Positions 1-64,000 of a DNA stretch of 64,000 bases are shown here, in pieces; position 1 is the first letter of the stretch, and every line of letters begins with the position of its first letter. Source of the DNA: Henckelia pumila (Eukaryota > Streptophyta > Magnoliopsida > Lamiales > Gesneriaceae); NCBI RefSeq assembly GCF_033568475.1, contig NC_133123.1:160781753-160845752 (forward strand), given 5' to 3'. Position numbers and translations under genes: made by a program. Under the pieces are notes generated by a model, which saw nothing but the letters and a program-made list of their open reading frames with translations, had not been told where the DNA came from and made no database searches.

Positions 1-119
1 AATTGGGTTGTGTTGGAGGTTGAAGTTTTAGATCATGGTAAGCTTATAAATCAAGTTACAGACAATTTGATCGAGAAATTATAATCGAAAAAAATAAAAT
101 AAACTTGAGTTATGGTGTA

Positions 120-482
120 TGTCTGCCGAGCTAGAAACGAGCCTACTTAACGAGCCTGAAAGCGAGCTCGCTAACGAGCCTGCTTAAAGAGTCTGAAAAC
201 GAGTTTTCTTAACGAGCTCGCTAATGAGCCCGAAAACGAACTTACTACGAGCTCTCTAACAAGCATGTTTAACAAGCCTAAAAACGAGCCGAACTCGACT
301 CAGACTCGTTTAATATGATAACGAGCCGAGCCCGAGCCGAGCTCGAGCTTTTATGTATACTTAACGAGGCGATTCCGAGCCTTATGATAAAAGTTCGGAC
401 CGAGCTCGAACCCTTATTTTTGTCAAATGAACCGAGCCCAAGCCTGCTATTGTTCAGCTCGACTGACCTCATTTACGTCCCT
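120..482. repeat. Degenerate hAT-like MITE rich in CGAGC/GAGCTCG
   Basis: The segment is built of near-repeats such as aacgagcctgaaaacgagct and ends in tttacgtccctaa, which resembles a decayed right terminus of plant hAT MITEs (usually ttacacccct-a). The better preserved element at 18645-19123 has the same CGAGC composition. No matching left terminus or target duplication was found, so this is a remnant. Confidence 0.45.
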
Positions 483-502
483 AAATAACGATAATGAGGC
501 CA

Positions 503-503
<1 letters not shown>

Positions 504-545
<42 letters not shown>
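504..545. repeat. (TTA)n microsatellite
   Basis: About 13 uninterrupted TTA/ATT triplets directly follow the hAT-like remnant. Confidence 0.95.
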
Positions 546-566
546 TTTAGGAGGATAATCATGCCC

Positions 567-1310
567 AATTAGGAGCTGGCATTAATAAATATTCTCAGAA
601 TCATTTATGTTCTTGCTTCCGACCTGCAAGAGTTGACTATGTGAAGTTTAGAACTAGCTATAATTTATATATATATATGTGTGTGTGTTTTTTTCACATA
701 TTTATTGAAGACATTTTTGCGGATCTATATTTATATTGAATCGACTCGATTCATATATTCAATTAAAAATAACATCATGAATATTCTGATCGAGTTAAAT
801 ATTTGTCTCATAAAATTGACTCGATCGTGATAAGATCTCATATAAATTTTTGTTATAAATTACATTCTAAATACGTGTTCATATAAGCGTACGTATGATT
901 GTGCGTTAACACAAAAATATGGTCTAGATGCTAGCAAGTAGCAACGTTTGCTCTGATTTACTGGAACATATATGGGACGAGCTTTTTACTTTTGTTTTGA
1001 ATATAGACTATGAAGTTTATAGTTGATGAAGATAAATATATATACAAAAAATATGGGTGAAGCCAATAATAATTCATATTTAGTAGATAATAATAAAAAT
1101 ATACATATACTGATTAACTGATATAGATATGTGTATAAGCGTAACATTAAGAATTATCTATTAATTAGAACGACACACAACCGTGATTATTAGAAAAATA
1201 AAAATAAAAAAGAGACGAAAAGTTTTTTTAAAAAAAAAAAGAGAGAGAGGAAGAAATGTGCAATTTAATGTCAATGTTTTTCAAGATGGTAGAAATTTAT
1301 CAATAATCCT
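567..1310. repeat. Left copy of the segment that flanks the UGT gene on both sides
   Basis: The block containing gcttccgacctgcaagagtt (near 617) recurs near 4108 upstream of the UGT gene. The similarity then continues through the parts around 890-1080 and 1255-1300, matching 5745-5940 and 6430-6475. This left copy lacks the two transposons present in the right copy, so it shows the empty insertion sites. It contains no coding sequence. From 1311 to 1681 I see only AT-rich DNA. Confidence 0.75.
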
Positions 1311-1681
1311 GATATGAATGCACTCTGAATCTCATCAATGATTGCAGACAGCAGTTCTGAGACTAATCGATCGAAATTCTTTAATTTTTACCATGATTGG
1401 ATTCCATACCTTGGGAAAATTAGTTATAATTGTAGAATTCTAGTAAAAAAAAAAAAATTATGTGAGAAGTTAAACATTTTTTTTTGACAAAAGAGAAGTT
1501 AAAAATTAGGAGCGTTATTATATATATAGATGGATAAAAATACATCCATAAAAATAAAGGATAACATAGAGATTTAATAATTATCATTTTTAAATTAAAG
1601 AAATATGTAGAATATTTTCTATTGACTATTAATTGGTTGACCTATTATGTTTGACCCAATTCATGAATAATGTTGTTCATG

Positions 1682-1795
1682 CACTATTCATGTATTATAT
1701 GGTTCATGCACTCAAGTTTATATCTCAATATTATTAGTCACTATTCATGTATTATATGGTTCATGCACTCAAGTTTATATCTCAATATTATTAGT
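1682..1795. repeat. 57-bp tandem duplication, two exact copies
   Basis: The unit beginning cactattcatgtattatat is repeated head to tail at 1682-1738 and 1739-1795 with no visible mismatch, which indicates a recent event. The short open frame across it is a by-product. The following 365 bases to 2160 are AT-rich and would hold the 3' UTR of the minus-strand UGT gene. Confidence 0.95.
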
Positions 1796-2160
1796 CGACG
1801 ACTCGCGATCGATCGTGAGCATTGCTATATTAATTTTAAACACAAAATTAAATTCCAATAATGTCTTACAAATAAATTTTATGATATGAATCTTTTAATT
1901 AAATAATTCATAAAAAATATTAATTTTATATCAAAAATATAATTTTTTTTATCATAAGTAGAAGCAATATTAATTCGAGAAACATATTCAAGAAAAATGA
2001 AAAATCACCGTGACAACAAAAATGATTCGTCTATATTACTCACAGTCTCACACTTATAAAATAATAATAATATTATATATATAATATCATTAAAAAAAGA
2101 TTGGGATGTTTTTAAGAGATTTAATTTAATTTAATTATCATTTTTAAAATTACAAATATA

Positions 2161-3546
2161 TCACCCAGATTTTCCCGTCACCCCATCAATTAGCAAATCT
2201 AACGTGCGCCACGAAGAACCGCCTTCTTTCATGGAGACATGCGCGGCTCCTCCCCATTCCGCCACCCTCTTTCTCACCTCCTCCGCCACCTTCCCGCCGC
2301 CCATCAGCTCCCTCACCTTCATCTCCACCTCCTCCGCCGCCACATGACCCCTGACCGTCCCACCTCGTGGCATGATCCTCAGTCCCACCCCTACTTCCTC
2401 CGCCACAAACCTCGCATTCATATGCTGCTCCGCCATAAACGGCATGGACAAAATCGGCACTCCGGCGGAGATGCTCTCCATCACCGAATTCCATCCGCAG
2501 TGACTCAGAAACCCTTTTACGCCCTCATGTTGAAGGATTTTCAATTGATCCACCCATTCTTTTGCCACCAATCCCCTACCCTTCACCCTTGATTCAAACT
2601 CTGGCAAAAAGTTCAAATCTTTGGACTTCAAAGCCCACAAGAAACTCACCTCCGATTTCTCCAAACCTTGTGCGATTTCAAGAAACTGTTCGGGTGATAT
2701 TTCGGCTTGTGTTCCGAACGAAACATATAAAACTGGTTCTCTTTTCTCCAATTTTTCATCCAGCCACTGCGGGTAACCTGCGCTTTCCGATTTACTAATC
2801 TCCGCCGCCAAGCAGAGCGGCCCGATGTTCCAAGCTTTCGGCCCGAGGTTCTTGTTCCAGTAATCCGCATAACGTGATTCCAGCTCGTAAAAGCTGTTCA
2901 CGAGCAAGCCATCACTCATCGACAGAGCGATTAGATTCCCCATCATGAAATCTACAAAAGGCCCCGATGGATTAAAATCACCAAACGGTGGGTCGAAATC
3001 ATTCCTCGTCAGCTTCACCTCCGGAAAATCAGTCATCGGAAAGTGTTCATCAACCGAATCCACACCCGCGTGTGGGCTGAACCTCCCCAAGATTTGGTAC
3101 ATGGTGGCCGAAAAATTTCCCATTCCAAAGAAACTCAGCCTCGGCACCCCGATTTTCTGCGCAGATTTCAGAGTCCACCATAGAAAAGAATCAGAAACGA
3201 CGCATGAAACAGGAGGCTGGAGGGTTTCAAGTGCTTTCTCGAAGCTCTCCCGCATCTGTTCTGTTGCTCTCGCGAAAGGGAGAAAGGAGGACCCGAATGA
3301 CAATTTATCAGTGTTTTCTACACCTGGTGGAACACCGTCTATGTTCTGTGGGAAAGGGAGTTCGATTATGGAAACGTCGATGTCTTGGAGGGATGCGCGG
3401 ATGCTCTGGGAGTTCCCGGCGGTGGTGAAGAGCGTGACGACGACGGAGCGCCGCCGTAGGAGGCGGGAGAGGTACAGGAGAGGGATGGTGTGGCCTTGGG
3501 ACAAGAAAGGGAAGATGGCAAAGTGCGAGCAGGAAAGCGAACCCAT
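2161..3546 (-). CDS. UDP-glycosyltransferase, UGT90A-like (family 1)
   Basis: Intronless 461-aa cytosolic enzyme expected to move glucose from UDP-glucose to a small acceptor such as a flavonoid, phenolic or hormone. The likely catalytic His19 lies in SQGHTIP, with its partner Asp119 in VVSDSF. The 44-residue PSPG donor box spans about residues 331-374: it begins WVDQLKILQH, contains SHCGWNS and ends AEQ. The final Gln is typical of UDP-glucose users. Length is normal for the family (about 450-500 aa) and the frame is undamaged. Overall wording (FFGMGNF, QAEISPEQ) is closest to UGT90A proteins as I recall them; the subfamily and the acceptor are inference. The start is the first ATG of the frame and precedes the usual N-terminal beta strand. 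No other UGT remains were found, but the duplicated flanks suggest the locus was once a tandem array. Confidence 0.93.
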   Translation of the reverse strand: MGSLSCSHFAIFPFLSQGHTIPLLYLSRLLRRRSVVVTLFTTAGNSQSIRASLQDIDVSIIELPFPQNIDGVPPGVENTDKLSFGSSFLPFARATEQMRESFEKALETLQPPVSCVVSDSFLWWTLKSAQKIGVPRLSFFGMGNFSATMYQILGRFSPHAGVDSVDEHFPMTDFPEVKLTRNDFDPPFGDFNPSGPFVDFMMGNLIALSMSDGLLVNSFYELESRYADYWNKNLGPKAWNIGPLCLAAEISKSESAGYPQWLDEKLEKREPVLYVSFGTQAEISPEQFLEIAQGLEKSEVSFLWALKSKDLNFLPEFESRVKGRGLVAKEWVDQLKILQHEGVKGFLSHCGWNSVMESISAGVPILSMPFMAEQHMNARFVAEEVGVGLRIMPRGGTVRGHVAAEEVEMKVRELMGGGKVAEEVRKRVAEWGGAAHVSMKEGGSSWRTLDLLIDGVTGKSG

Positions 3547-3583
3547 TGATTTTTCTTGCCTTTTCTACTGAAACAGAGCCCAT

Positions 3584-3590
3584 CTTATAG
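3584..3590 (-). promoter_or_regulatory. Possible TATA box of the UGT gene
   Basis: On the minus strand the motif ctataag lies about 40 bases before the start codon. That would leave a leader of only about ten bases, so the true TATA box may lie further out in the AT-rich DNA up to 4040. Confidence 0.3.
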
Positions 3591-4044
3591 GGATTATTAC
3601 TTATTTATTATTGCTTAAATATGGCGGCTTATTAGGTATATACGAGTTAGTTTATGCTATATCGGGAGTATTTTTTTTCTATATTTCAATATCATTAGAT
3701 CATATAGGACTCATATTTTTTTGAAAATTAATATATATATTGATGATCCAATGATTAATATTTGACCACATTATCAGAGAAAAGTACATAGAATAATCTC
3801 GTACATGCTACATATATCTTGGTCAACTATAACTTTTTGAAAAGAATTTTGAACTTTTCCAACAGAAGTCTCACAATTTATATCTATTTTTATAATAAAA
3901 AAATAATAATCTTCACGTGTTGAATCGAAGAATTTCTTGCAAAAAAAATCCGAAATAAAATTTTAAATTACATAGGTTGCAAATATTTACTTGATAATTT
4001 CTATTTTTTATTAAAAAAAATTAATCATCATCTTCTCAAATTAA
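3591..4044. other. UGT upstream region, no gene seen
   Basis: AT-rich sequence with several poly-A and poly-T runs and no supported open frame. It is the presumptive promoter of the minus-strand UGT gene. Confidence 0.5.
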
Positions 4045-4354
4045 TTAGTAGCAGTAGAGCTAGCATGGATAAATTAAAATGATCCCAGTATCATTTATGC
4101 TCCTGCTTCCGACCTGCAAGAGTTGACTATTTCAATCTCGTAACTAGCTATCATTAATGCCATTGTTTGTGTGTATTTATAGATATGTATATGTATATAG
4201 ACACACGTTAATTAATTATTTAATTATAGTCTATACATAAAGTTGGTCTATTGCGAGATATTTTTACTGGATCAACCTAATCTATGTATGTAATATAAAA
4301 ATATTTTTAATTTTGTATGAGTTGGATTGAAAATTCATATGATAAAATTGACTT
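4045..4354. repeat. Right copy of the UGT-flanking segment, first part
   Basis: Matches 567-820 around gcttccgacctgcaagagtt and aactagctat, and runs up to the target duplication aattgactt at 4346-4354. There the Mutator-like element interrupts it. The left copy has the uninterrupted form aaaattgactcg. Confidence 0.75.
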
Positions 4355-5687
4355 AGGGATAAAGCCCATTTTCATGAATAGTTCCTTGAGTTTTCGGATA
4401 GCCAAAATAATCCCTCGTGTTTCAATTTTTTTTCCGAAATTTATCTCTCCGGTTAAATGCAAGTTAAAAGCTGACGGTGGAAATAGGCCACATCGAATTT
4501 TCAAATTAAATTACTTCATGCCTAATTTTGATATTATTATTATAATTGTTATTTTTAATCTCATTAATTTTAAAAAAAAATTTGTCACTATTACTACTAT
4601 CATTATCCTTAACTCATATCATATAATTTATTGCTATCATTATAATAAATATTATTAAGTTTTTTTATTTAAAAATATAAAAAAATAATTATTTTATCAA
4701 ATACAGTATAAAAAAATTGAAAGTTTGTAACAAACCTAGGGGAAATACTTGTAGCCAAAGCATTAATAAATTATGCTCCTGAAAAGTAGGGCACTGTAAT
4801 AAAAAAAATGTAACTTTATTATAATTTTTTTAAAAATATATTATAAGATATTGGTAAATAATAATAATTTTTTCGTATATTATTATTATTATTAAAAAAA
4901 GAAAAAGAAAACCCATGAATCTTGAGGAAGTGAGCTAGCTTCTGCGGGATGAGACTGAAATGGCTGCACTCTTGCATTCAGCTCCTCGCCTCCAAATCCA
5001 CGTTAAAGAAAGGTCAAATCTTTTCCCCATTCTTTTGTTTGAAGTTTCAATTCTTTGGCAAATTCAACGTGGGAGTATGTGAAAATTCTTTTCCTATGTC
5101 GATTTATTTGTTTGTTATGAATATTGTGTAATGTAGGCAAATGGGGAGGTTGCAGATTGATCGATGCCTCCCTTCACCGCAAGAGGAATAAGAAGGAAAC
5201 CCGATTTCTGAACCAATTTTTCTCTGCCAAAGCAATGCATGCCGGCTACTCGGGAAAGAAGCAAGTGTGAATATGGACGGAGAAGAAATAAGCTATGACC
5301 ACCGTCGTAGAGAAGGGCTGGAATACCTTCATCTTTCATTCTCACCGTCGTGAACTCGCCGCTGAATGGTCCTGTGGCTACCAAAAGTTACCTTCATGTG
5401 CTTCGACTTTGGGCACTTCGAATTTGTGTTATGTGTTTTAGGGTTTTGATTTGGGAGAAAACATAAAGAAGAGGGTTCCAATTTGGAGCAAATGACAGAA
5501 AAATCAGCTATAACGCGATAAATAGAGTTGTGGACTTTTTTAACAAAAAAATTTTTAACGTTCAAATTTAATGGGAGGGATCAACTTTGGAAAAAAAAAT
5601 ACGAGGGATCATTTTGGTGGTCCGAAAATTCAAGGAACTATTTGGGAATACGTAACAAACAAGAGGGACGAAAATGGGTTTTATCCC
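4355..5687. mobile_element. Mutator-like element (probable Pack-MULE) with long terminal inverted repeats
   Basis: The left end gggataaagcccattttc (from 4356) is the inverse of the right end gaaaatgggttttatccc (to 5687). The two arms stay similar for roughly 120 bases through the ccttgagttttcgg / ccgaaaattcaagg part. The element is bounded by a perfect 9-bp target duplication aattgactt at 4346-4354 and 5688-5696, the size expected for Mutator elements. There is no transposase, so it is non-autonomous. The interior (4930-5300) is less AT-rich than the surroundings and looks genic, which is why I suspect captured host exons. Confidence 0.8.
4949..5270 (+). CDS. Small two-exon open frame inside the Mutator-like element, function unknown
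   Basis: Exon 1 (4949-5012) and exon 2 (5137-5270) join across a 124-bp candidate intron with ends gtcaaa and atgtag, giving 65 codons ending in tga. The predicted product is basic: it has a short hydrophobic start and a Lys/Arg-rich middle (HRKRNKKE). I recognise no domain. A second ATG at 4960 opens another frame (MAALLHSAPRL) that reads straight into the intron. Exon-intron structure inside a non-autonomous element suggests a captured gene fragment. Whether it is expressed or correctly delimited cannot be told from sequence. Confidence 0.3.
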
Positions 5688-5949
5688 AATTGACTTGTAT
5701 ACAATTTCGCATAAGTTTTTGTTACATATATATATATATATGTGTTTGCGTACGTATATTTGTGCCCCACAAAAATATGATTTAGTTGCAAGAAATCTGT
5801 GCTCGGAGTATAATCGGACATTTTTTGTATATGGATTATGAAGTTGTATAGTTTATTTATAAAGATAAATATATAACAAAAGATATTGGTCATGAAGCCG
5901 ATAAGAATTATAGAAAAAGTATTAGTGAAGCCTGAAAAATTAATATTTA
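5688..5949. repeat. Right copy of the UGT-flanking segment, second part
   Basis: Continues the match to 830-1085 of the left copy (cacaaaaatatg, gaagataaatatat, gaagccgataa) after the Mutator-like insertion. It ends at the tta target of the Tourist element. Confidence 0.7.
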
Positions 5950-6326
5950 GGCACCGTTTGGTTTGAGGTATGATATAATTAATATATAGATAAGTAGTAT
6001 AATGCAATAAAAAATGATAGTTAAAATTGTATTGGATTTGATTGATAGATTATGGTTATTTGATTTGATTGATTAAATTTTAAATAAAAATGTTAAATGA
6101 CTATTTTGTCCTTTTAACAATAAGTAAAATAAAAAATTATATTATTTATAAGGGATAATATAGTAATTTGAATTCAATGATTTGATTGATGTGAGATAAA
6201 TAATTAATGATTTGATTGATGTAAAATAAATAGTTAATATATAGATAAATAATATGATGAGAAGAACGTGGGATGTGATGGGATCAATTATACATATATT
6301 AGTAATACCGTGAATAAAACGGTGTC
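5950..6326. mobile_element. Tourist-like MITE (PIF/Harbinger)
   Basis: 377 bp with terminal inverted repeats ggcaccgttt and aaacggtgtc, flanked by the target triplet tta at 5947-5949 and 6327-6329. These are the hallmarks of Tourist MITEs. The paralogous left segment has the uninterrupted site atttagta near 1080, which supports the boundaries. There is no coding capacity. Confidence 0.85.
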
Positions 6327-6490
6327 TTAGTAAGGAACATAGATAATATAAGAACACAAATATACGAATAATTATATTACCACGACACTCAACTCTCAAG
6401 TCTTTGGTCTACACCATATATGTAAAGAAAAATAGAAATTTGCAATTTAATATTAATTTTTTGAATATCGTAGCAAAGCGAAAGATAGAC
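6327..6490. repeat. Right copy of the UGT-flanking segment, last part
   Basis: Resumes the match to the left copy after the Tourist element, ending around gcaatttaat (6431) as in 1260-1300. From 6491 to 7216 there is AT-rich DNA with only a small duplication of catggtgtaaaa (near 6630 and 6650). Confidence 0.6.
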
Positions 6491-7224
6491 ACGAAGAGGG
6501 TTGAAATTGTAGAATGTAAATTTTTTTCTATTTTATAATTTGGTAGAAGATATAAGGTTCTTGAACTCAAAATTTCATTTTAAATTTAGAATTTTTGTTT
6601 CCGATAAACAGAGATAACAAATCATCAACATGGTGTAAAAAAAAAAAACATGGTGTAAAAAAAATGTAGAATCAATTACTCGATTAAATTACACAAATAC
6701 GCAACATGAGCCTCTAATTAAACTATTAAATTTATATATTTTTTTTGATGTGATATTAATTTTTTCAAAGTGTTCAAGTTATGTAAAATTTGACAAATAC
6801 AACCCTAAAAACAATAAAAAAAAAATTGACAAATACATAGGGCTGACAAATTGTTTGGTCACGGCAAATATCGCGAATCACATTTGAAAGCGAATTGATC
6901 AGATCTTTGACAACAATGTAATATATTTGGTATTAATTTGTATACGTCACATTCAATAGCATAAAAAACATAAGTTCCAATTAAAAACAAGAGGGCGGGA
7001 TAATTTTATACAAGATATGTTATTTAATTGTTTATTCAAAAAGATTTCGAGGCAAATAAATTTCAATATTGTAATTTATTGACTTATTAAAAAATATATT
7101 AAATAGGAAAAAAATTTGATCCAATTTCTTTATAATTTTAGTTTCTAATATGATTTTAAAAATTATTTAAATAATCACCAAAAATTAGTTTATTTAAGAA
7201 CTTATGAAATGTATGCCTGTCGAC

Positions 7225-7763
7225 TAGAGCTGTCAAACGGGCCAACTCATGGCGGGTCGGGCCGGCCCACCAAAAACTCACCTTCTGGCAGGTCGATGGC
7301 GGGCCGACCCACCATCCTGGCGGGCTGGAAATTCTCAACCCAACCCAACCCAAGGTGGGTTGCGGGTTAGGCGGGCCGGCCCGCGGGTTGGCTTATGACA
7401 AATAAAAATAAATAAATAATATTATAATTAATTATAAATATCATTTCATAAATAAATATTAATAGAAAAATATTAATAAAATTTTTTAATTATTGATTTC
7501 ATATGTGTAAGTTTTATATAAAATAATTAATACAAAAAAAATTCACAAATTTTATTAAAAAATACATGTATCACAATAAAAATAAAAATAAATTATTAAT
7601 TCTCCAGGCCCGCGGCGGGCCAACCCGCGCGGGTCGCGGGCCTAGGCGGGTTGGCCCATCTAGGCCCACCTTTTGTTGGATTGAAAAAAATTCAACCCAA
7701 CCCACTTAAAATATGTGGCGGACCGGGCCAACCCGACGAACTTAACCCAAATTGACGGCTCTA
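7225..7763. mobile_element. hAT-type MITE, GGCGGGC-rich, with perfect 8-bp target duplication
   Basis: 539-bp element. Its ends tagagctgtcaa and ttgacggctcta are inverted repeats, and ctgtcgac is duplicated exactly at 7217-7224 and 7764-7771. The arms are rich in gggccggcccg and ggcgggttgg words, with an AT-rich centre and no protein. The 8-bp target duplication and TA-starting ends fit hAT elements. Confidence 0.88.
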
Positions 7764-7771
7764 CTGTCGAC

Positions 7772-9157
7772 TGTCGTTTACTATATTTTTTTATTTTTAT
7801 TTTTTGATAATGTTTACTATAATTTCACAAAAGTTCGTATGGAAGAAAACGGGGTCCACCACGGATCTGTCTCAAGTGATTAAACATTTTTATGCATTAT
7901 TTAGGTTATTTTTTTCTACGGAAAAAGGGAATTTGACATATACAACTCTTTAGGCTCTTGTTCTTTCGATATTCTTTCCAAAAAGAGAAATAAAAAATAA
8001 ACAGGTATGGAAGCTAATCAAGCTATAATTGTAAACCAATATCAATCTATGGAAGCATCGATTTCGTAATTACCTTGATATGATAAAATAATGTATATTA
8101 AATTTATTCACGTATATTAACAGTTAACTACATAAATTGATTATTACATTATGTTTAATATATTTTACTTGGTTGAAGATATATAATTTTTTTATTGGGA
8201 TGAGAAGTTTGTTACACTTAGATCACGAGATCTCTTCTTAAATCAAATGGTCATATGTGGTCGATTAGTCTTTTTTTAAAAAATATAGTGGTTTTATGAA
8301 GAATAAGATTTACGATTTCAATTGGTTTGCGGTTTTTTGTTTTTGTTTTTTGAATGATCTCTATTCGATTTTTTAAAAAATAATAATAAAAATAGAGTGT
8401 CTTTTATTCAAATTAATACAAAATATACTCAAATCATACAAGAACAAAACTAGATAAAATAATGAACCCAAATTGAATAGATTTGGTACAACATGACACT
8501 CGCAACAAAATGACATTACACTATACAATCATTTTTATTTTCAATTTTTATTTTAAAAAAAACATTTGTTGGAAAAAGTACTAAACACGCCTATCATAAT
8601 TAAGCCATATAGACTTTTCACTTTAGTCATTTTTTAAAGGTGCATGTATTGTAAATTTGTAATTGCGTACTTCAAAATAATAATTAGGCTCATCAAATAT
8701 AAATTATTACATGATTAGCGAACAAAAAATTATTAAGATTTTTTAAATGTTATTTTGTCTTCAATCAAACTCGGTTAATTAATAGTCAATTAACACAGTT
8801 AATTACGTATCAGACTTCGATGCCTTACTGGAAACGTTAATTTGTGTGTCATAATGTTGACTGGAAAATTATATTTAATTAGTACTTGTATGAGCGTGAG
8901 CAGCCCGAGCTTGTCTCGTGGTTAATATTTTTTTGGAACTAATTAATTTATACTTATATATATACAAAAATTAGAATAAATTATTTTAATGGCTAGACCG
9001 CCTATTTGAATAAAATTTTCATGTTTTTTTATGTTTAATATTATATGACAAAATTTCTTCCCGTCTTCTAACACGTATTTACGAGTATATATAATTATAT
9101 AGAGTATAATATAATTATATATCTCTAAGGATTTGTCGGACAAACTTGAATAACCTA
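7772..9157. other. Gene-free AT-rich DNA
   Basis: No open frame with recognisable content, no RNA gene and no clear repeat beyond homopolymer runs was seen in these 1.4 kb. Confidence 0.6.
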
Positions 9158-9167
9158 TAATAGTATA

Positions 9168-9480
9168 GGAAAAACTGCAATTTTGGTCATATATGTTTGT
9201 CATTTTGCGATTTCGGTCCTTTATGTTTTTATATTTCAGTTTTAGTCCTGCATGTTTTGAATTTTGGCAATTTCAGTCATTTTTCTTCGAAAATGCTTAC
9301 GTGACATTGTACACGTCAGCTCCACATCAGCACTGCATCGGTGCCACATCAGCGCCACGTCGAAAAAAGGACTAAAATTGCCAAAAAAATAAAGATAGAG
9401 GACTAAAACTGAAATCTGAAAATATAGAGGACCGAAATCGCAAATTGACAAAAATACAGGACCAAAAAAACAATTTTTCC
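9168..9480. mobile_element. Mutator-type MITE with 10-bp target duplication
   Basis: 313-bp element. Its arms, starting ggaaaaactg and ending caatttttcc, are inverted repeats of about 55 bases that share tgcgatttcggtcct. The flanks repeat taatagtata at 9158-9167 and 9481-9490. The middle has short direct repeats of the word cacatcagc. No protein is encoded; open frames across it are fortuitous. Confidence 0.85.
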
Positions 9481-9502
9481 TAATAGTATATATATATGAC
9501 AA

Positions 9503-9660
9503 ATTTTCTTATTGGACCGACGCACAGATCAATTTTGTGTGATAGATCTTCAGCTCGATCCAACTTATGAAAAATATTATTTTTATTTCAAAAATATTAA
9601 TTTTCGTCGTAAATATGAATTGAGTTGACCCAATCACAAAATCGATCGGTATCGACATTA
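9503..9660 (+). repeat. Dispersed repeat fragment (family also at 60140-60300)
   Basis: The stretch around aaaatattaattttcgtcgt and gttgacccaatcac resembles, in reverse complement, the segment near 60205-60290 (ttacaacagaaataaatcga). It appears to be a dispersed non-coding family. From 9660 to 10016 nothing else is recognisable. Confidence 0.45.
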
Positions 9661-10016
9661 TTGGTTTTTTTCAATTCAGAAAAAAAAAAAAGAGTAATTC
9701 TTTGGACAAGATTTGAACCAGTCATGAATGAATCAATTAGAAAAAGAGAGGACAAATTTGACTTGTTAGATGAACAAGTATCATTAAAAATACATGGTTT
9801 AAGGTAATGTTTATAATCTATAGAAAAAATTATTATGAAATTTTTTGTATAAATTTTCTAAGAAAAAATTCATAATAATTTTAAGAGGCGTACTCCCTAA
9901 ATGTTTATGGCGAAGCGATATAAAAAATTTATCATGAAAATTAGTTTGGAGTCATTTTTTAAAGTAGAAATAAATTTCACACACTAATTATATGTGAAAA
10001 ATACATATATTGTTAA

Positions 10017-10080
10017 CACTACAAAGAAAAAACGGAGGCTTTGCTACGGTTTATAAAAAACCGTAGCAACGTTTGCAACG
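10017..10080 (+). mobile_element. CACTA (En/Spm) element, 5' terminus
   Basis: Begins cactacaaagaaaaaa, the typical CACTA terminus, preceded by a candidate taa target triplet. It continues with a palindromic subterminal repeat, ctacggtttataaaaaaccg. It is interrupted after gcaacg by the solo LTR. Confidence 0.8.
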
Positions 10081-10966
10081 TGATTAGAATCCTTGATTGC
10101 ATGAAAAACAAATACGATTATAAAGAATCGCACCCTCTATTCAATAACAAAAAGATTCAACTGTGTTGTCCCAATATTTTGAAAAAAGTAAGTTTGGATA
10201 TCCACATCTAGTTTACTTGAAACTAGCAACAGATCATCACGAAATAAACAATCGATCTCAAAGGAACCTTCAAAAAACTTGTTTCTGACAATCCACGATG
10301 AAGAACAATCAACAAACGTCATAAAAGAATTAAACTTTGATAAGTTTGATTTTAAAAAAAAACAGAGCAAAGCTTTGAACAAAATTCTAGAGAGAATTTT
10401 AATTTGAATTGTCAAAATATGAATTGTATTCTATTCAATAATGAATGTATTGTATTTATATTACAACCCAAAATAATAAAAGATAAGACAAAATATATCT
10501 AAAAAAATATCAAAAGATATCACCAAAAATTTCTTAATAGACTTAAAATACTCAAAAATAGGAATAATATCAATTATACAAAAAATCTCGCGCACACACA
10601 CTAACACACCGAAGTGTGTGTAAGGACGTATAGCGCGGGGGCGCCACAGAAGGGCACAGGTGCGCCCACAAAAGGCCACCCAGGGCACGAGTGCGCTGCG
10701 ACCATGCGTCTCCGGCGCGGGTGCGCCACGTTGTTTCGGCGATATGCGTGGGTGGGCGTCTTCAAGCGCGGGTGCGCCCTGCTGAACATCAAATTCTTTG
10801 TTTTTGTGATCTTTTGTCACTCCAATGACATTAAGGCATCTTCCAAATTGATCTTGAAGTTTTCCAACATGATTGTCATGGATTCCAAATCCATCTAATC
10901 TCGATGGCAAAACGGAACAATTCTTGGAACAATATGAATCTTCGAGCGCCTCCTAGATTCATATCA
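10081..10966. mobile_element. Solo LTR inserted in the CACTA element
   Basis: 886 bp, starting tgatta and ending atatca, bounded by the perfect 5-bp duplication caacg at 10076-10080 and 10967-10971. It contains a GC-rich patch (about 10630-10775) with repeated gcgcgggtgcgcc-like words and a TATA-like tgtatttata near 10451. No internal retrotransposon domain follows, so it is a recombined single LTR. Confidence 0.87.
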
Positions 10967-11528
10967 CAACGGTTTTTTACAAATCGTTTCAAACTTAATA
11001 GATTATTTAAATGTTTAATTATTGTGAAGGTTTTTTATATACCGTCGCAAAAAGTTTCTACAGTTATAAAAGAAACGTAGCAAAATGCAACGGTTTTTCT
11101 AAACCCGAAGATTTTTATGTAACCGTCGTAATGATATTGCAATGGTTATTTAAAAACCGTTTCAAAATAATATATAATATATATGCATAAATTGCGACGG
11201 TTTTTATTTAAACCATCGCAATATGCGACGCTTTTAAAAAAATCATTTCACATTTAGTAGATTATTTCAATGTTTAATTATTGCAACGGTTTTTAATAAA
11301 CCGTCGCAAAAAGTTGCAATGGTTATTAAAAAACCGTAGCAAAATGCAACGGTTTATAAAAAAACCGTAACCAATTGCGACAGTTATATAAAACCGTCGT
11401 AAATATATTGCAATGGTTATTTAAAAATCGTTGCAAAAGAATACATATCATATATATACGCATAAATTGCGACGGTTTTGATTTAAACCGTTGCAATTTG
11501 CTGTATTTTATTATTTATATATAATATA
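10967..11528 (+). mobile_element. CACTA subterminal repeat region (3' part lost)
   Basis: Many alternating direct and inverted copies of a motif close to tgcgacggtttttat and aaaccgtcgcaa, for example near 11190-11225, 11280-11310 and 11465-11495. These are typical transposase-binding repeats of CACTA ends. No second cactaca terminus or transposase was found, so only the 5' end survives. Confidence 0.75.
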
Positions 11529-11533
11529 TATAC

Positions 11534-14500
11534 TGAAACGACCCTACTTCTACTTTAAATTAAAATAAATAAAATACGAATTTTCAAAAAAATCAAAATA
11601 TTAAAAAATTTATTTAAAAAAAAATTTCGGCATGACCTCTCTGTTTATATTACAACCAACATGTCTCAGATAGCAACCAAAATAAAATAAAAAAAATAAA
11701 CGACTGAAGACACAAGTAACTAGACCGAGACAAGAATGAGACCCAAGAAAGAGGTTCGACATATCAAATATCCACAATATTAGAAATCTAATGTTTACAT
11801 GCCCAAAAACAATTCTATCAAAACATTACATATGCATTTGTCAAATAAGCAAAATAAATGCTTTTTAACATAAAAATTCGAGTAACTATGCGGAAGACGA
11901 GCATAGGTCGGAGGGATGTGTCGTGCCCGCATCGCAGTCCACTCGATAGTCTTGCCCCTCGATCTCAATGAAATACACCTCACCTGTAAACAATAAGTGT
12001 AGTGAGTCTAAAAGACTCAGCAAGAATATGTGGGGGATAACGAGTACTACATAAATACAAGCACAGACAAATTAAAAATAACTTGATAATAAAATACTTT
12101 GAGCCCTTAATTTGAATAAATGATCTCTAAAGAAAAGAAGTGAACATAAATGAAACATATGCATGGCTAAGTCGAATATAATCACCGTAACTGAATAAAC
12201 TGTACTGAAACATATTCATAAATATTTGAACTTAGATCCATGGATTGTGACTCTGTGATTTCGATCATGATCATGGCTGCAGTGGACTATGCCGCAAGGA
12301 GGTCAGATATTTCCCAAGCCATCTTGCCCATACTTGGTAAGGGAGGCCAAGTTTTCTCTCAACCCCACACATACACGTAAATAATTGGTAAGGTAGGCCA
12401 AAACGTCTCTTAGCCCCACACATACACGTCAGGTACGTCAGGTGGTAAGGTAGGCCAGAACGTCTCTCAACCCCACACATACACGTCAATAAATATAGTC
12501 ACAATCATCTCACTTCGTTCGTAAAAGTTATTTTCTTTCATACTTGAACATGGGACTTAGCATGCATATGTAAATATGACGTACATGTAAATATTAATCG
12601 ATAATCATGCATATGACTCACACATGGATGATCGAGATGGTGATTTAGGAGACAACCAAAGGATGGGAAACTAAACCATAATTTAGCGCTTAAGACAATT
12701 CGAGCGGTTCTCCCGTAAAATCTATAACTCACTCAAATCTTATTCAAAAAGAGTTCCGATTGAAACCACGACTCCGTGACACTTAGTACTAAATAATAAA
12801 ATCATCCTCAGAGTATTATTCATATCCAATCATTTTATAAAAATTCATTTCCGGACAGCAAGTCTATGACTTCAAAATTCTGCACCTATTCATTCAAAAA
12901 TCTAAAACTCAACCAAAACTTATCCGAATTGATTCCCGCTTGAACCCACATAATCCCGACATCTAAGAGAAGTTCCAGACCCGAGCCCATAACAAAATTC
13001 CACCTTAAACCCTGCCTTAGTTATACAATTCCAGACAGCAACCTTAGACCGTATGAAAATTCTGTACCTCATTAAACAAAAGCCTAGAACTTAAGGAAAA
13101 ACTCAAACGATTAGAATTCCGCTTGAAACGCCAATTCCCAAACATCCTATACTACGACCAGGCCCGAGGCCCTCACTAAAACATGAGTCCAACCCTGTTT
13201 TAAACATCCATTTCTGGGCAGCTACAACACAACCGAAATTCTGCTCATACTAATTCTATCTCACCTTCTTTCCAAGACCTTTAACCATGGATTCCCATGA
13301 TCCAGACTTATAAACCATGACCATGACCACTTCTTAGACTCACTCACAACACTAAAACCGCCCCCTCAAACCTGCCTAAACTCAGCCCGATGGCAACCCC
13401 CAGCCAACCTCAAAACTAAGCCAAACCATACCCAAACTCGATGTGCCTCAATGCCAATCCTACAAGCTAACTTCTCCCAAACCAAATACTACCATGTGAA
13501 CTACATTTAGTTCCTAAATCACCAACCAAGCATCACCAACAACACAATCCGATCGAACCAAGCATTCACATGATAAGCAAGTTTCTAAAAATTTTGAAAT
13601 AATAAGGGCATCAATGCCAACTTCATTTCAACTCAAAACCATTCAAATCTTCATCATGTATTTATAATATCACATTTTCCTTAAGCATATAAGAATGCAA
13701 AACTCACGACAGAAAATGGGGAAGGATCGAACAGGGCACTACTTGCTATATTTTTCTTTTTTTTCTTTTTTTTCGAAAATATTGAAATGCAACTATAGAC
13801 CAAGCACAGTACATAATAAATCTACGAGGTAAGAAAATGAATCCATATCCTTGCCTTAACTACAACCAATCGAAGAAAGCTGCTCGAGTGAGATGGCCGA
13901 TTCCATGGGCTGAAGTGGGCTGGACCGAGCCCAAAGGAAGGAAAAACGGCTCGCTCAGCCTGCTATGAAGGTGCTACGCCGGAGGGGAAAGAAATAGAAG
14001 AACTGCGGCGTCGAGCTTGGTGGTTGGAAATGAGCTAGAATGGAGCTGAAATCGAGCTCAATGGAGGAAGGTAATCTCGACCAGCTCGCTAAGGAGCTGC
14101 CTCACCAGAGAAAGAAGTTGCTGGCGGCGGCTTGAAGAAGAAGAAGGAGCCGATGTTTGCTTTGGAGAGAACAGGGGAATCGCGTATGTGTGTGAATTTG
14201 AGCGAGATGTGGTGTGTGTAATGAGGCGTGAGTTGTGTGTGAATTGGAGGCTAGGGTTAAGTCTTGGTTCAAGTGTAAAGTTGAGAGTGTATGTATTGTG
14301 TGAGTGCAAGGGGAAAAAGTGCTACACACTTTTAAGAGTTGCTAATCCAACTAGCAACTTAGGAATTAAAAATCAACACTTTAAATATTTTGAAGTCGCA
14401 GCGATAAATAAAATTTTTTTTAAACAATAAACAGGGCGATTAAAATAATTTAAGTAAACTAGACTAACGTTTAAAATCAAATTAAATAAATATACAAGCG

Positions 14501-14977
14501 GAATAAAAATCTTTGAAATAATTTGGACAATTAAAAAAGATTTAAATAAATAAGCTAGACATTTAAAATAATTTAAAATAATTAAAATTAACTAACCTCT
14601 AAACTTAGACTATTTAAAATAAATAAGTTGAACACTCAAAAATATTTAAACAAATAAGCTAAGCAGTTAAAATCATTTAAAAGAATAAACTAAACAATTA
14701 AAAATTAAAATCATTTAAATATGCGAGCTTGAATCTTTAAAATATTTAAATCAAGTTAAATTGCACAATAAAATTATTTAAACAAATAAACTTAAACAGT
14801 TGAAAACATTAATTAAATAGTTAGTAAAATAAAATCATTTGAACAAATAATAAAATATTTTATTAGCACATAATTTAAATAAGAAATTTAAATCAGATAA
14901 ACTTAAAAAAAATTAAAAACCTAATATTTATTAAATTTAATGCATGTGATTTAGTAGATTGGATTTTAGGCGTCACA
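11534..14977 (-). mobile_element. Large solo LTR (3.4 kb), probably Ty3/Gypsy, reverse orientation
   Basis: Starts tgaaacgaccctac, ends ggcgtcaca, and is bounded by the exact 5-bp duplication tatac at 11529-11533 and 14978-14982. The interior has no gag or pol domains; open frames on either strand are short and patternless. The hairpin gagtctaaaagactc near 12005, close to one end, resembles a stem often seen in Gypsy LTRs. Orientation and superfamily are inferred. Confidence 0.72.
12334..12487. repeat. Three tandem copies of a 44-58 bp unit inside the LTR
   Basis: Each unit runs ggtaagg-aggccaa...ctctcaaccccacacataca and starts near 12334, 12385 and 12443. The third is the shortest. Confidence 0.85.
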
Positions 14978-14982
14978 TATAC

Positions 14983-15275
14983 GCTAACTGTAAATTAGTT
15001 TTATTTTTTAAAGTGTACATACACTATTGTAGGAATTTATTTATGTGTATGTATATCTGTCCATTGTTAGCATATTATTATGGATGAGGGAGTTTTGATA
15101 TGCAGCCCACCAACTATGCCCAACTCTGTGCCCATCATGTACAAGTCAACTCACCTAGTTAGGATGAGTGAGTTAAATTGAGATTAGATAATATTTAAAT
15201 ATGTTTAGATAACATCATTTTTAGGAGTATTTTTAGGAATATGTATCAAAAAAATAAAAAGCATCATAATCATTA

Positions 15276-15326
<51 letters not shown>

Positions 15327-16710
15327 CTTCACTTATTTAAAAGAGATATTATTTTATTACTATATATTAACTAATGTATCTTCACGTAGTTCTTGTAAAA
15401 GTTTGTTATTAATCTATTAACTTGAAATAATTTGTTTCCCTCTTGTTTTGTCCTAAACCACCAATTCACCGAATATTGCTTAATTTTAATTGGTAAGATA
15501 AAAAGAATGAGATCAACTTTGATCCAAAACATTCAAAAAGGTGTAGTATGTACTTCTTAAGATTTGTTTCCAACTCAAAATTTCACATCATAAAAAATAA
15601 ATCAAATTAGCTTCTTACAATGTAAGTATCGGGTTTTTTTTTAATAAAATATTATAAAAATAATTTTTTTTAACAAACTATAAAAATGTGGCACTTTAAA
15701 AATCTATAATAAACCACTCTAAAAAAAAAATCTATAATAAACCGAGGTCCAAGGAATTGAAGCTCGGATTTATTTTTTTAAAAAAAATTTAAATTATTAA
15801 AATTATGGCCAAAATTTGACCTTAAAAAATAGAATTATGGATTTTTTATTTAAAAATTGTGATAATATATTTTTTATTTGTTTTACTTTTGTATTTCAGA
15901 TGATCATATCAATATATAATAGTAAATGATAATATACTTTAAATAAAAAAAAGATATTTATATTTCATAATTTTTTCAATATCCTCTCTTTCTTAATTTC
16001 ACCATAAAAACAAACGCTTTCATAGTATAGTTTAAACTTTAAAGGGATATAGCTGTTTATTTTAAATTTTATGCAATAATCACAATTATTTATTTGTTTG
16101 GTACGTAGAAAATCATTTCACTATTGGATATATATCTTTAAAAATGAATATTTATTTGATATTAGAAATTAAATTGCTATAAAAAATAATTTCATATAAA
16201 CTCAAATTGAAAAACAAATACTTACAATAATGACACTGATTTTAAAAATTTATGAGGAAAAAAAATTCATCCGATTAAGAGAATCGTTTACCAATAAAAA
16301 AATTCGTTGCTTAATAAATTTATATTTTTATTTATTTTGAAATACTTTATATAAAAAAATGAGAATATATAGAAATTATTAAAAAATAAATATTAAAACA
16401 TGCAAATAATTAAAATAATATCTCGACATATTGGAAAATTGTGTTCAAAAAACCCCTAACAAAATTGTTTTTATTTTTTAGAAAATACTTATTAGAAAAA
16501 ATTTCCAACTTAAAACATATTGTATTACAATATTATGGGTGCAAATTTTTTGAACAAAACATTGGGTCCAGAAGATGTCGGACCCAAATTTTGTTGAGAT
16601 AAGAACGAAATGCAATTCGAGTGGGAATTGATATTTTAGTATAAAAAGTAATAATTTAATATTTGCTGATTATTCGTCTCAAACGGATGAGAGAAAGTGC
16701 TAAAGATGCA
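14983..16710. other. AT-rich DNA with a (TA)n run, no gene
   Basis: Contains an uninterrupted TA microsatellite at about 15279-15321 and long A- and T-rich stretches. No protein or RNA gene could be supported. Confidence 0.6.
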
Positions 16711-17274
16711 AGAGAACATAGACTCTCCCGAAAAAAGGTATGTAAAATCAATTTCTTTCTATATAAAAAAAATTGACGTAGGGAAAAAGATCAAAAGGAT
16801 AAAAGCAGTCACTACAAACAAATTTTCTATATTAATTGCTTACTGCAAAATTAATTTCTTTTATATAAAAAAATTGACGTTGGGGGAAAGATAAAAAAGA
16901 CAAAAACAGCCACCCCAAACAAATCTCCTACATTAATTGCTCACTGCAAAATGAATTCCTTGTATATAAAAGAAATTGACGTATGAGAAAAGATCAAAAG
17001 GACAAAAGCAGTCACCCCAAACAAATTCCCTACATTAATTGCTCACTGCAAAATTAATTTATCGTATATAAAAGAAATTGATGTTGGGGGAAAGATCAAA
17101 AGGACAAAAACAGCCACCCCAAACAAATCCCATACATTAATTGCTAACTGCAAAATGAATTCCTTGTATATAAAAAAATTGATATAGGGGAAAAGATAAA
17201 AAAAACAAAACAAAAGCAGCCACCCTAAACAAATCTCCTACATTAATTGCTAACTGCAAAATGAATTTCTAGTT
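16711..17274 (+). repeat. Minisatellite array 0 (about 5-6 units)
   Basis: First array, not preceded by a gene copy but by the leader phrase gaacatagactctccc. Its units vary (gatatagggg, gacgtatgag), and it ends aatgaatttctagttcag. Confidence 0.85.
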
Positions 17275-17530
17275 CAGTTTATTTGTTAATGCTTAATTTT
17301 GATTCAAATTAAAATCGAAGTTTATGAAATGTCACAATATTTCATTAAACTTGATGACAACCTTATTTATTGATTGTGACATTCTTAAATACATGTAGTA
17401 CTATGTTGTATAATTTGCAGTGAGCAGTTAATGTAGGGTATTTGTATGGGGTGGCTGTTTTTGGTCTTTGATAAAGTTTGACAGCTTTATTTTTTGATTG
17501 TGACATGCTTCGTCCACAAATGAGATATAT
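17275..17530 (+). repeat. Module spacer with inverted minisatellite unit and leader
   Basis: Representative of the spacers between modules. The tail gtttatttgttaatgct is followed by two related stretches around cttatttattgattgtgac and tttattttttgattgtgac. Between them lies tttgcagtgagcagttaatg... near 17417-17475, the reverse complement of part of the 102-bp unit. Equivalent inverted pieces lie near 19317, 20951, 23215, 24458, 26165, 28927, 30520 and 32143. Confidence 0.85.
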
Positions 17531-18200
17531 ATGGGGGGACTAGAGCTCGAACATAGACTCTCCCAACTTCTCTGTATTCACCATCCTCTATTTCACGTTG
17601 CTTCTTATCCATTGCTTCATTTCATCATGCAGAACAGAGACCAATTACAATATGAATTTTTGAGTGAATTCATTAAACTTCGATTCACGGTAGCTCGAAT
17701 GAATTTTTGTCTTTCGGAATATCTATTCGAAACAAGAAACCAATGGGGCTATGGTTCTTGTACGTTCGTTGGTTGTGTCACTGTCGTAGAGATGCTCTAT
17801 CGCATGTTCAATAAGGAGGTTGATGGTTGGATAAACCGTTTTATTTCGATGTTCAGGATGTGTATGATAATCTTTTTAAACTACCTAACAATGAAGACAA
17901 TAATCATCTTCTTGATGTGAAGGGCGAAAATGGATTTCAAGTAGGTACCGTATTGGATTTTGAAGTCGAATATGGATTCCTACCTAGCAGCAGATGTTCG
18001 GCTCCTCTCGAGAGGATTCTTTTATCGGAGTTCAACAATTAGTAAAAATATCAACTATAAACTTTATTATTTGGCACGCACCTAACACATTTTTTCAATT
18101 TGTAGCTAACAAGAAGATACAAAATTGGTTCGTACGACAGCATATCACGAAAGCAAACATTCAAAACGGCTGGAATCTATCCTATAGTTGCAAAGATTAA
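17531..18200 (+). pseudogene. Papain-like fragment, copy 1 (frameshifted)
   Basis: Exon 1 reads from an in-frame upstream ATG (17531) or the module ATG (17627). It includes NQWGYGSCTFVGC, where Gln, five residues and Cys match the spacing of the papain oxyanion Gln and catalytic Cys. A one-base loss near 17828 (gttggataaa for gctgggataaa) shifts the frame; the correct frame continues from about 17827 to 18042 with GFQVGTVLDFEVEYGF. The intron-like stretch is 18042-18105. Exon 2 runs on to about 18200, where the minisatellite starts. Confidence 0.6.
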
Positions 18201-18204
18201 AAGG

Positions 18205-19171
18205 ACAAAAGCAGCCAAGGACAAAAGCAGTCACCCCAAACAAATCCTTTACATTAATTGCTCGCTTCAAAATGAATTCCTTGTATATAAAAGAAATTGA
18301 CGTAGTGAAAAGATCAAAAGAACAAAAGCAGTCATCGCAAACAAATTCCCTACATTAATTGCTCACTTTAAAATGAATTCCTTGTATATAAAAGAAATTA
18401 ACGTTGAAGAAAAGATCAAAAGGACAAAAGCTGTCACTCCAAACAAGTCTCCTACATTAATTGCTCACTGCAAAATAAATTTCTTGTATATAACAGAAAT
18501 TGAAGTAGGGGAAAAAATCAAAAGAAGAAAAGCAGCTACCCCAAACAAATCCTCTACATTAATTGCTCACTGCAAAATGAATTCCTTGTATATAAAAGAA
18601 ATTAACGTTAGGCAAAAGATCAAAAGAACAAAATCAATCACCCCTAGGGGTGTAAACGAGCCGAGCTACTCGTGAGCAACTCGCGAGTAGCTCGGTCAAA
18701 GCTCGATCGAGCTCGATTTGACCGAGCTCGAGCTCGAGCTACTCACAATCGAGCTCGAGTCAAGCTTTGAAACTATGTGATCGAGTAGCTCGCGAGCTAC
18801 TCGATAAGCCACATATATATATTAAAAAATAATATAAATATATATATATAAAAATATAATATATATAATATAATATTATATTTATATATTAATTTATTTA
18901 TTATATTTATATATTTATTTATTTTATAATATATATAATATAATATAATATTATATTTATTTATTAATATATTAATATATTTTAATTTATATATATATAA
19001 TATAAAAGCTAAAGCTCGAGCTCGAGTACTCGAACTACAACCGAGCTCGAGCTCATATTTTACTACTCGATCGAGCTCGAGTAGTGTGCTACTCGAGCTC
19101 GGATCGACTCGATAACACCCCTAGTCACCTCAAACAAATTCCCTACATTAATTGTTCACTGCAAAATGAAT
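18205..19171 (+). repeat. Minisatellite array 1, interrupted by an hAT MITE
   Basis: About six units. The fifth is split at the cacccc / cacctc target by the element at 18645-19123. The frame 18373-18675 runs through three units before entering the transposon. Confidence 0.85.
18645..19123. mobile_element. hAT-type MITE with GAGCTCGAG-rich arms
   Basis: 479 bp with ends taggggtgt and acaccccta, flanked by an 8-bp imperfect target duplication (atcacccc at 18637-18644, gtcacctc at 19124-19131). The arms consist of ctcgagctcgagct-like words, and the centre (18830-19000) is almost pure A/T. No coding sequence. Confidence 0.85.
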
Positions 19172-19433
19172 TCCTAGTTCAAATTATTTTTTAATGTTTC
19201 ATCCTGATTCAAATTAAACTGAGTTGATGGAATGTCACAATATTCCATTAAACTTGATGACAACCTTATTTCTTGATTGTGACATTCATAAATAAATGTA
19301 GTACTACGTTGTACAATTTGAAAAGAGCAAATAATGTAGGGTATTTGTTTGAGGTGACTGATTTTGGTCTTTGATAAAGTTTGACAACCTTATTTCTTGA
19401 TTGTGACATGTTTCGTCCATAAATGAGATATAT

Positions 19434-19452
19434 GGGGGGGGGGGGGGGGGGG
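19434..19452. repeat. Run of 19 G in the leader of copy 2
   Basis: Other modules have four to seven G at this place (atatatgggggg). Replication slippage or an assembly artefact would explain the expansion. Confidence 0.9.
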
Positions 19453-19540
19453 ACTAGAGCTCGAGTATAGACTCTCTCCTCCTCTTTGTCTTCACCATCC
19501 TCTATTCCACGTCGCTTCTTATTCATCGCTCCATTTCATC

Positions 19541-20115
19541 ATGCAGAACAGAGACCAATTACAATATGAATTTGTGAGTGAATTCACTAAGCTTGGATTC
19601 ACGGTGGCTCGAATGAATTTTGGTCTTTCGAAATATCTATCTGAAACAAGAGACCAATGGGGCTATGGTTCTTGTACGTTCGTTGCCTGTATCACTGTCG
19701 TAGACATGCTCTATCGGATGTTCAATAAGGAGGTTGATGACCGGGATAAAAATTTTTATTTTGATGTTCAGAATGTGTATGATAATATTTTTAAACTACC
19801 TAACTATGAATACAATGCTCATCTGCTTGATGTGAAGGGCAAAAATAGATGTTAAGTAGGTACCGTATGTGATTTTGTAGTGGAATACAGATTCCTACCT
19901 AGCAGCAGATTTGTGGCTCCTCTTGAGAGGAATCTTTTATCGGAGTTCAACAATCAGGTAAAAATCTCAACAATGAACTTTATTATTTGGCACGCAACTA
20001 ATACATTTTTTTAATTCGTAGCCAACAAGAAGATACAAAATAGGTTTTTACGACAACATATCACGAAAGCAAACATTCAAAACGGCAGGAACCTATCCTA
20101 TAGTTGCAGAGATCA
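19541..20115 (+). pseudogene. Papain-like fragment, copy 2 (nonsense codon)
   Basis: Exon 1 19541-19957 with RDQWGYGSCTFVAC. An in-frame taa ends it at 19855, in the part that reads CQVG in other copies. Splice ends are both intact (cag|gtaaaa and cgtag), defining a 64-bp intron at 19958-20021. Exon 2 is 20022 to about 20115. This copy best shows the ancestral exon-intron structure. Confidence 0.6.
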
Positions 20116-20806
20116 AAAGGAAAAAAGTAGTCAAGGACAAAAGCAGTCACCCCAAACAAATCCACTACATTAATTGTTCACTTCAAAATGAATTCCTTGT
20201 ATATAAAAGAAATTGACGTAGGAAAAAATCAAAAGGACAAAACCAGCCACCCCAAACAAATTCCCTATATTAATTGCTCATTGCAAAATGAAATCCTTGT
20301 ATATAAAAGAAATTGACATTGGGGGAAAGATCAAAAAGACAAAAGCAGCCACTAAAACAAATCTCCTACATTAATTGCTCACTGCAAAATGAATTCATTG
20401 TATATAAAGGAAAATGACGTAGAGAAAGATCAAAAGGACAAAAGCAGTCATGCCAAAGAAATTCCCTACATTAATTGCTTACTAGAAAATAAATTCCTTG
20501 TGTATAAAAAAAATTGACGCCGGGGGAATGATCAAAAGGACAAAAGCAGCCACCCCAAACAAATCCTCTACATTAATTGCTCAATACAAAATGAATTCCT
20601 TATATATAAAAGAAATTGACGTATGAGAAAAAATCAAAAGGACAAAAGCAGCCTCCCCAAACAAATACTCTACATTAATTTCTCACTGCAAAATAAATTT
20701 CTTGTATATAAAAGAAATTGACGTTGGAGGAAAGATCAAAAGGACAAAAACAGTCACCCCAAACAAATTCCCTACATTAATTGCTCACTGCAAAATGAAT
20801 TCCTTG
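20116..20806 (+). repeat. Minisatellite array 2 (about 7 units)
   Basis: Begins with the partial duplication aaaagtagtcaaggacaaaa and ends with gaattccttgttcagtttat. Most units here carry small indels, so no frame crosses more than one or two of them. Confidence 0.85.
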
Positions 20807-21031
20807 TTCAGTTTATTTTTTAATGCTTCAGTTTGATTCAAATTAAAATCGGAGTTGATGGAATGTCACAATATTTCATTAAAATTGATGACAGCCTTAT
20901 TTCTTGATTGCGGAATTCTTAAATACATGTAGTACTACATTGTACAATTTGCAGTGAGCAGTTAATGTAGGATATTTGTATGGGGTGGCTGATTTTGGTC
21001 TTTGATAAATATTGATAGCTTTATTTCTTGA

Positions 21032-21735
21032 TTGTGGCTTGTTTCGTCAACAAATGAGATATATATGGTGGGACTAGAGTTCGAGCATAGACTTTCCCCT
21101 CCTCGCTTTCTTCACCATCCTGCATTTCACATTGCTTCTTATTCATCGCTCCATTTCATCATGCAGAACAGAGACCAATTACAATCTGAATTTGTGAGTG
21201 AATTCACTAAGCTTGGATTCGTGGTGGCTCGAATAAATTTTTGTATTTCGGAATATCTATCCGAAACAAGAGACCAATGGGTTATGGTTCTTGTACGTTC
21301 GTTGGATGTGTCATTGTCATAGAGATGCTATATCGGATGTTCAATAAGGAGGTTGATGGCTGGGATAAAATGTTTTATTTCAATGTTCAGGATGTGTATG
21401 ATAATCTTTTTAAATTACCTAATTATGAAGACAATGCTCATCTTCTTGATGTGAAGAGCGAAAATGGATGTCAAGTAGGTACCGTATTGGATTTTGAAGT
21501 CGAATATGGATTCCTACCTAGCTGCAGATGTTCGGCTCCTCTCGAGAGGAATCTTTTACCGGAGTTCAATAATCAGTAAATATCTCAACTATGAACTTTA
21601 TTATTTGGCACGCACCTAACAAATTTTTTCAATTTGTAGCTAACAAGAAGATACAAAATAGGTTTTTACGAAAGCATATCACGAAAACAAACATTCAAAA
21701 CGGCTGGAACCTATCCTATATATAGTTGCAAAGAT
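21032..21735 (+). pseudogene. Papain-like fragment, copy 3 (frameshifted)
   Basis: Module ATG at 21161. The loss of bases at caatgggttatgg (others caatggggctatgg) near 21280 splits exon 1 into frames 21032-21322 and 21241-21579. The second half keeps GCQVGTVLDFEVEYGF. The donor is reduced to cagtaaat and the acceptor is intact (tttgtag, 21633-21639). Confidence 0.58.
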
Positions 21736-21749
21736 CAAAAGGACAAAAA

Positions 21750-21995
21750 AAAAACCAAGGACAAAAGCAGGAACTCCAAACAAATCCCCTACATTAATTG
21801 ATTACTGCAAAATTAATTTTTTGTATATAAAAGAAATTGATGCATGAGAAAAGATCAAAAGGACAAAAAGCAGCCACCCCAAATAAATCCCTACATTAAT
21901 TGGTCATTGCAAAATTAATTCCTTGTATATAAAAGAAATTGACGTTGGGAAAAGATCAAAAAGAAAACGCAGCCACCCCAAATAAATCCCTACAT
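21750..21995 (+). repeat. Minisatellite array 3a (2-3 units)
   Basis: Short array. The last unit breaks off at ccctacattta, directly followed by intron sequence of another module, which points to recombination. Confidence 0.75.
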
Positions 21996-22130
21996 TTATT
22001 ATTTGACACGCACCTAACACATTTTTTCAATTCGTAGCCAACAAGAAGATACAAAATAGGTTATTACGACAACATATCACAAAAGCAAACATTCAAAATG
22101 GCTGAAACCTATCCTACAGTTGCAAAGATC
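21996..22130 (+). pseudogene. Isolated intron plus exon 2 of the papain-like module
   Basis: Starts inside the intron (ttattatttgacacgcacct), contains the acceptor cgtag and the exon 2 sequence up to gttgcaaagatcaaaagg, and has no exon 1. It is a recombination remnant. Confidence 0.7.
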
Positions 22131-22320
22131 AAAAGGACAAAAGCAGCCAAGTACAAAAGCATCTACCCCAATCAAATCCCCTACCTTAATGGCTAACTGA
22201 AAAATGAATTCCTTGTATATAAAAGAAATTTATGTAGGGGGAAAGATCAAAAAGACCAAAGCAGCCACCCCAAAAAAATCTCCTACTCAATTGCTAACTA
22301 CAAAATGAATTCCTTGTACA
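22131..22320 (+). repeat. Minisatellite array 3b (about 2 units)
   Basis: Ends abruptly at aatgaattccttgtaca, where exon 1 sequence of the next fragment begins in the middle. Confidence 0.75.
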
Positions 22321-22685
22321 ACGTTTTATTTCGATGTTCAGGATGTGTATGATAATCTTTTTAAACTACCAACTATGAAGACAATGCTCATCTGCTTGAT
22401 GTGAAGGGCAAAAATGGATGTCAAGTAGGTATCGTATTAGAATTTGAAGTCGAATATGGATTCCTACCTAGCAGCAGATGTTCGGCTCCTTTCGAGAGGA
22501 TTCTTTTATCGGAGTTCAACAATCAGTAAAAATATCAACTATAAACTTATTATTTGGCATGCACCTAACATATTTTTTCAATTCGTAGCCAACAAGAAGA
22601 TACAAAATAGATTCTTACGATAACATATCACGAAAACAAACATTCAAAACGGTTAGAACCTATCCTATAGTTGCAAAGATCAAAA
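22321..22685 (+). pseudogene. Papain-like fragment, copy 4 (5' truncated)
   Basis: Lacks the leader, the start codon and the Cys motif. It begins at cgttttatttcgatgttcag (FYFDVQ in other copies) and continues through CQVG, the intron and exon 2. The join to the preceding minisatellite unit is a deletion breakpoint. Confidence 0.6.
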
Positions 22686-23068
22686 GAACAAAAGCAGCCA
22701 AGGACAAAAGCAGCCACCCCAAACAAATCTCCTACATTAATTAATCACTACGAAATGAATTTCTTGTATATAAAAGAAATTGACGCATGAGAAAAGATCA
22801 AAAGGACAAAAGCAGCCACCCCAAAGAAATTTTCTATATTAATTGCTCACTGCAAAATGAATTTCTTGTATATAAAAAAAAATTGACTTAGGAGAAAAGA
22901 TCAAAAGAACAAAAGCAGTCACCCCAAACAATACATTAATTGCTCACTGCAAAATGAATTCCTTGTATATAAAAGAAATTGACGTTGGAGGAAAGATCAA
23001 AAGGACAAAAACAGTCATCCCAAACAAATTCCCTACAATAATTGCTCACTACAAAATGAATTCCTACT
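22686..23068 (+). repeat. Minisatellite array 4 (about 4 units)
   Basis: One unit is shortened at ccccaaacaatacattaatt. The array ends aatgaattcctactttagtt, where the usual tag stop is altered. Confidence 0.8.
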
Positions 23069-23319
23069 TTAGTTTATTTTTTAATGCTTCATCTTGATTC
23101 AAATTAAAATCGGAGTTGATGGAATATCACAATATTCCATTAAACTTGATGACAACCTTATTTCTTAATTGTGGCATTCTTAAATACATGTAATACTACG
23201 TTGTATAATTTGAAGTGAGCAGTTAATGTAGGGTATTTGTTTGGGGTGACTGCTTTTGGTCATTGATAAAGTTTGCCAGCCTTATTTCTTGATTGTGGCA
23301 TGTTTCGTCTATAAATGAG

Positions 23320-23825
23320 ATATATATGTGGGACTAGAGCTCGAGCATAGACTCTCCCAACCTCTATGTATTCACTATCCTCCATTTCACGTTATTTCTT
23401 ATCCATTGCTACATTTCATCATGCAAAACAGAGACAAATTACAATATGAATTTGTGAGTGAATTCATTAAACTTCGATTCACGGTGGCTCGAATGAATTT
23501 TTGTCTTTCGGAATATCTATCCGAAACAAGAGACCTATGTGAAGGGTGAAAATGGATGTCAAGTAGGTACAATATTGGATTTTGAAGTCGAATACGGATT
23601 CCTACCTAGCAGAAGCTCGGCTCCTCTTGAGAGGAATTTTTTATCGGAGTTCAACAATTATGTAAAAATCTCAACTATGAACTTTATTATTTGGCACACA
23701 CCTAACACATTTTTTAATTCGTAGGCAACAAGAATATACAAAATAGGTTCTTTTGACAGCATATCACGAAAGAAAACATTCAAAACCGCTGTAACCTATC
23801 CTATAGTTGCAAAGATCAAAAGGAC
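23320..23825 (+). pseudogene. Papain-like fragment, copy 5 (internal deletion)
   Basis: Leader frame from 23328, module ATG 23421. After RD the sequence jumps from agagaccta to tgtgaagggtgaaaatgg near 23535, removing about 230 bases including the Cys motif. The rest keeps GCQVGTILDFEVEYGF. The donor reads tatgtaaaa and the acceptor is cgtag (23720-23724). Confidence 0.58.
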
Positions 23826-24305
23826 TAAAGCAGCCAAGGACAAAAGCAATCACCCCAAACAAATCCTTTACATTAATTGCTCACTGCAAAATGAATTCTT
23901 TGTATATAAAAGAAATTGACGTAGAGGAAATATCAAAAGAACAAAAGCAGCGACCCCAAACAAATCCCCTATATTAATTGCTCACTTCAAAATGAATTTC
24001 TTGTATAAAAAAGAAATTCACGTTGGGAGAATGATCAAAAGGATAAAAGTTGTCACCCCAAACAAATCCCCTACATTAATTGCTCACTGCAAAATGAATT
24101 CCTAGTATATAAAAGAAATTGACGTAGGGAAAAAGATCAAAAGAAGAAAAGCAGTCACCCCAAACAAATCCTCTACATTATTTGCTCACTGCAAAATGAA
24201 TTCCATGTATATAAAAGAAATTGACGTTGGGAAAAAAATCAAAAGGACAAAACAGTCACCCCAAACAAATTCCCTACATTAATTTCTCATCGAAAAATGA
24301 ATTCC
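23826..24305 (+). repeat. Minisatellite array 5 (about 5 units)
   Basis: Includes the sequence variants ttcacgttgggagaatg and gaagaaaagcagtc. It ends at the standard gaattcctagttcag. Confidence 0.85.
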
Positions 24306-24559
24306 TAGTTCAGTTTATATTTTAATGCTTCATCCTGATTCAAATTAAAATCTGAGTTGATGGAATGTCATAATATTCCAATAAACTTGATGACAACCTT
24401 ATTTCTTGATTGTGACATTCATAAATAAATGTAGTACTACGTTGTACAATTTGAAGTGAGCAGTTAATGTAGGGTATTCGTTTGAGGTAGCTGCTTCTGG
24501 TCTTTGATAATGGTTGACAACCTTATTTCTTGATTGTGAAATGTTTCGTCCATAAATGA

Positions 24560-25225
24560 GATATATATGGGGGAATAGAGCTCGAGTATAGACTCTCCCC
24601 TCCTCTCTATCTTCACCATCCTCCATTTCACGTTGCTTCTTATCCATCTCTTCATTTCATCATGCAGAACAGAGACCAATTACAATCTGAAATTGTGATT
24701 GAATTCACTAAGCTTGGATTCACGGTGGCTCGAATGAATTTTGGTCTTTCGGAATATCAATCCGAAACAAGAGACCAATGAGGATATGGTTCTTGCACGT
24801 TCGTTGCATGTGTCACTGTCGTAGACATACTCTATCGGATGTTCAATAAAGAGGTTGATGGTCGGGATAAAACTTTTTATTTTGATGTTCAGGATGTGTA
24901 TGATAATCTTTTTAAACTATCTAACTATGAATAATATGCTGATCTACTTGATGTGAAGGGCGAAAATAGATGTCAAGTATGTATCGTATTGGATTTTGTA
25001 GTAGAATACGAATTCCTACCTACCAGCATATTTTCTGCTCCTCTTGAAGAGGAATCTTTTTATCGGAGTTCAACAATCAGGTAAAAATATCAACTATGAA
25101 CTTTATTATTTGGCACGCAACTAACACATTTTTTCAATTCGTATCCAACAAGAAGATACAAAATAGGTTCTTACGACATCATATCATGAAATCAAACATT
25201 CAAAACAGTTGGAACCTATCCTATA
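24560..25225 (+). pseudogene. Papain-like fragment, copy 6 (two nonsense codons, dead acceptor)
   Basis: ATG 24662. The Trp codon of the Cys motif is changed to tga near 24780, with a second stop taa near 24931 and an extra base at cttgaagaggaat. The donor cag|gtaaaa is intact at 25081, but the acceptor reads cgtat instead of cgtag. Nearly identical to copy 8, its duplicate. Confidence 0.6.
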
Positions 25226-26017
25226 GTTGCAAAGATCAAAAGAACAAAAGCAGCCACCCCAAACAAATCTTCAACATTAATTGCTCACTTCAAAATGAAT
25301 TCCTTGTATATCAAAGAAATTGACGTAGGGAAAAGATCAAAAGGACAAAAGCAGCCACACCAAACAAATTCCCTACATTTATTGTTCACTGCAAAATGAA
25401 ATCCTTGTATATAAAAAAAATTGACGTTGGGGGAAAGATCAAAAGGACAAAAGCAGTCACCCAAAAAAATCCCCTACATTAATTGTTCACTGCAAAATAA
25501 ATTTCTTGTATATAAAGAAAATTGACGTAAGGAAAAGTTCAAAAGAACAAAAGCAGTCACGCCAAAGAAATTTCCTACATTAATTGCTCACTGGAAAATG
25601 AATTCCTTGTATATAAAAGAAATTGACGCTGGGAGAAGGATCAAAAGGACAAAAGCAGTCACCCCAAACAAATCTCCTACATTAATTGCTCACTACAAAA
25701 TGAATTTCTTATATATAAAAGAAATTGACGTAGGGGAAAAGATCAAAAGGACAAAATCAGCCACCCCAAACAAATACTCTACATTAATTGCTCACTTCAA
25801 AATGAATTCCTTGTATATAAAAGAAATTGACGTTGGGGGAAAGATCAAAAGGACAAAAGCAATCACCCCAAACAAATTTCCTACATTAATTGCTCACTGC
25901 AAAATGAATTCCTTGTATATAAAAGAAATTGACGTTGGGGAAAAGATCAAAAGGACAAAAGCAGTCACCCCAAACAAATTCCCTACATTAATTGCTCACT
26001 GCAAAATGAATTCCTAG
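25226..26017 (+). repeat. Minisatellite array 6 (about 8 units) with a four-unit open frame
   Basis: Longest array. The last four units form an uninterrupted ATG-to-TAG frame (25598-26017, 139 aa) of 34-residue repeats containing KMNSLYIKEIDVG and IKRTKAVTPNK. Exon 2 of copy 6 enters the array in the same frame for more than one unit before a one-base loss. Confidence 0.85.
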
Positions 26018-26242
26018 TTCAGTTTATTTTTTAATGGTTCAGTTTGATTCAAATTATTGTCGGAGTTGATGGAATGTCCTAATATTTCATTAAAATTGAT
26101 GACAACCTTATTTCTTGATTGCGGCATTTTTAAATACATGTAGTACTATGTTGTACAATTTGAAGTGAACAGTTAATATAGGGTATTTGTATGGGATGAC
26201 TGCTTTTGGTCTTTGATAAATATTGACTACTTTATTTCTTGA

Positions 26243-26945
26243 TTGTGGCATGTTTCGTCCACAAATGAGATATATAAGGTAGGACTAGAGCTCGAGCATA
26301 GACTTTCCCCTCCCCTCTTTCTTCACCATCCTCAATTTCACATCGCTTCTTATTCATCGCTTCATTTCATCATGCAGAACAGAGACAAATTACAATCTGA
26401 ATTTGTGAGTGAATTAACTAAGCTTGGATTCACGGTTACTAGAATGAATTTTTGTATTTCGGAATATCTATCCGAAACAAGATACCAATGGGCTATGGTT
26501 CTTGTACGTTCGTTGGCTGTGTCATTGTCGTAGAGATGCTCTATCGGATGTTCAATAAGGAGGTTGATGGCTGGGATAAAACGACTTATTTTGATATTCA
26601 GGATGTGTATAATAATCTTTTTAAACTACCTAACTATTAAGACAATGCCCATCTGCTTGATATGAAGGGCGAAAATGGATGTCAAGTAGGTACCGTATTG
26701 GATTTGAAAGTCGAATATGGATTCCTAACTAGCAGCAGATGTCGAGTTCCTCTCGAGAGAAATCTTTTATCGGAGTTCAACAATCAGTAAAAAATCTCAA
26801 TTATGAACTTAATTATTTGGCACGCACCTAACACATTTTTTTAATTCGTAGCCAACAAAATATACAAAATAGGTTCTTACGACAGCATATCACGAAAAAA
26901 AAACATTCAAAATGGCTGGAACCTATCTTATAGTTGCAAAGATCA
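26243..26945 (+). pseudogene. Papain-like fragment, copy 7 (frameshifted)
   Basis: ATG 26372. Loss of bases at caatgggctatgg near 26489 breaks the frame (26243-26533, then 26452-26640), and taa follows YLPNY at about 26638. The acceptor cgtag is present. The copy is duplicated as copy 9. Confidence 0.58.
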
Positions 26946-27436
26946 AAAGGACAAAAGCAGTCACTCCAAAAAAATCCCTACTTTAATTGATTACTGCAAA
27001 ATGAATTTCTTGTATATAAAAAAAATTGAGGGATGAGAAAAGATCAAAAGGACAAAAGCAGCCACCCCAAATAAATTTCCTACATTAATTGGTCACTGCA
27101 AAATTAATTCCTTGTATATAAAAGAAATTGACGTTGGGGAAAAGATCAAAAGGACAAACGCATCCACCCCGAAAAAATTCCCTACATTAATTATTCATTG
27201 CAAAATGAATTCCTTATATATAAAAAAATTGACGTTGGGTGAAAGATCAAAAGGATAAAAACAGTCACCCAAACAAATTCCCTACATTAATTGCTCACTA
27301 CAAAATTAATTTCTTTTATATAAAAGAAATTGACGTTTTGGAAAAGATAAAAAATACAAAAGCAGCCACCCCAAACAATTCCCTACATTAATTGTTCACT
27401 GCAAAATGAATTTCTTGTATATAAAAAAAATTGACG
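26946..27436 (+). repeat. Minisatellite array 7 ending in a duplication junction
   Basis: About six units. The last stops inside ttgacgt and continues directly as gggaatagagctcgagtat, the leader of copy 8, so the tail and inverted spacer are missing here. Confidence 0.85.
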
Positions 27437-28100
27437 TGGGAATAGAGCTCGAGTATAGACTCTCCCCTCCTCTCTATCTTCACCATCCTCCATTTCACGT
27501 CGCTTCTTATCCATCGCTCCATTTCATCATGCAGAACAGAGACCAATTACAATCTGAAATTGTGATTGAATTCACTAAGCTTGGATTCACGGTGGCTCGA
27601 ATGAATTTTGGTCTTTCGGAATATCTATCCGAAACAAAAGACCAATGGGGATATGGTTCTTGCACGTTCGTTGCATGTGTCACTGTCGTAGACATACTCT
27701 ATCGGATGTTCAATAAAGAGATTGATGGTCGGGATAAAACTTTTTATTTTGATGTTCAGGATGTGTATGATAATCTTTTTAAACTATCTAACTATGAATA
27801 ATATGCTGATCTACTTGATGTGAAGGGCGAAAATAGATGTCAAGTATGTACCGTATTGGATTTTGTAGTGGAATACGAATTCCTACCTACCAGCATATTT
27901 TCTGCTCCTCTTGAAGAGGAATCTTTTTATCGGAGTTCAACAATCAGGTAAAAATATCAACTATGAACTTTATTATTTGGCACGCAACTAACACATTTTT
28001 TCAATTCGTATCCAACAAGAAGATACAAAATAGGTTCTTACGACATCATATCATGAAATCAAACATTCAAAACGGTTGGAACCTATCCTATAGTTGCAAA
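27437..28100 (+). pseudogene. Papain-like fragment, copy 8
   Basis: ATG 27529; frame 27406-27801 passes through the Cys motif DQWGYGSCTFVAC before a taa at about 27799, in the part that is gaagac in other copies. The acceptor is mutated to cgtat as in copy 6. The Cys-containing part itself is undamaged. The upstream start of the open frame lies in minisatellite sequence because of the duplication junction. Confidence 0.6.
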
Positions 28101-28780
28101 GATCAAAAGAACAAAAGCAGCCACCCCAAACAAATCTTCAACATTAATTGCTCACTTCAAAATGAATTCCTTGTATATCAAAGAAATTGACGTAGGGAAA
28201 AGATCAAAAGGACAAAAGCAGCCACACCAAAAAAATTCCCTACATTTATTGTTCACTGCAAAATGAAATCCTTGTATATAAAAGAAATTGACGTTGGGGG
28301 AAAGATCAAAAGAACAAAAGCAGCCACCCAAAAAAATCCCCTACATTAATTGTTTACTGCAAAATAAATTTCTTGTATATAAAGAAAATTGACGTAAGAA
28401 AAATATCAAAAGGACAAAAGCAGAGACGCCAAAGAAATTCCCTACATTAATTGCTCACTGGAAAATGAATTCCTTGTATATAAAAGAAATTGACGCTGGG
28501 GGAAGGATCAAAAGGACAAAATCAGCCACCCCAAACAAATACTCTACATTAATTACTCACTGCATAATAAATTCCTTGTATATAAAAGAAATTGACGTTG
28601 TGGAAAAGATCAAAAGGACAAAAGCAGTCACCCCAAACAAATTTCCTACATTAATTGCTCACTGCAAAATGAATTTCTTGTATATAAAAAAAAATTGACG
28701 TTGGGGGAAAGATCAAAAGGACAAAAGCAGTCACCCCAAACAAATTCCCTACATTAATTGCTCACTGCAAAATGAATTCC
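28101..28780 (+). repeat. Minisatellite array 8 (about 7 units)
   Basis: Near-copy of array 6 with about one unit fewer; a two-unit open frame lies at 28465-28698. Confidence 0.85.
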
Positions 28781-29033
28781 TAGTTCAGTTTATTTTTTAA
28801 TTTTTCAGTTTGATTCAAATTAATGTCGGAGTTGATGTAATGTCCTAATATTTCATTAAAATTGATGACAACCTTATTTCTTGATTGCGGCATTCTTAAA
28901 TACATGTAATACTATGTTGTACAATTTGAAGTGAACAGTTAATATAGGGTATTTGTATGGGATTGCTGCTTTTGGTCTTTGATAAATATTGACTACTTTA
29001 TTTCTTGATTGTGGCATGTTTCGTCCACAAATG

Positions 29034-29704
29034 AGATATATAAGGTAGGACTAGAGCTCGAGCATAGACTTTCCCCTCCCCTCTTTCTTCACCATCCTCA
29101 ATTTCACATCGCTTCATTTCATCATGCAGAACAGAGACAAATTACAATCTGAATTTGTGAGTGAATTAACTAAGCTTGGATTCACGGTGACTCGAATGAA
29201 TTTTTGTATTTCGGAATATCTATCCGAAACAAGATACCAATGGGCTATGGTTCTTGTACGTTCGTTGGCTGTGTCATTGTCGTAGAAATGCTCTATCGGA
29301 TGTTCAATAAGGAGGTTGATGGCTGGGATAAAACGACTTATTTTGATGTTCAGGATGTGTATAATAATCTTTTTAAACTACCTAACTATGAAGACAATGT
29401 CCATTTGCTTGATATGAAGGGCGAAAATGGATGTCAAGTAGGTACCGTATTGGATTTGAAAGTCGAATATGGATTCCTAACTAGCAGCAGATGTCCAGCT
29501 CCTCTCGAGAGAAATCTTTTATCGGAGTTCAACAATCAGTAAAAAATCTCAATTATGAACTTAATTATTTGGCACGCACCTAACACATTTTTTTAATTCG
29601 TAGCCAACAAAAATATAAAAAATAGGTTCTTATGACAGCATATCATGAAAAACAAACATTCAAAATGGCTGGAACCTATCTTATAGTTGCAAAGATCAAA
29701 AGGA
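29034..29704 (+). pseudogene. Papain-like fragment, copy 9 (frameshifted)
   Basis: ATG 29124, with the same base loss at caatgggctatgg as copy 7, so the lesion predates the duplication. Frame 29204-29542 then reads from the Cys motif to FNNQ. The leader lost about ten bases (catcgcttcatttc for catcgcttcttattcatcgc). Confidence 0.6.
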
Positions 29705-30372
29705 CAAAAGCAGTCACTCCAAAAAAATCCCTACTTCAATTGATTACTGCAAAATGAATTTCTTGTATACAAAAAAAATTGACGTATGAGAAAAGATCAA
29801 AAGGACAAAAGCAGCCACCCCAAATAAATTTCCTACATTAATTGGTCACTGCAAAATTAATTCCTTGTATATAAAAGAAATTGACGTTGGGGAAAGATCA
29901 AAAGGACAAACGCAGCCACCCCGAAAAAATTCCCTACATTAATTGTTCATTGCAAAATGAATTCCTTATATATAAAAAAAATTGACGTTGGGTAAAAGAT
30001 CAAAAGGATAAAAACAGTCACCCAAACAAATTCCCTACATTAATTGCTCACTGCAAAATTAATTTTTTTTATATAAAAGAAATTGACGTTTTGGAAAAGA
30101 TAAAAAATACAAAAGCAGCCACCCTAAACAATTCCCTACATTAATTGTTCACTGCAAAATGAATTTCTTGTATATAAAAAAAATTGACGTTGGGAGAAAG
30201 ATCAAAAGGGTAAAAGCAACCATTGCAAACAAATCTCCTACATTAATTGCTCACTGCAAAATGAATTCCTTGTATATAAAAGAAATTGACGTTGGAGTAA
30301 AGATCAAAAGGACAAAAACAATCATCCCAAACAAATTTCCTACATTAATTGCTCACTACAAAATGAATTCCT
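29705..30372 (+). repeat. Minisatellite array 9 (about 7 units)
   Basis: Its first five units match array 7. The two units after 30186 lie beyond the duplicated block and end in gaattcctag. Confidence 0.85.
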
Positions 30373-30632
30373 AGTTTAGTTTATTTTTTAATGCTTCATC
30401 TTGATTCAAATTAAAATCGGAGTTGATGAAATGTCACAATATTCCATTAAACTTGATGACAACCTTATTTCTTGATTGTGGCACTCTTAAATACATGTAA
30501 TACTACGCTGTACAATTTGAAGTGAGCAGTTAATGTAGGGTATTGGTTTGGGGTGACTGCTTTTGGTCTTTGATAAAGTTTGTCAGCCTTATTTCTTGAT
30601 TTTGGCATGTTTCGTCCATAAATGAGATATAT

Positions 30633-31310
30633 ATGGGGGGACTAGAGCTCGAACATAGACTCTCCCAACTTCTATGTATTCACTATCCTCTATTTCACGT
30701 TGCTTCTTATCCATTACTCCATTTCATCATGCAGAACAGAGACCAATTACAATATGAATTTGTGAGTGAATTCATTAAACTTCGATTCACGGTGGCTCGA
30801 ATGAATTTTTGTCTTTCGGAATATCTATTCGAAACAAGAAACCAATGGGGCTATGGTTCTTGTACGTTCGTTGCCTGTGTCATTGTCGTAGAGATGCCCT
30901 TTCGGATGTTCAATAAAGAGGTTGATGGCCTGGATAAAACTTTTTATTTCGATGTTCAGGATGTGTTTGATAATCTTTTTAAACTACCTAACTATGAAGA
31001 CAATGCTCACCTGCTTGATGTGAAAGGCAAAATTGGATGTCAATTAGGTACCGTATTGGATTTTGAAGTGAATATGGATTCTTACCTAGCATCAAATGTT
31101 TGGCTCCTCTCGAGAGGAATCTTTTATCGGAGTTCAACAATCAGTAAAAATCTCAACTATGAACTTTATTATTTGGCACGCACCTAACACCATTTTTCAA
31201 TTCGTAGCCAACACGAAGATATAAAATAGGTTCTTACGACAGCATATCACGAAAAAAAAACATTCAAAACGGCTAGAACCTATCCTATTGTTGCAAAGAT
31301 CAGAAGGAAA
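30633..31310 (+). pseudogene. Papain-like fragment, copy 10 (late frameshift)
   Basis: Longest open frame of the family (30633-31187, 184 aa), starting at atggggggactagagctc in the leader and including NQWGYGSCTFVAC. A one-base loss near 31062 (gaagtgaatatgg for gaagtcgaatatgg) shifts the last part. Confidence 0.62.
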
Positions 31311-31996
31311 AAAGCAGCCAAGGGCAAAAGCAGCCACCCCAAACAAATCTCATACATTAATTGATCACTGCAAAATGAATTTCTTGTATATAAAAGAAAT
31401 TGACGTATGTGGAAAGATAAAAAGGACAAAAGCAGTCACCCCAAATAAATCCCCTACATTAATTGCTCACTGCAAATTGAATTTCTTGTATATAAAAGAA
31501 ATTGACGTTGGGGAAAAGATCAAAAGGACAAAAGCAGTCACCCAAAACAAATTCCCTACATTAATTGCTCACTGCAAAATGAATTCCTTGTATATAAAAG
31601 AAATTGACGTAGTGGAAAAGATCAAAAGGACAAAAGCAGTCACCCCAAACAAATCCCCTGCTTTAATTTCTCACTACAAAATGAATTTCTTGTATATAAA
31701 AGAAATTGACGTTGGAGAAAAGATCAAAAAGACAAAAGCAGTCACCCCAAAAAAATCACATACATTATTTTCTTCCTGCAAAATGAATTCCTTGTATATA
31801 AAAAAAATTAACGTAGGGGAAAAGATCAAAAAGACAAAATTAGACACCCAAACAAATACTCTACATTAATTGCTCACTGCAAAATGAATTCCTTATATAT
31901 AAAAGAAATTGACGTTGGAGAAAAGATCAAAATGAAAAAATCAGTCACCCCAAACAAATTCCCTACATTAATTGCTCACTGCAAAATGAATTCCTT
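31288..31996 (+). repeat. Minisatellite array 10 (about 7 units) with a long open frame
   Basis: A single frame (31288-31869) stays open through more than five consecutive 34-codon units, the longest coding-like stretch of the minisatellite. It has no ATG in exon 2 and would depend on read-through from the preceding exon or on an internal ATG at 31375. Confidence 0.8.
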
Positions 31997-32229
31997 GTTC
32001 AGTTTATTTTTTAAAGCTTCATCTTGATTCAAATTAAAATCGGAGTTGATGGAATGTCACAATATTCCATTAAACTTGATGACAACCTTATTTCTTGATT
32101 GTGACATCCTTTAATACATGTAGTACTACGTTGTACAATTTGAAGTGAGCAGTTAATGTAGGGTATTTGTTTGGGGTGGCTGCTTTTGGTCTTTGATAAA
32201 GTTTTCCAGCCTTATTTCTTGATTGTGGC

Positions 32230-32925
32230 ATGTTTTGTCCATAAATGAGATATATATGGGGGACTAAAGCTCGAGCATAGACTCTCCCAACCTCTCTGTA
32301 TTCACCATCCTTCATTTCACGTTGCTTCTTATTCATCGCTCCATTTCATCATGCAGAACATAGATCAATTACAATCTGAATTTGTGAATGAATTCATTAA
32401 GCTTCGATTCACAGTGGCTCGAACAAATTTTTGTCTTTCGGAATATCTATCCGAAAGAAGAGACCAATGGGGATATGGTTCTTGTACGTTTGTTGACTGT
32501 GTCATTATCGTAGAAATGCTCTATCGGATGTTCAATAAAGAGGTTGATGGCCGGGATAAAACTTTTTATTTCGATGTTCGGGATGTGTATGATAATCTTT
32601 TTAAACTAACTAACTATGAAGACAATGCTCATATGCTTGATGTGAATGGCGAAAATGGATGTCAAGTAGGTATCGTATTGGATTTTGAAGTCGAATACGA
32701 ATTCCTACCTAGCAGCAGATGCTCGGCTCCTCTTGAGAGGAATCTTTTATCGGAGTTCAACAATCAGATAAAAATCTCAACTATGAACTTTATTATTTGA
32801 CACGCACCTAACACATTTTTTCGATTTGTAGCCAACAAGTAGATACAAAATATGTTCTTACGATAGCATATCACGAAAGCAAACATTCAAAACGGCTGGA
32901 ACCTATCCTACAGTTGCAAAGATCA
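32230..32925 (+). pseudogene. Papain-like fragment, copy 11 (intact exon 1, damaged donor)
   Basis: Frame 32351-32800 covers all of exon 1 without a stop: RRDQWGYGSCTFVDC, FYFDVRDVYDN, GCQVGIVLDFEVEYEF. The splice donor is changed from caggtaaaa to cagataaaa near 32768, so the frame runs into the intron and stops at tga. Least damaged copy. The catalytic-type Cys is present, but the first Cys and the Trp of the usual CGSCW box are Tyr and Thr. Confidence 0.6.
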
Positions 32926-33504
32926 AAAGGACAAATGCAGCCATGGACAAAATCAGCCACCCCAAACAAATTCCCTACATTAATTACTAACTGCGAAATG
33001 AATTCCTCGTATATAAAAGAAATTGATGTAGGGGAAAAGATCAAAAATGCAAAAGCAGCCAACCCAAACAAATCTTCTACATTAATTGCTCACTGCAAAA
33101 TGAATTCCTTGTATATAAAAGAAATTGACGTAGGGGAAAAGATCAAAAGGACGAAGAAGCCACCCCAAACAAATCCCCTACAATAATTGCTCACTGCAAA
33201 ATGAATTCCTTGTATATAAAAGAAATTTAAGTTGGAGAAAAGATCAAAAGAACAAAAGCAGTCACCCAAAACAAATTCCCTACATTAATTGCTCACTGCA
33301 AAATGAATTCCTTGTATATAAAAGAAATTGACGTAGTGGAAAAGATCAAAAGGACAAAAGCAGTCACCCCAAACAAATCCCCTGCTTTAATTTCTCACTA
33401 CAAAATGAATTTCTTGTATATAAAATAAATTGACGTAGGAGGAAAGATCAAAAGGACAAAATCAGCCACCCCAAAAAAATCACCTACATTAATTGCTCAC
33501 TGCA
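32926..33504 (+). repeat. Minisatellite array 11 (about 6 units), cut at its right end
   Basis: A two-unit frame lies at 32914-33186. Two consecutive units (33255-33415) match 31540-31700 of array 10 almost exactly, including the rare cctgctttaatttctcac, so unequal exchange occurred. The array stops in ctgca, followed by the LTR remnant. Confidence 0.85.
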
Positions 33505-35327
33505 TAGGAACTGTAGTGACTAGAACTGTGATCACCTACTAATCAGAAGCTTTAAGCATGTAATTAAATAATTAAATAATCTTAATCAGAGATAACTGCG
33601 AAAACTTAAATAGCTAAATACCAGTATGATAAAACTTAGTGGCTGACCCTGCAATTCAGCTTTGGTCACCATCCAATCTCTAGATCTCTAGGAGAATTAT
33701 CTGCAACTACCCCGTCGAATGAGGTGTCCAGACAAACAAAAAACAACTGGACGTGAGCATAAAACTCTCAGTACGCTAGTACGGGTAAACATACGCTTAT
33801 GATGCATGCAAATAAAATGACTAGGTAATCATATCTGGGAAAATATACATAGGAACTCTTAAACATACTTAAAACACCTCAGTACATCATAAAAATTCAT
33901 TTAGAACTTAAAAACATGCAAGGAAGGATTTTGGGACAGAACCATCCTCGCTCGAGCGACAAGATTTCGCGCTCGAGTGAGACTTGTTCTAGAGTAGCAT
34001 ATTGCAGGCGCTCAAACTCTATTTTTCTATCCGAATTTGAAAATTTGATAGACATGAAAGTTGTGGATCTTTGTCTTGCATTTAAAATAACGGTGGTTTC
34101 ACCCCAATTGGAATTTTCAGTAAAATGTTATGCTCATTCTTCCAAGATGGGTCGGTGCAGGAAATTCAAAACAATTGATGCACTTTGGGGCAATTTTGCC
34201 AAACATCCAGAACGATTTGGACAAAACTCAAAACATGAAAGTTGTATATATATGAACTAGCTTTCAAATAAAATTGGCCTCATCTCATTTGGATTAGTAC
34301 ATCAGCCTTAATACACAAAATTGTAACGAGTGTCGCTAATCCATAACAACCCATCACATGTAACATTTCAAAGTTTTAACTCAAATTAACTCAATACTTC
34401 AAAATCATGATATTTTATACTAATATTGTTATAGACTTTGAATAAAACATTCTTTTATAAGTTCAATAACCCATAAAAACTTAAAAGAAACATGAATCTC
34501 TCAAATCAATTCAAGAACACGACAAGAACAACTTATGATTCACGATCTCATAAAATTCATAACTTAATGTCTTGAGTTTCTTGAAAATCATGCACACATA
34601 TCTCAACATACATAATTTCATATCAAAGTAATTATACATTGAATGGTGGTTTAAAAACATTTAAAATACTTTCCTTAACCATAGACGGAGTTGATCCGGA
34701 TTCTTGGCAACGAGCTAACCACGAAAAAGAACAAGATTTGGAATGCTTGGATTTGCTTAAGACCTTGAGGAACCGTATGAAAAACAAGGGAGTAAGATAA
34801 TAAAGAATGAGATTGAGAGGGAAAAATATATGAGGCGTGTGGGGGAGATGGGGGAGAAGTCAAACAAGGGGACAAGTGATGAATGGTGTGGGGATAGGGT
34901 TGGTTAAGGGTAATTATCAGAATTTAATACATATCGTGTGTCGATTACTTAAAACACAGTCTAACCAACATACCTTGAACCGAATTATAAAATTTTTACT
35001 CTCGACTCTTACACTATAACCATATGAATATTATACTTAAAACACTCATAAAAATATCCTCTATCACCTCGTTCTTAGGCCTCGTCCCGTGAGTCCAACA
35101 TCAAACTCGACCTGAAATCATCAAATTGAAAGAAAACGTTAAAACAAAACATGCATAATATAAGATCTCATAAAATAAAAATAACTTTTAAATCGTTAAC
35201 TCAACACAGTGAAAATATTTAAATAACAACAACCTTTAAATCATAAATAATTAAAATAAATATCTTAAAATTCATTTAAACTCTTTTATTAAATCAAAAT
35301 AGATTTATGGATATTCCGGGTATTACA
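33505..35327 (-). mobile_element. Gypsy-type LTR remnant, reverse orientation
   Basis: On the minus strand it begins tgtaatacccggaatatcc, a common start of long plant Gypsy LTRs. Toward the other end, gagcataaaactctcagtac (33754) resembles the stem seen at 12005 in the 3.4 kb LTR. A self-complementary pair, gctcgagcgacaagatttcg and cgctcgagtgag, lies near 33951-33983. The open frame 33916-34260 has no recognisable domain. No matching target duplication was found, so the left end is probably truncated. Confidence 0.55.
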
Positions 35328-35949
35328 ATCAGAGACCATGAAAAACTAAGGTGACCATTAGTGACTACCAACAATCATGCAAAACTATGATGATCATTAG
35401 AGACCATCAACAATGACTATGCAACCATTACAATGTCGGACGACCATTAGACAACTAAGATGATCATATAGGCCATTAGCGGACATGTGACCATTATAAC
35501 GCTGGACGACCACCGGTGATCATATTCGCATATAATATTTGTCGTGGGCATCCTGCATAAACAACAAAATCAATGTTAAGAATATTTCAATTTTTTTTGG
35601 CAAAAAAATTATAGGCTAGGAGACCATCATATAACTACGAGAGATCATTATAAAACTAAAGAGATTATCACGGCAAGGCTAGGAGGCCATTATATAACTA
35701 TAAGAGACCATTATAAAACTATAGAGACCATCCACGGCAAGGCTAGAGACCATAATATAACTATGAGATACCATTATAAAACTACAATAACCATCAACGA
35801 CGAGGCTAGGAGACCATCATATAACTATGAGAGACCATTATAAACTACGGAGACCATCCACGACAACCATGATATAATCATACCGATCATAGTACATAAC
35901 TACGGAACCATTACCTTAATACAAACAACCATTACATGCTATGGGAAAA
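35328..35949. repeat. GACCAT-rich repeat DNA with a 63-bp minisatellite
   Basis: Around 35612-35875 there are about four tandem copies (starts near 35614, 35677, 35741, 35804) of a 63-64 bp unit with ggctaggagaccatcatata and gagaccattataaaacta. Related agaccat words continue on the far side of the Copia insertion (44541-44740). Non-coding. Confidence 0.75.
35945..35949. repeat. Copia target-site duplication, left (gaaaa)
   Basis: Matches gaaaa at 44536-44540 exactly. Confidence 0.9.
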
Positions 35950-37624
35950 TGTTATGCCTTAAACGCATACAGATCTTGTGTTATGAGATTAATATTTTTA
36001 ATGCATTAACAAGTCTCATAATATTATGTTTTGATGATTACAAAACTCGGTTAATTGTTACTAACCATTTAAAGTGAGATTTTGCAGATTAGATTTATTG
36101 ACAAATAAATTATTGGAAGCTATTTTGAAGCTATAAATATATTTATGAAGTCTCTTATTGCTCATTGAATGGATGAAACATTGTTATGTGGATATGAAGA
36201 AAAGGACAAGAAGAAGCCAAAGTATGGAGCAGCAACTTCCGAAAATTACTGGGAATTTTCTATGCATTGAAATCAGATCTCCACCAATCATAATTTGGAT
36301 GAGGATGCTTTAAACCAGCTATCCAAATTTGAGAACAATCCAACGGCTATATTGAGATATATGAATTTTTCAAATATGCCCCGCACAGTACCTACTTCTG
36401 CAAGGAGCAAAAAGATGAAGAATCAATTTCAGAAATATACTGGAAACGTTTGATACATCAGAATCCGATCTTCACCAGTCATAGTAAATATCAGGATGTT
36501 TTCAAACTTATATCAAAATTTCATATCAATCCAACGGCTAGATATGGAGTTATGATTTTTCCACAAAAGTTGCGCAGTACCTATTTCTGCAGAACATGAA
36601 GCGAAGGATGAAGAATCAACTTCCGAAAATTACTGGACGTGTTTGAGACAACCAAATCAAATCTCCACCGATCAAACTCAAGATCAGGATTTATAAATCT
36701 TATGTCCAAATTTCAGATCAATCCAACAGATGGATTGGGAGATATGAATTTTTCAAATGTGTCGCGCAGAACAAGAAGCGAAAACATGATGAAGCGACTT
36801 TCAAAAATTACAGGAAATGTTTGACTCGTTCAAATCAAATCTCCACCGTTCAGAATGAAGGTTAGGATTTTTAAAGCTTCAAGAAAAATTTCAGATCAAT
36901 CCAACGGTTAGATTGTGAGATATGATTTTTCCACAAAATCCGCTCAGTGCTGGGTTGAAGCAGGCAGCGACGCCGAACACTTTTTTGTCTACTCTTTGAC
37001 TTCCCAACACACGCTCCATGCACCAAAATCAGATTCAAATCCTTGCCAACTATAAATAGAGGCTTTCCAAGGTCATTTGGAGACATCCCAACTCATCTCT
37101 TCTCTAATTTGCAAGCAATCTTATCTCTATCAAAGTGTTTGTGTGATATATTCAAATATTTGAGAGTGTTTGTAAAAATAGTTTGTGAGTTGGTTGTGCT
37201 ATTGTTGTAAACACTTGAGTGTGAAGCTAAGTATGTTGTACAATTGTTGTAAATACTTGAGTGTGAAGCCAAGTGTGTTGTGTTGAGGCTATCCTTGGAG
37301 CCCTTAAGGCCAAGTGTTCGACTTGTATCGACGCGGTGATCGTATTGAGTTGTACGGCTATCCTTGGAGTCATCAAGGCCAAGACTTTGAAGTGCTAGTG
37401 GATCCTTGGTTAATCGATCTTAACCAAGAATGGGAGACGTAGACGATTTATCGTCGAACTTCCATAAACATATCCTATCTCATTTATCGCTTTATTTATT
37501 TTACGCATTTATTTACCGCATTTATTTTTTATTGCTTTAAGTCTTCCGCTTGCATATTTTCATAATCGCTTTAAATTACTAAAGTTTCCAATAGAACCTA
37601 AATTCTCCCCATTAGGTTCTAACA
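35950..37624 (+). repeat. Copia 5' LTR with four internal repeats
   Basis: Runs from tgttatgcct to ctaaca. Four diverged tandem units of about 180-193 bp start near 36236, 36427, 36620 and 36798; each contains cttccgaaaattactgg, atctccaccaatca, cagatcaatccaacgg and a cgcgcag-like word. Downstream, actataaatag (37047) is a good TATA box, and gagtgtgaagc-aagt- is repeated near 37215 and 37258. Confidence 0.92.
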
Positions 37625-37626
37625 AG

Positions 37627-37639
37627 TGGTATCAGAGCC
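37627..37639 (+). other. Copia primer-binding site
   Basis: tggtatcagagcc, two bases after the LTR, is complementary to the initiator-methionine tRNA 3' end, the standard Copia primer. Confidence 0.93.
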
Positions 37640-37671
37640 ACACTTTTTGAAAAAATTTCAAAAGGTTCTAA

Positions 37672-38940
37672 ATGGCAAATCTAGCGAGCGATTATGCTCA
37701 AGGGCAATCAACCAATCGTCCTTCTATTTTCAGCGGCATAAACTACGGATATTGAAAAAACCGAATGTTCCTATATATCCAATCCGTAGATTATGATCTT
37801 TGGAAAGTAACTGTGAAAGGTCCCTATATACCTATGAAAGAGGTTGAAAGGGTTAAGGTTCCTAAGGGAATGTATGACTTTTCAAAGGAGGACATGAAGT
37901 TAATTTCTCAAAATGCTAAGACTATGAATATTTTGCATTGTTCTTTAGATATGAACGAATACAACCGGATCTCGATGTGCTCCTCCGCAAAAGAGATATG
38001 GGATAAATTGGAGATATGCCACGAAGGGACTAATCAAGTCAAGGAGACAAAGATCGATCTACTCCAACTCAAATACGAGACATTTGAGATGGAAGCCAAT
38101 GAGGATGTTGACACCATGTTCCGAAGGCTCACTCAAATCATCAATGAGTTAGCTCAACTTGGAGAACAATATCCATCCAAGCAAGTATGGAGGAGAGCTA
38201 TACGCGCCCTACCCAAGGAGTGGGATGCAAAGAGAACGGCCATCATCGAATCCAACAAAGGCGACGCCGCATCCTATGATCTTGACCAACTTCATGGGAC
38301 CCTAAAAACCCATGAGTTGGTAGTATCCACAAGAAAAGAAGCGAAGAAAGAAGATGAAAAGATCAAGGCAAAGAGGATTGCCTTATCTAGCCAAGTTGAA
38401 GATGATGATGATGATGACATGGTGCTCTTCGCAAGGAAATTCAAAAGATTCATGCGATGAAATAAATTCAAGAAGACGGACAAGGAAGTGATATGCTACA
38501 ACTGTCAACAACAAGGGCATTATGCAAATGAATGCCCTCTCAAGAAGAAAAATGACAAAGGCAAGAAGAAAATACTCATAGCCACTTGGAGCGATAGCGA
38601 TGAAGACGATGAGAAAGCCAACATATGCCTCATGGCTAAGGATGATGGCATCATCTCCGATGAAGAGGTACCTTCTTATGATGAACTATTGCATGCATAT
38701 CAACTCATGTATGATATGACTAAATCTCTTAGAAAGGAAAATAAAACCTTAAAAATGAATTAGAATCTAAGGAGCATGAAAACCTAAGATTAAAGGATAA
38801 AATAGTTTACTTAGAAAAATCATTTGACAAATTCAATGTTAGTAAATTGAATAACTTACTAAGCATGCAAAAATGTAGCTTTGATAGAGGCGGTTTAGGG
38901 TATGAAAAGAAATCAATTGACTTACTAGTCTCATTTCTAA
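37672..38940 (+). pseudogene. gag: Copia gag (nucleocapsid), broken
   Basis: Would encode the capsid/nucleocapsid protein of the particle. The frame starts at ATG 37672, is cut by tga at 37753-37755 and tga at 38458-38460, and is shifted near 38750. It contains the retrotransposon gag core (KEIWDKLEICHEGTNQVKE) and one CCHC zinc knuckle (C-X2-C-X4-H-X4-C, 38494-38535). The tail after the knuckle is acidic. Two reading frames of 231 and 91 residues survive between the breaks. Confidence 0.9.
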
Positions 38941-39352
38941 AGCTAAAATGAGATCACCCCTACATGCTCTTATTGTTGTAAAATTGGTCATGTTAGACAT
39001 AAATGTAGATCTTTAAGATTTTAATATGATCAAAAGAGCTATATGAAATGGAGGCCTAAGAGTACTTAACAACTCATCAGTCGGTATTATGAGATCATGA
39101 TCTAAGAGAGTTCATCATAGATCGGTTTAAACTGTCTTGACTTGCGACTGGTTTTCCTGATGAACGCTGCTTTGTCCAAGGAAATAGGATTTTAAAGAGG
39201 TCATAGCCCTACCTACTACTGGGAGCACTCTTGGAAAATGGCGATGATGTTGCTATGAGAGACTGAACTCTTAGAAGTCCATTTTATATATCTCTTTTTT
39301 AACACTGTGGACCCAAAAGAACTAAAGGGTTCCAAAATCAATTCTTGCAGGG

Positions 39353-42300
39353 AAATAGAAAAAATATTCTTCCTATCATATGGTATCTAGACAGTGGATG
39401 TTCTAGACATATGACGGGGAACAAGGAGCTACTCCAATCCATCAAACCAAAGAAGAAGGGAACTGTCACCTTTGGAGACAACAACAAATGAGTAATTGAA
39501 GGAATCAACTCAATAGGTATATCTAAATCTTGCTTGATTGATGATGTACTCCTAGTGAAAGGGCTTAAACATAATCTACTAAGCATAAGTCAATTATGCG
39601 ATAAAGGTTATGAAGTCAGATTCACTCCCCAACACTGCACTATATCACTTACGACTGAAAAATCCATAAATTTCAAAGGATATAGAAGTGAAAATGTATA
39701 AAAGGTTTCTTTAAATAATTTATCTTTATCAAATATCAAAAGCCTTGTATCTTTGAATGTTGATGATAACATTCTTTTGCATAGACGACTAGGTCATGTT
39801 GGTTCTAGTACCATTGAAAAACTTTTGAAATTTGATTTAGTCGTTGGTATGCCAAAATTTAATTTAAAATTAGATTCTATTTGTGATGCGTGCCAACTTG
39901 GCAAACATACAAGAGAATCTTTTAAAAGCAAAAATTTTGTATCAACTTCTATGCCCCTTGAACTTCTCCACCTAGATCTATGTGGTCCCTCGAGAAATGT
40001 TAGCCTAGGAGGGAAGCTTTATGCATTTGTCATTGTGGATGATTTCTCACGTTACACATGGACACTGTTTTTAGCCCACAAAAATGATGCCTTTGATTAT
40101 TTTAAAACTTTTATCAAACGAGTTGAGAACGAGAAAAATCTTTCTATCAAACAGATCCATAGTGACCATGGGACTGAATTTCAAAATGAAAATTTTACAA
40201 ATTTTTGTGAAGAAAAAGGCATCGGTTACAATTTTTCTTGTCCTAGGACTCCTCAACAAAACGGGGTCGTTGAGAGGAAAAATAGGACACTTGTAGAGAT
40301 TGCAAGGACCATGATATGTGAGCATTCTCTACCAAAATATTTTTGGGCTGAAGCAATGAACACTGCCTGTTATATCATCAATCGTGTATCAATAAGGCCC
40401 ATTCTAAAAAAAACTCCATATGAATTATGAAGAGGGAGAAAGCCTAACATTTTATATTTTTGGGCTTTTGGATCTAAATGCTATATCCATAATAATGGTA
40501 AGGATAACCTTGGAAAATTTGATCCCAAATCCGACAAATGTATTTTTCTTGGGTATTCTACTACGAGTAAGGCTTATAGAGTATTTAATAAGCGCACCTT
40601 ACTTGTCGAAGAATCCATGCATGTAATTTTTAATGAATCTATGTCTATAGTTTCTCGTACTAACAATGACGACGTAGATTTACTCAAAGAAGATATGGCC
40701 TCCTCAAGCCTAAATGATATAGATGTTTCTGTTGAGGAAACACCACTTCCGAAGGAATGGACGCTTCACAAAGATCACCCAGTGGATCTTATCATCGGCA
40801 GTCCTTCAAAGGGAGTAACCACTTGTTTTTCTCTTAACAATATTTGCAATCATCTTGCATTTGTTTCTCATGTTGAACCTAAATGTGTTGATGATGCATT
40901 ATTAGATGATTCTTGGATTATTGCTATGCAAGATGAATTAAATGAATTTAAACGGAATGATGTATGGTTTCTTGTTCCTAGGCCGCATGATAGATCTATT
41001 ATTGGTACTAAATGGGTTTTTAGGAATAAACTTGATGAGCATGGTACTATCACTAGAAATAAAGCTAGACTTGTAGCAAAATGATATAGTCAAGAAGAAG
41101 GCATAGATTATGATGAAACTTATGCGCCTGTTGCTAGACTAGAATCCATTCGCATGCTACTTGCTTTTGCTTGCTCTAAGAATTTTAAATTATTTCAAAT
41201 TGATGTTAAAAGCGCCTTTTTAAATGGTGATTTAAAAGAGAAAGTATATATTGAACAACCTGATGGCTTTATTGATTCGTTATTTCCTGATCATGTGTAT
41301 AGACAAAATAAAGCATTGTATGGTTTGAAACAAGCTCCTCGAGCTTGGTATGAAAAATTATCAACTTTCCTTCTCTCAAATGGTTTTTCGAGATGAAAGA
41401 TTGACATTACTTTATTTACAAAAAATGTCAAAGATGATTTATTTATTGTGCAAATTTATGTCGATGACATAATTTTTGGTTCTACTAATGAAACTCTTTG
41501 TCAAGAATTCTCTAAGTTGATGCAGGATCACTTTGAGATGAGCATGATTGGGAAACTTAACTATTTCCTCGGATTGCAAATCAAACAATGCAAGGATGGG
41601 TTCTTTGTTAACCAAAGCAAATACATAAAGGAGATTCAAAAGAAGTTTGGGATGAAGAATACAAAATCATCATCCACACCGATGAGCACTGCAATCAGAA
41701 GGATGAAAATGGTAAATCTGTAGATCAATCTTCCTTTCGTAGTATGATCCCCTTACTTTATGCTACTGCTAGTAGGCCGGATATTATGTTTAGTGTTTGC
41801 TTGTGTGCACGGTTTCAATCATGTCCAAAGGAATCACATTTGTTCGCCTTAAAACACATTTTTAAATATCTTTCAAATACTCCAAATCTCGGCTTGTGGT
41901 ATTCGAAAAATTCTTTCTTTGATTTAAAAGCGTATTGTGATGCCGACTTTGGTGGATATAAGGTGGACATGAAAAGCACTAGTGGAACTTGTTTCTTTCT
42001 AGGAAATTGTTTAGTTTCTTGGTTTTCAAAGAATCAAAATTGTGTTGCGTTGTCAACGACCGAAGCCGAATATATGGCTGCCGATAGTTGTTGTGCGCAA
42101 ATTCTTTAGATGAAGCTTCAATTGCTCGACTGTGGTGTATCTTTTTCAAAAATCCCTATTTTCTGTGACTACACTAGCGCCATATGTCTTACAAAGAATC
42201 CGATTCAACATTCGCCCACCAAACATATTGACATTCGTCATCATTTTATTCGTGATCACATCGAACGAAATGAAGTTGAACTTCAATATGTTGACACTAA

Positions 42301-42388
42301 AAATCAAATTGCCGATATTTTTACAAAACCACTAGATGAAAATACTTTTATTCATTTGCGTGGTGAACTTGGCATGATTGAGTTGTAA
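39353..42388 (+). pseudogene. pol: Copia pol (protease, integrase, reverse transcriptase, RNase H), broken
   Basis: Protease active site DSG at 39390-39398; integrase zinc region (HRRLGH...CDACQLGKH) about 39768-39910, followed by the D, D, E core (LDLCGPS, SDHGTEF, NGVVERKN). Reverse transcriptase begins about 40910 ([17 protein letters not shown]) and has YVDD at 41457-41468. RNase H follows (YCDADFGG, ALSTTEAEY) and ends at 42388. Breaks: tga 39489, taa 39699, tga 40428, tga 41082, tga 41394, a frameshift around 41695, tag 42107. No functional polyprotein can be made. Confidence 0.93.
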
Positions 42389-42596
42389 TCGCATGTGGAC
42401 ATAAATTGAAATTTAATGTCATATTATGGGGGAGCTTAATAATAAAATTCAAGGAACTTAATTTTGGATAATACAAATTAATTGTATTTATTCAAAGTTA
42501 TCAAGCTCACATTTTATGTGAAATTTATGTGTTGCATTTTAGAAATCATATTTTAATTCTCTTGTTTTGCATTTACTTTCCAGTCTTTTTTATTAT

Positions 42597-42847
42597 CACA
42601 AAAAGGGGAAGAATTAGTTTGGTTAAATACTTTAACTAAGGGGGAGAGTTAGTATGGTTAAATGCATGGAGAATAAAATTGGTTATTTGATAAACAAATT
42701 GTTTTTAACTAACTATTTAATTGAGGGGGAGTTTTTGCATAGTTTTATTTATGCAATTTTATTGTGCAAATTTAAATTATTTATTTAATATTGTACATTT
42801 ATTTATTCTATTTAACCAAGTTTTGTGATCATCAAAAAGGGGGAGAT
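42597..42847 (+). other. Repeated polypurine tracts before the 3' LTR
   Basis: aaaaaggggaagaa (42598), aagggggagagtt (42637), gagggggagttt (42723) and aaaaagggggagat (42834) all resemble second-strand primers. The last abuts the LTR and is the likely functional one. The 460 bases between RNase H and the LTR are otherwise non-coding. Confidence 0.8.
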
Positions 42848-44535
42848 TGTTACGCCTTAAACGCATACAAATCTCGTGTTATGAGATTAATGTTTTTAAT
42901 GCATTAACAAGTTTCATAATATTATGTTTTGATGATTACAAAACTCGGTTAATTGTTACTAACCATTTAAAGTGAGATTTTGCAGATTAGATTTATTGAC
43001 AAATAAATTCTTGGAAGCTATTTTGAAGCTATAAATGTATTTATAAAGTCTTTTATTGCTCATTGAATGGATGAAACATTGTTATGTGGATATGAAGAAA
43101 AGGACAGAAGAAAAGGACAAGAAGAAGCCAAAGTATGGAGCAACAACTTCCGAAAATTACTGGGAATTTTTGATGCAATGAAATCAGATCTCCACCAATC
43201 ATAATCCGGATGAGGATGTTTTAAACCATCTATCCAAATTTGAGAGCAATCCAACGGCTATATTGAGAGATATGATTTTTTCAAATATGCCCCGCACAGT
43301 ACCTACTTCTGCAAGGAGCAAAAAGATGAAGAAGCAATTCCAGAAATTTACAAGAAACGTTTGATACATCAGAATCCGATCTCCACCAATCATAGTCAAT
43401 ATCAGGATGTTTTCAAACTTATATCAAAATTTCATATCAATCCAACGTCTAGATATGGAGTTATGATTTTTCCACAAAAGTTGCGCAGTACCTATTTCTG
43501 CAGAACATGAAGCGAAGGATGAAGAATCAACTTCCAAAAATTACTGGACGTGTTTGATTCAACCAAATCAAATCTCCACCAATCAAACGCAAGATCAATA
43601 TGCTATAAACCTTATGTCCAAATTTCAGATCAATCAAACGGATGGATTGGGAGATATGAATTTTTCAAATGTGTCGCGCAGAACAAGAAGAGAAAACATG
43701 ATGAAGCGACTTCCAAAAATTACTGGAAATGTTTGACTCGTTCAAATAAAATCTCCACCGTTCAGAATGAAGATTATGATTTTTAAAGCTTCAGGCAAAA
43801 TTTCAGATCAATCCAACGGTTAAATTGTGAGATATGATTTTTCCACAAAATCCGCTCAGTGCTGGGTGGAAGCAGGCAGCGGCGCCGAACACTTTTTTGT
43901 CTACTCCTTGACTTCCCAACACACGCTGCATGCACCAAAACCAGATTCAAATCCTTGCCAACTATAAATAGAGGCTTTCCAAGGTCATTTGGAGACATCC
44001 CAACTCATCTCTTCTCTCATTTGCAAGAAATCTTCTCTCTATCAAAGTGTTTATGTAATATATTCAAATATTTGAGAGTGTTTGTAAAAATAGTTTGTGA
44101 GTTGGTTGTGCTATTGTTGTAAACACTTGAGTGTGAAGCTAAGTATGTTGTACAATTTTTGTAAACACTTGAGTGTGAAGTCAAGTGTGTTGTGTTGAGG
44201 CTATCCTTGGAGCCCTTAAGACCAAGTGTTCGAGTTGTATCGACGCGATGATCGTGTTGAGTTGTACGGCTATCCTTGGAGCCATCAAGGTCAAGACGTT
44301 GAAGTGCTAGTGGATCCTTGGTTAATCGATCTTAACCAAGAAGGGGAGACGTAGACGATTTATCGTCGAACTTCCATAAACATATCCTATCTCATTTATC
44401 GCTTTATTTATTTTACGCATTTATTTATCGCATTTATTTTTTATTGCTTTAAGTCTTCCGCTTGCGTATTTGCATAATCGCTTTAAATTGCTAAAGTTGT
44501 CAATAGAACCTAAATCCCTCCATTAGGTTCTAACA
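42848..44535 (+). repeat. Copia 3' LTR
   Basis: Runs from tgttacgcct to ctaaca; aligns throughout with the 5' LTR, with internal repeat units starting near 43148, 43338, 43531 and 43710. Carries the extra gaaaaggacaga compared with the 5' copy. Confidence 0.92.
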
Positions 44536-45095
44536 GAAAATCATTCAAGAACACCATCACAAAAATTTGAGTCACCAACAACACAAACAATATGACCATA
44601 AGAGACCAATGTTATAAAAAAGAAGACCATCACACAATCTGCATAGCTTGAGAATTGAGAAAATAAATCATACAAGGTGAATGAAAATTAGAACAGAAAA
44701 AAAGACGACCATCACAAAATCAGCATGCAAACTTACAAAAAAAATTAGGGGAAAATATGTATTCTTAGCTTGTGAATTGAGTCAAAAAAAAAAATCACAT
44801 TGAGTGAATGAAAATGAAAAGAGAAAAAGAAACCAACGGGAGTGAAGAAGAGAAGAAAACGTATCAACAGAGAGAAAATAGGAGAGATAACCAACGTATA
44901 TGTATAAATTTGAATTTGACCAATCACATTATTTTGAATATATAATTATTTTTATTTTTCAAAAAGTAAAATAATTAGTTAAGTTTAAATTAAGATAAAT
45001 GGATTTTAACAAAATAGAGGTCATTGACTTAAAATTTTTTTAAGGTCATTTGACTAAAATTGAAGACCAGCTAAGGTCATTTTTTTAAATGTCCC
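44536..45095. repeat. Continuation of the GACCAT-rich host repeat right of Copia
   Basis: Begins with the second gaaaa. It holds agaccat words up to about 44740, then AT-rich DNA and inverse-sense words (aaggtcattt near 45040-45090). This suggests the Copia element landed inside an older, unidentified repeat. No gene. Confidence 0.5.
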
Positions 45096-45175
45096 CAGCT
45101 ACGATTTTTAAAAAACCGACACATGTTGTGTTGCAACGATCAATTGCGACGGTTTTTATTTTTAAAAACCGCTAC
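45096..45175. repeat. CACTA-like subterminal fragment
   Basis: Contains gctacgatttttaaaaaacc and attgcgacggtttttatttt, the same motif family as 10967-11528, without a terminus. Confidence 0.6.
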
Positions 45176-45222
45176 AAATTTCCTTTGTATTCCTCTCTTC
45201 TCGATCTTATTTTCTTGCACCC

Positions 45223-45998
45223 AGGGGTGTTCATATTTTGGATAAAACCGAAAAAACCAGAAATCCAAACCGAAAAAATCAAATATCGAACCGAACCGAA
45301 CCGAAAACCGTATTTTGTGATTCAGATATAAATATTAAAACATAAGTTTATTTGGTTCGGTTTTGGATTATATATGTAAAAATCGAACCGACCGAAAAAA
45401 TCGAAATTGAATTAAATTAACAATTTTATTTATATTTTTTATTTATATTATATATGCTATGAGATGATATTTAGTGAATGAATAATCATTTTGAATAATT
45501 TTTAGGTGATTGTTGTTGTTTATGTAATTTTTAGTTGATTGTTATTTTTGTAAGTCTTTTAAACTTTATTTTTAAATTTTAACTAAGAAATCATGTAAAA
45601 AAACATATTATATTTTATAATGTATTTATATTATTAATTTAACCGTATCAAAATTTGTTTTGTTTTTTTGAAAATATTATAAGAGTGTGGTTGGATATGT
45701 CATTGTATTGTTTGTTATTTTTTATTTCTTCATTATATGACTATAACTTTAAGTTGTGTGTTCAGATATTTAAATTACATGTTGGATCAAATTTATGTTT
45801 TTTTAATTGTGTTATGTATTATTAATGATAAAATAGACCAAATCGAACCGTATAAACCGCTCCGCTATATTATAAAAACTGAACTGAATCGAAGTAAAAC
45901 GATTTAACTTTGAATTTTATTTTTTCATAAATCGAAAACTGAAAACCGAAAAATCGAACCGAAATTAGATAAATTAAACCGAGCCAACCGAGTCTCCA
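45223..45998. repeat. hAT-like repeat rich in CGAACCGAA
   Basis: The left end caggggtgttcat is typical of plant hAT MITEs. Both sides contain aaccgaaaaatcgaacc-like words around an AT-rich centre (45420-45830). The right end (gagccaaccgagtctccagg) does not give a clean inverted terminus or target duplication, so the limit is approximate. Confidence 0.6.
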
Positions 45999-47355
45999 GG
46001 TTTATGCTTCATTTGGGCAGACGTGATTTGGAAGGAAAAGACCATTTCTTTTTCTTTTATCTGCCGTCTTCTTCTTTCTTCTTTTTTCCGTTCACTTCAA
46101 TCCACTATATCTCCTCCGTCGGTCGCCGGTTTTAAAAAATAAGAGTAGCTTCAGAATCCAATCAACGAGAGCTATCTACCGGCACCTATATTTCATATTT
46201 TTATCGACATTCCCGGAAACCCGTCGCGCCACCGCCGTTTTTTTCGCCGGAAATTGGGTGGAAATTGTTGTTCTTAGTTTCTTGGTGCTCGTTGCCTAAG
46301 CCTTGAGTTTAATTTCGAGTGTTTGAAGGTAAATTTCGAAACTAGGGTTTCGAAAATTGGGGATTCTCGATTTTATTGAATTCAAGCGATTCATATTTGA
46401 ATTATTATTGGTTGTAGACTTGTAGGTACTATTTTGGAGTCGATTCAAGGTATTGCCCAATTCTCAGAATTTTTTTTTTGGATAATTTCGAAATTCTAGA
46501 TTGTTAATATTGGGTATTTTCGCATTTGAGTGTTGATTATGATTATTCATTAATTGGTCTTTAGATGCTCTAGAAAATATAAATGCTAATTTTCGAAATT
46601 TAGCATTTACTGAGATCAATGTTTCTGTTTATTGCATCCTATGTTATTGTACTTTGTTTAAGCTTGTATATCTTTGCATGCCATGGCTCATTTCAGTCAT
46701 TAGTGTATTAGCATTTAATACTCCTGGTTTCATTCATGCTAGGTAAACTATGAAAAATAAGTATATAATGCTTGTTAAACTAATTAATTAATTAATTCTT
46801 ATTAAATGTGTGATAAGAAAATTAAAAACTTTCTGAATTTCTTTAATCTTTAGCAGAGTCATGTATAATTGGTATATAATTAGCTCATTTCCACATAATA
46901 ATTTACTTCCTAAATCCTAATTGAGAAGGAGATTCAAACAACATTGGTCACAAAGAGAGAAACTTATATTGCAATTATCAACGCTTTTGGAAACGACAAA
47001 GAGGAAAATACGTTAATCGTATAAAACCATGGTTTGGTCATACAAAAAAAATTAGGGAGAATTGAGTTTTAAAAGTGTTGCATGCCTGCAACAAATAATA
47101 GTTATATTATGATACACGCAATCTCTGTGTGAGTCGCGTCTACTAGTATTTAAACTAAACACAACTTAAGTAGAATAAAACGAGTCGGCGAGAAAATTAT
47201 TTAAGGATCCAAACAAATTAACTAAACAATCTATACATTAATTCATTTATGTTTCGTTTCACCGAGATTGAAAATTTCGAAAAACATGTGTTCTTAACTA
47301 TAAACAAATAAAAGTATATCATACATAAGAAAAATAGTTTATTTATTCAATTTAT
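45999..47355. other. Non-coding DNA with a leader-like GC-richer stretch
   Basis: 46020-46340 is CT-rich and contains ctcctccgtcggtcgccgg and cgccaccgccg, followed by gtttgaag|gtaaatttcg, which looks like an untranslated exon with a splice donor. No coding exon follows before the reductase gene. It may be an alternative far-upstream leader of that gene or a stranded gene start. The remainder is AT-rich with no gene. Confidence 0.4.
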
Positions 47356-47399
47356 AGAATTTGAAGTTATTTATAGTGGGTCCTGTAATCAGTATAAAT

Positions 47400-47449
47400 G
47401 GGCCTAGTCCATTAGAATGTATTACTTATTGGGTTTTGTCAAAAGCCCA
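47400..47449 (+). promoter_or_regulatory. Two site II (TGGGCY) elements upstream of the reductase gene
   Basis: tgggcc at 47400-47405 and agccca (tgggct on the other strand) at 47444-47449, about 110-160 bases before the start codon. Paired site II motifs, bound by TCP factors, are common in promoters of plant genes for mitochondrial proteins. Confidence 0.55.
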
Positions 47450-47559
47450 ATATTCAGAGTCTCCTTCCCATTTACCCTTTTCAAAGTTTACGAAGAGAAG
47501 TAGAATTCAAAGGTTTTTTTTTTTGAAGAAAGAATTCAAAGGTTTCTATACCTCTGAAA

Positions 47560-50500
47560 ATGGCGATTTTGGGAAAGCTAAAGCTAAAATCTTTGTCGAG
47601 AAGCTTCGCAGCTCTCTCTTCAGCTCCATTACGCATTTGTGTTGTTGGCAGTGGACCTGCTGGATTTTACACTGCGGAAAAGGTAGCTAAGCATGTGTTT
47701 GAGGATTTGTTTATTGATTTTGATTTTGTTTTCTAAGCATTGTATTGCTTTGTTTTCTTGAATTCATGAAGATTTCTGTTTCTTTGTTGTGATTATCCGA
47801 AATCGTGATGTTTTTTTATGGGTTTTGGATTAGCTTTTGAAGGCACACGAAGGAGTAGAAGTTGATATAATTGACCGATTGCCGACGCCATTTGGATTAG
47901 TACGGTCCGGAGTCGCACCTGATCATCCGGAAACCAAGGTCGGTTCCGACATACCCACACGGATTCTATTATGTTAAGCTAGAACCAAAATAATAAGACT
48001 CAAGTTGTGATTGAAATTATCATTTTACTGTTAAGTTCACGCCGTGTTTTTACTTAAACGCATTACATGTTGCGGGTGTTGGATAAGACAATCAAGTTTT
48101 TATGAATAAAACATATGAAACATCTGTAGTTTTCTCTGAAATTAGTGTTATAGGCATGTGTAGTTTATTTCTTAGGATCTTAGGAAATCATCATAATTAA
48201 TTCCTAGGACCTTGGAAGTAGTTCTCAAGCTTCATCTTTAGTTTTTCAGTAGCACAATTCCATAATGGGCCGTTGAAGTCATGTTTGTTGATGATGGTTG
48301 TTCTGATAGCAATGCTAGTTGTTTTATTGTAATTTAACTAGTGGGTCCGACGAAGGGAGAATGGGGAATGACGATTCTTTTGATTGAACTGCAATTCATA
48401 CTGTTGTTTCCTGGTAATTCACTTATGGACTTGGTCACTCACAAAAAAGCCAACAGGTGGTGATCAATCAATTTTCACGGGTTGCACAAAATGAACGATG
48501 TTCATTCTATGGAAATATATCTCTCGGATCTTCCATATCTTTGGCAGAGCTTCGTGAGATGTATAATGCGGTAAGATAGCTATTATAGACAAGTATTTTG
48601 ACAAGATGTCTATTTGGTTTCTTGTTTTTAGCCCCGCCTCCTACAAATATCCGATCAGGAAAGATTGAATTTTTGTGCCAGGTGGTGCTTTCTTATGGTG
48701 CTGAAAGTGACAGATCTCTTGGCATTCACGGGGAGGTTTGTGTATTATTCTTGTCACACACTGTCAGATGCTAGTGTGCTTCTATCTCATATTATTACGT
48801 TTTCTATAATGTAAAATCAGGTTTCATTTCTCTTTTGTATTCTTTTTGTTACAGGAGTTGGCTGGCATTCATGCCGCTAGAGAGTTTGTTTGGTGGTATA
48901 ATGGGCATCCAGACTGTAGAAATCTTGCCCCAGACTTAAAAAGCTCTGACACTGCTGTTATTCTCGGGCAGGTTTCTTTCTACTTTTTGTTTTAGTTCTC
49001 ACAATTTGACTCACAATGATGGTCCTAGCATGCATCTGTTCTTGCCAAATGGGTGAGGCAGTGTGGGCTAAGCAACTGTATGACTACATTACCTTTTAGA
49101 TCAACAGCATCGGCATAAAACATGTTTATTTTGTTTGTTATCATAATTAGATGTCAAAGTTTTACTCTTGCACTATGAACCCTGTCCTTGTCCCCATGAA
49201 CTGCAATGTCCACCTGCAGCAATTATAGAAAACAAGCCGTTTCTATTCCTTTGTTCTTCATATATGCTCCTTATGTCAGTGAATCTATTCACATCACCAA
49301 GATTTCCTTGTGAGTTCATGATCTTGTAGTTTAACATTGTGATTGTCAAATATAGGCTGTCTAGTTTATATCTTTATCAGTTCTCACATCTGCTCTGAAA
49401 GCATGGACATTACGTAAATTTCTCTGCTTCGGAGCTGGGTTCTTTGTCTTCACATTTCTGTGTACAAAAGTTAATATATAAAAGCAACCGTTCGAGTTGA
49501 TTGAGTCATTTAAAATGATCGTGTTTTTGCTATAATTTTGTCTCCTCTTGTACCAAGTTCTTTTATATTAAACCATTTCCAATTCCAAAAACCTTCCCAA
49601 AATTTGTGATTTCCTTGCTTACATGTTACACTTGCTTTTAGGGTAATGTCGCTCTTGATGTTGCTAGAGTTCTTTTACGTCCAACAACAGAATTGGCAAG
49701 GACTGATATTGCCTGCCATGCATTGGCTGCCTTAGAAGGGAGCTCTATAAGGTTTCTCATCCGCTATAATATTATTTAGACACTGATGTTGGCTTTCGAT
49801 TAATGTTTTGAGTTAACAATTATGTTTGCAGAAGAGTTTTTTTGGTTGGAAGACGTGGGCCAGTGCAAGCAGCCTGGACCGCAAAAGAGTTGCGAGAAAT
49901 TCTTGGTAATTGCTCTATCTATTATCTAAAAGTTCGGTTTTTCACCTTTTTAACTTTTGAAAGTCCCACGGCCATTTATTCTGGATGAGGATACTTTACC
50001 TAAGTCAATCCTGATTTTGTTTGCTTATCAACTTTTTGCATTAAGTTTCGGTTGAAGTCTTAGTTTAATTAAGGCTATAAGTGATGAATGTTAGTTTCAT
50101 GTATTCTTCACAAGTTAGAACACCAAGATTTTACTGTATAATGCAATCCATTTGTGTTATTAGCCTGAGATTCATGTTTTCATCACCTCATCAAGGTCGA
50201 CTAATTTGATTCAGATGTTCATGAAAAAATAGAGACTTGAAATTTACAAGTATTTTGTTAAGCCTGATTTGAAATTCAATTTCAGGAATCAAAGATTTGG
50301 CTATTCGTATTCAACAAGCTGATCTAGTTACTACTCCGGCCGATGAGGTATGTTTCATCTCAAGTTCTTTTACTTCCTTACTCACATTTTTACAGAAGTC
50401 CAAAACATCCTTCGAACTGGTCATAATTCTTTGCCACTGTAAATTTGCGAAGATAGAAATGAAAAATAGCCGGATCAGAAAGCGAGTTTATGAGTTGCTC

Positions 50501-52237
50501 TCGAAAGCAGCCAATCCAGGAACTTCTCCTTTTTGCAATCCACGTGAGCTCCACTTTGCATTCTTCCACAAACCAGAGAAGTTTCTGGAATCGGATGATA
50601 AAAGTGGTTATCTTGCTGGTGTTCAGCTTGAGAAGACAATACTTAAAGGTAGTGTATATTGTCATATTTGTTTTACAGTAGGGCTTTTCTTATTCGCCCA
50701 TTCAAATATTAAACTTTTCAAAATAGCATTTTCATGAACTTATGACAGGAACACGTTTACTTGTAACATTTATTTTCTTTTGTGGAATTTATTTTTCTGG
50801 TAATTGGACCCTCAGGGGCAGAAACTGAGATTTGTTTCAGAAATTTGATCATGCCGGCCCTGATCAGTTTGGTTTGTTTTTGTTTTGTTTTGTTTTTTTA
50901 AAAATAACCGGTAAATCTACCGATTACCACTCTCTTTATTTTGCTATATTTTATAGGAGATGATGGTCGGACAAAGCAGGTTGCTGTTGGTACTGGCGTG
51001 TATGAAGACATATCATGCGGGCAAGTTCTTTGGAACTAAGTATGACATGCATGTAATTTCACTAAATTTTAATCATGTTTAATACTTGCACTGTTTAAGA
51101 AATAGTTCAATATACTAGGATAGAAGTTATGTCTGCTTGTTGCTCCCTCGAATATGTTTGCTTGGTGATTAATTAAAAGGAACGTTTTGCAGGATAGCAT
51201 TGAAGAGCATTGGCTACAAGTCGCTTGCTATTGATGGACTACCCTTTGATAACCACAAAGGTACACGAACATATGGAACATTGAGAATGACTTGTCTCAA
51301 AAGAGCTGTTTCTTTTGTGAAATTCGGAACATGGGTTTGCTTCCTAATGATTGATCTTCATATCCTTTTCAGGAATCGTTCCAAATATCGGAGGCCGTGT
51401 TCTAGCCAGTGTGTCACAAGATGAATCAAAATTCGACATAGGGTTGTATGTGTGTGGGTGGTTGAAGAGAGGACCAACGGGGATTATCGGTACCAACCTT
51501 TATTGTGCCGACGAGACGGTAAGTTTACTCATTTAAAGTAAAGAATTTAGCAGTGCCAATGTATTAGTAGACTTGACAAAAACTTGATAAACTCACTGTA
51601 ATTCATTCTTCAATTGCACTTGGTGCTACATCCTCAATCATACCGATTGGATGCTCTCAGTCCTCATCCACTTATTGCATGGTCGATACATGTAGTTTGA
51701 TAAGTTTTTATTGTGGATTGCTTTGCTGTGATGAAAATAAGCAACCAACAGTGACGGAGAGGACCCTCCATAAAAATTTCTTGATAGTAATATGGTTTTC
51801 ATATATCTTAGTTAAGTTGAGGATGTATTTTGGTCCCTAGTTCTTGGCATTTAGCTTCGACTCCTTGAAATACAAATGCTGTCTCCGCTACTGTAGGTAA
51901 GGGCGAGTTGAGTCAAGTTGGCTTGTGTTTTATGTTGTCTCAAGGTACTATTTCTATATTGGCTACTACTTAGCTAACTAGATGTTTTGATCACCAAAAC
52001 ACGTGGCAGCTTGCGTGCATCACAGACGACATAAATAAAGGCGTATTGAGTTCTGACTCATCAAAACCCGGGGGACAAGGGCTGCTTCAACTATTAGACA
52101 GTCGGAGGATCGGAGTGGTCCCTTTCAGTGGCTGGGAAAGAATCGACTCTGAAGAGAGAAGGCGGGGAAGTTTGAAGGGAAAACCCCGGCAAAAGCTCAC
52201 AACTTGGGAGGAGTTGCTTCAAGTTGGCTGTGCATAA
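47560..52237 (+). CDS. MFDR: Mitochondrial NADPH:adrenodoxin/ferredoxin oxidoreductase
   Basis: FAD flavoprotein that passes electrons from NADPH to mitochondrial ferredoxin, feeding iron-sulfur cluster and biotin synthesis. Exons: 47560-47682, 47834-47938, 48457-48570, 48682-48735, 48855-48971, 49642-49751, 49832-49905, 50286-50347, 50453-50648, 50957-51020, 51193-51260, 51373-51518, 52010-52237; 486 aa, as expected for the family. Residues 1-25 form an Arg/Lys/Ser-rich, acid-free presequence. The FAD motif GSGPAG is at residues 30-35, the NADP motif around LGQGNVALD near 169-176, and the family motif [15 protein letters not shown] is in exon 12. Intron 10 is of the GC-AG type (donor gcaagt); all others are GT-AG. 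The start atg lies in the good context gaaaatggcg. No lesion seen. Exon ends were placed by eye. Confidence 0.95.
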
Positions 52238-53519
52238 TGCAGCACAGAAATGCACTGCGCAGTTGTAGCAAGCAATGATAACGGTATGCATTCGTTATAT
52301 TTGTTGAAAAAAATTATTTGAAGCGATATTTTTCTCGAAAAAATCAGAATGTGCGAGGAATTAAGCGCATCAAACCGTAGAAATACATGTATACAAGATT
52401 TTGAGGTGTATTTATATGAATTCATACGACAGACAACGTAATAAATTTTTTTTTTTTTTTTTTGTGAAGATGTTACAATGTATTTAACTCTTTTGCATTA
52501 GACTGCAATTCAATCAGGAGCACACTATGTTCTGGTATGCTGATGATTTTGAAATTTTCATGTAATTCGCAAAATTTATAACAAGATACATTTTTAATAA
52601 CTAATTTTGTCATTCATAAATTCACCAAAATTTCCTCAATAAATCTCCTTCGCACACGATTTTTATATTTTTTTTTCAAAAAATATATAATAAAACGTTA
52701 AATGTTGGTTTTTATGATATCATCTTTTTACTACATGTAACTATATGAATACATGATATAATTGTTTAGATATTTTTGTAACACCTTCTCTCATATATAA
52801 TAAAACGTTAAATGTTGGTTTTTATGATATCATCTTTTTACTACATGTAACTATATGAATACATGATATAATTGTTTAGATATTTTTGTAACACCTTCTC
52901 TCGCATCAAACTACTCACATGATTTTAATATATTACAGTGACATTTTTCTTTAATAATTTTTATTTAATTTTTTTTTAAAAATATTTTATTTTATTTTAT
53001 CTTTTTTTTTTTAAGAAAACATGCACTACTTTGACACGATTCAATACTTATCATAAATGCGTAATATAAATACACTCTCATTTTGATATATGACATAACT
53101 ACATTTTTTTGAGAAATAATCCTTTATAAAATAATTTCAGACTATTTTACAAAAAAATATCTCCTTTTATTCAGTACAAAATTATTGTAAAAACTTATTT
53201 TAATAATAAATTATAAATGACTAATTGAGTGATTTAGAAAATAATTAATTATATTAAAAATATTTATATGCGAATCACTCGTTAGTTTATAATTAATTTT
53301 TGGAAAAAACAAAAACGTGGGTCTTTGTTGTACGAATAAGCTCGAGAATTATCCTATCCAGCTAGAGATGCGATTCTATCCATAATACACAAATCCTTCG
53401 ATTCAAGAAAATATCTCAAAACTTTGGAAAATTTTATTTAGGAAAAAAAGGGTGAAAAACCATTTCCATAACTCCAACCCACGATTCAAGATTGCAAATT
53501 GAGCTAAAAAAAATTCAAG
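52238..53519. other. Intergenic region, 3' UTR of MFDR and promoter of the next gene
   Basis: AT-rich. Contains a T19-20 run near 52448 and the tandem duplication listed separately. No gene or transposon was recognised. The 200 bases before 53520 form the presumed core promoter and leader of the EXECUTER gene. Confidence 0.55.
52683..52902. repeat. Perfect 110-bp tandem duplication
   Basis: The unit atatataataaaacg...acaccttctctc occurs at 52683-52792 and 52793-52902 with no mismatch visible. Confidence 0.95.
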
Positions 53520-56500
53520 ATGGCGGTGGCCAATGCTTGGGCGACAGGGCACTCCGCCGTTCCGCCGCCACAGCTCCGACCTTTCTTGTCATCTTCACCA
53601 GAAACCGGTCCTTTCCCCAAGAAGAAACATTCAGTCGATTTCGCTCATAAAGTTCTTCTTACAAGAAGCAAGAACTCGAGGCTGGTTTGCAATTGCCGGA
53701 GTAATATTGAGAGTGGTAATCATGGCACCTCTGGCAGTAATAGTGGCAGCTTTTGTTCTTCTTCATCATCAGCATCATCATCTGCAGATTGGGATTGGAA
53801 TAGGTGGACCCGCCATTTTTCTGAAATTGAGCAGGCTGAGAGCTATGCTTCTGTTCTCAAGGTTCAGTTTTTTTTCACACACCGGTTCTTGTAGAAATTT
53901 ATGAACACAGTTTGTGCGTTGATCGTTTTTTTTTTCCTCTGGGATTCAAGAAATGTTTTTTTTTCTATTTTGGTATTTTTATGCATGATGACTTATACAG
54001 TTATGCTGTTGTGGATTTTCTGCCAAGAGTTGCTCTTGGTTTTTATTTTTTAGGATAACTCATATTTTTTGGTTTTATGTTATATATGTAATCTATTCTA
54101 GTAGGATTTGAAGTTGCTACCGACGCGAGGCAATCCTCCTGCTCGTACATATCAAAGTAGATTAAGTTCCATCTCTACTTGCAAGCCATAGCATCGTTTA
54201 GTATAGGATGAAAATGGCCTTGGAATGGCTGAGAGGTTTTAGTCTGTTAGATGGTCCAACCTGCAAATTGAACTATGTAATTGAACTTTAAAGATTTGCC
54301 ACTGTCTGTTCTAACGCATTCTCTTTATTAAAGGGGCTTTGGGCATATTTTTCACCTTTTCTGATTGCAAGTGATTAATGTATATGTTGTTCTGCGATAG
54401 TAATTATTTAGTTCTAAGGAAATGATAGGTTGTCCTTTGGTAGGTAGATTAGCTTATTTTTCGAACATTTTTTTCCTGGTGGAGTTTGTGATTGTACCCC
54501 TCCTTGACTTATGTGGCGCAGTATGTTTTGCTGGTCGAAGCATTTGAGGCTGAATGGGACCTCTAATTTATCGAGTAATTTACAGGAAAAAGAAATTCTA
54601 CACAACTGTCATTTCAGTTTGAGAAATAATGACTTGTTATAGTTCACAGTTTCAACTGGATGAGGCAATAGAGAGTGAAGACTTCCAGGAAGCTGCTAAG
54701 TTGAAAAAAGCAATTGCAGAGGCAACATCAAAAGATAGTATTGCTGAAATTATGGCTCAATTGAAGGTAAATTAGTGTTCAAATTGAGTTGTGTGAGTAA
54801 ATTTACATCAATTTCTGTTTGTTCCAGTATGCTATCGAGGAAGAACGTTACCAAGATGCCTCAAGATTATGCCAAAGTACAGGAAGCGGTCTGGTAATAT
54901 ACTGATAGCTTTTGATGCTTTTTCTATCTTGATTATCTGGTTTACTGCTTTTGTTACTCTTGTCTTTCCCACTTCTCAGTCTATAAATGACTATACATGA
55001 CGTCAGCCGTCTTTCCCGGTTTCTTTTTAACGATAGGTATAAAAAATGCCACCTCTGCTTTGGCAATACCACTATGTCGTGGTACAAATGTACAAAATGT
55101 GTTTGATGTCTTCTAACACTAGTAATTAAAACTATCTTCGTTGGCTCTACAAGGGCATTACATGAGAAATACAAAAAAAAAATGTGAGGAGGGGACAAAT
55201 ATAGAATGATTATTTCAATCTATTTAATCTATGTGGGAGAACGTTGCAGATGCTCATCCTTACCTTTCTTGTTCCTTGTTTCATCAGTTCAGTTTCTTGC
55301 TCAAAAGTTAGAAATCTGACACTGCTCCTATCTATTTCATGCATGCAGGTTGGTTGGTGGGTTGGATATTCTAAGGACTCAGATGATCCTTTTGGGAGAT
55401 TGATTCGGATCACTCCTGGAATGGGCAGATTTGTTGGCAGAAGTTATAGTCCAAGGTGATAATAAGAAATTAAAGAAGAGAGCATTTTTTCTTGTTTGAT
55501 CTCCCTAATTATGCAACTAGAATGTCTCCAGTAATGAGAAATTATTGCAGGCAATTGGTCAATTCATCTCCTGGAACTCCACTGTTTGAAATATTTGTGA
55601 TTAAAGATGCAAATGGGACGCCCGAGATGCAGGTGATCTGAATGTTGCTAGCTATGGCAAAATGTTGAAGTTTTCCATTGGAAGCTTCTCTTATCTTTTT
55701 TTCTTGTTTAAAATATAATTTAAACATGTGTGCTCATAGTGTGAGTCACGCACAAACTTAAAATCCTGGAAAACCAACATCTTCAACAATAAACAAAATG
55801 GTTGGCCATAGAAAGCTCGTACTTCTCTCCATTTGAGTTCTGAGTCATATAATACTTATCCTTTACATGAGAAATGTCGGTTTGCTTGGGATGAATTCAG
55901 AACTTATGAGCATGGGGTTGGAATCAAGCTTCTTTCACCCATACTTACCCGTTGACTGTTTTGAAAGTCCAAGAAAAATTTGAACATATTGCTGAAAATG
56001 AGGCTAAGTCCACTCATGTTTCGAAACTCCTGTAGTAAGAGCTGTGGCTTAGGTTCTGCCCTTTACACCTGGAATTGCTAGCCCATCAATATTTTGATGA
56101 TTATATAGATTTGTCATCTCCTCGGAAAATGTTCTTATGCATTGTATCTTACAGGTTGTATTTCTAAAACGAACTAAAGGAAATTCGACTAATTCAAGTA
56201 CATCATCTGATAAATCCACTAAACCATCAGCTAACGAGATTGTGGATGCACCAGTAGTTGATGATAAAGTAGAAGAAAGTGAAGCAGAAAAAAGAAAAAT
56301 AAAAAGTATCGATATAGAAGGAGCTGAGGAAGGGATAAAAAGTGTCATGAATTTTCTTAAAGAAAAAATTCCAGAATTGAAGTTTAAAGTAATGAAAGTT
56401 AATGTTACCGAAGACGTGACTGAGGATACTGTGAGGCAATTGATAGAAGACGATAATGAGAATACAACCAGTGAAGATTCAGAGGAGGAAGCTGGTGATA

Positions 56501-58773
56501 TAGATGACGATCAGCAAGAACGAGTCACTGCTCAAGGAGATAATGACACATTGGAAGATGAAAAGAATCTAGACATGAAACTTTACATTGGAGGAGTATT
56601 GCATAATAAAGAAGACGATCATACAAAAGATTTGTTTGTTCGTGTCCCAGCTAATATAAAGGATGCGGAGAGGGATTCCTTTGTGTTGCATATTCCAAAG
56701 AGAGATCAAGATAATGACACAGAAGAAAATGCAGCATCTAAGGTGAAGGTGGTGGCTGCTATCACAGCCCAAAGTGTTTCTGAACTTATGCCTCCTGAAG
56801 TGGCCAAGGTGTTTATGGGCTCTGATAAAGTTTCTTCTAAGGTATTAATGAAACATAAGTGTACTTTATTAAAGAAGAAGTTGTAGAAAAAACCAATTGG
56901 TAGATATGTGCTTCCAAAGGTTCTGTTTTGAATGAGGGGCTGAAATATTGCATCTGGGAAAACGTACACCTTTGATCCAATAAATTTTATTCCTATGTTT
57001 ACCTCCTGTGAGGTTGGGGAAGGTTGGGGATATCCTGATCTTTTTCATGGAATATGTATTCCAATTTGGCATTCCTTTGTGGTTACTGATTTTGAAATTT
57101 TGCACTAGAAATGTTCTGCCACCTTGAGCAGTGGGTCTCGTTTCAAATAGCTCTATATCTGTATCCATTGTTTCAATCATCCAAAGCTTAATGTTGATTT
57201 ATTTCAAAACTCTGAATTATATTTTGATCACTATAGATTTCCAAAGATGTTCGAGAAATGGTTAAGCTTGCTGTCAGTAATGCTCAGAAGCAGAATAGAT
57301 TATCCGAGTACACAAATTTTAGTCGTATTACTACCGCCCAAGGTGATTTAGATCCATTTGATGGTGAGTTTGCCTCATCGCCCTTTTCCCATGTATGTTT
57401 ATTTTGATACAAATAACATCTCTTTCACTCTAGATGTATTATTGTTACTTCAGGTCTATATGTTGGTGCTTTTGGCCCTTATGGTACTGAGGTGGTTCAA
57501 TTAAGGCGGAAATATGGCAGCTGGACTGTGAATAGTGATGAAAAATCTTCCGACATGGAGTTCTTCGAGTATGTCGAGGCAGTTAAGCTGACCGGGGATT
57601 TGAATGTTCCAGCGGGGCAGGTTAGAGTTTGGTCCATTTCTTTAGCCGTTAATTTGTTGGATATATACTAACCTTATGCCTGACATCTGTCTAGGTGACT
57701 TTTCGTGCTAAAATTGGGAGAGGTAATCGGCTTACTAATCGGGGAATGTACCCAGATGAACTTGGAGTGGTATATACTCGTGACCCTCCTCTTCCCTCCC
57801 TTGATTCACATAGCCCACTGAATACGCTTGAGTTCTATATCTTACTTGCGATAAGGTGGTTAAATGATTAAGGTAATGAAGAACGGAAAGTCGGTTCAAA
57901 CCGATTATGAAAATGAAACAAAAATGAAAATGAGTACTGTATGAGTAGAGAGAATTCAGTAACTTTGCCTTCTTTTTAAAAGCTACAGTTGAGTTGAGCA
58001 TCTTTTTGTTACTAATGAAGTTGGAAAAGTTTCCACCTTTTTGTGTCAATTTGTATGGAGATGCTATATTAAATGGAGCTGAATGTTGGGCTGTAAATCA
58101 GCATGAGCAAAAGATAAGTGTTGCAGAGATGAGGATGATAAGGGGGATGTGTGGAAATACGAAGTTGGACAAGAAAAGAAAGGAGAATGTTAGAGAGAGT
58201 CTGTTGCCCTTATTGTGAGAGACACGATTAAAATGTGATAGATATATACTTGGGCAACTAATAAATGACCCAATTAGGTTATGTGAGATCGTGACAAATA
58301 TGTGCATTAACCATGGGAAAGAGAGGGACAAAAAACTATGGTATACCGAAAACCCGTGTAGGGCGATCCTACTTAATAGGATAAAGATTTCTTGTTATTG
58401 ATTTATGCCAAATCGTGGCAAGAGTCGCCCTCGAGAGAAGAGTAAAAGTCTTTCTATGTTAGGAACTTCAAAACATGTATATATTTTCTTCCAGGTTGCA
58501 AGTTACAGAGGCCAAGGAAGGATCGCTGAATTTGGGTTCCAGAATCCAAAGTGGGTTGAGGGGGAACTGTTACAACTAAACGGCAAGGTAATGCAATCCC
58601 ATGCACAAATGCCTACCAAATTTTAGCCCTAATGTTGAATCGTTTACTGATCACTCTCGTTGATTGCACAGGGCTTGGGGCCATATGTGAAAGGTGCGGA
58701 CCTTGGTTTTCTTTATGTCGTCCCTGAGCAGAGTTTTCTTGTGTTGTTCAATCGTTTGAAACTACCTGAGTAA
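53520..58773 (+). CDS. EX1: EXECUTER1-like chloroplast singlet-oxygen sensor
   Basis: Thylakoid-associated protein that relays singlet oxygen signals to the nucleus. Exons: 53520-53861, 54650-54766, 54828-54893, 55349-55455, 55551-55632, 56155-56841, 57237-57363, 57454-57620, 57695-57769, 58495-58587, 58672-58773; 654 aa, close to the known lengths (about 650-685). Residues 1-70 are Ser/Pro/basic and look like a transit peptide. A UVR-like helix pair ([20 protein letters not shown]) starts at residue 115, and [17 protein letters not shown] follows near 175. The large exon 6 carries an acidic linker. The C-terminal singlet-oxygen-sensing domain (DUF3506) spans about 505-654 with [16 protein letters not shown] and [10 protein letters not shown]. 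Trp610 in the latter is my candidate for the oxidisable Trp of the Arabidopsis protein. Resemblance is closer to EX1 than EX2, from memory. The start aagatggcg is in strong context. Frame intact. Confidence 0.95.
58040..58220 (+). pseudogene. LINE reverse-transcriptase tail fragment in intron 9 of EX1
   Basis: The frame 57994-58218 contains [20 protein letters not shown] and [18 protein letters not shown]. These resemble the widespread C-terminal segment of plant LINE ORF2 proteins (ECW...SVAEMRML...CGHTR). After tga at 58216 the match continues only as degenerate sequence to about 58330. It sits in the sense direction of the host gene and is only a remnant. Confidence 0.7.
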
Positions 58774-60139
58774 ATCGAGCCAGCAAAATCTTATACTTCT
58801 GCGGCTAGATTTTGGAACTGACACTTTCGAGTAACTTTTTTTCTCGTCCTTTTTAATTTTACCGTTTTTGTATCTTGTCCAATGACTCGGGAAATTTTGA
58901 CACTTGGTTGTGGTGCATGAAAGTATAATAGAAGAAACATATGCTTGATCTAGTGTGGAAGACGATGAAGCCCTACCATAACATATGTTTGGTTTAATTT
59001 CTGTGCTGGAGAACCATCATAATCAATCCCTTGTGTATAGTTAAAATAGAATGAGATCGTAGGAATATGCATGCATATCTATTTCATTGATCGATGCTTA
59101 TTATTTAAGCTCGAGTTTTATCATAGTTTATTATTTAAAAATTGTGAGAATGAATGGGTGGACAGCATGAAGCTAAGCGAAAAAAGGGACTCAACTGAAA
59201 AAAAAGGACTCTATTGATCTGATAAGAAAGTGAGAGTATGCTGGACTTTTTGGCTACTTTTCTGTGCACATAAAAGTGGTAAATCCAGCCTAAAAATCTC
59301 CATTTCCTCGTCACCTTATTGCCCTTAAATATGCTCACACACTTCAGAAGACACCCAATGATTACAATGGTTAGTAAGTATCCTCTGTGATGACCGAACC
59401 AAGGATCTGAACGATAAAACGTCCTGAAAACTGATTAATGATAGCTATTTCGATTTCTTAGCAGTAAATTATTTCACTTTAGTTTAATGGAATTCCTGAA
59501 AATGCCATCGGGAAGGCTAGGCGGTGTCGAAGAATCATAGGGCTAGGTCGTCCTTCCGAGCCCCTTAAATTTGAAACTCTAGCTCTGTCCTTCCCCCTGA
59601 ATTTGAGTTGAAGGGAACTTAGGGGAGGTAACTAGAGTTGAGAAAAGAGGATTCTTGGAAAGGAGTAGGAATCTGCATGACAGCCCAAAAAGAGACTACA
59701 AAATGTAATTTGGTCACTTTGTCTACACATGTAGATTTGTTCACTTTTTTTATAGGTGCCGGTTTGTCCATATGTTTGGGAAATTAATTCACAAGGAAGC
59801 AATTAATTTAAAAGTGAGAGGTGGAGAGATGGAATCAGTAGTGGACTATACCATTAAATGAAATATACTTTGAGTGAGTGTGAAAGTGACTTGAAAAGCA
59901 GATTTGAGCATGAAGACTGCTCTGTTTTTTTATGTGCATCTCAAAAGGACAGATGGGAAGAAATCGAATAAAAGCATAAAGATTACTTCAATGGTGCTCT
60001 CTTTATTTTGGTTTTCACATTTCATTTTGTGCCACGTAGTTGATACCAATTGTTTCATTCGAACAATAAAAATTTCAAGTTTCTTTTTTTCCGAAAATTT
60101 AAATTGAAGTGTAGCATTTAAAAAAAAACACAAAAATTC
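58774..60139. other. 3' UTR of EX1 and intergenic DNA
   Basis: The first 250 bases probably hold the 3' UTR. The rest is unstructured AT-rich sequence; short frames (for example 59904-60107) have no recognisable content. Confidence 0.5.
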
Positions 60140-60300
60140 GTATCAAACCGTCTCGGGCGTCTCATTTCTCATAAGCTAGTTTGAAACGAAACAATCCGTG
60201 AACTCGATCTATGAGAAAATATTAATTTGAGAAAATATTAATATTTACAACAGAAATAAATCGATCCGATATATATGCGAGACGGTCTCAATGAAAAACT
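60140..60300 (-). repeat. Dispersed repeat fragment with AGACGGTCTC ends
   Basis: Lies between aaaccgtctcgggcgtctca and gcgagacggtctcaatg; the interior matches 9503-9660 in the opposite sense. It is likely a MITE- or SINE-like family; boundaries are uncertain. Confidence 0.45.
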
Positions 60301-61188
60301 ACTTAAAAAAAATAACAGAAGAAGATTGACCCTAATAATTAATGACTTGTTGGCACATGGTAACATTTGTTTACGACATGATTTACAGGTTTCTGAATTA
60401 GGTTAATAGTATCTTATGTTATATTTCCTTGCGGCTTATTTTAAGATCATTTGGTGGAAATAAAAAAAAGACTAGTCTTTATGGGATGACCACTTTTCTT
60501 TGGCAATAGTAAAACTAGGTAAATTAATAAACTACCCTTCCTTTTTGGAATTATAAAAATGTCTCCATTTTTATTTTTATTATTTTTCAAATTATGATCA
60601 TCTCTCTATCTATCTATATTCCACATATATATTACAATACTTCAGCCTTTTCTAATATCTAATTTATTTCGTTCTCAAATATGAAATTACATCCTTTATT
60701 TTTTTACTATATAATCTTGCTAAAAAGAATATGTTTTTAACCAATCACGGATTGACACGCCACCCCAAGGGCAGTGCCTTTGAGGTGACATAGAACTTCC
60801 CATGTTTTAGATGAAATTTTATTCGACTAACCCATAAAAAAAATTCAAAAATACTAAATTTGACAATAGACTCACATAAAAAAAAATATATTTATATATA
60901 ATATAATACGTAAATAACATGAATTATTTTTTATATTGGAGCATAAATGCAGCTATATTATATATTAAAAAATAAATAATCAACTACATTAAGCAAACAA
61001 ACTTGATAAAGCTAAAAGGAAAACACACATAATAAAAAAGGCCAAAGACGCTTTAACTTTAATTTTATTTCTCAAAGTTTCCATTTCAAATTCCTTTTTC
61101 GTTGGCTTTTTTTCTTGTTTTCCGTTTTTAAATTCAAATTCCTTCACAAGATCAAAGTGTAATCTTCTTCCGGCAGCGATCAAATCCC
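60301..61188. other. Intergenic DNA and upstream region of the CASP-like gene
   Basis: AT-rich. A tctc/tatc-rich patch lies at 60600-60625. The last 120 bases (pyrimidine-rich, cttttttcttgttttcc) are the probable leader. No gene found. Confidence 0.5.
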
Positions 61189-62984
61189 ATGGAAAACGCC
61201 GACCGCGGCAGTAATCATAGTAAACGAAGCCACCGGAGAGGCAGCAACGGCCACCTATCAATGTCTGACACCGATTCCACGGCGAGCCAAGTTGACTCGT
61301 GGCACTCCCCTCTCCGTTCAGAGTCTCCCTTCCGCTCCGACGACCCTTCATTCCAGCAAGAAAACGATAATTCGACCAACAAGAGTCTTAAATCGCTTGT
61401 TTCAGTCGATAAATATTATTCTCCGGTGCCGTCTCCGGGGGCTTCGAATATCCCGGCGAGTTCTCCGGTGGCTGGGAGGATGGGGTGGAGGCCATGGCCG
61501 CATTCGGAGAAGCCCACCTCGGAGAATCATGGTTTCCCGGCGAGTTATCCGGTGTCGGGAGTGAAAGGTGGTAAGAGGGAAAAACCCATGTCGGAGAACC
61601 ATGAGTTTCCGGCGAAAGGTGGGTCTCCGGTGGTGTTGGGATTGAATAGGTTGGTGAGGGAGGAGCCGCCACCTGGGGTGAAGAAGATTGGGGCAGCCCG
61701 TGGTGGCGGTGGTCACTTAGAGGAAGGATATGTCAGCAGCGGCCGTGGGGAGGATGAAGTCGGGGGCGAGAGGCGGTCGAGGGCGGCGGATCAGTCGATT
61801 TTGAGGAGGTCGGAGAGGAGTGCGGCAACGAGAAAGGTAGCGTTGGTGTTTAGAGTGTTGGAAGTAATTTTATGTTTGGTTTCATTTTCGATCATGGCTG
61901 CAGATAAGACCAAGGGGTGGAGTGGTGATTCTTTTGATCGATACAAGGAGTATAGGTATATAAATCTTTCGTCCTTTTCGTCGAGTTCTTGCATGTTTAT
62001 CCTCAGTTTCTTGATCAAACGTGTGTAAATTTGGTTTCTTGATGGGAGGATTTTGATTGCGATTGGATTGAGTTATTTGAAATCCATGATTTCGAGTGGA
62101 ATTCAAATGCATTTTCAAATATGTGTGCTGCTTATTTACAATATAATTGTACTGATCACAATGGATGAATTTCACATGCAAATCGCTATCAATGCTACAA
62201 TCAGTGATATTCATGTATTTAATTTCTGTATTGAAGAAACTTGCCATTGAGTTCTTGCTCTCTAGGAACAAATGCTTCTTGCCTGTTTAAAGAAAAATAT
62301 GTGCATTTTTTTTATCTTTTTTCCTGCCAAGAATGTCCAAGCAATCAACAGTTGCTGTACATAAAATGTTTAGTGAATACACTATTTTTTCTTGTTTTGC
62401 TTGCGATCATCATCAGTCAAGCTTCAGACCCAAATTAGCTTCAATAAGACACACCAGAATCTTTAGTCTCCATTATACTCTGTTTATGATTGAAGATCTG
62501 ACGAATATTGAACATTAACATTGTTTTGATATGCAGGTATTGTCTAGTTGTAAACGTTATCGGATTTGTATATTCTGGTTTCCAAGCATTTGATCTAGCA
62601 TACAGTTTAGGCACAGAAAATCACGTCTTCTCTCACCATATACGTTACCATTTTGATTTCTCCATGGATCAGGTAAGTAATTGCCTCAACTTGCTATCGC
62701 TTTGAATTGCAACATATTCTGCATGTTCAAAGCATATTGATATTGTCACAATTAGTTAGTAAGCAACACCTTTTTTCGTGTTACTGCAGATTCTTGCATA
62801 TCTTCTGATATCAGCATCTTCATCAGCAGCAACGAGGGTGGACGACTGGATTTCTAACTGGGGGAAAGACCAGTTTACGTTGATGGCCAGTGCATCAATC
62901 TCTGTGTCGTTTCTCGCCTTTACTGCCTTTGCCTTGAGCTCTCTTATATCAGGTTCCAATCTTTGCAACGGGGATACAATTTGA
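61189..62984 (+). CDS. CASP-like protein 4A (DUF588 membrane protein)
   Basis: Four-span plasma-membrane protein related to the Casparian strip scaffold proteins, thought to organise membrane domains; the exact role of 4A members is not settled. Exons: 61189-61955, 62537-62672, 62790-62984; 365 aa. A long Ser/Pro/Gly-rich, disordered N-terminus (about 215 residues with repeated SENHGFPA- and SENHEFPA-like words) is typical of subgroup 4A. Membrane spans lie at about 217-238 ([17 protein letters not shown]), 257-280, 302-321 and 331-356. Arg222 in span 1 and Asp319 at the end of span 3 fit the conserved charged pair of the family. Splice sites tatag|gtatat, tgcag, cag|gtaagt and tgcag are all GT-AG. 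A shadow frame extends exon 1 to 62028 if unspliced. Confidence 0.92.
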
Positions 62985-64000
62985 TTACACATCAGTGACC
63001 ATTACATATCTCTCTTTTTTTCTTTTTTATCTATTATATAGTTGAGAATAATTGCCTGAAATTATAAAATTATCAAGTCCGGATATGTAAATATAGTATA
63101 GTTGCAGGTTAGATTGAGCTAAATCTCTAGACATAATTATTGTTTTGATAAATAAATTAGTGAATGGAATTTATATAGTGCAATGTCTTGACGCCAGTTT
63201 TGTATCTAGTTCTCAAATGTATTGTTACACTATGGCTTGAGGTCACTCTCAAATACAACTAGCTATTTTCATGGCAAAAGCTTGATACATTATTCATTAC
63301 CAAAATGAAAGGTAGATGATAAATAATATAATTTTTTTTAAATGCATCATTACATGATGTTTGATAAGATTTTTAAATAATACAGTTAGCTTTTATTTTC
63401 TGGAAAACCATTTTATCTTTTGAAACATTAAAGTTACTTTTAAGCTTTCCCTTTGCCAAAGCAGATTGGCATTTCACATACTTTTTTGCATCTCATCATT
63501 TTTTTTCCAGTAAATAAAATATAATCCTGTCCGACATATTATTTAGGTTTTTCATTTGTTTCAATTATATAGTCTAATTTTTATATTAGTATTAGTTTTC
63601 TTACTCTTTTATCAGTTTACTCCTATTAAATTAATATTGTTAACTGTTTGTACAATTTTTTTATATTATTAAAATCTTCATTAAATAAAAATAATAAAAA
63701 AAAATTGTTTTTAAAATTTATAGTTTCAATTTTTTTTTTTTCATTTGTGTGTAGACGCACAAAGACTTAAATAAGTGGGACAGATAGAGTATGACCAACA
63801 AAATACAAATACTACAAAGCATAAACGAGTGAATTCAATCATTATATAGCTCAACCTTCAGACAATCATCACTCTTAACATCCCAGTCGGATATAAATTG
63901 TTCAAACATATGAAAACATGCGATTTGATCCCCCCAAAAAAAAACCAATCTAAATTAACATCAAATCCCATCAATTTTCTTTAAAGCACGCAAGAGACGA
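62985..64000. other. 3' flank of the CASP-like gene
   Basis: AT-rich with poly-T runs (63728-63739). It probably includes the 3' UTR in the first few hundred bases. No further gene is visible up to the window edge. Confidence 0.5.

Follow-up and report, generated by a model that had tools for sequence, protein, structure and literature searches.

Within the 64,000-nucleotide stretch of Henckelia pumila DNA analysed here (the window), positions 16711-33504 (array 1) very probably represent a small gene-fragment macrosatellite, in which pieces of a putative protease gene and a 102-bp minisatellite were multiplied together as one composite unit; most likely, this is ordinary genome decay and not a new kind of element. 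BLAST searches of the window, using a single example each of gene piece, satellite unit and spacer, identified 12 gene-fragment pieces alternating with 13 arrays of the minisatellite, and nine spacers interleaved with the gene pieces. As the original prediction had it, all of the gene pieces point in the same direction (+ strand, head to tail); the array it described is confirmed, with 12 pieces instead of about eleven. The 11 non-query pieces are 86.7-91.2% identical to the query piece. Counting the query, nine of the 12 are almost complete; of the other three, one carries an internal deletion (23331-23838) and two have a truncated 5′ end (21995-22151 and 22324-22702). The composite unit runs in the order satellite, tail, spacer, leader, exon 1, intron and exon 2, and is arranged in modules (M) and satellite arrays (S) as follows.

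16555..16771, +: left flank of array 1, paralogous to C4:161018 (L058 527-729; 75%) and C1:98493 (L059; 83%)
16744..17270, +: minisatellite array S0, 102-bp unit, ~5 copies (TRF, BLAST)
17274..18219, +: M1, tail/spacer, leader, exon 1, intron and exon 2; frameshifted
18217..19176, +: satellite array S1, interrupted by an inserted element at ~18645-19125
19177..20135, +: M2, in-frame stop at codon 105
20133..20807, +: satellite array S2, 6.7 copies (TRF)
20808..21748, +: M3, frameshifted
21749..22000, +: satellite array S3 (TRF, BLAST)
21995..22151, +: partial piece M4, limited to the intron and exon 2 (BLAST)
22149..22320, +: satellite array S4, absent from the TRF list (BLAST)
22324..22702, +: partial piece M5, 3′ half of exon 1 through exon 2 (BLAST)
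22700..23066, +: satellite array S5 (TRF)
23071..23838, +: M6, internal deletion within exon 1 (BLAST)
23836..24309, +: satellite array S6 (TRF)
24310..25256, +: M7, codon 40 a stop, intron without its acceptor AG
25231..26018, +: satellite array S7, 7.7 copies (TRF)
26019..26963, +: M8, frameshifted
26938..27437, +: satellite array S8, ending at the duplication junction 27437/27438 (TRF)
27439..28123, +: M9, without tail or spacer; 98.5% copy of M7
28098..28784, +: satellite array S9 (TRF)
28785..29716, +: M10, copied from M8 (98.1% in the gene part)
29691..30377, +: satellite array S10 (TRF)
30378..31322, +: M11, 1-base deletion in exon 1
31307..31998, +: satellite array S11 (TRF, BLAST)
31999..32943, +: M12, exon 1 open, intron donor GT changed to AT
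32945..33504, +: satellite array S12, stopping inside a unit (TRF)
32141..32200, -: inverted partial satellite unit, example in the M12 spacer, 84% over 64 bp against the last S11 unit

The junction between exon 2 and the satellite falls at the same point in all 12 cases, and that between the satellite and the tail at the same point in nine of nine. Such shared breakpoints imply that the composite unit was formed once and then multiplied, and together with the block copy described below they bear out the predicted joint amplification of gene fragment and minisatellite. Not every module has all of the predicted parts: the leader and the same ATG are kept in 10 of the 12 pieces, the start codon being missing from M4 and M5, which lack the 5′ part, while M9 has neither tail nor spacer and S1 carries an insert. 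The leader-to-leader distance (1157-2260 bp) varies with the satellite copy number, with the S1 insert, and with the presence of partial pieces and the absence of one spacer. At its 3′ end, the array stops within a unit of S12 and abuts unrelated sequence. UDPGT, CASP and copia-type domains are also present in the window.

The array grew most recently by a tandem duplication of 2.87 kb, in which the M7-M8 block was copied to M9-M10. At the junction of this duplication (27437), a satellite unit and a leader meet at GGG, a short non-homologous match, and in each of the block's two satellite arrays, units one to four are nearest to their in-register counterparts. This is the sole growth step resolved for an array whose expansion had been attributed to unequal exchange or replication-based copying; an exact 174-bp repeat common to S11 and S12 suggests homologous exchange in addition. 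Twelve of the 13 satellite arrays appear in the TRF output, with copy numbers summing to ~65, and 56 units were excised anchor to anchor for unit analysis. Only two of the 56 have their nearest neighbour in the same array (shuffled mean, 4.2), or four of 44 when S9 and S10 are left out (shuffled, 4.0), and among the older modules the distance between first units (0.146) equals that between first and other units (0.146). Thus, the predicted higher-order repeat, in the sense used for alpha satellite, applies to M7-M8 versus M9-M10, whereas the units of the older modules show no correspondence by position; since likeness within arrays and by position is lacking, joint copying of multi-unit arrays is demonstrated directly for the recent block only. 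The array may be suspected of being an assembly error, but its modules are ~11% apart, and the non-homologous junction of the recent block is not what would be expected from a retained haplotype.

On sequence comparison, the gene fragment is identified as putative exons 1 and 2 of a papain-family (C1) gene. The predicted protease likeness holds through a relative, L044, which links the fragment to PF00112: L044, with its exons joined by eye, matches this profile above the cut-off (2.9e-8), and its exon 1 is 30% identical to the module protein in the alignment, whereas the module consensus has no C1 profile match and six other typed pieces of relatives hit nothing in Pfam at E ≤ 1. The catalytic Cys of C1 proteases sits in a QG..GSC motif; the module consensus contains DQWGYGSCTF, and many relatives read VRNQG..GSC. 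The third exon of the relatives carries the His and Asn regions, with HAVLVVG..QN-like stretches. Four exon-3 queries (E up to 0.05) gave no match in the window, in the sister array described below or in L009-L011, although the same queries do match L033, L034 and a cluster at C4:1.3 Mb. Without the catalytic His and Asn, the fragment in its present form would not be expected to work as a C1 protease. No intact close parent gene was found among the 150 of 236 candidates scored, the best of which, outside the two arrays and a short piece nearby, are 36-43% identical. A PDB search with the fragment returned a single match, to an antibody chain (E 0.92), which was regarded as due to chance.

None of the copies looks intact. 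Among the 10 with a start, exon 1 is interrupted by an early stop in eight, while M11 has its 1-base deletion and M12 has lost the splice donor. Pairwise divergence is similar in all parts of the unit, at 0.093-0.129 across tail, spacer, leader, exons and intron; the modules, ~11% apart, are not homogenised. The pooled pN/pS of exon 1 (0.60) and the dN/dS between the consensus sequences of arrays 1 and 2 (0.51) imply that some constraint existed, perhaps before the duplication. The best reading is that the copies are decaying with no clear selection, and array 1 would now do nothing for the plant.

A search of the whole genome with the gene part returned 20 DNA matches, distributed among array 1 (13), a sister array (array 2; four), a short piece between them (one) and a hairpin locus on C1 (two), a distribution that excludes chance. 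Array 2 (C4:160.967-160.971 Mb), ~152 kb from array 1, has a 1216-bp period and contains the spacer, leader and exons of array 1 but no satellite; the satellite is therefore probably a later addition. Of 53 genome matches to a satellite dimer, two lie in array-2 spacers, which carry a partial inverted copy of the unit, two are single, diverged units (C4:161018897 and C1:98493450) and the rest belong to array 1. The two single-unit loci (L058/L059) are paralogous and 91% alike, and their unit adjoins sequence like the left flank of array 1 and the reverse complement of spacer and tail. In array 1, the predicted inverted spacer turns out to be an inversion of another kind: not the spacer but a 46-64-bp copy of part of the satellite unit within it is inverted, at 78-88% identity in nine of nine spacer-bearing modules. 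As a conserved regulatory element this inverted unit was rejected: its variability (pi 0.108) is no lower than the rest, with 59% of 60-bp windows equally low or lower.

These relationships suggest a probable model, the order of whose events we infer. The third exon of a papain-family gene would have been lost through fusion of exon 2, at a single point, with 102 bp of sequence oriented opposite to a section of that gene's upstream spacer. The fused 102-bp sequence would then have multiplied in tandem as a minisatellite. Tandem copying of the composite unit presumably came next, at least one round being a duplication whose ends met at a short fortuitous match, and decay of the copies would have followed under little or no selection. 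Three stages lie side by side in the genome, namely the single-copy unit (C4:161018 and C1:98493), the satellite-free array (C4:160.97 Mb) and the composite array, and because they are kept together, one can follow stepwise how a minisatellite came to arise within a tandem gene array.

Capture of a gene fragment, a minisatellite and an inverted unit together resemble Pack-MULE, Helitron or foldback elements, and a paralogous segment lies on another contig; the module might accordingly be read as such a transposable element, with a captured protease fragment and tandem terminal repeats. This is very unlikely, because the parts are not dispersed: the 20 gene-part matches are confined to three C4 sites and a single C1 site, the 76 spacer matches are confined to the two arrays and the L058/L059 loci, and the copies of array 1 share one orientation. 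The most improbable reading is that the repeat is coding, its 34 codons having one open frame that ends at TAG and the array consisting of tandem repeat-protein genes. The unit does lack a stop when exon 2 is read on into it in frame (IKRTKAATPNKSPTLIAHCKMNSLYIKEIDVGEK), and certain arrays are open across 160-210 codons; against this, departures from the consensus at codon positions 1, 2 and 3 (5.9, 11.0 and 9.2%) do not form the pattern of coding constraint, the length is exactly 102 bp in just 11 of the 56 units, and the sister array does without the repeat. A coding minisatellite was rejected on the codon-position and unit-length tests.

A source of RNA silencing, in which the satellite and the inverted spacer unit would form hairpins and the C1 locus would aim small RNAs at the arrays, is also unlikely. 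Positions 31915-32215, folded for one module, reach -109.1 kcal/mol compared with -58.3 (sd 5.0) for 100 shuffles (z -10.2), and the inverted match persists in every spacer-bearing module, but it is no more conserved than the rest of the module. The C1 hairpin, an inverted gene fragment matching both arrays with arms of ~0.7 kb, folds at -275.7 kcal/mol (a value without a shuffle control); 62 of its 551 21-mers match array 1 and 29 of 551 match array 2 with at most two mismatches. None of the hairpin 21-mers comes that close to any of five sets of other family members, which are reached only at three mismatches and at chance level, as by a shuffled hairpin; functional relatives would thus not be targets. 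Very improbable, too, is the broader proposal that papain-like genes of this plant repeatedly lose exon 3, gain a minisatellite after exon 2 and expand as composite tandem arrays (array 1 and the C2:130.57 Mb array), with small RNAs from the C1 hairpin silencing arrays 1 and 2; if true, amplification and RNA silencing of pseudogenes would together make up a self-contained cycle.

The macrosatellite reading is preferred. It refines the prediction that array 1 is unlike an ordinary satellite or tandem gene family: with kilobase units in direct tandem and shared breakpoints, the array has known parallels, since it fits gene-bearing macrosatellites. The intergenic spacers of rDNA nest short subrepeats between tandem gene copies; array 1 likewise nests short repeats, but it is not ribosomal and is not homogenised, its modules being ~11% apart. 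According to PMC3599962, human macrosatellites such as D4Z4/DUX4 and RS447/USP17 consist of kilobase units in direct tandem, some with a gene per unit. The protease encoded by RS447 is the deubiquitinase USP17; the tabulated units considered here measure 3.0-6.6 kb, and arrays differ between people. Array 1 similarly has a protease-related gene piece in each kilobase unit, whereas its units span 1.2-2.3 kb, with a truncated, broken gene and a minisatellite that varies within the unit. The plant papain-like cysteine proteases, for example those of a soybean survey (PMC7659060), belong to the same protein family via L044, but array 1 has exons 1 and 2 only, and the His/Asn exon was not found. 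The C1 inverted gene-fragment locus matching the arrays would be a candidate counterpart of the system outlined in PMC10004981, from which it differs in its long arms (~0.7 kb). Among the literature matches listed, no title or abstract start concerned array 1, and no claim of unpublished status is made. A second array of this gene family, at C2:130.57 Mb, is organised in a similar way around an unrelated 36-bp minisatellite, a likeness which suggests that truncated gene arrays are sites where minisatellites arise or aid growth.

Twelve plus-strand pieces (M1–M12) of one gene fragment, corresponding to exons 1 and 2 of a probable papain-family (C1) gene, alternate with arrays (S0–S12) of a 102-bp minisatellite at window positions 16711–33504 (array 1), so the repeat described in the original prediction is real. 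Nine of the 12 pieces are nearly full length (676–685 of 685 query bases aligned), one (M6) carries an internal deletion and two (M4 and M5) are truncated at the 5′ end; the pieces are 86.7–91.2% identical to the query. The order within a unit is satellite array, tail and spacer (together ~260 bp), leader, exon 1 (consensus 417 bp), intron (consensus 64 bp, GT..AG), exon 2 and satellite array, with satellite at both ends of array 1. The leader and ATG are common to 10 of the 12 pieces, and leaders are spaced 1157–2260 bp apart.

Exon 2 joins its first satellite unit at an identical position in all 12 pieces, eight of which (all except M7–M10) have an extra 16-bp repeat there, and the junction between the last unit and the tail is identical in 9/9. 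Junctions this uniform imply that the composite arose by a single fusion event and was later copied. The most recent growth is a 2867-bp tandem duplication of M7–M8 into M9–M10 with a non-homologous joint: the gene parts of M9 and M7 are 98.5% alike and those of M10 and M8 98.1% (other pairs, 86.8–93.1%), units 1–4 of S9 and S10 have their closest matches at the corresponding positions of S7 and S8, and the two blocks are 94.3–96.5% alike across longer stretches including satellite. At 27437, read by eye, a satellite unit passes directly into the M9 leader at GGG, the tail and spacer being absent. An exact 174-bp repeat common to S11 and S12 (31528 and 33252) points to recent exchange or conversion. 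Among older modules, satellite units are not alike by position (first–first divergence 0.146 vs. first–other 0.146) and not clearly closer inside arrays (0.135 within vs. 0.140 between), and the nearest neighbor comes from the same array for 2/56 units vs. 4.2 in shuffles; joint copying of multi-unit arrays is therefore demonstrated only for the recent block. The proposal that gene fragment and satellite expanded as one unit is largely borne out by the common junctions and the M7–M8 block copy.

The window is located at C4:160781753–160845752 in an assembly of 885 Mb (133 contigs), which was searched with the parts. A satellite dimer gave 53 matches, all in array 1 apart from two in the spacers of array 2, a satellite-free sister array ~152 kb away, and one each at C4:161018897 and C1:98493450. 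These last two loci share 91% identity across 1.8 kb, and each contains a single satellite unit. On one side the unit adjoins sequence resembling the left flank of array 1, with a dispersed MITE-like insert in between; on the other it runs on into spacer and tail in reverse complement. Part of the spacer recurs in inverted orientation as ~60 bp of the satellite unit, and none of the 76 genome matches to the spacer lies beyond the two arrays and these two loci. Array 2 (L010 3741–7392, period 1216 bp) combines gene piece and spacer with an ordinary 3′ part in place of the satellite. In the simplest history, the spacer/gene unit would have come first; a copy of the single-unit segment in the opposite orientation would then have been joined to it at the array-1 site, after which the satellite unit would have been amplified and become fused to exon 2, and the composite unit would finally have multiplied. 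Window 15159–15482, which matches positions 1258–1542 of the C4 single-unit locus (L058) on the opposite side of the satellite unit there, is a flank to the left of array 1 that was rearranged or duplicated. One frame of the satellite unit is open for 34 codons; a coding minisatellite is disfavored by the codon-position statistics (5.9/11.0/9.2%) and by the fact that only 11/56 units are 102 bp long.

The consensus protein of the modules itself gave no Pfam C1 match. Among the genome matches listed, it belongs to a broad family of ~27–43% identity in several clusters, one member of which (L044, exons joined by eye) matches Peptidase_C1 (2.9e-8) and PDB cathepsins (2e-5); a Pfam search at E up to 1 gave no hit for six further typed pieces of relatives. 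Several relatives possess a third exon in which His- and Asn-like regions can be recognized. Four third-exon queries from relatives found nothing in the window or in array 2 and its surroundings (L009–L011), and matched L033, L034 and the C4:1.3-Mb cluster; thus, the modules comprise exons 1 and 2 only.

None of the ten copies with a start looks intact: in eight, a premature stop interrupts exon 1, mostly following a frameshift; M11 carries a one-base deletion, and the splice donor is lost in M12. The acceptor AG is also gone from M7 and M9. In eight modules (omitting the recent copies M9 and M10 and the fragments M4 and M5), pairwise divergence is 0.107 in exon 1, 0.095 in the intron and 0.101 in exon 2, and, outside exons and intron, 0.093 in tail/spacer, 0.108 in the inverted unit, 0.126 in the spacer remainder and 0.129 in the leader. 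A pooled exon 1 pN/pS of 0.60 (nine modules) and a dN/dS of 0.51 between the array-1 and array-2 consensus speak against pure neutrality, and the constraint may have preceded duplication. Judged from its sequence, array 1 would not be a functional C1 protease array.

The last satellite unit and the inverted unit of the spacer are complementary over 46–64 bp (78–88%) in all nine modules with a spacer, and in the single case folded the structure is far more stable than shuffles (z −10.2); the stem is not specially conserved relative to the rest of the module. An inverted repeat of 1.43 kb lies at C1:98.434 Mb (L012 2765–4192). Its arms are 72% alike, and both contain a fragment of the array-1 gene; for its 571-nt core the folding energy is −275.7 kcal/mol, a value without shuffle control. 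With up to two mismatches, 62 of the 551 21-mers of this hairpin match array 1, 29 match array 2 and none match five sets of other family members, which at three mismatches had no more matches than a shuffled hairpin. On these sequence features, silencing of the arrays by hairpins would be possible.

A second truncated protease-like array at C2:130.568–130.588 Mb has ~1.38-kb modules with exons 1 and 2, in which exon 3 was not detected. A 36/72-bp minisatellite lies ~165–205 bp 3′ of exon 2 in 7/10 exon-2 pieces, and one copy of it, compared at E up to 1, found no match in array 1; in six modules compared, mean likeness is 94.3% for exons, 93.7% for the minisatellite part and 94.6% for the spacer. 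At C4:1.31–1.34 Mb (L038–L040, C4:1.312–1.342 Mb), tandem three-exon relatives keep exon 3, and in most modules a repeat of 193–203 bp is nested at the exon 1 5′ end. Neither the C1:153.97-Mb array nor array 2 showed a repeat nested in every module. Because tandem repeats are common across the H. pumila genome, recurrence of nested minisatellites in the family is only suggestive.

Array 1 fits a small gene-bearing macrosatellite, composed of a broken 5′ protease fragment and a nested minisatellite, and works like such macrosatellites (PMC3599962). Its copies are not scattered through the genome in the manner of a transposon. Its interest lies in the preservation of several stages of its formation within one genome.

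The window also contains UDPGT, CASP-domain and copia-type reading frames, which identify it as plant DNA; the copia-type frames, at 36589–43850, are flanked by two stretches of 178–193-bp repeats. Inside satellite array S1 sits an element with inverted ends (18645–19125, CTAGGGGTGTAAACGAGCC...), and TCACC, read by eye, may be its 5-bp target duplication. An LTR-like stretch at 33510–35330 (TGTAGTGAC...TATTACA), likewise read by eye, may have truncated array 1 on its right side.
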